From: an uncultured Eubacteriales bacterium | GTDB lineage: Bacteria > Bacillota > Clostridia > Peptostreptococcales > Anaerovoracaceae | Direction of reading: 5' to 3' | Length of the DNA stretch: 37,238 nucleotides | Assembly (NCBI GenBank): GCA_902795135.1 | Contig: CADBJW010000020.1 | Coordinates: 1-37,238 of the forward strand | In this document: positions 1-37,238 of the stretch, in pieces | Position numbering within the stretch: the first letter of the stretch is position 1 | Layout: each line of letters starts with the position of its first letter | Made by a program: the position numbers and the translations under genes | Notes under the pieces: generated by a model | The model's database searches: none | What the model was told of the DNA's origin: nothing | Seen by the model: the letters and a program-made list of their open reading frames with translations, nothing else

Positions 1-897
1 ATGCTCCAGCATCTGTTTCAGATATTGTTCGTTACAGCCGAAAAGCCGCGGCTTGGATTTTGGATCACCGTCATGACAGGTGTGATCAATATCGTGCTGG
101 ATTTTATCATGATCGTTTTATTGCACTGGGGCGTTGCAGGCGCGGCCATTGCCACAAGTACCAGCGAGCTTGTCGGGGGATTGACAGCGCTGATCTATTT
201 CCTGCGGCCCAACAGCAGCCTGCTTCATATTGGTAGACCGAGTGCGGAGTTCCGGGCTCTTGCAAAGGCTTGCACAAACGGCCTTTCGGAATTTGTCTCG
301 ACGCTCTCCGAGTCCGTCGTAACCATGCTGTATAATTTCCAGCTTTTGCGGATCGCTGGCTCAGACGGCGTTGCGGCTTTTGGAGTCATGGAGTACTGCA
401 CCTTTATTTTCTTCGCGATTTTCGCAGGATACAACATGGGCGTGCAGCCCTTGTTCAGCTACAATTTTGGAGCGGAGAACCGGTCGGAAATGAAGAACTT
501 GTTCCGAAAGAGTATGCTTCTGGTGGAATGCGGCGGGCTTTTGATGCTGACGGTGCTGGTTGTTTTCGCTCGGCCGCTGGTCTCCCTATTCGTAGGATAC
601 GATCCGGATCTGGTGGATATGGCCGTTCACGGCATGCGGATCTACGCATTGATTTTCATCACCTGCGGAATCAATATCTTTGTAACAGGCATGTTTACCG
701 CATTGAACAACGGGGCGGTTTCAGCCTTCATCGCGACGGTGCGCGTGGTGATCTGCGAGATCGGTGCGGTCATGATCCTGCCAATCTTCTTTGGCCTGAA
801 TGGCGTTTGGTTCGCGGCAGCCGTAGCGGAAGCCGGGTCCATTATTCCCGTCATTCTATTCACCGTAAAACTGAGAAAACGATACGGGTACGCATAA
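1..897 (+). CDS. MATE family efflux transporter, 5' truncated by window edge
   Basis: This is the C-terminal part of a multidrug and toxin extrusion (MATE) transporter, a polytopic membrane protein that exports drugs or metabolites using a Na+ or H+ gradient. The 298 visible residues hold about eight hydrophobic segments. The second MATE repeat is recognisable from the stretch around residues 145-160 (GYNMGVQPLFSYNFGA), a conserved feature of the MepA/NorM group. Full-length members are about 440-460 residues, so roughly 150 residues lie upstream of base 1. The ATG at base 1 is therefore probably an internal methionine and not the true start. It ends in RKRYGYA. The substrate cannot be told from sequence. 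It converges on mutY. Confidence 0.85.
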   Translation: MLQHLFQILFVTAEKPRLGFWITVMTGVINIVLDFIMIVLLHWGVAGAAIATSTSELVGGLTALIYFLRPNSSLLHIGRPSAEFRALAKACTNGLSEFVSTLSESVVTMLYNFQLLRIAGSDGVAAFGVMEYCTFIFFAIFAGYNMGVQPLFSYNFGAENRSEMKNLFRKSMLLVECGGLLMLTVLVVFARPLVSLFVGYDPDLVDMAVHGMRIYALIFITCGINIFVTGMFTALNNGAVSAFIATVRVVICEIGAVMILPIFFGLNGVWFAAAVAEAGSIIPVILFTVKLRKRYGYA

Positions 898-942
898 GAA
901 AAGCAGCAAGGGTTTCGATTCGTTCAGGTCTATTCGTCCAGG

Positions 943-958
943 AAATCCGTGCGGATTT
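943..958. terminator. Short inverted repeat between converging MATE and mutY genes
   Basis: A perfect 7-bp inverted repeat (AAATCCG and CGGATTT with 2 bases between) lies between the MATE stop and the mutY stop and touches the latter. It has no long T-tract on either strand, so it would be at best a weak bidirectional terminator. It is the only structure seen in this 60-bp gap. Confidence 0.3.
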
Positions 959-1938
959 TAGATGTGTATTTTGCAAAAGCCGACGGGATGGAATAGACAT
1001 AGGATTTCCCATCCGGTCATGTGCCATTCTTTGTGTGAAAAAATGTGTTTCGCGGCAGGCAGAGAGCGGACGCGAACCGCAGAAAATCCCAAGGCATGCA
1101 AGTAATCAGGGAGTTCGGATTCCGTCAAATTCCCATCGGTATTTGGGTATTCATAAAGCCCTGCCAGAAGACCGCTGTCCGGACGTCTGCGCAGAGCGAG
1201 CTTCCCGTGGTAATAGATCAAAAACACCGTCTTGTGTTCGATGGTGCGCTTTGCTTTTGGAGCGGTAAAGGGAAGCTCCTGACAGGTTCCGTCTGCTTTT
1301 GCACGACAATGGTTTTGCCATGGGCAATCCGCACAGTGAGGCGCGCCGGCTGGCAGGCAGACACAGGCACCAAGGTCCATCAGGGCCTGATTGAAATCGC
1401 CGCAGCGGGTTTGCGGGAATATTTGGAGATAATAATCGCGGGCAGCGGATTTTGCAGCGTTTGATTTGATGTCCTGGTCGTAGCCGGTCATGCGGGAAAA
1501 CACGCGCAGGAGATTGCCGTCAATGGCAGGAATGCGCTCATCAAAACAAATGGACGCGATGGCCGCCGCCGTATAAGGACCGACGCCCGAAAGATTCTGA
1601 AGTTCCCGGGAGGATTGAGGCATAACGCCGCCATGCTCCTCCATAATTTGCAGGGCAGCCCGGTGCAAATTGCGGACACGGCTGTAGTAGCCCAATCCCT
1701 GCCAGAGTTTGGTGCAGAGATCTTCGTCTGCTTTTGCGAGAGCTTCAATGGTAGGAAGGGCATCCAGGAACCGTTTGTAGTAGTCACGAACTGCTTCGAC
1801 GCGGGTCTGTTGCAGCATGATTTCCGAAAGCCAGACATGATAAGGAGACGGATCCGTGCGCCAGGGCAGAACACGTCCGTTGTTGTCGTACCAGTCCAAT
1901 AACATCGTTGATAAGCAATTCGTTTCCAATGGTTTCAT
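958..1938 (-). CDS. mutY: A/G-specific adenine DNA glycosylase MutY
   Basis: MutY removes adenine mispaired with 8-oxoguanine in base excision repair. The protein has about 326 residues. The N-terminal half has the HhH-GPD fold: catalytic Glu in SEIMLQQTRV, hairpin LSGVGPYTAAAI, and catalytic Asp in AIDGNLLRV. An iron-sulfur cluster loop follows with cysteines spaced C-x7-C-x2-C-x5-C. The C-terminal third resembles the NUDIX-like 8-oxoG recognition domain (KTVFLIYYHGKLALRRRP). The reading frame stays open back to an ATG at 1989, but that codon lies inside the pepD terminator hairpin, so the ATG at 1938 (MKPLETN) is preferred. The upstream SD is weak (AGAAG), and the likely promoter leaves almost no leader. 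Confidence 0.93.
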   Translation of the reverse strand: MKPLETNCLSTMLLDWYDNNGRVLPWRTDPSPYHVWLSEIMLQQTRVEAVRDYYKRFLDALPTIEALAKADEDLCTKLWQGLGYYSRVRNLHRAALQIMEEHGGVMPQSSRELQNLSGVGPYTAAAIASICFDERIPAIDGNLLRVFSRMTGYDQDIKSNAAKSAARDYYLQIFPQTRCGDFNQALMDLGACVCLPAGAPHCADCPWQNHCRAKADGTCQELPFTAPKAKRTIEHKTVFLIYYHGKLALRRRPDSGLLAGLYEYPNTDGNLTESELPDYLHALGFSAVRVRSLPAAKHIFSHKEWHMTGWEILCLFHPVGFCKIHI

Positions 1939-1947
1939 GATTCTTCT

Positions 1948-1976
1948 AGTATAATATAATCGCAAAAAACAAACAA
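1948..1976 (-). promoter_or_regulatory. Putative sigma-A promoter of mutY
   Basis: On the minus strand, TTGTTT (1976-1971) and TATACT (1953-1948) are 17 bp apart. The -35 box overlaps the edge of the upstream pepD terminator. A start about 7 bases downstream of the -10 would fall 2-4 bases before the preferred mutY ATG, which would make the message nearly leaderless. The match is moderate. Confidence 0.45.
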
Positions 1977-2004
1977 TACCGCTGCACATTTCAGGCAGCG
2001 GTAT
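1965..2004 (-). terminator. Rho-independent terminator of the yfcC-pepD unit
   Basis: On the minus strand a perfect 10-bp stem (ATACCGCTGC with GCAGCGGTAT, 2004-1995 and 1985-1976) has a 9-base loop. It is followed by a T-rich tract (TGTTTGTTTTTT). It sits 23 bp past the pepD stop codon. Confidence 0.88.
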
Positions 2005-2026
2005 CGCTTTATCATATCGATCGTTT

Positions 2027-3463
2027 TTATTTCATCTGTGCCAGAACTTCGGAAACCAGATTCCAGGTTCGCTGAACCGAACTGATGGACAGGGTTTCGT
2101 TTGGCGTGTGAACGTCTCTTACGTCCGGACCGATGGAAACGCAATCCAGTCCCGGCATTTTGCCTGCGAAGAATCCGCATTCCAAACCGGCGTGAATGGC
2201 TTCGATCACCATGTCTTTGCCAGTCTGTTCGTGATAGACCCGGCATACCAGATCGCGCAGCGGGGAATCCGCCGCATATTCCCAACCAGGGTACGGGCCT
2301 TCTCTTCGAACGGTTCCGCCAAGAGCTTTGGCTTGATTTTCCAGTCTGCGGGCGAGCATTTCGCATTCCGAATCCACAGCGCTGCGGATGCAGAATGTGT
2401 AATCGACCGTATTTTCTTCGGTTCTCAGAATGCCAAGACTCAGAGAGGTCTGTGGCAGTCCATCGATTCCGACGGTCATTTTCTCGATTCCGTTTGGTGT
2501 CCCACAAAGGTATGCGAGCACTTTCTGACTGGTTGCTGCGTCAAATGGCAATACATCTGTTTCTGTCTCGCAAAGGCTCATCTGGAAATCAGGATCCATT
2601 TTGAATTCGTGCTTAAAGATTGCACAGTATTCATCGCAGAGGGCTTTGACCTTTTCGCCTTCCGGTGAAACGATTAGCGCGCTTGCAGATACAGGAATGA
2701 CATTGTCTGCTACGCCGCCGTTAATCGTAACGATTCTGGCCGCTGCCTGTTCCTGCAGTTCGTACAAAAGCCGTCCGATTACTTTGATGGCGTTTTCCTG
2801 TCCGCGAATGATTTCCGTACCAGAGTGTCCGCCGATAAATCCGGACAGTTCTAGCTGGAAGGCCTGTCCTTCGTAAGACTCTCTGTGAATTGGGAAAGAC
2901 GCGATGGCCGTGACACCTCCCGCGCATCCTACGGTCAGGATGCCTTCGTCTTCGGAGTCCAGGTTGATGAAGCGCTTGCCCTTGAGCGGGGAAACATCGA
3001 TGGCTTCCGCGCCATAAAGACCGGTTTCTTCATCGACCGTAAAAACGGTTTCCACTCTCGGATGATTCAGAGCATCATCGTCGAGAATTGCCAGCATGAA
3101 GGCGACGGCAACGCCGTCATCACCACCCAAAGTGGTTCCTTTTGCGGAAATGATGTCACCATCGATGACCAGATCCAGGCCTTCTTTGGTCATGTCTTTC
3201 GTACAGTCTGCAGTTTTGTCACAAACCATATCCATGTGACCCTGGATGATGACAGGTTCACTGTCTTCATATCCCGGAGAAGCCTCTTTGATGATGATGA
3301 TGTTATTCAATTCATCCTGATAACATTCCAGATTTCGTTCTTTTGCAAAAGCAGCCAGCCAGTCACTGAGTTCTTTCGTGTTTCCGGAACCGTGAGGAAT
3401 CTGGCAGATTTCTTCAAAGTAACGAAAGACTTTTTCCGGTTTTAATCCTTCTAAAACAGCCAT
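2027..3463 (-). CDS. pepD: Aminoacyl-histidine dipeptidase (PepD, M20C)
   Basis: This is a cytosolic metal-dependent dipeptidase of family M20C that cleaves Xaa-His and other dipeptides to free amino acids. Its 478 residues match the usual family length of about 480. The metal-site motifs appear in order: QGHMDMVCDK with the first His and Asp near residue 75, GGDDGVAVA, the general-base pair in DEETGLYGA, and a C-terminal HAGLECGFFAGK. A strong SD (AAGGAG) lies 9 bases before the ATG. The gene starts 16 bp after the yfcC stop and ends in a clear terminator, so the two form an operon. A transporter plus dipeptidase fits peptide or amino-acid scavenging in an amino-acid fermenter. Confidence 0.93.
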   Translation of the reverse strand: MAVLEGLKPEKVFRYFEEICQIPHGSGNTKELSDWLAAFAKERNLECYQDELNNIIIIKEASPGYEDSEPVIIQGHMDMVCDKTADCTKDMTKEGLDLVIDGDIISAKGTTLGGDDGVAVAFMLAILDDDALNHPRVETVFTVDEETGLYGAEAIDVSPLKGKRFINLDSEDEGILTVGCAGGVTAIASFPIHRESYEGQAFQLELSGFIGGHSGTEIIRGQENAIKVIGRLLYELQEQAAARIVTINGGVADNVIPVSASALIVSPEGEKVKALCDEYCAIFKHEFKMDPDFQMSLCETETDVLPFDAATSQKVLAYLCGTPNGIEKMTVGIDGLPQTSLSLGILRTEENTVDYTFCIRSAVDSECEMLARRLENQAKALGGTVRREGPYPGWEYAADSPLRDLVCRVYHEQTGKDMVIEAIHAGLECGFFAGKMPGLDCVSIGPDVRDVHTPNETLSISSVQRTWNLVSEVLAQMK

Positions 3464-3479
3464 GTTAAAAACTCCTTAT

Positions 3480-5030
3480 TTATGAAAACATCAGCTGAGC
3501 GACAAGCATGATTGCGCCCCAAACCGTCAGGATACATACCAGCGGCATGGAGAGTTTCAGCCATCTGTCGTAAGTTGTTTCTACAACTTCCAGGGATGGC
3601 ATTACGATACCTGTCGGAGTAATGAATGTGATGATTCCCAATCCATATACGTAAGCGGATACGATCAGTTCTCTTGGAATACCAACGATATCAGCCAGCG
3701 GCGCCATGATAGGAATGGACAGTACAGCCAGACCGGATGAAGAGTTGATGAAGAATCCGAGAACGACGTAAACCAGCATCAGCAGTACGAGGAATACAGC
3801 CGGCGGCATTCCGGATACAGCCGTTGACAGTCCTTCCAGGATAGTACCGGAAATGTTTCCGTTGTCCAGCAGGATCGTTACGGCTCTTGCAACACCGAGG
3901 ATCAGTGCTACGCCAACCAGGTCTGCGGCACCGTTTACGAATTCACGAACGATGTTCTTTTCGCCGATGCCTCCGATGATACCGATGACAACGCCGGATA
4001 CCATGAACAGTACGGACAGTTCTTCAAACCACCATCCAGGAACCATGATGCCCCAGATCATAATGGCAAAAGTCAGAACGAATGCCAGCAGAGCCAGCTT
4101 TCTTCTCGGTGTGAATTCCGGAATGTTCTCCATGTCAATGGCGGAGAACTTTTCGTGAACCAGATCTCTCTGGTCATATACCAGTGATTTTTCAGGGTTC
4201 TTCTTGATTTTCTGAGCATATCTCATCAGATAAAGAACTGTGATGACGAGACCAACCAGCAGACCAACAACTCTGAAACCAAGTCCGGCATTCATGGAAG
4301 TGCCGGCAGCATAGGATGCGATACCTACGGAGAATGGGTTGATCGTACTGAACATGCAGCCGATCGTGGATCCCATGTAAATCGCACCTACGGCAGTGAT
4401 TGCATCATATCCGGCGGCCAGGAAGACTGGTACGAGTACAGGATATAAGGCAATGGTCTCTTCGCAGAAACCTTCAACGGTTCCGGCCAGAGCGATCAGA
4501 GCGGTAACAGCGATCAGAATGATCTGTTCGCGGCCTTTGCATGATTTGGCAAGAGCACCGATACCTGCATTGAAGGCTCCGATGTAGTTGATGATACCGA
4601 TGGTACCACCGAGCATCAGGATGAAGAAGATGATATCAAAGCCATCTGCAGTACCCTGTACCGGAGATGCCAGGAATTCTTTCAGACCCTGATGATGTGC
4701 TTCTACATGCTGGTACGTCCCAGGAATGGACATTGGCTTGTAAATGTTGCCGTTTGTGAAGTTGTCCAGTCCGGCAGTGATGCCAAACTGATCCAGCGTT
4801 TCCTGTGTAGCCGGATAGGTTTTTTCCGTACCGGTACCAGCTTCTTCATCATAATCTGCGGAGTATACGATGAACTGGTCAGAGCCCTCATCATATACTA
4901 AAGTGTCGTAGTTTCCGGCAGGAATCAGCCATGACAGAATCGCAGCCAGAAGAACTACAAGAAAGCAGATTGAAAATGAAGACAAAAAGCTTCTCTTTTT
5001 CTTTTCTTTCTTTTTTAGTTTGTTTACCAT
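3480..5030 (-). CDS. YfcC family membrane transporter (ArcD/DcuC-like)
   Basis: This is an integral membrane carrier of the YfcC (COG1288) family, related to C4-dicarboxylate and basic amino acid carriers. A lysine/arginine-rich N-terminus (KLKKKEKKKR) precedes the first membrane helix. A polar, presumably extracellular, insert of about 90 residues follows, then some 11 hydrophobic segments. The pseudo-repeat sequences GTVEGFCEETIALYP and FFINSSSGLAVLSIPIMAP resemble the re-entrant substrate loops of the ion-transporter superfamily. The ATG at 5030 is chosen because AGAGGAGG lies 9 bases upstream; an ATG 24 bases earlier sits 5' of that SD. The gene is cotranscribed with pepD, which suggests an amino acid or peptide-derived substrate. 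The substrate itself is not determinable. Confidence 0.85.
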   Translation of the reverse strand: MVNKLKKKEKKKRSFLSSFSICFLVVLLAAILSWLIPAGNYDTLVYDEGSDQFIVYSADYDEEAGTGTEKTYPATQETLDQFGITAGLDNFTNGNIYKPMSIPGTYQHVEAHHQGLKEFLASPVQGTADGFDIIFFILMLGGTIGIINYIGAFNAGIGALAKSCKGREQIILIAVTALIALAGTVEGFCEETIALYPVLVPVFLAAGYDAITAVGAIYMGSTIGCMFSTINPFSVGIASYAAGTSMNAGLGFRVVGLLVGLVITVLYLMRYAQKIKKNPEKSLVYDQRDLVHEKFSAIDMENIPEFTPRRKLALLAFVLTFAIMIWGIMVPGWWFEELSVLFMVSGVVIGIIGGIGEKNIVREFVNGAADLVGVALILGVARAVTILLDNGNISGTILEGLSTAVSGMPPAVFLVLLMLVYVVLGFFINSSSGLAVLSIPIMAPLADIVGIPRELIVSAYVYGLGIITFITPTGIVMPSLEVVETTYDRWLKLSMPLVCILTVWGAIMLVAQLMFS

Positions 5031-5084
5031 TAATGTGTACCTCCTCTTGTGCATCTAACGCACAGAGTTCATCTTATCACTTTT

Positions 5085-5113
5085 TTGACAAAAAACAAAC
5101 TGTTTTTTGTACT
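5085..5113 (+). promoter_or_regulatory. Divergent promoter region with 23-bp inverted repeat (candidate operator)
   Basis: In the 156-bp gap between divergent yfcC and the lipoprotein gene, a perfect inverted repeat has 10-bp arms ACAAAAAACA (5088-5097) and TGTTTTTTGT (5101-5110) around AAC. It overlaps a consensus TTGACA (5085-5090). A poor -10 (TGTACT, 5108-5113) follows at 17 bp. Position and symmetry suggest a repressor or activator site controlling both directions. A second AT-rich stretch (TAATATATATTAG near 5138) could be an alternative -10 for the lipoprotein gene. Confidence 0.4.
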
Positions 5114-5186
5114 ATGTAAGTTCTTAGCGGTCTATGGTAATATATATTAGGAATAAATTTAATAAAGTTCACTTGAGGAGGACATG

Positions 5187-6356
5187 ATGAAAAAAGTATT
5201 TCAAATCGCAGGGTTGACCATGGTCTTTGCGTTGGCATTGTTTGCCGCGGGATGCGGCAGTGAGAGCGGAGAGGAATTGTCCGATGTACAGGATACCGTC
5301 GGACAGGCTTCAGAAGGACTCACTTCCAGTGGCCCTGCACTTAAGATACAGGTTTTGACGGATACAAATCTGGGAGAAGAGTGGGGAAACCAATTTGCCA
5401 AAGGCGTTCAGGATGAACTTGAGAGCTCCCAGTCAAGTAACGAGATGATCGATTTCACCAAGGCTTCCTCTTATGTAGATCAGGCGGTTACGGATGGTTG
5501 TGACGGAATCATTCTCGCGGCAGATGGAAGCATGGCAAGCGATTCCGTGAAACAGGCCAGAGAAAAGGGCGTTCCGGTCGTTGGACTGGATGATAATTTA
5601 AGCAACGGCTACAACACAGCCGCGCCGGACAGCATGGGCAAAAGCATGGCTCAGGCTTTGGTTGCACAGATTGCCGTCCAAAAGGGAGCGTCTGCATGGG
5701 GCAGCGAAGAGGATTTCAATAAGCAGCTTGCACGCGCGGCACAAGGTATGTGGAGCAACGCAAACAGCTCCGGTGATCAGAAGCAGTTTGCCGCACCGTA
5801 TGTAATGGAATTTACTCCAAACAGCGCAGGAAACATCGAATTAACCAGAGTATCGATGATTACAGAGATTCGTCAGACACCGGACGAAAACGGATACAGC
5901 TATAACTTAAACACAGGAAACAATTACTATTTGCGTCCAGCTGACCCAACGACCCTTGAATGTCACTGGGAACCGGATGGATACAGCGCGACAGATAGCT
6001 TGGTCCGGACAAAAGACATCAGCTATGAAGATGGTGACGGAAACAGTACCTTTGTAGTCGATATGAATTCCTATAGCGATGGTGAGGAATACTTCACCGG
6101 AACGATCAGTTCCTTTGAAGGAAATAGTGCAGCAGGGGACACAGAAGAATGTATGGCCATCAATCTGAAGTCACCAGTCAGACTCATGACGGCAAACGGC
6201 GAAGATTTGATGATTTGGTCCATTCAGTTAAATGGAGACAATTTGTCATCCTACGCAAACAGCGGAACCACCGTCAAAGTGACGGGTACTCTGTTTGAAG
6301 CGCATACCGATCATCACTTCACACCGATGCTTATGAACGTAACGAAGGTCGAATAA
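5187..6356 (+). CDS. Lipoprotein: partial periplasmic-binding-like N-terminus with DUF4431-like C-terminus
   Basis: This is an exported lipoprotein of unknown function. Residues 1-23 form a signal peptide ending in a lipobox (LFAAGC). Residues 50-145 resemble the first lobe of a type 1 periplasmic sugar-binding protein (AVTDGCDGIILAADGS, REKGVPVVGLDD). The second lobe does not follow: the chain passes into a different, beta-rich region. The last 35 residues (VKVTGTLFEAHTDHHFTPMLMNV) resemble DUF4431. The start at 5187 is preferred over the adjacent ATG at 5184 because it gives 5 bases from GGAGG. It is followed at 21 bp by the CPBP protease gene and probably heads a five-gene run. It could be a ligand sensor rather than a transport component, since no ABC genes are nearby. 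Confidence 0.75.
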   Translation: MKKVFQIAGLTMVFALALFAAGCGSESGEELSDVQDTVGQASEGLTSSGPALKIQVLTDTNLGEEWGNQFAKGVQDELESSQSSNEMIDFTKASSYVDQAVTDGCDGIILAADGSMASDSVKQAREKGVPVVGLDDNLSNGYNTAAPDSMGKSMAQALVAQIAVQKGASAWGSEEDFNKQLARAAQGMWSNANSSGDQKQFAAPYVMEFTPNSAGNIELTRVSMITEIRQTPDENGYSYNLNTGNNYYLRPADPTTLECHWEPDGYSATDSLVRTKDISYEDGDGNSTFVVDMNSYSDGEEYFTGTISSFEGNSAAGDTEECMAINLKSPVRLMTANGEDLMIWSIQLNGDNLSSYANSGTTVKVTGTLFEAHTDHHFTPMLMNVTKVE

Positions 6357-6377
6357 CTTCGGATAGGAGAAGACCAT

Positions 6378-7283
6378 TTGAAAAAGAACATCGATATTAA
6401 AAATCGCATCATATGGATCCTGGGAGTAACGGTCCTCTGGTATCTGTTCATTTTTGAACTCATAGCAGAATTGATCTTTAACAGAACTGTATATGACGCG
6501 ATTGGACTAGAGCTGTCAGATGGCGCCTATTTCGTGGTCAGTTTATACCTATCCACCATCGTGACACTCATTGGATTGATCGTATATACCGCAGTCACAA
6601 AACGAAATCGATTTGTCCTCAAATCCATCTTGCCAGGGTACAAAAACAATGGCATTCGAACGCTGATGGCAGGGCTTTTGGTCGGTTTTGTTATGAACTT
6701 TTTCTGTATCGCATGCGCTCTCGTACACGGGGATATCAAGCTGTATCTGGACTTTGCTTTGGATCAGATACCGCTCATACTGTTTGCTTTCGTATGTGTA
6801 TTCATCCAGAGCACGTCCGAAGAAGTCTGGTGCAGAGGGTTCGTTTATGAACGAATCAATGTCCGCTATCCTCTCTGGGTGGCAATTCTCGTAAACGGAT
6901 TGTTCTTTGCGGGACTGCATGTATTCAATCCGGGAGCATCGGTTTTGCCGATTGCAGACATTGCGTTATGCGGCCTGTCATTTTCTTTAGCGAAATGGTA
7001 TACCGGGAGCATCTGGTTTCCTATGGGCGTGCATACCGCATGGAATTTCACCCAGAACTTCCTCTTTGGTTTGCCAAACAGCGGCTTGGTTTCCGAAGTT
7101 TCCGTATTCACTTTGGATGCGGCAACGGCGCGTACCAATCTGATTTATAACAGCGCCTTCGGCGTGGAAGGAGCACTTCCGGCAGTGTTTGCCGATGGGG
7201 CGTTGGGGATTATTTGTCTGGTTCTGGCAGCCAAGAAGGGCCGCCTCAAAGAACTGACGATGAAAAAGCAACAATTGGGTTAA
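6378..7283 (+). CDS. CPBP family intramembrane metalloprotease (CAAX/Abi type)
   Basis: This is a membrane-embedded glutamate-type protease of the Rce1/CPBP family, with 301 residues and about eight hydrophobic helices. All three active-site motifs are present: EEVWCR (EExxxR) near residue 155, FFAGLH (FxxxH) near residue 180, and HTAWN (HxxxN) near residue 219. The start is TTG, with AGGAGA a few bases upstream; no ATG fits that SD. Bacterial members act in bacteriocin immunity, peptide pheromone processing or membrane protein quality control, and no bacteriocin-like peptide is adjacent. It is tightly packed before the PHP gene (3 bp gap). Confidence 0.87.
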   Translation: MKKNIDIKNRIIWILGVTVLWYLFIFELIAELIFNRTVYDAIGLELSDGAYFVVSLYLSTIVTLIGLIVYTAVTKRNRFVLKSILPGYKNNGIRTLMAGLLVGFVMNFFCIACALVHGDIKLYLDFALDQIPLILFAFVCVFIQSTSEEVWCRGFVYERINVRYPLWVAILVNGLFFAGLHVFNPGASVLPIADIALCGLSFSLAKWYTGSIWFPMGVHTAWNFTQNFLFGLPNSGLVSEVSVFTLDAATARTNLIYNSAFGVEGALPAVFADGALGIICLVLAAKKGRLKELTMKKQQLG

Positions 7284-7286
7284 AGA

Positions 7287-8153
7287 ATGAAACGAATCGA
7301 CTTACATATGCATACAACCATGTCCGATGGAACCGATACGCCGGAGGAACTCATTGCACAGGTGCGGGAGGCCGGAATCGATTTGTTCTCCGTGACCGAC
7401 CACGATTCCATGAAGGGCGGGACCGTCATGCCGCGGCTTTTGGATAATCTTGACACGGAACAAAGGCCGTCTTTTATTCGCGGCGTCGAGTTTTCGTGCA
7501 AAGACAGTCTGGGAAAGTACCACATTCTGGGATACGGTTACGATCCGGAAATCCCGGGCATTGGAGAAGTCGTAAGCAAAGGCCATGCGCTGCGCATGAA
7601 AAAGACCCGTTCCCGGCTGGCCTTTCTAAAAGAGCGCTTCGGCTTCGAATTTCCGGAGGAGGAAATCCAGGAGCTTTTGGCTCAGGACAATCCGGGCAAA
7701 CCCCATGTGGCCAAGCTCATGGTGAAATACGGGTATGCGGAAACGGTCCGAGACGCGATTACGAACTATATCAATAAAAAAGAATTTGAAAACGTTCACG
7801 TCAGCCCTCAGGATGCGATCGATGGAATCGTCAGAAGCGGAGGAATCCCGGTGCTGGCTCATCCTTCCTTTGGAGATGGGGATGACTTGATTACAGGGGA
7901 CGAGCTGGAGGCCAGGGTGAAGCGGCTGATGGAGTTCGGTCTGGCCGGGGTAGAAGCTTTTTACTCGAGCTTCAAGCCCTTGCACCAAAATGAGAATCTG
8001 GCTCTGGCCGAAAAATACGATTTGTTTGTTACAGCCGGAAGTGATTACCATGGCAAAAACAAGAAGGTCCTGATCGGAACAACGAATCTGGAAGATCTGG
8101 CAGATGCTCCGGACGGCATGGAGCGTTTTCTTGAAACGGTGGAAATTCTATGA
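7287..8153 (+). CDS. PHP domain phosphoesterase (TrpH/YciV-like)
   Basis: This is a metal-dependent phosphoesterase of the PHP family. Characterised relatives hydrolyse 3',5'-nucleoside bisphosphates or trim RNA 5' ends. Metal ligands are visible in order: DLHMHTTMSDGTDTPEEL (HxH, residues 5-20), TDHDS near residue 37, the Glu in RGVEFSC, AHPSFGD near residue 191, and the C-terminal SDYHG. At 288 residues it is full length. It overlaps the next gene by 4 bp (ATGA), so the two are translationally coupled. Substrate assignment is by family only. Confidence 0.85.
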   Translation: MKRIDLHMHTTMSDGTDTPEELIAQVREAGIDLFSVTDHDSMKGGTVMPRLLDNLDTEQRPSFIRGVEFSCKDSLGKYHILGYGYDPEIPGIGEVVSKGHALRMKKTRSRLAFLKERFGFEFPEEEIQELLAQDNPGKPHVAKLMVKYGYAETVRDAITNYINKKEFENVHVSPQDAIDGIVRSGGIPVLAHPSFGDGDDLITGDELEARVKRLMEFGLAGVEAFYSSFKPLHQNENLALAEKYDLFVTAGSDYHGKNKKVLIGTTNLEDLADAPDGMERFLETVEIL

Positions 8154-9211
8154 GTATTGAGACGGATTTTTTTAAGAGAAGCAGACCGGACTTCCCATCG
8201 CTGGAAGCCTATGGATTTAATAGAAAGAACAAGGTATATGAATACAGGGAGAATTTCCTGAAGGATCAGTTTTGTGCGGAGCTGCAGATTACCGAAGGCG
8301 GAACCATCCGCGGCAAGGTGATCGATCTGGAAACGGGCGAAGAGTATTTGCCCATCCGCGTACAGAACCAGGTAGGCGAGTTTGTCGGAACGGTTCGAGA
8401 AGCGTATCTGGAGCTTTTGGGAAAGCTGGAGGATGCGTGCTTTGTGCCGGTGCACTTTGTATACGATCAGGCGAACCGGATGGAAACCTGGATTTACGGG
8501 CAATACGGCGCACGGGTAGAATTCCCGTGGGAAAAGTATCCGGGAAACGGGACCTTCAAATGCAACAGCAACGACAAATGGTTTGCGGCTTTGCTGACCG
8601 TTGAGCGGGGAAAGCTTACGGGAACGGACGAGGATGAAATCGTCGAGGTGATGAATCTTAAGGCCGATCCCGATGAGATTCCGGAGCTGACGAAGAAGCC
8701 TGGCGTATTTCGCGCATGGCATATGAACAAGAAGCATTGGATTAGTGTGCTTTTGGATGATACTTTAGACGACGAGGCCGTAATGGCTTTGATTCGCAGC
8801 AGTTTCCAGCTGGTTGCCAAGGGAAAAGGAAAGAAAGTATCCGCAACGGGCGCATGGGTCATTCCGTCAAATCCCAAAATGTATAATGTGGATGCTGGTT
8901 TCCGAGCAGGCAAAGGTGTGATAGAATGGCATCAGCACAATGATATCAAAGCAGGCGACGAAGTGTACATTTACAGTTCGGCGCCCAACTCGGCGATCCT
9001 GTACCGGTGCGAGGCGGTGGAAACGGATTTGGTTTACAGAGGGATGTTTAAGGATAGCAAAGGATACAAACGGTCCATGCGAATCCGTTTGATTGAGAAG
9101 TATCCACCAGACAGATATCCGTTGACCTTTATCAAAGCCCATGGAGGGTCAGTGGTACGGAGCGCGCGGAGCATGCCGAAAGAGTTGCTTGAGGCAATAA
9201 AAAACAATTAG
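8150..9211 (+). CDS. YjbR/MmcQ-like protein fused to an EVE/PUA-like domain
   Basis: This 353-residue cytosolic protein is a fusion. Residues about 1-230 are a YjbR/MmcQ (CyaY-like) module with the signature FPWEKYPGNGTFKCNSNDKW and the typical KPGVFRAWHMNKKHWISV. Residues about 236-350 (WVIPSNPKMYNVDAGF, IKAGDEVYIYSS, SAILYRCEAVE) resemble EVE/PUA-like domains, also found at the N-terminus of some McrB-type proteins, which read modified bases in DNA or RNA. The biochemical role is unknown. A nucleic-acid-linked function is inferred from the EVE-like half and from coupling to the PHP phosphoesterase (4-bp overlap). Domain boundaries were judged by eye. Confidence 0.72.
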   Translation: MSIETDFFKRSRPDFPSLEAYGFNRKNKVYEYRENFLKDQFCAELQITEGGTIRGKVIDLETGEEYLPIRVQNQVGEFVGTVREAYLELLGKLEDACFVPVHFVYDQANRMETWIYGQYGARVEFPWEKYPGNGTFKCNSNDKWFAALLTVERGKLTGTDEDEIVEVMNLKADPDEIPELTKKPGVFRAWHMNKKHWISVLLDDTLDDEAVMALIRSSFQLVAKGKGKKVSATGAWVIPSNPKMYNVDAGFRAGKGVIEWHQHNDIKAGDEVYIYSSAPNSAILYRCEAVETDLVYRGMFKDSKGYKRSMRIRLIEKYPPDRYPLTFIKAHGGSVVRSARSMPKELLEAIKNN

Positions 9212-9228
9212 CATAGGAGAAGGGAATT

Positions 9229-10335
9229 ATGTCAAAAAAGAGAAGGGTCATCGAAGAAGTTAAAATCCCATGGTACCGTAAAGTCAAGCGCGGAACCTGG
9301 ATCATGACGGCGATCATTGCCGCCATCGTCATAGCCGGCGCGGGAATCATCATATACGACCATGTTGACACGTACAGCAAACTCAACTACGACAAGGTGG
9401 TAAAGGTTGGCAAGTACAAAGGCCTGGAAGGCGAGAAAATCAAAGTTTCTGTAACGGACAAAGACGTGAAGGCTGAAATCGACCAGAGAGTAAAGGATGC
9501 GGCCACGACGAAAACCGTTAAAAAGGGAACGGTCAAGAAGGGTGACACAATCGTCATCGACTACGTTGGCAAGATGGACGGCAAGAAATTTGACGGAGGA
9601 TCAGCAAAGGATCAGGATCTGAAAATCGGTTCCGGAGCCATGATTCCGGGATTTGAAGAAGGGTTGATCGGTAAAAAGGTCGGCAAAAAATGCACGATCA
9701 ACGTGACCTTCCCGAAGGATTATCAGGCCGCGAATCTGGCTGGCAAAGATGCGGAATTCGAAATCACCATCAAGGGCAAGAAGGAAAAAGTTGAATACAA
9801 GTACGATAAGAAATTTATCAAAGCCACTTCAAAATACAAGAACAAGAAAGACTACGAGGCAGCTGTAAAGAAGGAACTTACCAAGCAGGCGAAAGAAGAT
9901 GCGGAGAGCCAACTGGAAGATACCCTTTGGGGAACGGTGCTTGAAAAATCAAAGGTCAAGAAGTATCCAAAGGGCCTGATCGCAGAGGAGACCGAAGTGC
10001 AAAAGGCACAGTACGAAGAGATGGCAGCCCAGTACGGCGCTTCTCCAGAGAGTCTCGGCATCACAGAGGATCAGTATAAAGAGTTTGCAAAAGAAGCAAT
10101 CAAAGAAAAACTGGTGCTTCATGCCATTGCGAAGAAGGAGAATATAAAGGTCAAGAAAAAAGACATGAAGGACCTTTATAAAGAGATCCTGGAAAACAGT
10201 GACATGACAGAAAAAGAATTCGAAGAGGCGGCTGGCATGACCGTAGAAGATTACGTGAAAGCCAACGATCTGGAGACGTACAAACTTAGAGAAAAAGTTC
10301 TGGACTTCATCAGAGAAAACGCTAAATTGAAATAG
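9229..10335 (+). CDS. Membrane-anchored FKBP-type prolyl isomerase, trigger-factor-like
   Basis: The protein has a short basic cytosolic head and one transmembrane helix at residues 25-43 (WIMTAIIAAIVIAGAGIIIY), so the rest should lie outside the membrane. Residues about 90-190 are an FKBP domain (KKGDTIVIDYVGKMDGKKFDGG, GSGAMIPGFEEGLIGKKVG, VTFPKDYQAANLAGKDAEFEITIK). Residues 195-368 are lysine- and glutamate-rich helices resembling the trigger factor C-terminal arms. The trigger factor ribosome-binding domain is missing and replaced by the anchor. It is probably an extracytoplasmic folding factor. SD GGAGAAGG precedes the ATG. Its last 14 bp overlap the end of the converging kinase gene. 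Confidence 0.85.
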   Translation: MSKKRRVIEEVKIPWYRKVKRGTWIMTAIIAAIVIAGAGIIIYDHVDTYSKLNYDKVVKVGKYKGLEGEKIKVSVTDKDVKAEIDQRVKDAATTKTVKKGTVKKGDTIVIDYVGKMDGKKFDGGSAKDQDLKIGSGAMIPGFEEGLIGKKVGKKCTINVTFPKDYQAANLAGKDAEFEITIKGKKEKVEYKYDKKFIKATSKYKNKKDYEAAVKKELTKQAKEDAESQLEDTLWGTVLEKSKVKKYPKGLIAEETEVQKAQYEEMAAQYGASPESLGITEDQYKEFAKEAIKEKLVLHAIAKKENIKVKKKDMKDLYKEILENSDMTEKEFEEAAGMTVEDYVKANDLETYKLREKVLDFIRENAKLK

Positions 10336-11317
10336 CAAGTAGCACGGCGCCTATGTCAGGTTCGTAAAGAGGCTTTACATAGTGCATGCCGTGCTCTTTT
10401 ATAATACGGTCAAATTCGTCCGTCAAAAGGGAACCGATATGGAAGACTCCGCCGGTGCCGCTGACAGGAACGTCGCCCTCAAAATGCAACTGTTTTTTGA
10501 GGGCAATGGCATAGTCAGCCAGTTCTGCCGCCGCAGCCCGTATGATGGCTTTTGCATAAGGGTCTCCCGCTGCTACAAGGGTCGCGGCAATCGGAGACAG
10601 TTTCGCGATGCGGGTCCGGTCAAGACCCCATTCCTGTACAACCCGTGTCGTGAGCGCATCGTCCGATGGGAGCTGCAAGGTATCGGTTAGGGTTTTGTGG
10701 AGAAGTGTCTTTTCGTCCCGACCATCGCTTTGCCGCTGGAATTCGTGGAGCAGGTTTCGAGCGATCCAAAAGGCACTGCCCTCATCCCCACCAAGGGCGT
10801 AATTCCATCCCCCGCAACGGGCATGGTTGCCCTGATGGTCGCGGCCACAGCCTACGGAGCCGGTCCCCGCAATGATATTGATGCCGGGCTTTCCGCCTAG
10901 TGCGCCGGCGAGGGCATTCTCACCATCGTTGCCAATCCCAAAGGGGATGGCTTTTGAGGACTCATAAGTGAGGCTGCCTAGAGCCCTTTGAATGGCATTC
11001 TTGATTTTGGGATCGTCCGAGGCGATATCGCCGTATCCGGCAAGACCAAAAAAAGCACAGGAAATATCTGCCGGCTGAAAATCAGACGCGCCGGCATTCG
11101 GATTTGATCGGGCCTGTTCGCAGGTCTTTTGAATTCCATCGGTCATGAGGCGCTCAAGTCCGTCAAAGCCGATCTGCAAATAGTGGCAACAGGTCGATAT
11201 ATATTCTCCGACAATTTCGCCGTAAGGCGTGGCGGAGTGTTTGTCACAGCGGCAAAGAGTAAATTTGGTTTTGGTGCCGCCGCCATCTACACCGAGATAA
11301 TATTTCATACTACTCAT
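10322..11317 (-). CDS. BadF/BadG-type kinase, probable N-acetylglucosamine kinase
   Basis: This is an ASKHA-fold sugar kinase of the BadF/BadG/BcrA/BcrD group, likely phosphorylating N-acetylglucosamine or a similar amino sugar. The phosphate-1 motif is YYLGVDGGGTKTKFTL at the N-terminus. The centre carries NDGENALAGALGG (catalytic Asp region), IAGTGSVGCGRD (phosphate-2) and GGWNYALGGDEGSAFWIA, and the C-terminus carries VSGTGGVF (adenosine motif). From ATG 11317 it has 331 residues, normal for the family. A second ATG at 11308 is equally possible because neither has a good SD. The frame stays open to 11422, but that would overlap the divergent lipoprotein gene. Sugar specificity is inferred. 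Confidence 0.83.
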   Translation of the reverse strand: MSSMKYYLGVDGGGTKTKFTLCRCDKHSATPYGEIVGEYISTCCHYLQIGFDGLERLMTDGIQKTCEQARSNPNAGASDFQPADISCAFFGLAGYGDIASDDPKIKNAIQRALGSLTYESSKAIPFGIGNDGENALAGALGGKPGINIIAGTGSVGCGRDHQGNHARCGGWNYALGGDEGSAFWIARNLLHEFQRQSDGRDEKTLLHKTLTDTLQLPSDDALTTRVVQEWGLDRTRIAKLSPIAATLVAAGDPYAKAIIRAAAAELADYAIALKKQLHFEGDVPVSGTGGVFHIGSLLTDEFDRIIKEHGMHYVKPLYEPDIGAVLLAISI

Positions 11318-11357
11318 TATATAAGGAGGATCTGACAAGGTCAACGAGGAGCGGAGC

Positions 11358-12809
11358 GTGAAACATAGACTACCTTTATTGCTAGTAACAGGATTGCTGA
11401 TTGTATGTTCCATGGGTTTCATATTAACGGGATGTGAAACTTTTTCGGGAGAAGACGCCCTTACGGGAGGTGACGCCGAAGAAGCAAAGGCTTTGCACGT
11501 ATCGCCAAATGGCGATGATCAAAAGGGCGATGGGACAGAGGCAAAGCCCTTTGCGACAGTGGAAGGTGCCATTAAAGAGGGCATCAAAGATGGCATCAGC
11601 CCCGGAAGTAGTATCATCCTGCACGAAGGTGTGTATGACCCGATGGAAATCACGGCAGAGGCGTCAGGCACCCGGGACAATCCGGTGACGATCACCGCCG
11701 CCGAAGGAGAGAGTGGCTACGAAACGGTTATCGTGAAAGGCACAGGAAAGTCCATCGGAATCCATTTGATCAACGTATCCCACGTGCGACTGCAGGGGTT
11801 TGAAGTGTCCGGCGGTGACCACGGAATTCTCTATGAAAGTACAAAAGAGCAGGGAGAAAAACCGCTGGAGGACGTTTCCATCAAAGACTGTAAGGTTCAT
11901 GATGTTGCCGGCACCCATGGGATTGCGGCCTACGGAGCCAACGATTTGGCGCCGGTAAAGGATTTTAAGATTCTTGACTGTCAGGTGTACGACTGTTCCT
12001 GTGGGGATAGCGAGTCCGTGGTGCTAAATGGGAATCTGGACGGGTTTGAAATAGCCGGCAATGAAATCCACGACAACAATAATATCGGCATCGATATGAT
12101 CGGGTTTGAAGGAACCGCAAGGCATGAAGAACATGGGGGATTTGACAATCTCTATGACGTGGATTTTGTCCGTAACGGAATCTGTCATGACAATGTTATC
12201 TACAACATCAGTGCGGAGGGAAATCCTGCCTATCGTACGGCCGACGGTTACGATCTCTGCGCGGACGGCATCTACGTAGACGGCGGGCAGAACATCGAAA
12301 TCTATCGCAACTATGTCCATCACTGCGATATAGGGATCGAAGTTGCGACGGAACACAGCCCCGAGGACAACGAGTTGTTTAAGGTCAGCGGCGTTAGGGT
12401 CCATGACAATGTGATTGCAGAATGCCATGGCTGGTGCGGCCTTTGCTTTGGGGGATATGACAGGGAGCTCGGGTTTACGGAGAACTGCGAGTTCCGTAAC
12501 AACACCATGGTTGACAATAGGGTGCAAATGGCGGTACAGAGGAGCAAAGGCAATAAAGTCCACAACAATCTGTTTGTCGGTGAAGCAGGATCTGCCGTGG
12601 AATTCAGCGATGCCTGCAGCCCAGAGGACATGGTCAACGAAATCGGTGAAAATGTCTGGTGTATGAGTGGAGACATTTCCGACGACTCCCTCGCAGAAGC
12701 ATTGTCAGAGGACGTCATGAAGCAGCAGGATTTAAGAGATGACAGAAGTCAGGTTTTAGATGGATACCGGTCTTTGATACCGGAAATGGGGTCCGAATTT
12801 GTTCCATAG
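11358..12809 (+). CDS. Lipoprotein with right-handed beta-helix (pectate-lyase-like)
   Basis: This is a surface lipoprotein of 483 residues. The signal peptide ends in the lipobox FILTGC (Cys about residue 26). A DUF1565-like stretch (LHVSPNGDDQKGDGTEAKPFATVEGAI) begins near residue 47, a usual entry into parallel beta-helix lyases. Repeating turns then carry Asn/Asp/His-rich rungs (GFEIAGNEIHDNNNIGIDM, IEIYRNYVHHCDIGIEV, CEFRNNTMVDNRVQMAV). Such folds bind or cleave polysaccharides; the catalytic residues were not identified, so enzyme activity is open. The start is GTG, with CGAGGAG 6 bases upstream. It is divergent from the sugar kinase across only 40 bp, and a joint role in sugar use is possible but unproven. 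Confidence 0.8.
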   Translation: MKHRLPLLLVTGLLIVCSMGFILTGCETFSGEDALTGGDAEEAKALHVSPNGDDQKGDGTEAKPFATVEGAIKEGIKDGISPGSSIILHEGVYDPMEITAEASGTRDNPVTITAAEGESGYETVIVKGTGKSIGIHLINVSHVRLQGFEVSGGDHGILYESTKEQGEKPLEDVSIKDCKVHDVAGTHGIAAYGANDLAPVKDFKILDCQVYDCSCGDSESVVLNGNLDGFEIAGNEIHDNNNIGIDMIGFEGTARHEEHGGFDNLYDVDFVRNGICHDNVIYNISAEGNPAYRTADGYDLCADGIYVDGGQNIEIYRNYVHHCDIGIEVATEHSPEDNELFKVSGVRVHDNVIAECHGWCGLCFGGYDRELGFTENCEFRNNTMVDNRVQMAVQRSKGNKVHNNLFVGEAGSAVEFSDACSPEDMVNEIGENVWCMSGDISDDSLAEALSEDVMKQQDLRDDRSQVLDGYRSLIPEMGSEFVP

Positions 12810-12852
12810 TAGATGGGTGTAGTACCGTTCGTTACATTTGGACTCTTTCTGT

Positions 12853-12880
12853 TTGACAGCGTGAGATGCGGGGCTATAAT
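12853..12880 (+). promoter_or_regulatory. Consensus sigma-A promoter upstream of coiled-coil gene and hisD
   Basis: TTGACA (12853-12858) and TATAAT (12875-12880) are both exact consensus boxes, separated by 16 bp. They lie 46 bp before the coiled-coil ATG, in the gap after the beta-helix lipoprotein. The promoter probably also serves hisD. Confidence 0.85.
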
Positions 12881-12926
12881 GATAGTAAACCGTTAATGAA
12901 ATATTAAAAAAAGGGGAAAAGAGAAT

Positions 12927-13439
12927 ATGTTAGATCAGAATGATAAGAAATGGGTCCTAGAGACCATAGACGCAAAAATTGCCGAGCAGGACGCCCGGTT
13001 TGACGAGAAACTGGAGGCCATGGAAGCCCGGTTTGACGAGAAACTGGAGGACATGGAAGCTCGGTTTGACAAGAAACTGGAGGCCATGGAAGCTCGGTTT
13101 GATGAGAAACTGGAGGCCATGGAAGCTCGGTTTGATGAGAAACTGGAGGCCATGGAAGCTCGGTTTGACAAGAAACTGGAGGACCTGGAAGCCCGGTTTG
13201 ACAAGAAACTGGAGGATCTGGAAGCCCGGTTTGATGAGAAACTGGAGGCTGGTCTTGAGCGAATCCAAATGCACTTTGATGCTATTGTCGAAAACAGGAT
13301 CATGCCGATGCTGCAGCTGCATTTGGAGGTTTTGCCCGGAGCATATAAATCCTATGATAATCTGGAAAACCGGGTGCAGCGTCTGGAAGAAAACTACGAA
13401 ATCATGAATGACAAATTGAACGCAAGTAAGGTTGGCTAA
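12927..13439 (+). CDS. Coiled-coil protein of 11-residue (hendecad) repeats, function unknown
   Basis: This acidic 170-residue protein has no signal peptide or membrane helix. Residues 23-110 consist of eight near-identical 11-residue units of the form ARFDEKLEAME, with D/K and A/D or M/L changes. An 11-residue period fits a right-handed hendecad coiled coil, so the middle should be a long rod, probably oligomeric. The C-terminal 60 residues (NRIMPMLQLHLEVLPGAYKSYDNLENRVQRLEENYEIMNDKL) also look helical and are not repetitive. I do not recognise a characterised family. SD AAGGGGAAAAGAG precedes the ATG and a consensus promoter lies upstream. hisD follows after 25 bp. Repeat number may vary between strains. 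Confidence 0.8.
   Translation: MLDQNDKKWVLETIDAKIAEQDARFDEKLEAMEARFDEKLEDMEARFDKKLEAMEARFDEKLEAMEARFDEKLEAMEARFDKKLEDLEARFDKKLEDLEARFDEKLEAGLERIQMHFDAIVENRIMPMLQLHLEVLPGAYKSYDNLENRVQRLEENYEIMNDKLNASKVG
12993..13256 (+). repeat. 33-bp in-frame tandem repeat, 8 copies
   Basis: Eight consecutive 33-bp units start with GCCCGGTTTGAC or GCTCGGTTTGA and encode the 11-residue coiled-coil unit. Copies differ by a few bases and are all in frame. Because the period is divisible by three, three other frames in this stretch are also open, but those are shadows. Confidence 0.93.
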
Positions 13440-13464
13440 ATAGGACCAGGAGACCAAGATAAGA

Positions 13465-14724
13465 ATGAGAATTATAAAAAAAGCAAAAGAACGTACCGCA
13501 GAAGACAATCGACAGTTGAGAAACACAGTCTCGGACATTATTGATAATGTCTGTCAAAACGGAGATCAGGCGCTCCGTGATTACAGTAAAAAATTCGACG
13601 GATTCCTTCGGGATTCCTTCCGGGTGAGTCGTGAAGAAATCGATGCGGCCTACGGGCAGATGACACCAGAAGAAATTGCGGACTTAAAAGAAGCAAAAGG
13701 GAATATTGAAGCCTTTGCAAAAGCCCAGCTGGCGTCCATGTCAGAAGTGAAGGATTATAGTCCGAAACCGGGTATCTTTTTAGGACATAAAATCATACCG
13801 GTCAGTTCCGCGTGCTGCTATGTTCCGGGCGGCAGATATCCGTTGTTTTCAACCGCGCTTATGCTGATCACTCCAGCAAAAGTTGCGGGTGTGAAGCGTG
13901 TTGTTGCTACAGCGCCGGTCGTTCACGGAACCGGGAGCATCAATTACAAAACGCTGGTCGCAATGGATCTGGCTGGAGCAGATGAGATTTATGCGGTTGG
14001 TGGAGCACAGGCCATTGCAGCCTTTTCTTACGGAACGGAGCAAATCGCACCGGTTGATGTGATTGTCGGCCCGGGGAATCAATTCGTTGCAGAGGCAAAG
14101 CGGCAGTGTTATGGGCAGGTCGGCATTGATTTTATCGCCGGCCCAAGTGAAGTGCTTGCCATTGCCGATGAAGCGGCAGATCCGGACGTTCTGGCGGCAG
14201 ACCTTCTGGCCCAGTGCGAGCATGATCCAAATGCAAAGGCTTTCTTGCTGGCAACGGATGAGGCACTGGCAAAGGCCACGATCGAGGCCGTAGAGAAAGA
14301 ATTGGAAACTTTAGAAACCGCGGATGTGGCGCGCCAGTCCTGGGACGACTACGGCGAAGTTGTCGTCTTGGAGAGTTTGGCAGAAGCCGTATCCGTTTGT
14401 AACGAATATGCTCCGGAGCATCTGGAAGTCAACATCAAAGAACCGGAGCAGATCATAGATCAGTTGACGAATTACGGGTCTCTATTTATTGGAGGAAACA
14501 CGGCGGAAGCCTTTGGCGATTATGCCTCCGGAACCAATCACACGCTGCCGACCATTCGAGCGGCTCGCTATACAGGCGGGGTTTGGGTCGGAACCTTCCT
14601 GAAGGTCTGCACAAATCAGCGTATGACGGCAGATGCATCATCGGCCATTGCACCGCTTGTTAGCCGGATGGCCAAGGGTGAGGGGCTGATTGCTCACTCC
14701 ATCGCAGCAGAAAAACGATTTTGA
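13465..14724 (+). CDS. hisD: Histidinol dehydrogenase
   Basis: HisD catalyses the last two oxidations of histidine biosynthesis, L-histidinol to L-histidine with NAD+ and Zn2+. The 419 residues approach the family length of about 430. Recognised blocks are VPGGRYPLFSTALML, GPGNQFVAEAKRQCYGQVGIDFIAGPSEVL, the zinc-site region LLAQCEHDP, the catalytic Glu-His pair in APEHLEV, and FGDYASGTNHTLPT. No other his gene is in the window, so it is an orphan copy or part of a scattered pathway. HisD-like paralogues with other alcohol substrates also exist. No strong SD lies at the usual distance (AGGAG is about 14 bases from the ATG). It shares a unit with the coiled-coil gene. Confidence 0.88.
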   Translation: MRIIKKAKERTAEDNRQLRNTVSDIIDNVCQNGDQALRDYSKKFDGFLRDSFRVSREEIDAAYGQMTPEEIADLKEAKGNIEAFAKAQLASMSEVKDYSPKPGIFLGHKIIPVSSACCYVPGGRYPLFSTALMLITPAKVAGVKRVVATAPVVHGTGSINYKTLVAMDLAGADEIYAVGGAQAIAAFSYGTEQIAPVDVIVGPGNQFVAEAKRQCYGQVGIDFIAGPSEVLAIADEAADPDVLAADLLAQCEHDPNAKAFLLATDEALAKATIEAVEKELETLETADVARQSWDDYGEVVVLESLAEAVSVCNEYAPEHLEVNIKEPEQIIDQLTNYGSLFIGGNTAEAFGDYASGTNHTLPTIRAARYTGGVWVGTFLKVCTNQRMTADASSAIAPLVSRMAKGEGLIAHSIAAEKRF

Positions 14725-15996
14725 TCAACGTGCGGTCATTGCTGAAGAATAGGCAAACTGCAGGTTGTAGCCACCCGTATCTCCGTTGATGTCGAGGGCT
14801 TCTCCAATGATATGAATGTTTGCATGGTCCTTAAGGGACATGGTCTTCAGGTCGATTTGTTCCAAGGCAACACCACCGGCTGTGACCATGGCTGCTTTGA
14901 AGCCGCCGGTTCCACTGACGGAATAAGCGTGCTCCGAAAGATGCTCCGCAATAAGATCGCGGTCAACACTGCGCAGCGTACGAAAGGCTTCCTGTGATGT
15001 GGGGATCACTTTTTCAACGAAGGCCTTAGGCAGTCCGAATTCTGCGGAGAGATAATTGGCAACCGACAGTTTGTTCCCTGATTGATCTTCCTTTAGCTTT
15101 TGCCGAAGCTGATCCTTGCTGAAAGACGGCAGGTAGTTGATGACCATTGGATCCCCTGCCTTGACGTATTGAGAAATGTGGAGGATCGCTGGACCGCTGA
15201 AGCACTTGTGCGTCAGCAGCAGAGCACCTCGGCACGTGTGACCACCGCATGTAATGGTCACATCGGGAAAGGAAATCCCAGATAGATCCTGATAATGATA
15301 ATCTTGTACGTAGACCGGCGTTAATGCCGGTCTTATTGTATTGATAGCAAGACCCAGATCGCGGCGCAGGATCTCATAGAACGTTCCATCGGATCCGGTA
15401 GCCGGATAAGAAGCGCCGCCTGTGGCAAGGACGAGTTTTCTTGTTTGGAGTCTGGCTCCGGTTGCCAGCACCACTTCGATAGGAGCATTTGAGTCTGCAG
15501 GAGCATTGGAGTTCGCAGGAGCATGGATGGCGGTTACTTCTGCGTTGCAACGCAGATCCCACCCTCCGGATTTGGCGGTTGCAAGAAGCGCATCGAGAAC
15601 CTCCCGGGCCTTCATGGAGGCAGGAAAAATCTTGCCGTCTTCCCGTTCTGTCAGGGGGACTCCCATAGACTCCATCATGGACATCAATTCCAAATTGTTA
15701 TGGCGATACAAACAGCTGCGGATCCGCTTCCCCTGATCACCATATTTCCATAGGAAATCCTTGATGGATCCGCCATGGGTCAGATTGCACTGTCCATTGC
15801 CGCTCATCAAAAGCTTTTGCCCGGGACGGGCGGTTTTTTCGAGAAGCAGTTTCGGCTGGCAGGAAGCCGTCTCTGTCGCATCTCCTGCCGCATAAAACAG
15901 CCCCGCTGCACCGCCGCCAACAACGATGCAATCATAAATGACGGGCCTTTGAGACTCCTTTTCTGGAACCGGATGATTCTTGCCGCTGCCGTGCAT
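14725..15996 (-). CDS. FAD-dependent oxidoreductase, HI0933/YhiN (BaiN-like) family
   Basis: This cytosolic flavoprotein belongs to the HI0933/YhiN family; some members have been linked to bile acid reduction (BaiN). Its true substrate is unknown. The FAD-binding dinucleotide motif DCIVVGGGAAGLFYA is at residues 22-36. The family signature LLEKTARPGQKLLMSGNGQCNLTH follows near residue 52, and the C-terminal FAD motif GEALDINGDTGGYNLQFAYSSA is intact. At 423 residues it is full length. A low-complexity insert NAPANSNAPADSNAP near residue 160 comes from an 18-bp repeat. SD AAAGGAGAT lies 8 bases before the ATG. Its stop codon directly abuts the stop of hisD (overlapping TGATCA). Confidence 0.86.
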   Translation of the reverse strand: MHGSGKNHPVPEKESQRPVIYDCIVVGGGAAGLFYAAGDATETASCQPKLLLEKTARPGQKLLMSGNGQCNLTHGGSIKDFLWKYGDQGKRIRSCLYRHNNLELMSMMESMGVPLTEREDGKIFPASMKAREVLDALLATAKSGGWDLRCNAEVTAIHAPANSNAPADSNAPIEVVLATGARLQTRKLVLATGGASYPATGSDGTFYEILRRDLGLAINTIRPALTPVYVQDYHYQDLSGISFPDVTITCGGHTCRGALLLTHKCFSGPAILHISQYVKAGDPMVINYLPSFSKDQLRQKLKEDQSGNKLSVANYLSAEFGLPKAFVEKVIPTSQEAFRTLRSVDRDLIAEHLSEHAYSVSGTGGFKAAMVTAGGVALEQIDLKTMSLKDHANIHIIGEALDINGDTGGYNLQFAYSSAMTAR

Positions 15997-16043
15997 GAGG
16001 CATCTCCTTTCTGACAGATCTTATTCGCTTCATTTTACCAATA

Positions 16044-16052
16044 TGGTATAAT
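16044..16052 (+). promoter_or_regulatory. Extended -10 promoter of the macro-TIR unit
   Basis: TGG directly precedes the consensus TATAAT (16047-16052), forming an extended -10 element 41 bp before the macro-domain gene ATG. The -35 is poor (TTCGCT, 17 bp upstream), as is usual for extended -10 promoters. Confidence 0.65.
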
Positions 16053-16092
16053 CAAAGGCAATAGGTGATGGGAAAGAATATAAGGAGATACT

Positions 16093-17157
16093 ATGCCACT
16101 CAATATCATACGAAACGATATCACAAGAGTAGCAGCCGACGCGATCGTAAACACGGCGAATCCTTATGTGGCAGTGGGCAGAGGTGTGGACAGCGCGATC
16201 TACGGAGCTGCCGGCTGGGAGGAATTGCTGAAGGAACGTGGGAAAATCGGGCGGATGAGACCGGGACACGCGGCAGCGACACCGGCTTTTGCGCTGGACG
16301 CGCGATACATCATCCATACAGTAGGACCTGCCTGGCGGGATGGCAGTCACGGAGAACTGGAGACGTTGGCAAACTGTTACCGGGAGTCCCTGCGAATTGC
16401 CGGGGAGCTGCACTGTGAATCGGTGGCATTTCCATTGATTTCAACGGGGACCTACGGGTTCCCAAAAGATAAAGCGTTGCAGATTGCGGTCAGTGAGATT
16501 AGCGCGTTTCTATTCAGCCACGAGATGACCGTTTATTTGGTTGTCTATGACAAAGAAGCCTTTGTGATTTCCGGGAAGGCGTTTTCCGACATTCAATCTT
16601 TCATCGATGAGGCGGACATCGTACCGCCACCAGTGCGCGACCAAAAGGGTTCCTATAAACCTGAGAGACGGCGGGAAGAACGGCGGTCTTACGACATGGA
16701 CCTGTGTGCAGCAAATTATGCCAGCGAACCGGTCTATGAATCCCTCGACGAATTTGACATCATAGAGGAAAGCGCTTTTCTGGCGGAAAACGATCTGAAG
16801 GAGATTTTGAATCAGCCCGGAGAGTCCTTTCAGGAAATGCTGTTTCGAATCATAGACCGAAAGGGAATGACAGATCCGGAAGTCTATCATAAGGCAAACA
16901 TCGACCGGAAGCTGTTCTCAAAAATCCGAAGCTTCAAGAAATACACACCATCAAAAAAGACGGTGCTGGCCCTTGCGGTTGCGCTGGAACTGAATCTGGA
17001 CGAAACGGTCGATCTGCTGCAGCATGCCGGACTGGCGCTGAATCCAAGTAACCGGTTCGATTTAATTGTCGGCTACTGCATCGCCCATAAAATCTACAAT
17101 GTCCATGTCATCAACACATATCTTTTTGACTACGATGAGCCGCTGCTTGTCGGTTGA
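16093..17157 (+). CDS. Macro domain protein with helical HTH-like C-terminal domain
   Basis: Residues 1-165 are a macro domain, a fold that binds ADP-ribose or related nucleotides. The binding-loop motifs are ADAIVNTANPYVAVGRGVDSAIYGAAG (residues 15-41) and FPLISTGTYGFP near residue 117. The usual GGGVD is GRGVD here. An acidic linker (about 205-245) leads to a 100-residue helical domain (SFQEMLFRIIDRKGMTDPEVYHKANIDRKLFSKI, PSKKTVLALAVALELNLDETVDLL) that looks like a divergent XRE-type HTH. It has a strong SD (AAGGAG) and an extended -10 promoter. The TIR gene starts 18 bp downstream, so the two are almost certainly cotranscribed. It could bind the TIR product, reverse ADP-ribosylation or regulate the operon. 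Confidence 0.83.
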   Translation: MPLNIIRNDITRVAADAIVNTANPYVAVGRGVDSAIYGAAGWEELLKERGKIGRMRPGHAAATPAFALDARYIIHTVGPAWRDGSHGELETLANCYRESLRIAGELHCESVAFPLISTGTYGFPKDKALQIAVSEISAFLFSHEMTVYLVVYDKEAFVISGKAFSDIQSFIDEADIVPPPVRDQKGSYKPERRREERRSYDMDLCAANYASEPVYESLDEFDIIEESAFLAENDLKEILNQPGESFQEMLFRIIDRKGMTDPEVYHKANIDRKLFSKIRSFKKYTPSKKTVLALAVALELNLDETVDLLQHAGLALNPSNRFDLIVGYCIAHKIYNVHVINTYLFDYDEPLLVG

Positions 17158-17175
17158 GAAAGGTAGTAGCATCAT

Positions 17176-20100
17176 ATGAACAACTATCACTATGAGGCGT
17201 TTATATCCTACAACCACAACCCTGAAGATATCAGGATTGCCAATATGCTTCAGCAAAAGCTGGAACATTTTCGCATACCTAAAAATATAAAATCCAAAAC
17301 ATCCAAGGGAGAGATCCATCGCATTTTTCTGGATCGGGGTGAGCTTGAAGTGGCCGGCGATCTCAACGAAAAGATTATGCGCGCCATCGAAAACTCCGAA
17401 TACCTGATCGTCATCTGTTCCGAAAAAGCGAAGACCTCCCCATGGATCAAGAAGGAAATCGACTATTTTCTTAAGTTTCACGACAAAGATCAGATTCTGA
17501 CCGTTGTGACCGATGGGGAACCAGCGGATGTGGTACCGGAGATTTTGCGTTATCGGGAACGGACCGATGAGAACGGAACCCTGATCCGGGAGGAAGTGGA
17601 ACCCTTATCCTGCGACTACCGGGGAGATCTCAAGAAGGCAAACCGCAGCGAATTGCCGCGTCTCGTTTCAGCCATCATCGGCTGCCGGTATGACGACCTC
17701 GTACAACGGCAGCGGCACTACCGTATGCAAAGGCTTATGATACTGCTAGCGGTCATCGCAGCGGTGCTGATTTCGGCGCTGGGATACTTTATCTGGAGCA
17801 ATCACCAGATACGGGCAAGTCTCGAAAAATCACAAATCGAAGAGTCAAAGACGCTGGCCCTTCAGTCCGAAATGGCGCTGAACGATGGAGATCGGATCGG
17901 AGCCATTGAAGACGCACTGAAAGCGCTCCCATCTCCGAAAGAGGAACGGCCGATTACTTCAGAAGCCGTGCTCGCTCTTTCCAAGGCCCTGGATATTTAC
18001 AAACCGCCATCGGCAGAACGGGTCACAGCAGTCAGAGAATACAAAGGCTCCGAGGAATTGGGTTCCGCAACCCTCGGACAGGTTTGGCAGATCGATGCTT
18101 TTGATAATAAAGACAAAGGCAAACGATATTTCATGACCATATACACAAAGGGAAGTGTTTGGATCTGGGATGCGGATACGGGGAAACCGCTGATGCATGA
18201 CACGCTCCAGAAGATGTATAAAAATGGGGTGTCCTTTACCAATGGGCAGTTCAGTCGTGATGGGCACGCAGTTCTGATGACCGCGGACACGATTTACTAT
18301 CTGGATGTTGCACAAGGCAAATGTTTATGGAAACAAAAGAACGGTGGGACCTATAATTCGGGTATTCCAATCAATGAGTTCAATTTGATTCCTGACAACG
18401 TACTGACAACAAAGGACAATCTGTTTGTCCCGGTTCAAATCGGTGAAGGAGACGGATCCCATTGGGAAATCCAGAAGAGAGACCTGAAAACCGGCAAGGT
18501 TGAAGAAACCATCACGGTCCCTGACCAGGCCTATTATCTGTGCGCGTCGGCAGATGGCCGGCAGATTGCTTACGGCTGCTCGTCCGGCAGTGGGGATGAG
18601 GATATCGTCTACTGCATGACCGAAGACATGAAAGACCCACGGGAACTGCAGCACATCGGATATCTCACGGGACTCCACTTCAAGGGCAAGAGAAATCTGG
18701 CCATATGCGGGTTAGATCAAAGACCTGATCTGAATGACAATTCCCAGTTTTCGTTTGTGGATATGAATACGGAGGTGGGACGGTACATTCATACAGAAGC
18801 CAGTGAAAAAACCGTGGCTCTTTCTTATTGGGACGCACAGAACGCGAAGGCTCTTTGGGAACAGAAATTTACGGACGTCTTTAGCGGCACGCCAAGTGTT
18901 TATTGGGATAGCGATGACGGGTTGTTGGAAGATGGGATTCCGTGCACGGCAGGCGATAAATTGAAGCTGTTCTCTCAGGAGGGAAAACAGGAATTTGACG
19001 TTGCTTTTGGATCTCCTGTTGTAACCTATCTGAATTATAACCCCGATGCGAAACGGGTCAGTGCAGTGCTGTACGACGGTGGATACGGTCTGTACAGTAT
19101 CGACACAAATCGGGTTCAAAATGTAAGCGGGCAGTTCCACGGACCGGTGGAAGCTGCCGTTCGGGAGGGTTCGTCAGTCTTCACGATCAGTATGGATACC
19201 AGCGGCAAAGGCCTCTCACAAAGGCTTTTGGAGTATCAATACGCAGGTTCCGATAGCAGGTGGAAGGATTACGAAACGCCGATTTACGACCGTACTGCAA
19301 AGGGCGCAGTAGAGAGTCAAACAGAGGAAGTGGAACGGCTGATCATTCCATACAAAGGTTCGTTTATAGAAATCAGCAAACGGTCAAATCCGGAAAAAGA
19401 TCTTGGAGATCAGTATGGCGGTAGGCACATACTGAGAAGGGGAAGCGAAAGCGGCAGGATTCTGTGGCAAAACACCTATTTTGAAGATATGGACAGTTAC
19501 GGGCTTACCTATGCGGGCATCGATGAAGAAAAAGAATTGATGTATTTCCAGTGTCTGGACGTAACATATTTGAATATAGCAGCGATCGATCTCAAAGATG
19601 GTTCTGTGAAAACCATGCAGATTGAGGACAAGGATCTGCCGGGAATATCCACAGAAGTGGAGGGATTGAACGGGTTCCGTGATGGCAAATTGTACAAGGT
19701 GGTCAAGCGGAGCGAGAACGGAGATGATTACCAGATGATTTCCTACTTGTCCCTTCTGACGATTGACCCGCAAGAACAGAAAATCCTAGACATGGCAGAT
19801 ATCCTGAAACTGCCGGAAGGAGAATATGGGAATGATTTTGCCACGGTCAGACCGATTATGGATATAGAAAAGGAACGGCTCCTATTCTATGGAGACGGCA
19901 GCATTCATCTCTATGGATTGGATGGGAAGGAAGTCACGGTCATCAAAGACCTTGCCTATGAGCCTGCAGGTCTTGGCTTTGTAAATCCAGAGGACAAAAG
20001 CGAAGAAATTGTGGCTTTGGAGCCGCTGAGCGACAAGGTGATTCTGCACCGGTACGATGTCAGCAGCGGAGAAGAAGCCGCGCAGGTTACCATCAATGAA

Positions 20101-20361
20101 GCGGCCAATTCTTATGGGGAACCAATCTCGGTGACGCAAATGAGCGATGGGGACCTTCTTGCCGTGATCGGCAGCAAAGCTTTTGTGCTTGATGGATCGA
20201 CCTGGGAACACAAGGCAGACGTCATGGGATATAAAGGATACAATCCAAAAACCCAGCAGTTTTACCTGGGAACGGAGGAATCCGAAAACGGACACGTTCC
20301 TTACTGCTCGCTGGATGAAATGATCCGCATGGGACGCGAAGCGACGGGGCAGAAGGATTGA
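17176..20361 (+). CDS. TIR domain-transmembrane-beta-propeller protein
   Basis: This 1061-residue membrane protein begins with a TIR domain (residues about 4-175; YEAFISYNHNPEDIRIANML, IFLDRGELEVAGDLNEKIMRAIENSEYLIVICS). It keeps the WxxxE motif (W90, E94) whose Glu is catalytic in NAD-cleaving TIR domains. One transmembrane helix spans residues 185-206. A helical stretch (215-275) leads into about 780 residues of repeated beta strands with WD-like or quinoprotein-like blades (VWIWDADTGKPL, YYLDVAQGKCLWKQ, LYGLDGKE), predicted outside the cell. The layout suggests an external sensor controlling an internal TIR enzyme. It is paired with the macro-domain gene (18 bp gap). NADase activity, ligand and role are inference. 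Confidence 0.82.
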   Translation: MNNYHYEAFISYNHNPEDIRIANMLQQKLEHFRIPKNIKSKTSKGEIHRIFLDRGELEVAGDLNEKIMRAIENSEYLIVICSEKAKTSPWIKKEIDYFLKFHDKDQILTVVTDGEPADVVPEILRYRERTDENGTLIREEVEPLSCDYRGDLKKANRSELPRLVSAIIGCRYDDLVQRQRHYRMQRLMILLAVIAAVLISALGYFIWSNHQIRASLEKSQIEESKTLALQSEMALNDGDRIGAIEDALKALPSPKEERPITSEAVLALSKALDIYKPPSAERVTAVREYKGSEELGSATLGQVWQIDAFDNKDKGKRYFMTIYTKGSVWIWDADTGKPLMHDTLQKMYKNGVSFTNGQFSRDGHAVLMTADTIYYLDVAQGKCLWKQKNGGTYNSGIPINEFNLIPDNVLTTKDNLFVPVQIGEGDGSHWEIQKRDLKTGKVEETITVPDQAYYLCASADGRQIAYGCSSGSGDEDIVYCMTEDMKDPRELQHIGYLTGLHFKGKRNLAICGLDQRPDLNDNSQFSFVDMNTEVGRYIHTEASEKTVALSYWDAQNAKALWEQKFTDVFSGTPSVYWDSDDGLLEDGIPCTAGDKLKLFSQEGKQEFDVAFGSPVVTYLNYNPDAKRVSAVLYDGGYGLYSIDTNRVQNVSGQFHGPVEAAVREGSSVFTISMDTSGKGLSQRLLEYQYAGSDSRWKDYETPIYDRTAKGAVESQTEEVERLIIPYKGSFIEISKRSNPEKDLGDQYGGRHILRRGSESGRILWQNTYFEDMDSYGLTYAGIDEEKELMYFQCLDVTYLNIAAIDLKDGSVKTMQIEDKDLPGISTEVEGLNGFRDGKLYKVVKRSENGDDYQMISYLSLLTIDPQEQKILDMADILKLPEGEYGNDFATVRPIMDIEKERLLFYGDGSIHLYGLDGKEVTVIKDLAYEPAGLGFVNPEDKSEEIVALEPLSDKVILHRYDVSSGEEAAQVTINEAANSYGEPISVTQMSDGDLLAVIGSKAFVLDGSTWEHKADVMGYKGYNPKTQQFYLGTEESENGHVPYCSLDEMIRMGREATGQKD

Positions 20362-20385
20362 TTTATTCGCACAAATATTGTAACG

Positions 20386-21591
20386 TTATAAACCGGCCTT
20401 AAGAAGCTCGATGAACTGGCGTGCAGTTCGCGGGCTTCTTCCGTTTCTGCGGATTGCATGGGCTTCTGCTCTGCGAAGCAGTTCGTCTTCGGCCATGTCG
20501 ATGTTGTATTCCTTTGCCAAAGAGCGAACGATGGACAGATATTCTTCCTTGTCCGGTTTCTGGAAGGTGATCGTGAGGCCAAAGCGTGCAGCCAGGCTCA
20601 TGGTTTCCTGCAGCGTATCATTGAGATGCAGATCGTCGTCGAAACCGGATCCAGCCATACGGTCGCTGGCTCTTTCCCGGACCAGATGACGGCGGTTGCT
20701 GGTAGCATAAATGACCGTATTTCCGGCACAACCGGAAATGCTTCCCTGCAGCGTCGCCTTAAGGGCGGAAAAGTTGTCATCGTTATCGGCAAAACTTAAA
20801 TCGTCAATAAACAATATGAACTTCAGTGGGTTGGAAGCCAGCTCTTCCATGATTTCAGGAATCTGGAACAACTGATTTTTCTTGACTTCGATGATTCGTA
20901 AGCCTTTGTCCGCATAGGCTGCGGCAACGGCTTTGATGGTGGAGCTTTTGCCGGTTCCCATGTCTCCATAGAGAAGCATATTGCTGGCGCCGGTTCCGTC
21001 AATGAGGGCCTCCGTATTGCGAATGATCAGATTCCGCTCCCGCTCATAGCCAAAGAGCTCGTCCAGTGTCTGATAATCCGGATGGGCAACGGGGGTGATC
21101 ACGCCGTCTACGACACGGAAAAAAACGTACCGGGCGAACATGCCGTATCCGAGATGGTGAATATTGCCCAGCTTGTGGGTGAATTCCATGGACAGGGAAA
21201 CAGGGCTGTTTTGCCAAACCGGCAGATGAATCTCGGAAATACTTTTGGCATTGCGCTCGTGAATGATTGCTATAATATCATCGGGAGAAATGGCTGCGAT
21301 CTCTTCTAAAATCTGCAATTCGTTTTTAACTGCATCGGCGATCAAAGGACTTTGTTCCTTACCGGATGCAACGCCTTTGACATAAAAATTGTCGTCGCGC
21401 AGCACAATTTCTTTCATATATTCGGACAAGTTGTCGGTTGTCTTGTAGAGGCTCGATACGAATGCGCTGTAATCGGACACCGAAAAACTGTCGAGGAGCG
21501 TTCGAAATGAACTGAGAACAGGGTCAGCTTTTAAGTCGCTGAAGACGGTCAGAGAATCGATTTTTGTCTTTAATTCCGTACTATTGATCAT
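20386..21591 (-). CDS. DUF815 family AAA+ ATPase
   Basis: This is a cytosolic AAA+ ATPase of the DUF815 family with 401 residues and no established function. The N-terminal 180 residues are a helical family-specific region. The ATPase core has Walker A GDMGTGKSST near residue 209, Walker B FILFIDDLSF near residue 259, sensor-1 region VIYATSNRRH and a C-terminal lid with GRSPRTARQFIELL. SD AAAGGAT precedes ATG 21591. It follows the 105-residue gene by 17 bp and shares its promoter. It converges on the TIR gene with 24 bp between and no evident terminator. Confidence 0.85.
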   Translation of the reverse strand: MINSTELKTKIDSLTVFSDLKADPVLSSFRTLLDSFSVSDYSAFVSSLYKTTDNLSEYMKEIVLRDDNFYVKGVASGKEQSPLIADAVKNELQILEEIAAISPDDIIAIIHERNAKSISEIHLPVWQNSPVSLSMEFTHKLGNIHHLGYGMFARYVFFRVVDGVITPVAHPDYQTLDELFGYERERNLIIRNTEALIDGTGASNMLLYGDMGTGKSSTIKAVAAAYADKGLRIIEVKKNQLFQIPEIMEELASNPLKFILFIDDLSFADNDDNFSALKATLQGSISGCAGNTVIYATSNRRHLVRERASDRMAGSGFDDDLHLNDTLQETMSLAARFGLTITFQKPDKEEYLSIVRSLAKEYNIDMAEDELLRRAEAHAIRRNGRSPRTARQFIELLKAGL

Positions 21592-21608
21592 TTGATTGTA
21601 TCCTTTGT

Positions 21609-21926
21609 TTACTTGAAATAAGCAATGATGTGGCGTTTCACGATGGCCATGGCATCTTCATAACCGGATACACATTCCCAGTCTCCCGAAATGTAATATT
21701 TGACAAGACTGTAAATTCGATCGTGATAGTACTGAAGTGTTCCATCGAGATCCTTTCCTTCTGAAATAAGCTGACGTACGTCCGACGGAGCATAATCGAT
21801 GGTTATGATGCCGCGTTTTTTACCGGATGCAGAAGCATCCTGCAGGTTGCTTTCTGTTACATCGATGATGGCAAAGTCACATCTGCTGCCGAATTCCAAG
21901 ACTGGTTCTAGTTTGATTTTACGCAT
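21609..21926 (-). CDS. Small conserved-looking protein, function unknown
   Basis: I do not recognise this 105-residue soluble protein. It begins MRKIKLEPVLEFGSRCDFAIIDVTE, a possible beta-alpha start, and ends in helices (DGTLQYYHDRIYSLVKYY, AMAIVKRHIIAYF). The start is supported by AGGAGG 5 bases before the ATG and by a near-consensus promoter. It leads a two-gene operon with the DUF815 ATPase, so it may be a partner or substrate adaptor of that ATPase. Confidence 0.75.
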   Translation of the reverse strand: MRKIKLEPVLEFGSRCDFAIIDVTESNLQDASASGKKRGIITIDYAPSDVRQLISEGKDLDGTLQYYHDRIYSLVKYYISGDWECVSGYEDAMAIVKRHIIAYFK

Positions 21927-21954
21927 TTCCGCCTCCTGTTATTTGCTGGTTATT

Positions 21955-21983
21955 ATTATACAATCGCACTTTTTACCCGTCAA
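21955..21983 (-). promoter_or_regulatory. Sigma-A promoter of the 105-residue/DUF815 operon
   Basis: On the minus strand TTGACG (21983-21978) and consensus TATAAT (21960-21955) are 17 bp apart, 29 bp upstream of the ATG. It is back to back with the promoter at 22020-22048. Confidence 0.82.
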
Positions 21984-22019
21984 CGAGCATGCCTTCTAAA
22001 GTTATAACTTTACCATTTC

Positions 22020-22048
22020 TTGACATCGACGTTTTAGCGATGTATCAT
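22020..22048 (+). promoter_or_regulatory. Sigma-A promoter of the 47-residue gene
   Basis: Consensus TTGACA (22020-22025) and TATCAT (22043-22048) are 17 bp apart. This gives a leader of about 50 nt before the small ORF at 22105. Confidence 0.75.
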
Positions 22049-22104
22049 GATAGTGCAATACTAATTTAATGTAATAAAGCAATCGAAGGAAAGGAGGGCT
22101 TGTA

Positions 22105-22248
22105 ATGACCATTATTATTAAAGATGACAAAGGAAATGTAGTAGTTGAAAAGGAACTGGACGGTTCAGAATACAAGGTAGAATTGACTCAAAACACACGC
22201 GGCCAGGTTCAGTGCTCCATTCAGCAGATGATTGCTTCCATCCACTAA
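22105..22248 (+). CDS. Small 47-residue protein, function unknown
   Basis: This short gene is supported by a very strong SD (AAAGGAGGG, 6 bases before the ATG) and its own promoter. The product starts MTIIIKDDKGNVVVEKELDG and ends QQMIASIH. The first 30 residues look like two beta strands joined by a DDKGN turn, followed by a short helix. It has no signal or membrane segment. I know no family for it. It is not obviously a toxin or antitoxin, since no partner gene is adjacent. Confidence 0.7.
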   Translation: MTIIIKDDKGNVVVEKELDGSEYKVELTQNTRGQVQCSIQQMIASIH

Positions 22249-22282
22249 AATGAGCCAAACTTTTGACACGTTATGATTAAGG

Positions 22283-22311
22283 TTGCCTGAACGGGACTTT
22301 CGCGTTACAAT
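22283..22311 (+). promoter_or_regulatory. Putative sigma-A promoter giving a leaderless or near-leaderless message
   Basis: TTGCCT (22283-22288) and TACAAT (22306-22311) are 17 bp apart. The start would fall at about 22318-22319, the first base of the 78-residue gene. The absence of an SD upstream of that ATG is consistent with this. Confidence 0.5.
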
Positions 22312-22318
22312 GTGAACC

Positions 22319-22555
22319 ATGAATATGATGAATTTTGAAGGCATTTTCAAAGCCATGCAGGCCAAGGACAAGTTTATGCGAAATCATCCCAAAGTGGAGA
22401 CGTTCCTGAACAATGTCCAGACCAAAGGCTTTTGCGAAAATCAGGAAATAGCGATAGCGGTACGCTATCCGGACGGAACGGAATACAAGACAGGCATCAG
22501 AGTCACACAGTCAGATCTGGAACTCCTTAATGCCCTGAAGAATCTTAAGGGGTAG
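22319..22555 (+). CDS. Small 78-residue protein, function unknown, upstream of rluB
   Basis: The product is a soluble 78-residue protein starting MNMMNFEGIFKAMQAKDKFM. It has a helical first half and a beta-like second half (EIAIAVRYPDGTEYKTGIRVTQSDLELLNAL). No known family was recognised. No SD precedes the ATG at 22319 or the internal ATG at 22325, and a promoter placed just upstream suggests leaderless translation. It ends 4 bp before rluB, so it is probably cotranscribed with it. Confidence 0.72.
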   Translation: MNMMNFEGIFKAMQAKDKFMRNHPKVETFLNNVQTKGFCENQEIAIAVRYPDGTEYKTGIRVTQSDLELLNALKNLKG

Positions 22556-22559
22556 GACC

Positions 22560-23264
22560 ATGAGACTGAATAAGTACATTGCTTCCGCCGGAATATGCAG
22601 CAGGAGGAAGGCAGACGATCTCATTGCAAACGGCAACGTCAAAGTCAACGGCGCCGTGATGCGTGAGATGGGGTTTGACGTGTCCGAAAACGACAGGGTC
22701 CAGGTGAACGGCAAGCTCATACAAGGAGAGAAAGAAAAAGTCTATGTCGTGGTGAACAAGCCTTTGGGGTATATTACGTCCATGGACGATGATAAGAATC
22801 GCGCGACGGTTGCAGAGCTGGTCGCCGACATCCCGGAGCGGCTTTTCCCTGTGGGGAGACTGGATTATAACACGACGGGGCTGTTGATCATGACCAATGA
22901 CGGGCAGATGACCTATTCCCTGACCCACCCGAAACATGAAGTTGACAAAACCTATGTGGCAACGGTTGCCGGCATCCTTTCGGACAAGCGGCTGGCACAG
23001 CTGAGAAAGGGCGTGGATATTGGCGGATTCGTCACGTCTCCGGCCAAAGTGAAAGTGTTAAAGCAAAACCCCCGCTCCACGGTGGTGGAGATTTCCATTC
23101 ATGAGGGGAAGAACCGGCAGGTTCGAAAGATGTTCGCCGCAGTCGGAAACAAAGTCCAGACGCTGGAACGTGTCGCCATCGGCAACATAAGACTGGGAAG
23201 ATTAAAACAGGGCCACTATAGAAAGTTGACCCGTGAAGAAATTCAATATTTAAGAAGCTTATGA
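22560..23264 (+). CDS. rluB: Ribosomal pseudouridine synthase, RluB/RsuA family
   Basis: This enzyme converts uridine to pseudouridine in rRNA, probably 23S. Residues 1-60 are an S4 RNA-binding domain (MRLNKYIASAGICSRRKADDLI, GNVKVNG). The synthase domain carries the RsuA-type motif GRLDYNTTGLLIMTNDG with catalytic Asp102. The C-terminus has IHEGKNRQVRKMFAAVG. At 234 residues it is full length. SD GGGGTAGGA precedes the ATG. The rluB assignment within the RsuA/RluB/E/F group is by overall look. The last 6 bp overlap the end of the converging PHP gene. Confidence 0.88.
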   Translation: MRLNKYIASAGICSRRKADDLIANGNVKVNGAVMREMGFDVSENDRVQVNGKLIQGEKEKVYVVVNKPLGYITSMDDDKNRATVAELVADIPERLFPVGRLDYNTTGLLIMTNDGQMTYSLTHPKHEVDKTYVATVAGILSDKRLAQLRKGVDIGGFVTSPAKVKVLKQNPRSTVVEISIHEGKNRQVRKMFAAVGNKVQTLERVAIGNIRLGRLKQGHYRKLTREEIQYLRSL

Positions 23265-24029
23265 TCCAAAATGCCTGTGATGTATGAACTTACGTCGAGG
23301 CATTTTTACTTTGCTCAGACCCCGGTTATAGATCTTGTAGCCGAGGATGCCGACCCAATGGTCTTTGGCTTTGCTTTTTTTGGTGTCTTCGCGTTCGATT
23401 CCGCCAGCGGTTATGGAAACGCCGTTTTTTACAGCGGCAATCAAATCGTTGTTGCAGTGAATCGTAGCGTCGATGTCGGTCCATGCCATGCCAATGTATT
23501 TGGCGTTGTGGGCATCGGTTCCGGCAAAACCAGGCAAATCAAACTTAGCGGCAAGTTCACTGGCCAGATAATTGGAGTCCGCTTTTTCACATGTGTTAAA
23601 GACTTCGACAAAATCCATATCTTCCAGCCACTTGATGTCCATGAGCTTGAACCCCATAGCAGAAGACGATGGTACGCCAAAAGGATGAGCCAAACCCAGG
23701 ATGCCGCCCAATTCGTGTACGACACGGATCAGTTTGCGGCAGCGCATACCGCGGATTCTGAGAAGGGTAGGAAACACGCCATCAGGAAGTATTACCAGAA
23801 CGTGCCCTGCGTCTTTCGTGTCGTATTCGATTCCACAAATTACCGTCATGCCGGAATACTCCGGTAGATCCCGTTCATAAGCCCATTTCTTACAAGCCTT
23901 GTAACTATTATGATCGGCGATCATAAAACCGTCGTATCCGAGAGCGCGGTATTTGCGAACGTATTCGGAGAGGGGCACCTTTGAATCAAAGGACCCCTCT
24001 TTTGTGTGACAATGTAAATCGAATCTCAA
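23259..24029 (-). CDS. PHP domain phosphoesterase, coupled to kal
   Basis: This is a PHP-family metal phosphoesterase with 256 residues. Ligand motifs are FDLHCHTKEGSFDSK at the N-terminus, IADHN near residue 39, CGIEYDT, LGLAHPFG near residue 114, and FAGTDAHNAKY near residue 170. The start is TTG at 24029, the base directly after the kal stop codon, so translation probably depends on ribosomes finishing kal. A strong hairpin lies over codons 10-20. It ends in a basic tail (KMPRRKFIHHRHFG). Its link to lysine fermentation is positional only, and the substrate is unknown. Confidence 0.82.
   Translation of the reverse strand: MRFDLHCHTKEGSFDSKVPLSEYVRKYRALGYDGFMIADHNSYKACKKWAYERDLPEYSGMTVICGIEYDTKDAGHVLVILPDGVFPTLLRIRGMRCRKLIRVVHELGGILGLAHPFGVPSSSAMGFKLMDIKWLEDMDFVEVFNTCEKADSNYLASELAAKFDLPGFAGTDAHNAKYIGMAWTDIDATIHCNNDLIAAVKNGVSITAGGIEREDTKKSKAKDHWVGILGYKIYNRGLSKVKMPRRKFIHHRHFGS
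23969..24004 (+). terminator. Strong hairpin inside the PHP coding sequence, terminator-like on the plus strand
   Basis: AGAGGGG (23969-23975) pairs with CCCCTCT (23994-24000), and CCTTTG (23978-23983) pairs with CAAAGG (23987-23992), with a 3-base loop. On the plus strand it is followed by TTTTGTG. On the minus strand, the coding sense, there is no T-tract, so there it would act as an mRNA structure near the PHP start rather than a terminator. Confidence 0.45.
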
Positions 24030-24419
24030 TTATTTTCTCTTCATTTCCTTAGGTGTTACACAAGTTCCGGAAGCTCTGGCAACAACGATTGGCTCTTCCA
24101 GGAAGTCAGCAGCGGAATCGTTGATGTCTTTTCTTGATACGATGACTTTTCTTGCTTCGAAGGTCATGTGTCTTGAAGTGTTTCCGATTTTATCTATTTC
24201 GCCATAAGCTTCGATGTAGTCGCCGGCATAAGTCGGTGCCAGGAATTCTACGTTGTCATATGCGCAGAAAAGGCCTTCGTCTCCGTCGAGCTTAATGAGA
24301 AGTTCTGTAGCAACGTCTCCAAAAAGATGTACCATGTGAGCTCCGTCTACCAGTTCACCACCATAGTGTGCATCTTTTGCTGACATTCTCAATCTTAAAG
24401 TTGAAGTAATTTTTTCCAT
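24030..24419 (-). CDS. kal: 3-aminobutyryl-CoA ammonia lyase
   Basis: Kal removes ammonia from L-3-aminobutyryl-CoA to give crotonyl-CoA in lysine fermentation. The 129-residue product is a small single-domain protein of the hotdog fold. It has the typical [28 protein letters not shown] segment and a central [17 protein letters not shown] strand. The ATG at 24419 (MEKITSTL) is chosen because AAGGAGAT ends 5 bases upstream; an ATG six codons earlier lies 5' of that SD. A near-perfect sigma-54 promoter and the shared palindrome lie upstream. It is divergent from the regulator gene and coupled to the downstream PHP gene. Assignment rests on family look plus context. Confidence 0.87.
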
Positions 24420-24486
24420 TTGATATCTCCTTTTCATTTTAACCGTTCCGCCGAAGCGGATTACTAACTAACACTATTTTAATATA

Positions 24487-24515
24487 TTGCAAAAGCAATG
24501 CCAATAGTTTATTAT
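24487..24515 (+). promoter_or_regulatory. Putative sigma-A promoter of the sigma-54 activator gene
   Basis: TTGCAA (24487-24492) and TATTAT (24510-24515) are 17 bp apart. Transcription would start at about 24522, placing the palindrome at 24533-24548 in the leader where a bound regulator could block its own synthesis. The same bases overlap the opposite-strand sigma-54 promoter of kal. Confidence 0.45.
24488..24503 (-). promoter_or_regulatory. Sigma-54 (-24/-12) promoter of kal
   Basis: On the minus strand TGGCAT-N5-TTGCA (24503 to 24488) matches the RpoN consensus, with the GG and GC doublets 10 bp apart. The start is predicted near 24477, giving a leader of about 58 nt to the kal ATG. Confidence 0.85.
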
Positions 24516-24532
24516 TGGAATTAAGCAGAACT

Positions 24533-24548
24533 GAACCGAAAACGGTTC
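24533..24548. promoter_or_regulatory. Palindromic activator site GAACCG-N4-CGGTTC, upstream of kal and the regulator
   Basis: This perfect 6+4+6 palindrome has centre AAAA. It is about 64 bp upstream of the predicted kal start, suited to enhancer binding, and about 17 bp before the regulator ATG, suited to autoregulation. The same motif recurs upstream of kdd. Confidence 0.72.
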
Positions 24549-24564
24549 GCGAAAGGAAACGCAG

Positions 24565-26634
24565 ATGAACAGTTATGGACTCGAGCGGGTCATCGCTCCA
24601 AAACAGGTTTTCCCGGCTTCCGCCTGGGAATTGGATAACAGCAGCGCACTCAAATCCGGAGAAATTCGGGTCGGCTTGAGGAAGGTACACGTGGAAGGCA
24701 CCAGCTTCAAACAGATCTGTCAGGAAGCTGCAAACGACGAGGATCTGATCAGGGAAAAGATCAAAGACATCGTCATACGAAGGGGGAAACTCCACAATCC
24801 GGTGACGGATACAGGCGGGCTGTTTTACGGTGTCATTGAGGAGATTGCAAGAGATTACGATAATTCAAAAGGCCTGAAAGTAGGGGATGAGGTCATTTGT
24901 AACTCATCGCTGGCCGGGGTGCCTTTGTACATCAACAGTATCACGTCCATTGACGAGAATTACCCGCAGTTCGATGCCGAGGGCTATGCCATCTGTTTGC
25001 CGAGGGTTCCGGTGATTAAAAAACCGGACAACATGCCCATCGACCTGCTCATGTTTGTCCTGAACGAATCCGGGACCATATACAAGGTTGGAAAAGAGGC
25101 GGCCGGCAAGAAGCGGTTTGCGGTCATTGGCAACAATATGCTCATGAATCTGATCTATGGATATGCGATTCGAAACGCGGCAGGGCCGGATGCGGAAATC
25201 TACTGCGTATTCGACAGAAATACAGAAGTTATGCTCAAAGGAGCGGCCTACGAAGAAATATTCCGACAGGTGTTCACACAGGTTTCCTATCACAATCTGA
25301 TGAAACCCGTTGCGTGTCTCAGGAGTTTCAGCGGATACGAAAGTATGGATATGGTCGTCAACTGTTCCGACATTCCGGGATCGGAGACGGTGAGTGTCAC
25401 GGCAACCAGGTCCGGCGGAACCGTTGTATTCGCAAACTTTATCAGCAACTACAATATGGCTCTGTATGTCACCGAAAGCATCTCAAGAGACATACGCATC
25501 ACCGCCGCGGAGGGTTATCTCGAAAAGTATGATGAGTACGACTTTGATATCGTGAAAGGCGTCGCTCCTTATGTGGAAGCATCTCTCGTAAGCCGGAATC
25601 GGCGCAAAGGCTCCAGCTCAGCAACGGAGAAAGCGGCCTTTGATCAGTACAATCATTACGACATATCCATTGCAGAAGACCTGGTTGCCGTAAGCGGAAA
25701 GATGCTGTCGGTTCTTGATGAAATCATGAGCGTTTCCCGGTACGATTGCAACGTACTCATTACGGGAGAGACCGGTGTCGGTAAGGAAAAGGTGGCGAAT
25801 ATCATTCAGAAAAACAGCGCGAGAAAGATGCAACCATTTGTTAAGATCAACTGTGCTTCGATACCGCCAAACCTGATGGAATCCGAGTTCTTCGGCTACG
25901 AACGGGGAGCTTTTACCGGAGCCGATGCCAAAGGCAAGCGCGGATATTTTGAGGTTGCCGAAGGGGGCATCATTTTTCTGGATGAAGTGGGCGAATTGCC
26001 ACTGGACATTCAGGCAAAATTGTTGCGGGTCATCCAGGATGGAGAGTTCATGCGCGTTGGCGGGACCAGTACGGTCAAAACGAATGTCCGGATTATCTCA
26101 GCCACCAATCGCAATCTGGAAGAACAGGTACAGGAAAAGACTTTTCGGCGGGATCTGTACTACAGACTCAACGTGTTTCCGATCAACGTTCCGCCGCTGG
26201 ATGAGCGAAAAGAGGACATTCCGCCGCTCATTGATAACTTTATCCGCAAATACAATGACAAGTTTGGCGTGACCAAATACATTGACGAAGATGCGAAAGA
26301 GTACATGATGGGAATCAGCTGGCCGGGGAATATCCGAGAGCTGGAGAACGTGATCCAGCGCCTGATGATCGCCAGCGCAGGGGATACGATCACGTTGCTG
26401 GATGTTATGAAAGAACTTGGCGGCGAGTTTATGGACTCGGCAGAGGTCAGCAAGCAGATTCAGCGCGCCGATGAAGTAGACAATCTGGACCTTACCAGAA
26501 TGGTTGAATCCTTTGAAAAAAGGATCATTCAAAAGGCTTGTGAAAAGTACGGATCCACGCGGAAAACAGCAAAAGCCATAGGGATTTCCCAGACCCAGCT
26601 CGTTCGAAAAAAGAGCAAGTATGGAATCAAATGA
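24565..26634 (+). CDS. Sigma-54-dependent activator with a Kdd-like pseudoenzyme sensor domain
   Basis: This is the probable regulator of lysine fermentation. Residues 1-345 align along their length with Kdd encoded downstream (YGLERVIAPKQVFP against YGTHRVISPKGVLP; LKVGDEVI against LKVGDKIA). The nucleotide-binding loop of Kdd (VIGGGGKSG) is replaced by VIGNNMLMN, so this half is probably a non-catalytic ligand sensor. Residues 375-610 are an AAA+ sigma-54 activation domain with Walker A GETGVGKE (401-408), GAFTGA (448-453) and Walker B FLDE. Residues 664-686 form a Fis-type HTH (STRKTAKAIGISQTQLVRKK). No response-regulator or PAS domain is seen. It sits between its two probable targets. Confidence 0.9.
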   Translation: MNSYGLERVIAPKQVFPASAWELDNSSALKSGEIRVGLRKVHVEGTSFKQICQEAANDEDLIREKIKDIVIRRGKLHNPVTDTGGLFYGVIEEIARDYDNSKGLKVGDEVICNSSLAGVPLYINSITSIDENYPQFDAEGYAICLPRVPVIKKPDNMPIDLLMFVLNESGTIYKVGKEAAGKKRFAVIGNNMLMNLIYGYAIRNAAGPDAEIYCVFDRNTEVMLKGAAYEEIFRQVFTQVSYHNLMKPVACLRSFSGYESMDMVVNCSDIPGSETVSVTATRSGGTVVFANFISNYNMALYVTESISRDIRITAAEGYLEKYDEYDFDIVKGVAPYVEASLVSRNRRKGSSSATEKAAFDQYNHYDISIAEDLVAVSGKMLSVLDEIMSVSRYDCNVLITGETGVGKEKVANIIQKNSARKMQPFVKINCASIPPNLMESEFFGYERGAFTGADAKGKRGYFEVAEGGIIFLDEVGELPLDIQAKLLRVIQDGEFMRVGGTSTVKTNVRIISATNRNLEEQVQEKTFRRDLYYRLNVFPINVPPLDERKEDIPPLIDNFIRKYNDKFGVTKYIDEDAKEYMMGISWPGNIRELENVIQRLMIASAGDTITLLDVMKELGGEFMDSAEVSKQIQRADEVDNLDLTRMVESFEKRIIQKACEKYGSTRKTAKAIGISQTQLVRKKSKYGIK

Positions 26635-26660
26635 GGAACAGGATTTACAGGACAATGGAG

Positions 26661-26712
26661 TGCGAACCGAAATCGGTTCGCATTTTTCATGTCACAGAAC
26701 CGATTTCGATTC
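26661..26712. promoter_or_regulatory. Two activator sites (GAACCG-N4-CGGTTC) upstream of the kdd operon
   Basis: Site 1 (26664-26679, centre AAAT) is perfect and extends to 10-bp arms over 26661-26682. Site 2 (26697-26712, centre ATTT) has one mismatch in the right arm (CGATTC). Centres are 33 bp apart, about three helical turns, and lie roughly 219 and 186 bp before the predicted sigma-54 start. This is a standard enhancer arrangement. Site 1 is followed by TTTTT and may also end transcription of the regulator gene 27 bp upstream. Confidence 0.75.
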
Positions 26713-26863
26713 AAAACTAGTTACGTTGGCTCAAAACACAGCATGAAAGTCGATGATTCAGGTCAAACTTGTAAGGGGGCTATAAGAGCTTTGAGAAATG
26801 AAAAGTTGGCGTTACTGTGTTTCAGCCCATTCTGCCCGCGACGGTACGTCATTGTTAATGTTT

Positions 26864-26879
26864 TGGCACAGTAATTGCT
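26864..26879 (+). promoter_or_regulatory. Sigma-54 (-24/-12) promoter of the kdd-kam-ctf operon
   Basis: TGGCAC-N5-TTGCT is an exact match to the RpoN consensus with correct GG/GC spacing. Transcription should start near 26890, about 80 nt before kdd. It lies in the 336-bp gap that also holds the enhancer sites. No small gene was accepted there. Confidence 0.93.
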
Positions 26880-26903
26880 AATTTATGTAGGTACGTTAAA
26901 GCA

Positions 26904-26942
26904 GCCTTTGTGACAAAGGCATAGGCCTTTGCACGAGGCTAT
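26904..26942 (+). promoter_or_regulatory. kdd 5' leader with mutually exclusive hairpins
   Basis: CAAAGGC (26914-26920) can pair with GCCTTTG upstream (26904-26910, 3-base loop) or with an identical GCCTTTG downstream (26925-26931, 4-base loop). A third option pairs ATAGGCCT (26921-26928) with AGGCTAT (26936-26942) with one bulge. No T-tract follows and the SD at 26955 stays free, so the structure may act on mRNA stability or be a processing site. A switch is possible but not shown. Confidence 0.45.
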
Positions 26943-26970
26943 TAGATAACATTTTAGGAGGAAAAGCATA

Positions 26971-28032
26971 ATGAAAAAAGGAAATCCATACGGAACACAC
27001 AGAGTTATTTCACCGAAGGGCGTACTGCCACAGCCAGCAGACGTTGTTGATAACACAATGGAAATCTATGACAACGAGATCCTGATCGACGTTAAGACAC
27101 TGAACATCGACTCCGCTTCATTCACAGAAATCTGCAAGCAGGTTCTGAACAAGAAGCCGGCTGAAATCGAAACCCAGGAAGAAAAAGACAAGGTTGCACA
27201 GTGCATGAAGGACATCGTTGCAAAAGCTGGAAAGCACAAAAACCCTTGGACTGGTTCCGGCGGAATGCTGATTGGTACAGTTAAGGAAATCGGACCTGAA
27301 TGGAAGGGCGACCTGAAGGTTGGCGATAAGATCGCTACTCTGGTTTCACTGTCACTGACTCCACTGGTAATCGAAGAGATCCACGAAATGAGACCTGCAA
27401 TCGACCAGGTTGACATTACAGGACAGGCTATCCTGTTCCAGAGCGGTATCTATGCAAAGCTTCCTGATGACATGCCAGAAGGTCTTGCACTTTCAGCACT
27501 GGACGTTGCCGGAGCTCCTGCACAGACAGGCAAACTGGTTCAGCAGGGACAGAAAGTTCTCGTAATCGGCGGCGGCGGCAAATCCGGTCTTCTCTGCCTC
27601 TACGAAGCAAAGAAGAGAGCTGGCGTAACAGGTCTGGTTGTATGCGCAGCAGGTTCACAGAAATCAGAAGACAGAGCAAGAGCGCTGGATCTGGCAGACG
27701 AATACTTCCACATGGATGCATCTGATGCAGTTGGAATGTATGAAAAAGCTATGGAACTGACAAACGGCGAACTGTATGACGTAGTAATCAACTGCGTATC
27801 CATCGAAAACACTGAAATGGGTTCCATCCTCAGCTGTAAGGACGATGGTACAGTTTACTTCTTCTCAATGGCTACAAGCTTCACAAAGGCAGCTCTGGGT
27901 GCAGAAGGCGTTGGCAAGGACGTAAACATGATCGTTGGAAACGGCTACACTAAGGGTCACGCTGAAATTACTCTTCAGGAGCTGAGAGAACACGAAGGTC
28001 TCAGAAAGCTCTTCGAAGAAATGTATGCATAA
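26971..28032 (+). CDS. kdd: L-erythro-3,5-diaminohexanoate dehydrogenase
   Basis: Kdd oxidatively deaminates L-erythro-3,5-diaminohexanoate to 3-keto-5-aminohexanoate with NAD+, the third step of clostridial lysine fermentation. The 353 residues match the family length. It has a GroES/MDR-like N-terminal half and a Rossmann domain with VLVIGGGGKSGLLCLYEA near residue 193. A strong SD (TAGGAGG) lies 11 bases before the ATG. It is first in an eight-gene operon under a sigma-54 promoter. Codon choice (AGA for Arg, CTG for Leu) is more biased than in upstream genes, which suggests high expression. The adjacent regulator carries a degenerate copy of this protein. Confidence 0.93.
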   Translation: MKKGNPYGTHRVISPKGVLPQPADVVDNTMEIYDNEILIDVKTLNIDSASFTEICKQVLNKKPAEIETQEEKDKVAQCMKDIVAKAGKHKNPWTGSGGMLIGTVKEIGPEWKGDLKVGDKIATLVSLSLTPLVIEEIHEMRPAIDQVDITGQAILFQSGIYAKLPDDMPEGLALSALDVAGAPAQTGKLVQQGQKVLVIGGGGKSGLLCLYEAKKRAGVTGLVVCAAGSQKSEDRARALDLADEYFHMDASDAVGMYEKAMELTNGELYDVVINCVSIENTEMGSILSCKDDGTVYFFSMATSFTKAALGAEGVGKDVNMIVGNGYTKGHAEITLQELREHEGLRKLFEEMYA

Positions 28033-28091
28033 TCAACCCTCTGATCAGGTATTGAGCAATATTACACCAAATCGAAAAAAAGGAGATTAAC

Positions 28092-29351
28092 ATGGCTATT
28101 AGAAATTGGAAAGACATTCCTCTTTTCAAGGATGTCACAGAAGAACAGTGGAACGACTGGCATTGGCAGGTAGCAAATAGACTAGACAGCGTTGAAAAAA
28201 TCAAGCAGGTCGTTAATCTGACACCAGAAGAAGAAGCGGATATCGCCAAGGTAATGGACGGATTCAGAGTAGGAATCACTCCTTACTACGCTTCATTGAT
28301 GGATCCGGATGATCCGCACTGCCCAGTAAGAATGCAGGCCGTTCCTACGCTTGCCGAAACACACAGAGGCGAAGCAGACATGTTAGACCCACTTCACGAA
28401 GATGAGGATTCACCGGCTCCTGGACTGACTCACAGATATCCAGACAGAGTTCTGTTCCTGATTACGGACCAGTGCTCCATGTACTGCAGACACTGCACAA
28501 GAAGAAGACTGGCAGGGGAAACTGACGGAGCAAGATCCAGAGAAGATATCGACGCTTGCATCGATTACATTAAGAGAACTCCAGTTGTTAGAGACGTACT
28601 GCTTTCAGGCGGAGACGCACTCTGCGTTGAGACGGACGTTCTCGAGTACATCATCAGCGAACTGAGAAAGATCGATCACGTTGAAATCGTAAGAATCGGA
28701 TCCAGAACACCAGTTGTTATGCCTCAGAGAATCACCGATGAACTCTGCGACATGCTGAAGAAGTATCACCCAATCTGGCTGAATACACACTTCAACCATC
28801 CAAAAGAATGGACACCGGAATCAGCAGAAGCTTGCAGAAAGCTTGCTGACGCTGGTATTCCTCTCGGAAACCAGTCCGTACTGCTCAGAGGCATCAACGA
28901 TGACGTACATGTTATGAGAAATCTGGTTCAGCTTTGCTGCAAGAACAGAGTTCGTCCGTACTACATTTACCAGTGCGACCTCTCACTTGGCATCGAACAC
29001 TTCAGAACACCTGTATCCAAGGGTATCGAACTGATCGAAGGTCTGAGAGGACACACTTCAGGATATGCAGTTCCTACATTTGTAATTGACGCTCCTGGTG
29101 GTGGTGGAAAGACTCCGGTAATGCCGCAGTACGTGATCTCACAGACACCTGACAAGGTTATCCTCAGAAACTACGAAGGCGTTATCACAACTTACACAGA
29201 ACCAACCATGCTTCCGAAACTGCAGTGCAGCTACGAAAACTGCAAGAACGTTGAAGATTACCACTATGAAGGTGTTGCAGGTCTGGCACAGGGCGAAAGA
29301 ATGTCCATGGAACCAGCTCACCTGCTGAGACACGAAAGAAACAAGAAATAA
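28092..29351 (+). CDS. kamA: Lysine 2,3-aminomutase (radical SAM, PLP)
   Basis: KamA interconverts L-lysine and L-beta-lysine, the first step of the pathway. It is a radical SAM enzyme with cysteines in CSMYCRHC (C128, C132, C135). The PLP-binding lysine is K340 in PGGGGKTPV. The N-terminal region has NWKDIPLFKDVTEEQWNDWHWQ, typical of the family, and the length of 419 residues is normal. SD AAAGGAG precedes the ATG. It lies between kdd and kamB. The product beta-lysine feeds KamDE. No acetyltransferase that would divert beta-lysine to the osmolyte acetyl-beta-lysine is nearby. Confidence 0.96.
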   Translation: MAIRNWKDIPLFKDVTEEQWNDWHWQVANRLDSVEKIKQVVNLTPEEEADIAKVMDGFRVGITPYYASLMDPDDPHCPVRMQAVPTLAETHRGEADMLDPLHEDEDSPAPGLTHRYPDRVLFLITDQCSMYCRHCTRRRLAGETDGARSREDIDACIDYIKRTPVVRDVLLSGGDALCVETDVLEYIISELRKIDHVEIVRIGSRTPVVMPQRITDELCDMLKKYHPIWLNTHFNHPKEWTPESAEACRKLADAGIPLGNQSVLLRGINDDVHVMRNLVQLCCKNRVRPYYIYQCDLSLGIEHFRTPVSKGIELIEGLRGHTSGYAVPTFVIDAPGGGGKTPVMPQYVISQTPDKVILRNYEGVITTYTEPTMLPKLQCSYENCKNVEDYHYEGVAGLAQGERMSMEPAHLLRHERNKK

Positions 29352-29355
29352 TTAA

Positions 29356-30369
29356 ATGTACCTATTAGACGAATTATCAGAGAAATACAAGAGAATATCC
29401 ATTGTAGGCATGGCAAAGAACGCCGGCAAAACTACAGCCCTGAACTATCTCATCGAAGAAGCCATGGATGAGGGAATCACCTTGGGAATTACATCCACGG
29501 GCAGAGATGGCGAAGGAACCGATGTTGTCACAGGTACAGACAAACCTCGTGTATTTCTTGATACGGACACTATCGTATCGGTGCCCAAACAGCTCTATGA
29601 GATGGCAGATGCCGGACTCGAGATCGTCAAGATGACGGACTACGGTTCATCCCTGGGACAGATTATGCTCTGCAGAGTCGTCGACAGCGGATATGTTCAG
29701 GTAGCCGGGCCGGTAATCAATGCCCAGCACGTAGAGATGTGTGAAGAAATGCTTCGGTTAGGCGCAGATCTGGTGCTTATAGATGGTGCGATAGACCGGA
29801 AATCTATCGCAGCGCCGGGAACGTCTGATGCGATCATCCTGTCCACAGGAGCGGTTTTATCGAGAAAAATGAGTAAGGTGGTAGAGGAAACGGCGCATAC
29901 CGTGAACCTCTATCGCCTGCCAAATCTCGAAGATGGACGGGAAAGAGATTTATTGACCGAAGAGAATATCGAACAAATCTCCCTCATCAGAGATGGGCAG
30001 CTTGTGACATTGGATAGAAGTACCGGTCTTGGTGCAGGCAAGTTCCTGGATTCCAAGATCGATGACAAAGTCACACACGTATTTGTTCCGGGGGCTTTCA
30101 CCCACAGCATTGTAGCGGACATCAATCCGAAGAAACTGAGAAACATCACATTCGTGCTGAAAGATCCGACGAAAATCTTTATTGGCACCATGATGTGGAA
30201 TCAGTTCCGGAAAAGAGGGCTTAACATCAAAGTGCTGGAGAACATTAACGTAGCGGCGATCACGGTCAATCCAACATCGCCGGGAGGATACGCGTTCGAT
30301 CATGAAGAACTTGTAAAAGCCATGCAGGAAGCGATTCCTGACATCCCTGTTATTGATGTGCGAATGTAG
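29356..30369 (+). CDS. kamB: KamB-type P-loop NTPase of the lysine aminomutase operon
   Basis: This 337-residue protein of unknown function is conserved in lysine fermentation operons between kamA and kamC. Walker A is GMAKNAGKTT (residues 18-27) and a Walker B-like DLVLIDGAID lies near residue 138. The C-terminal third (FVPGAFTHSIVADINPKKLRNITFVLKDPTKIFIG) is unassigned. It starts 4 bp after kamA without a clear SD, so translation may be coupled. A role in aminomutase maturation, cofactor loading or repair with KamC is an inference from constant co-location. Confidence 0.8.
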   Translation: MYLLDELSEKYKRISIVGMAKNAGKTTALNYLIEEAMDEGITLGITSTGRDGEGTDVVTGTDKPRVFLDTDTIVSVPKQLYEMADAGLEIVKMTDYGSSLGQIMLCRVVDSGYVQVAGPVINAQHVEMCEEMLRLGADLVLIDGAIDRKSIAAPGTSDAIILSTGAVLSRKMSKVVEETAHTVNLYRLPNLEDGRERDLLTEENIEQISLIRDGQLVTLDRSTGLGAGKFLDSKIDDKVTHVFVPGAFTHSIVADINPKKLRNITFVLKDPTKIFIGTMMWNQFRKRGLNIKVLENINVAAITVNPTSPGGYAFDHEELVKAMQEAIPDIPVIDVRM

Positions 30370-30378
30370 GAGAACACA

Positions 30379-32016
30379 ATGTCGACAGCAGTAAAACGAC
30401 TGGCAAATGTTAAGACAAGAAGAGAAACAGGGTTGGACTATGTGATTTCTGCCATGAATCTGCTTACGCCTTTTGGAGCGAAGCAGATCAAAGAGCAAAA
30501 GCCGTTTTTCCCGGGCCAGGAGGGGGCCCTGGAAGCAGAGCTTGACAGAGTTGGGCAGATGGTTGAAACGGCAGAACAGAATCACAAAGAAATCGGCATT
30601 CTGCAAGAAACCTTCATGATGACGAAGGATAATACATTCTCCATCGAGAGAAGCGGAAGTTCCGTATTATCCGTCGTCGAGATTTTTGAACTGAAAAACC
30701 TGCTTTTGCTGATGGATAAAATCAGAAGCCTAAGCACCCGAATCAGTCTGCCGGAAGAATTCGTTCCGGAAGACATCACGGAGCTTTTGGACGTTCTTGA
30801 TCCAGGCGGCGACAGGTTGAACACATTTTACATCTATGATTCTTTCTCGGAAAAACTCGCACAGCTGCGAAGAGAAAAGAAGAACATGGAACGTGAAATA
30901 CGAAAAGGCCAAAAGGCTTTACGTTCAGAAATCAGAGAAAAACACGGTCTGTCGCTGACACCGAAATTCGATATCACCATATCGAAGAGCGACAGCGCCA
31001 CCATAAAAATGATTGAAGAGATTTCCGAACTGGCAAAATCGGATGAGGATTATATGTCGGTCACCTTCACACTCGTACCCGATGCGGAAGTTCAGGCGCA
31101 CATGAAAGAGCTGGACGAAATCACCGCAGACATCGAAGAGGAAGAGCTGAATGTGAGGGGTAGACTATCAAAAGAAATCCACAAACATTCCAAAAGGCTT
31201 CTCGACAACTGCGAGAAGATCGGCAGACTTGATATCATTCTCGCAAAGGCTTTGTATGCGAAAGCACATAACTGTACGAAGCCTGAAATCGTGAAAGAAC
31301 ATGTCTTGGAATTCGAGGACGGAAGACACCTGCAGGTCGAAGAAATCATTAAGAAAAAGGGCGGAGAATATTGCCCGGTCAGCATATCGCTCAAGGATGG
31401 TGTCACATGCATCACCGGAGCGAATATGGGAGGCAAGACCATTTCCCTCAAACTGACGGGAATGGTTGCGATCTTAGCCCAGTATGGATACTTCGTACCA
31501 TGCAAAAGCGCTCGCGTAGGGCTTTCCAATTTCATGCAGATCCTGATTGGTGACAGTCAGTCAATCGAACGAGGGCTGTCCAGTTTCGGCAGTGAAATGG
31601 AAGAACTCAAAGAGATCATCGACAACAGCAAGGATCGATCGCTCTTATTGATCGATGAAATCGCCAGCGGGACGAACCCGGTAGAGGGACTGGCGTTGAC
31701 AAAGAGCATCGTTGACTATCTGAAAGGCAAAACCTACATCTCGCTGATCACGACCCATTTTGAAACGGTTACAGCAGACAAAGATGTGGTAAATATGCAA
31801 GTCACCGGCCTCGCCAATGTGGATTTCGAGAAACTGAACAGGGAAATCAGATACGCAAATCGGCGCGAACGAATCAACATCATACAGAAGTATATGGATT
31901 ACCGGTTGACCCGCGTAGATGATGCGGCTGAGATCCCTAAAGATGCCTTAAACATTGCAAAAATGCTGGGCATCAGTAGCAGCATTATAGATAAGGCAAA
32001 AGAATATATTGTATAA
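30379..32016 (+). CDS. kamC: KamC, MutS-like ATPase of the lysine aminomutase operon
   Basis: KamC carries a C-terminal MutS-type ATPase: Walker A ITGANMGGKTISLK near residues 345-357, a SFGSEMEELKEI signature, Walker B LLLIDEIASGTNPVEG near residue 423, and the H-motif TTHFETV. The N-terminal 300 residues are helical with a long coiled-coil-like stretch (SEKLAQLRREKKNMEREIRKGQKALR). No mismatch-recognition domain is seen. The operon context argues against DNA repair and for a role in aminomutase or cobalamin cofactor handling. At 545 residues it is close to the KamC length I know for lysine-fermenting Clostridium. Function is not established. Confidence 0.82.
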   Translation: MSTAVKRLANVKTRRETGLDYVISAMNLLTPFGAKQIKEQKPFFPGQEGALEAELDRVGQMVETAEQNHKEIGILQETFMMTKDNTFSIERSGSSVLSVVEIFELKNLLLLMDKIRSLSTRISLPEEFVPEDITELLDVLDPGGDRLNTFYIYDSFSEKLAQLRREKKNMEREIRKGQKALRSEIREKHGLSLTPKFDITISKSDSATIKMIEEISELAKSDEDYMSVTFTLVPDAEVQAHMKELDEITADIEEEELNVRGRLSKEIHKHSKRLLDNCEKIGRLDIILAKALYAKAHNCTKPEIVKEHVLEFEDGRHLQVEEIIKKKGGEYCPVSISLKDGVTCITGANMGGKTISLKLTGMVAILAQYGYFVPCKSARVGLSNFMQILIGDSQSIERGLSSFGSEMEELKEIIDNSKDRSLLLIDEIASGTNPVEGLALTKSIVDYLKGKTYISLITTHFETVTADKDVVNMQVTGLANVDFEKLNREIRYANRRERINIIQKYMDYRLTRVDDAAEIPKDALNIAKMLGISSSIIDKAKEYIV

Positions 32017-32033
32017 ATAAAAGGAGAAAAAGG

Positions 32034-33590
32034 ATGAAAAGCAAACTGAACCTGGACCCTAAAAAGGTTGATCATGCTCGGCAAAGCGCAAGAAAAATTG
32101 CTGAGAGCATGCAGGAATTCATCGACAGACATACGACCGTAAGTACTGAGAGAACCGTTCTCAGGCTTTTGGGCGTAGACGGCGTCGATGAGGTCGATAC
32201 ACCACTACCTAACGTAGTAATTGACCAGATTCTTGATGCGGGTGGACTGCCAAGAGGCGTTGCTTACTGGATTGGTAATGCGATGATTCAAACTGGCAAG
32301 GAGCCTCAGGAAATCGCCGAAGAAATGGCTGCAGGAAATCTGGATGTTACGAAGCTGCCGCTGGCTTCCAAGGAAGAAGCAGAAGCTAAGATCATGCCGA
32401 AAGTACACGAAGCCTTAAAGACGATCCGGGCACAGACCGAAAAGAGAAATGAATATCTGGCTACGATAGGCGAAGGAAGAAGACCGTATCTGTATGTCAT
32501 CGTTGCAACAGGAAACATCTATGAAGACGTTGTGCAGGCACAGGCGGCGGCAAGACAGGGTGCTGATATCATTGCAGTTATCAGAACGACAGCCCAGTCA
32601 CTGCTGGACTATGTACCTTACGGACCTACCACAGAAGGTTTTGGTGGAACATACGCCACCCAGGAAAACTTCAGGATCATGAGAAAAGCATTGGACGAAG
32701 TAGGAGAAGAAGTCGGCAGATACATTCGGCTTTGTAACTACTCATCCGGAATGTGCATGCCTGAGATCGCGGCGATGGGTGCCATCGAAAGACTGGACGT
32801 TATGCTGAACGACGCTCTGTACGGTATTCTGTTCAGAGACATCAATATGCAGAGAACACTGGTTGACCAGTTCTTCTCAAGAGTTATCATCGGTTACTGC
32901 GATATCATCTTTAACTCAGGTGAAGACAACTATCTGACAACAGATGATGCTTATGAAAATGCCCACACTGTTCTGGCTTCCCAGCTGATCAACGAACAGT
33001 TCGCAGTACTGGCAAACGTAAAAGAAGAGCAGATGGGTCTCGGTCACGCATTCGAAATGGATCCGGATATTGAGAACGGATTCCTTTATGAGTTGGCACA
33101 GGCAATTATGGCAAGAGAAATCTTCCCGAACGCACCTCTGAAGTACATGCCTCCAACAAAGTACATGACAGGCAACATCTTCAAAGGCAATGTTCAGGAT
33201 GCACTGTTCAACATGATCGCAATCTGGTCAGGACAGTCCCTGCAGCTCTTAGGTATGCTGACAGAAGCGATTCACACACCGCACATGCATGACAGATATC
33301 TCTCAATCGAAAATGCGCAGTACATTTTCAACAATATGAGAGACATCGGAAGTGAAGTATATTACAAGGAAGGCGGAATCATTCAGTCAAGAGCACAGCT
33401 CGTTCTCGACAAAGCGGACAAGCTGCTTGAAGAAATCGTTGAAGAAGGTCTGTTCTCCACCATTGAACAGGGTAAGTTCGGTGGCGTTAAGAGACCGAGA
33501 GACGGGGGCAAAGGCCTTGCAGGTGTTTGCGTCAAGGATGATGAATACTTCAATCCGTTCATTCCACTCATGTTAGGAGGTGCAGAATAA
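32034..33590 (+). CDS. kamD: Lysine 5,6-aminomutase alpha subunit
   Basis: KamD is the large subunit of the adenosylcobalamin- and PLP-dependent enzyme that moves the terminal amino group of beta-lysine (or D-lysine), giving 3,5-diaminohexanoate. At 518 residues it matches known alpha subunits. Typical stretches are LNLDPKKVDHARQSARKIAESMQEFIDRHTT, YVPYGPTTEGFGGTYATQENF and YKEGGIIQSRAQLVLDKADKLL. SD AAAGGAG precedes the ATG. Its stop overlaps the kamE start by one base (TAATG), which favours equal subunit output. Confidence 0.95.
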   Translation: MKSKLNLDPKKVDHARQSARKIAESMQEFIDRHTTVSTERTVLRLLGVDGVDEVDTPLPNVVIDQILDAGGLPRGVAYWIGNAMIQTGKEPQEIAEEMAAGNLDVTKLPLASKEEAEAKIMPKVHEALKTIRAQTEKRNEYLATIGEGRRPYLYVIVATGNIYEDVVQAQAAARQGADIIAVIRTTAQSLLDYVPYGPTTEGFGGTYATQENFRIMRKALDEVGEEVGRYIRLCNYSSGMCMPEIAAMGAIERLDVMLNDALYGILFRDINMQRTLVDQFFSRVIIGYCDIIFNSGEDNYLTTDDAYENAHTVLASQLINEQFAVLANVKEEQMGLGHAFEMDPDIENGFLYELAQAIMAREIFPNAPLKYMPPTKYMTGNIFKGNVQDALFNMIAIWSGQSLQLLGMLTEAIHTPHMHDRYLSIENAQYIFNNMRDIGSEVYYKEGGIIQSRAQLVLDKADKLLEEIVEEGLFSTIEQGKFGGVKRPRDGGKGLAGVCVKDDEYFNPFIPLMLGGAE

Positions 33591-34360
33591 TGGCAGAATG
33601 CAATACAGCAGTAGCTCAGATTGACCTGACGAAAGTAAAGCCATATGGCGACACGCTTAACGATGGTATGACAGAAGTTGCCTTCACGCTTCCGGTTCCT
33701 TATGGGGACGAAGCCAATGAAGCAGCAAAGATCCTGGCAAAAAAGATGGGGCTGGATGAGCCAAACGTCGTATATTCAAAGGCAATGACCAAGGAATATA
33801 CATTCTTCGTTGTCTATGGTAAGTGCCAGCACACCGTTGACTACACGACGATCAAAGTTGCAAAGGTTGACGTTGATGTAATGGACAGACTGGAATGTGC
33901 TGAATACATCAAGGAAAACATTAAGAGACCGGTTGTCATCGTAGGCGCATCAACAGGTACAGACGCTCATACAGTAGGTATCGATGCGATTATGAACATG
34001 AAGGGATTCCATGGACACTTCGGACTGGAGAGATACGAAGGGATCGAAGCCTATAACTATGGTTCCCAGGTTCCAAACGAAGAGCTGATCGCGCATGCGA
34101 AGGAACTTCATGCAGATGCGATTCTGGTTTCACAGACAGTAACGCAAAAGGATATCCATATCCAGAACCTGACAAACATGGTCGAACTTCTGGAAGCAGA
34201 AGGAATGCGTGATAAGGTGATTCTGGTTTGCGGCGGTCCTCGTATTTCCCACGAACTGGCACAGGAACTGGGATACGATGCAGGTTTCGGACAGCACAAA
34301 TATGCAGAAGACGTCGCATCATTTGTTTTGACTGAAATTGTTAAAAGAAAGATGGTATAA
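33590..34360 (+). CDS. kamE: Lysine 5,6-aminomutase beta subunit (cobalamin-binding)
   Basis: KamE carries the B12-binding domain. The base-off motif DxHxxG is DAHTVG, with His127 as the lower cobalt ligand. Lys138, eleven residues later in NMKGFHG, corresponds by spacing to the PLP-linking lysine of the Clostridium enzyme. The C-terminal Rossmann-like B12 fold ends in VILVCGGPRISHELAQELGYDAGFG. At 256 residues it is full length. SD TTAGGAGG lies within the kamD end, and the ATG overlaps the kamD stop. Confidence 0.95.
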   Translation: MAECNTAVAQIDLTKVKPYGDTLNDGMTEVAFTLPVPYGDEANEAAKILAKKMGLDEPNVVYSKAMTKEYTFFVVYGKCQHTVDYTTIKVAKVDVDVMDRLECAEYIKENIKRPVVIVGASTGTDAHTVGIDAIMNMKGFHGHFGLERYEGIEAYNYGSQVPNEELIAHAKELHADAILVSQTVTQKDIHIQNLTNMVELLEAEGMRDKVILVCGGPRISHELAQELGYDAGFGQHKYAEDVASFVLTEIVKRKMV

Positions 34361-34405
34361 CGATAAATCAGTAGCTATAGCACAGACGATAAGAAAGGTA
34401 GAAAA

Positions 34406-35131
34406 ATGTTCAATAAAATCTTAACCGCTGATGAAGCAGTTGCAGGAGTAGAAGACGGCATGACCATAATGGTTGGAGGATTTCTGGGAACAGGTTCACC
34501 TGAAGTTCTTATGGATGCGCTCGTAAGAAAAGGCGTTAAGCACCTTACGGTAATCGGCAACGACGGCGGACTGGCAGAAGGCCAGCCTGCAGGAGAATTT
34601 GGCGGCAAGACACCTAGAGGCATCGGAAAACTCTTGGAGCACCACATGGTCGACCACGTTATCATGTCACACGTAGGTGTAAACCCTCGCCTGAACGAGC
34701 AGTTCGCTGATGGCAGCCTGAAATATACGCTGGTACCACAGGGTACTCTGGCAGAAAAAATCAGAGCAGCAGCATATGGACTCGGTGGAGTTCTTACACC
34801 GGTAGGTTTGGGAACACCAATGGAAACAGATCTTGATGAACTCGGCAGAAAGAAAGAAGTCGTAGAAATCGATGGCAAAAAGTGGCTCTTTGAAAGACCT
34901 TTGCACGCTGACTATTCATTCATCAGAGCAAGCATGGCTGATAAGTTTGGCAACTATATGTGCTCAAAGGCAACAAGAAACTTTAACATCGTAATGGCCG
35001 GAGCATCCGATCATACCGTTATTGCAGCAGAAAAACTGGTCGAAGTAGGTTCAGTAGATCCTGATATCTGGCAGGTAGCTGGCGTACTGGTTGAGTCAAT
35101 CGTGGAAGGAGAACCAAAATGGCAGATTTAA
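34406..35131 (+). CDS. CoA-transferase alpha subunit (butyryl-CoA:acetoacetate type)
   Basis: This is the alpha subunit of a family I CoA-transferase (AtoD/CtfA-like), with 241 residues. The N-terminal signature is TIMVGGFLGTGSPEVLMDALV, followed by the GNDGG segment. In this pathway the enzyme passes CoA from butyryl-CoA to acetoacetate, releasing butyrate and regenerating acetoacetyl-CoA. SD GAAAGG precedes the ATG. The last 13 bp overlap the beta subunit gene. Specificity is inferred from operon position, and other short-chain acyl donors are possible. Confidence 0.9.
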   Translation: MFNKILTADEAVAGVEDGMTIMVGGFLGTGSPEVLMDALVRKGVKHLTVIGNDGGLAEGQPAGEFGGKTPRGIGKLLEHHMVDHVIMSHVGVNPRLNEQFADGSLKYTLVPQGTLAEKIRAAAYGLGGVLTPVGLGTPMETDLDELGRKKEVVEIDGKKWLFERPLHADYSFIRASMADKFGNYMCSKATRNFNIVMAGASDHTVIAAEKLVEVGSVDPDIWQVAGVLVESIVEGEPKWQI

Positions 35132-35775
35132 AAGCAAGAATCGCAAAGAGATGTGCGAAACACTTCGAAGCTGGAGATTTCATCAATCTCGGCATCGGCT
35201 TACCAACCATGGTAGCTGACTATCTTCCTGAAGATGTTATCATTACTTGCCACTCCGAAAACGGATTCGCAGGAATCGACGTTCTGGCAGATCAGGACAC
35301 ACTGGATGTAAACATCATCAACTCAGGCGGACAGTATGTAACAGCTCTTCCGAGAGCAAAGTTCTTTGACACAGCCGAAAGCTTTGGCCTGGTCAGAGGC
35401 GGACACGTTAAGGCTACCGTACTGGGCGCTATGGAAGTTGCAGAAAACGGAGACCTGGCGAACTGGATCGTTCCTGGCAAGAAGGTTGCCGGAATGGGCG
35501 GCGCTATGGATCTTTGCGTAGGATGTCCGGAAGTAATCATCACCATGCTGCACACCCAGAAGGGCAATCACAAGATCAAGAAGGAATGTACCCTTCCGCT
35601 GACAGCAGAAAAGTGCGTAACAAACATCATTACGGAAATGGCTGTTATGAAAGTTACCGACGAAGGCATCGTTGTTACAGAACTGCATCCGGATTACACG
35701 AAGGAAGAAGTTCAGGCAGCAACAGGCGTTGACCTTATTTGGGCTGACGACCTGAAGCCTTACGATGAAGACTAA
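35119..35775 (+). CDS. CoA-transferase beta subunit (butyryl-CoA:acetoacetate type)
   Basis: This is the beta subunit (AtoA/CtfB-like), with 218 residues. It holds the catalytic glutamate in CHSENGFAG near residue 47, after the conserved FINLGIGLPTMVADYL. Later come VRGGHVKATVLGAMEVAENGDLANW and GMGGAMDL, typical of the family. SD AAGGAG lies inside the alpha subunit gene and the two overlap by 13 bp. It is the last gene of the operon and is followed by a terminator. Confidence 0.92.
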   Translation: MADLKARIAKRCAKHFEAGDFINLGIGLPTMVADYLPEDVIITCHSENGFAGIDVLADQDTLDVNIINSGGQYVTALPRAKFFDTAESFGLVRGGHVKATVLGAMEVAENGDLANWIVPGKKVAGMGGAMDLCVGCPEVIITMLHTQKGNHKIKKECTLPLTAEKCVTNIITEMAVMKVTDEGIVVTELHPDYTKEEVQAATGVDLIWADDLKPYDED

Positions 35776-35839
35776 TTCGAAACATTAAAATCTGATTCGA
35801 AACACCCAAAAACCTCATAATAGATCAAGACGAGATCAA

Positions 35840-35869
35840 AAAAGGCTGCTCCATTGCGAGTAGCCTTTT
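35840..35869. terminator. Bidirectional rho-independent terminator between ctf genes and cysK
   Basis: AAAAGGCTGCTC pairs with GAGTAGCCTTTT (12 bp, one G-U) around a 6-base loop. T-runs on one side and A-runs on the other allow termination of both converging units. Confidence 0.85.
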
Positions 35870-35898
35870 GCGTTCGATAGCAAATTAGTACTATTTTT

Positions 35899-35987
35899 CG
35901 TCCGTGGGACGTATCGCTTATCGCCCGTACTTCTCGTCCGTGGGACGCACTTTCCATCCGTGGGACGCACGTTCCGTCCGTAGGACG
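35899..35987. repeat. Four copies of a 13-bp hairpin repeat (CGTCCGTGGGACG)
   Basis: Copies start at 35899, 35935, 35955 and 35975. The last three are spaced exactly 20 bp apart, and copies 3 and 4 carry one change each. Each unit is an inverted repeat (CGTCC and GGACG around 3 bases). The array lies just 3' of cysK, in the gap between converging genes. It has no coding role that I can see. Confidence 0.85.
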
Positions 35988-35996
35988 GCAGGATCC

Positions 35997-36911
35997 CTAT
36001 AACAATCCGGTGCTGAAGTACCGTTCCATACGGTCTGGCAGTACGGTTGCGATGACCTTGTCTTCGCCGAACTTGCGGGCAGCTTTCATGGCAGCCCAGA
36101 TATTCGCTCCAGATGAAGTCCCGCACATCAGTCCCTGCTCTTTGGCCAGTTTTCTGGTGGTTCTCATAGCATCGTCATCGGTAACCGTAATGACTTTATC
36201 CACAATGTTCACATCCAGGACGGACGGAATAAATCCATCACCGATGCCCTGAATCTGATGCAGTCCCGGCTCATCACCAAGAAGGGCAGAAACATTTCTT
36301 GGTTCTACAGCGACACAAATCAGATCCGGATTTTTTTCTTTGAGATACTGCGCTGTGCCCTGCAGCGTGCCGCCGCTGCCAAGTCCGGAAACAAAGATAT
36401 CCACTTTACCGTTCAACTGTTCCCAGATTTCCGGACCGGTTGTCAGGTAATGAATCTCCGGATTGTGCGGATTCTCAAACTGCTGTGGTACGAAGTAGTC
36501 ACTGGATTTAGAAGCGATGCGGTTTGCTTCCTCAACAGCACCCTCCAGGCTATGTCTTGCAGATGTCAGAACAAGTTTTGCACCCAGCGCCTTGATCACG
36601 GCCCTTCGTTCAGAACTCATATTCTCCGGCATGACGATCGTAACATCGTATCCCATCTGCACGCCGCAGAGTGCGAGACCGATACCGGTATTTCCCGAGG
36701 TTGGTTCTACAATGTGCATTCCTTTTTTGAGCTTGCCTTCTTTTTCCGCGCATTCCAGCATGTGCTTCGCCACACGGTCTTTGATGCTGCCGCCAGGGTT
36801 CAGGAACTCGGCTTTTGCAAAAATCTTCAGACCGGTAGAAGGTTCCATATTGATAATCGGCGTGTTACCGATCAAATCGAGTACATGATTCGTTACAGTT
36901 GCTGCTGCCAT
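35997..36911 (-). CDS. cysK: Cysteine synthase (O-acetylserine sulfhydrylase)
   Basis: CysK makes L-cysteine from O-acetylserine and sulfide with PLP. The PLP lysine is K44 in LNPGGSIKDRVAKHML. The substrate loop EPTSGNTGIGLA and the phosphate-binding GLGSGGTLQGTAQYL are intact, and the C-terminus has LMCGTSSGANIWAA. At 304 residues it is of normal length. SD AAAGGAG precedes the ATG. It stands alone with its own promoter. No cysE or sulfur regulon gene is in view. Confidence 0.95.
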   Translation of the reverse strand: MAAATVTNHVLDLIGNTPIINMEPSTGLKIFAKAEFLNPGGSIKDRVAKHMLECAEKEGKLKKGMHIVEPTSGNTGIGLALCGVQMGYDVTIVMPENMSSERRAVIKALGAKLVLTSARHSLEGAVEEANRIASKSSDYFVPQQFENPHNPEIHYLTTGPEIWEQLNGKVDIFVSGLGSGGTLQGTAQYLKEKNPDLICVAVEPRNVSALLGDEPGLHQIQGIGDGFIPSVLDVNIVDKVITVTDDDAMRTTRKLAKEQGLMCGTSSGANIWAAMKAARKFGEDKVIATVLPDRMERYFSTGLL

Positions 36912-36980
36912 AGGATTCTCCTTTGCGTTTACATTCTTTGTTGGTGAAGTCCTCGTCTTGGTTCGAGCATCACCGTTTCT

Positions 36981-37009
36981 ACTTTACTATTTTAGTCAAG
37001 TAGTGTCAA
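36981..37009 (-). promoter_or_regulatory. Sigma-A promoter of cysK
   Basis: On the minus strand consensus TTGACA (37009-37004) and TAAAGT (36986-36981) are 17 bp apart. The leader would be about 63 nt. It holds no recognisable T-box or S-box. Confidence 0.65.
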
Positions 37010-37060
37010 GGAAGAAAAGACCGCACACCGGTTGAGGAAATAAGAATGGGCATCGGCCGG

Positions 37061-37154
37061 CGAAGAATCCATATGGCCGCTGGAGCAGCGAAGAATCCAT
37101 ATGGCTTCCGCGCCGGCGAAGACTCCATATGGCTTCCGCGCCGGCGAAGACTCG
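37061..37154. repeat. 28-bp tandem repeat, three full copies plus a partial one
   Basis: Units beginning CGAAGA(A/C)TCC start at 37061, 37089, 37117 and 37145 (partial). Each full copy contains CCATATGG. Copies 2 and 3 continue with CTTCCGCGCCGG; copy 1 diverges there. There are no spacers, so it is not CRISPR. The surrounding 327 bp from the cysK start to the window end contain no gene that I can support. Confidence 0.88.
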
Positions 37155-37196
37155 CGAAGCAGTGCAGACTCATGTTTTCCTATCTTTCTTGTGAAT

Positions 37197-37214
37197 CTGA
37201 GTCTGATGACTCAG
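37197..37214. other. Perfect hairpin near right edge
   Basis: CTGAGTC and GACTCAG form a 7-bp stem around TGAT. No T-tract follows at once, and the gene it belongs to, if any, lies outside the window. Confidence 0.4.
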
Positions 37215-37238
37215 CTTTCAGGCAACTTGGTCTTTTCC

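Follow-up and report, generated by a model that had tools for sequence, protein, structure and literature searches.

The window, i.e. the whole stretch of DNA that was analysed, comprises 37,238 nucleotides from an uncultured Eubacteriales bacterium (assembly GCA_902795135.1, contig CADBJW010000020.1, positions 1-37,238 of the forward strand). The source genome assembly contains 2,076,014 bases and is 91% complete. On the forward strand of the window, kdd for L-erythro-3,5-diaminohexanoate dehydrogenase (26971-28032; NCBIfam model NF052381, 245.7 bits, cut-off 200) is followed by kamA for lysine 2,3-aminomutase (28092-29351; TIGR03820), kamB for the reactivase subunit of lysine 5,6-aminomutase (29356-30369; NF052386), kamC for the reactivase ATPase (30379-32016; NF052383), and kamD and kamE for the alpha and beta subunits of lysine 5,6-aminomutase (32034-33590, NF052384; 33590-34360, NF052385), and all five kam genes scored above the cut-offs of their models. 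Two genes for CoA-transferase subunits are located downstream of kamE on the same strand (34406-35775; PF01144 matched twice). The kal gene for 3-aminobutyryl-CoA ammonia lyase (24030-24437, reverse strand; NF052388, 187.8 bits, cut-off 160) is divergent, and kce, which accounts for the remaining pathway step, was found on a different contig (G000:C12:305-1126), its product sharing 78% identity with the protein of a relative. Elsewhere, the window encodes a protein of 1061 amino acids (17176-20361, forward strand) that starts with a TIR domain (PF08937, E 5.7e-11; PF13676) and shows weak matches of beta-propeller type after it, and next to it, on the reverse strand, a DUF815 AAA protein (20386-21591; PF05673, E 1.8e-82).

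The regulator gene (24565-26634, forward strand, 689 codons) lies between kal and kdd. An earlier note on this DNA had placed kdd 340 bp downstream; the adjacency was correct, but the distance between the regulator stop and the kdd start is 336 bp. The open reading frame, BLASTP, Pfam and NCBIfam identified the product as a sigma-54 activator (bEBP) with a Kdd-type sensor domain at residues 1 to about 345 (24565-25599, forward strand). The C-terminal half is that of an ordinary sigma-54 activator and has the features of an enhancer-binding protein: an AAA+ sigma-54 interaction domain (residues 375-540, 25687-26184; PF00158, Sigma54_activat, E 2.7e-68) with an intact Walker A motif (GETGVGKE from residue 401) and a Walker B motif (IIFLDEVG), a GAFTGA loop for the contact with sigma-54 (residues 448-453, 25906-25923), and a C-terminal HTH domain (residues 642-689, 26488-26631; PF18024, HTH_50, E 1e-12). 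The AAA+ motifs were thus as described in the earlier note, but its "Fis-type HTH" had to be refined, because the general Fis model HTH_8 yielded 17.7, under its cut-off of 22, and HTH_50, which we take to be the TyrR-type Pfam HTH model, exceeded its own cut-off. Members of the TyrR/PhhR family have N-terminal ACT and PAS domains. Neither of these Pfam domains was found in the regulator, which has the Kdd-type domain at this place. The source genome contains rpoN, the sigma-54 gene, and encodes 12 strong sigma-54 activators; besides kdd itself, the sensor domain matched at one place only.

Both flanking transcription units are preceded by sigma-54 promoter motifs. A perfect -24/-12 promoter of kdd-kam, TTGGCACAGTAATTGCT, is present at 26863-26879 on the forward strand, and a -24/-12 box facing kal, TTGGCATTGCTTTTGCA, at 24488-24504 on the reverse strand. 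The latter deviates at one consensus position from the pattern that was applied first, and it is conserved in relatives. The stricter pattern TTGGCAYNNNNNTTGCW has six matches in the whole genome assembly, and two of them are at this locus. For the regulator gene itself, a weak -35/-10 match, near the chance level, was detected (TTGCAA-17-TATTAT at 24487-24515). No lysine riboswitch or other Rfam RNA was found in the window at the gathering threshold.

In addition, the locus contains palindromes that are putative operators. Exact copies of GAACCG-N4-CGGTTC are located between kal and the regulator gene (GAACCGAAAACGGTTC, 24533-24548) and upstream of kdd (GAACCGAAATCGGTTC, 26664-26679), and these are the only two exact copies in the 2,076,014-base assembly. 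A third copy with one mismatch, GAACCGATTTCGATTC, is present at 26697-26712, 33 bp from the copy at 26664-26679. Further one-mismatch palindromes occur elsewhere in the genome; the one on contig 3 of G000 is located within a coding frame and was regarded as fortuitous. In GAFTGA-intact relatives, palindromes with up to 2 mismatches in 12 positions were counted, and at least one was found in 52 of 56 kdd gaps, with a total of 76 sites versus a mean of 0.3 in shuffled sequences, as well as in 38 of 52 kal gaps. Where two palindromes share a kdd gap, their spacing is 31-33 bp in most cases, with 29 bp in L074 and 41 bp in L038. The distance from the operator centre to the -12 element is variable in kdd gaps, with a median of 138 bp; in kal gaps it is 50 bp (median of 32 sites), which is unusually close for sigma-54 activation. 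As the palindromes are conserved together with the HTH domain of the regulator, we infer that the regulator binds them. The possibility that the palindrome just terminates transcription of the regulator gene was considered and rejected, because the scan revealed no forward-strand terminator at this site and the presence of copies in front of kal favours an operator; a short T run comes after the copy at 26664, which could have a double role as terminator and operator. The operator centre is about 18 bp past the start that is predicted from the weak -35/-10 match of the regulator gene, and likewise in several relatives. This location just downstream of the weak promoter match suggests that the regulator represses itself. 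The exact promoter and operator sites also support the earlier proposal that the sigma-54 activator controls its own neighbouring operon, and, judged from the sequences, the regulator very probably switches on the lysine-fermentation genes.

The Kdd-type sensor domain

The similarity of the first about 345 residues to Kdd, with the motifs in the same order, had been claimed before and was confirmed. In BLASTP, the window sensor and the neighbouring Kdd were colinear and identical at 94 of 341 positions (28%; 131 bits, E 8e-38; residues 2-324). A search of PDB chains with the single sequence led to 3,5-DAHDH entries at E 7.4e-24. A profile search had been set beforehand as the test of the Kdd similarity, and it was significant: the sensor profile, aligned over its positions 3-344 of 353, matched 3,5-DAHDH entries with an E value of 8.4e-65, although its calibration is modest because it was built on 7 sensor domains. 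The sole further row up to E 1 was a ketose reductase (E 0.24), and thus all significant matches were 3,5-DAHDH. The comparison of the profiles of 7 sensor domains and 9 enzymes with hhalign resulted in a probability score of 100 and an E value of 2.5e-72 over 340 columns. The family model NF052381 aligned with residues 5-171 and yielded 126.6 bits for the domain alone and 125 for the whole protein, below the cut-off of 200, and the glycines of the dinucleotide loop are missing as well. The GGGGKSG of Kdd is aligned with GNNMLMN of the sensor (residues 189-195; 25129-25149, forward strand), in agreement with the replacement that had been noticed at the outset.

For a phylogenetic analysis, 42 sensor domains and 34 enzymes were combined to a set of 76 rows, from which six near-duplicate enzymes had been removed beforehand. 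In the unrooted tree, a single branch with a support of 100/100 parts the 42 sensors from the 34 enzymes; it was present in 100% of 200 bootstrap trees, and the Kdd of the window is placed deep among the enzymes. Because all sensors are on one side of this branch, the sensor appears to have arisen once and long ago. A recent local duplication of kdd is ruled out by the tree, and the earlier view of the sensor as a degenerate copy of the operon's own enzyme is contradicted: according to the tree, it is an old lineage that is related to the adjacent kdd without having been copied from it. The direction from enzyme to sensor is not proven by an unrooted tree. The four sensors nearest to the enzymes (L176, L179, L037, and L038) still have enzyme-like loops (GAGGKIG, GANGKIG, GANGKVG, and GASSKIG, respectively).

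The conservation of individual residues shows what the sensors have lost and kept. The glycines of the dinucleotide motif at positions 190, 192, and 195 are retained in none of 102 classical sensors, and the claimed loss of the canonical loop is supported. The enzyme signature FFSMATSF is also replaced in sensors, and with both changes together NAD-dependent catalysis by the sensor domain is unlikely. Of 95 enzyme-invariant residues, 37 are retained in the window sensor, 37-50 in classical sensors, 43-47 in the paralogues, and 63-78 in the four sensors near the enzymes. At the same time, R8, E33, K75, E274, and E304 are retained in 102 of 102 classical sensors, which suggests that selection acts on the fold and on some of the cleft, and 13 columns, including those of K75 and E304, are invariant in all 76 rows of sensors and enzymes. 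Position 168 is a glutamate in 41 of 42 sensors and a valine in 34 of 34 enzymes, making E168 a candidate for a sensor-specific ligand contact.

Most likely, this ancient non-catalytic relative of Kdd would bind a pathway intermediate in the former active-site cleft, and L-erythro-3,5-diaminohexanoate, 3-keto-5-aminohexanoate, or a close analogue are the candidate ligands. Alternatively, the altered site might bind NAD(P)(H) or another nucleotide, and the regulator would then report the redox state. Several residues speak for this rather unlikely alternative. E304 of the window sensor, present in 42 of 42 sensors of the 76-row set, corresponds to E310 of the solved 3,5-DAHDH, for which a section of PMC9902596 describes a bond to the amide of NADPH. 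All 102 classical sensors also retain D217, with which the second strand ends, and in view of these two residues the sensor may bind a cofactor. Asparagine instead of glycine is found at position 190 in 94 of 102 and at position 195 in 91 of 102 classical sensors, so the loop is conserved and has not simply decayed, and GxxGK-type loops occur in L176, L179, and L037. However, all three motif glycines are absent from all 102 classical sensors, and the strict linkage to lysine-pathway genes fits better to a pathway-specific signal.

With a pathway intermediate as the ligand, the following course of events can be proposed. Of the GAACCG-N4-CGGTTC operators, the regulator would occupy the pair that precedes kdd as well as the solitary copy that separates kal from the regulator gene. 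Upon ligand binding, the direction of the response being presumed, the AAA+ ring would touch sigma-54 via GAFTGA, and the promoters of kdd-kam and, divergently, of kal would be opened. Via the operator downstream of the weak -35/-10 match, the regulator would also repress its own gene. On balance, we regard it as probable that the protein is a dedicated activator of lysine fermentation that has a non-catalytic Kdd relative as the sensor, responds to a pathway ligand, and acts with sigma-54 at kdd-kam and kal. The cell thus seems to use a retired enzyme relative to sense the availability of lysine.

Relatives and paralogues of the regulator

A scan of genome contigs yielded 276 relatives, and the best 80 of these 276 were analysed. 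Both halves are present in one reading frame in 78 of the 80, and the other two end at a contig edge. The kdd gene is located 3' of the regulator gene in 70 of the 80; nine of the other ten end at a contig edge, and L124 is a true exception that lacks kdd within about 7 kb downstream. A divergent kal was found in 75 of the 80. Named carriers include Emergencia timonensis, Clostridium aminobutyricum, Aminicella lysinilytica, Sinanaerobacter chloroacetimidivorans, Anaerovorax sp., and [Eubacterium] infirmum. A search for this architecture beside kam/kdd operons of other Clostridia had been suggested in the earlier note, and the build indeed recurs beside kal, kdd, and kam. At the family level, the sensor matched in 166 of 296 genomes, counting any match without separating activators. 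Class-wide, any match was found in 31 of 391 genomes, seven of which have an activator-length frame, and phylum-wide in 82 of 398 genomes, with an activator-length frame in at least two (G000, G787) among the matches listed. A further 51 kdd loci were considered; among the 48 that were suitable for the test, a gene for a sigma-54 activator immediately precedes kdd in 24, and the box was present in all 24 cases. Outside these relatives, the kdd operon is usually controlled by another solution. Examples are L041 and L040, for which longer stretches revealed PAS-type activators before kdd, with PAS_4 above the cut-off in L041 and below it in L040.

Paralogues of the regulator adjoin different genes. 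In five of them (L032, L173, L174, L178, and L180) a perfect box precedes a gene of the Na+/H+ antiporter family, and in L179 a gene for a TRAP solute-binding protein. L171 is located before CoA-transferase, thiolase-like, and aminotransferase genes, L177 and L181 are beside permease-like genes, and L172 and L175 have no clear target; these last five all lack a perfect box, and one genome contains both L171 and L172 as additional activators of the Kdd-sensor type. From the differing neighbours we infer that the sensor family may read several related amino compounds.

The paralogues also bear on the improbable alternative that the sensor has kept the subunit contacts of Kdd and forms mixed oligomers with the real enzyme, which would hold the activator off until the level of substrate or enzyme shifts. 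The proximity of the regulator gene to kdd in most relatives and the retention of the whole fold, as judged by sequence profiles, are in general agreement with such a mechanism. However, sensor and neighbouring enzyme diverged very long ago according to the tree, and paralogues adjoin transporter genes with no kdd in the stretch examined.

In L176, a perfect box precedes kdd, and genes for an amino-acid permease, kce, and kal follow. The sensor half of this activator (L176:8776-10839) passes the Kdd cut-off (221.5 versus 200 bits), and therefore such regulators can be mistaken for enzymes in annotation. Its dinucleotide-type loop is kept, and the protein might be enzyme and regulator at once.

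Loss of GAFTGA and the promoters of kdd

Some relatives have lost the GAFTGA motif, and the presence of the -24/-12 box was compared between the groups. In a first set of 85 loci, from which two repeat contigs were left out, GAFTGA was intact in 67 and lost in 14, and the remaining 4 loci are truncated. The box was found at 63 of 64 intact loci with a usable gap versus none of the 14 lost loci. The exception was L072, of which 63 bp were measured, and the box is visible in a wider stretch. For kdd gaps alone, the numbers were 61 of 61 versus 0 of 13, with 0.001 expected from shuffled sequences. As a held-out set, 40 further regions were collected, and 28 were analysed after the removal of 12 contigs that had already been used. 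Again the box was present at 17 of 17 intact loci. Of the lost loci, 8 had a kdd gap and all 8 lacked the box, and the remaining 3 had no such gap. In the combined tree of 104 rows, GAFTGA is lost in 24. The 98 rows with a measurable gap comprise 77 intact rows with the box and 21 lost rows without it, and not one is discordant. Six changes of GAFTGA and box are required in the best tree, and three are forced by well-supported branches; sign tests on independent pairs had three starred pairs (p 0.25) and cannot reach significance with this number.

The loci that lost GAFTGA and the box have sigma-70-like promoters instead (L034, L036, L090, L095, L097, L098, L104, L117, L122, L126, L127, L129, L130, and the held-out loci L198-L226). 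A -35/-10 promoter with a score of at least 12.5 precedes kdd in 12 of 12 lost versus 7 of 56 intact loci, with about 0.08 in shuffled sequences. In the held-out set, 7 of 8 lost loci reached this score, and the eighth (L198) had 12.0. Operator positions were counted from the start site that is predicted by the -35/-10 promoter alone. The operator centres of all 12 lost loci fall into the ranges -90 to -92 and/or -121 to -123, for L036 only when 3 mismatches were allowed. Of the 8 held-out loci, 7 had a centre between -88 and -92 or at -122/-123; in L207, no operator was detected with 2 or fewer mismatches. Both L207 and L036 count against a strict register. The HTH domains of GAFTGA-lost relatives are nearly identical to those of intact ones. 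In four of them (L034, L095, L097, and L098) the Walker B aspartate is replaced by asparagine (IFLNEI type), and ATP hydrolysis may thus be impaired. A loss of rpoN was rejected as the cause of the GAFTGA loss, because G097, G232, and G390 have lost GAFTGA and all contain rpoN; the gene was found in 11 of 12 genomes tested.

The Kdd-type sensor is retained in every GAFTGA-lost relative that was examined in full (24 rows). This retention and the sites that are conserved in 102 of 102 classical sensors argue for a function and make it very improbable that, as the low identity to the enzyme and the loss of the cofactor loop might suggest, the sensor is a structural relic in an activator that is constitutive or governed by its own level only.

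Some GAFTGA-intact relatives have two kdd copies. In the first set, from which three near-copies were left out, all nine (L093 from Emergencia timonensis, positions 10064-11600, and L033, L083, L086, L092, L094, L096, L109, and L112) have a sigma-54 box at the first kdd and a sigma-70 promoter with an operator at -90/-91 at the second, the operator of L109 being found only at 3 mismatches. In the held-out set, a sigma-70 promoter and an operator near -91 at the second kdd were found in one of seven cases (L195). In L206, L211, and L214 the gap before the second kdd is short and has neither promoter nor operator, and L228, L229, and L231 have a promoter match and no operator. The pooled result was 10 of 16. 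In view of the single case among the held-out loci, the two-promoter arrangement characterises a single group of genera.

Taken together, these patterns suggest that the activator family may have repeatedly switched the polymerase. GAFTGA-lost members would use the same operators at the same genes with sigma-70 promoters in a fixed register. In Emergencia and close relatives of it, a single regulator with GAFTGA would serve both a sigma-54 promoter at the first kdd and a sigma-70 promoter at the second. For this interpretation we see the chances as evenly balanced. A passage from sigma-54 to sigma-70 has been proposed for the transition from PhhR to TyrR, and a section of PMC1173090 names the bridging state as an open experiment. 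If the interpretation is true, the two-promoter regulator of Emergencia would represent this bridging state.

Comparison with known systems

No characterised regulator with a Kdd-type sensor was found in the open-access literature searched, and the statement of the earlier note that no such build was known is in line with this result. In its main text, a survey of sigma-54 regulons of Clostridiales (PMC6615313) lists other sensor domains, and the word lysine does not appear in the portion considered. New here are the old sensor lineage, the visible sites of the regulon, the recurrence beside kal, kdd, and kam together with paralogues elsewhere, and the joint loss of GAFTGA and the box. The regulator would be a control point for the formation of butyrate from lysine by gut bacteria. 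Its relatives form a natural series from enzyme-like loops (L176, L179, L037) to fully altered ones and further to regulators detached from sigma-54, and this series makes two processes testable, the conversion of an enzyme into a sensor and the passage from sigma-54 to sigma-70 without loss of the regulon. To our knowledge, and if our reading is true, this is the first sigma-54 activator with a sensor that descended from a dehydrogenase of the controlled pathway.

The 3,5-DAHDH structures 7dl0, 7dl1, 7dl3, and 7dl7 appear, as judged by sequence, to share their fold with the whole sensor domain, but the sensor differs from the enzyme in having 37 of 95 enzyme-invariant residues and no canonical dinucleotide loop. 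A descent of regulators from enzymes is also described, in part of PMC10512348, for QutR, a repressor of quinate genes in fungi that originated from the AROM enzyme. In contrast to the regulator studied here, QutR represses by acting on a Zn-cluster activator, has neither AAA+ domain nor sigma-54, and stems from a different enzyme.

The PAS-type activator of L041, and probably that of L040, is found at the same place before the same target operon with a sigma-54 box before kdd, but these proteins have PAS sensors (below the cut-off in L040) and not a Kdd-type domain. More generally, the regulator resembles the Group 2 bEBPs of the DmpR, AcoR, and PrdR type, which have a ligand-type N-terminal domain, AAA+ with GAFTGA, a C-terminal HTH, and a sigma-54 promoter (sections of PMC7175178). 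It differs in that its sensor is a whole dehydrogenase-type domain, whereas the table in PMC7175178 has RR/PRD, PAS/V4R/ACT, GAF, or none. Like TyrR/PhhR, as covered by parts of PMC1173090, PMC4894688, and PMC6375630, the lineage mixes GAFTGA-intact members with GAFTGA-lost ones at sigma-70 promoters. TyrR, however, senses via other domains, and here the change appears to have taken place within one operon, with the targets kept and the promoter altered in step.
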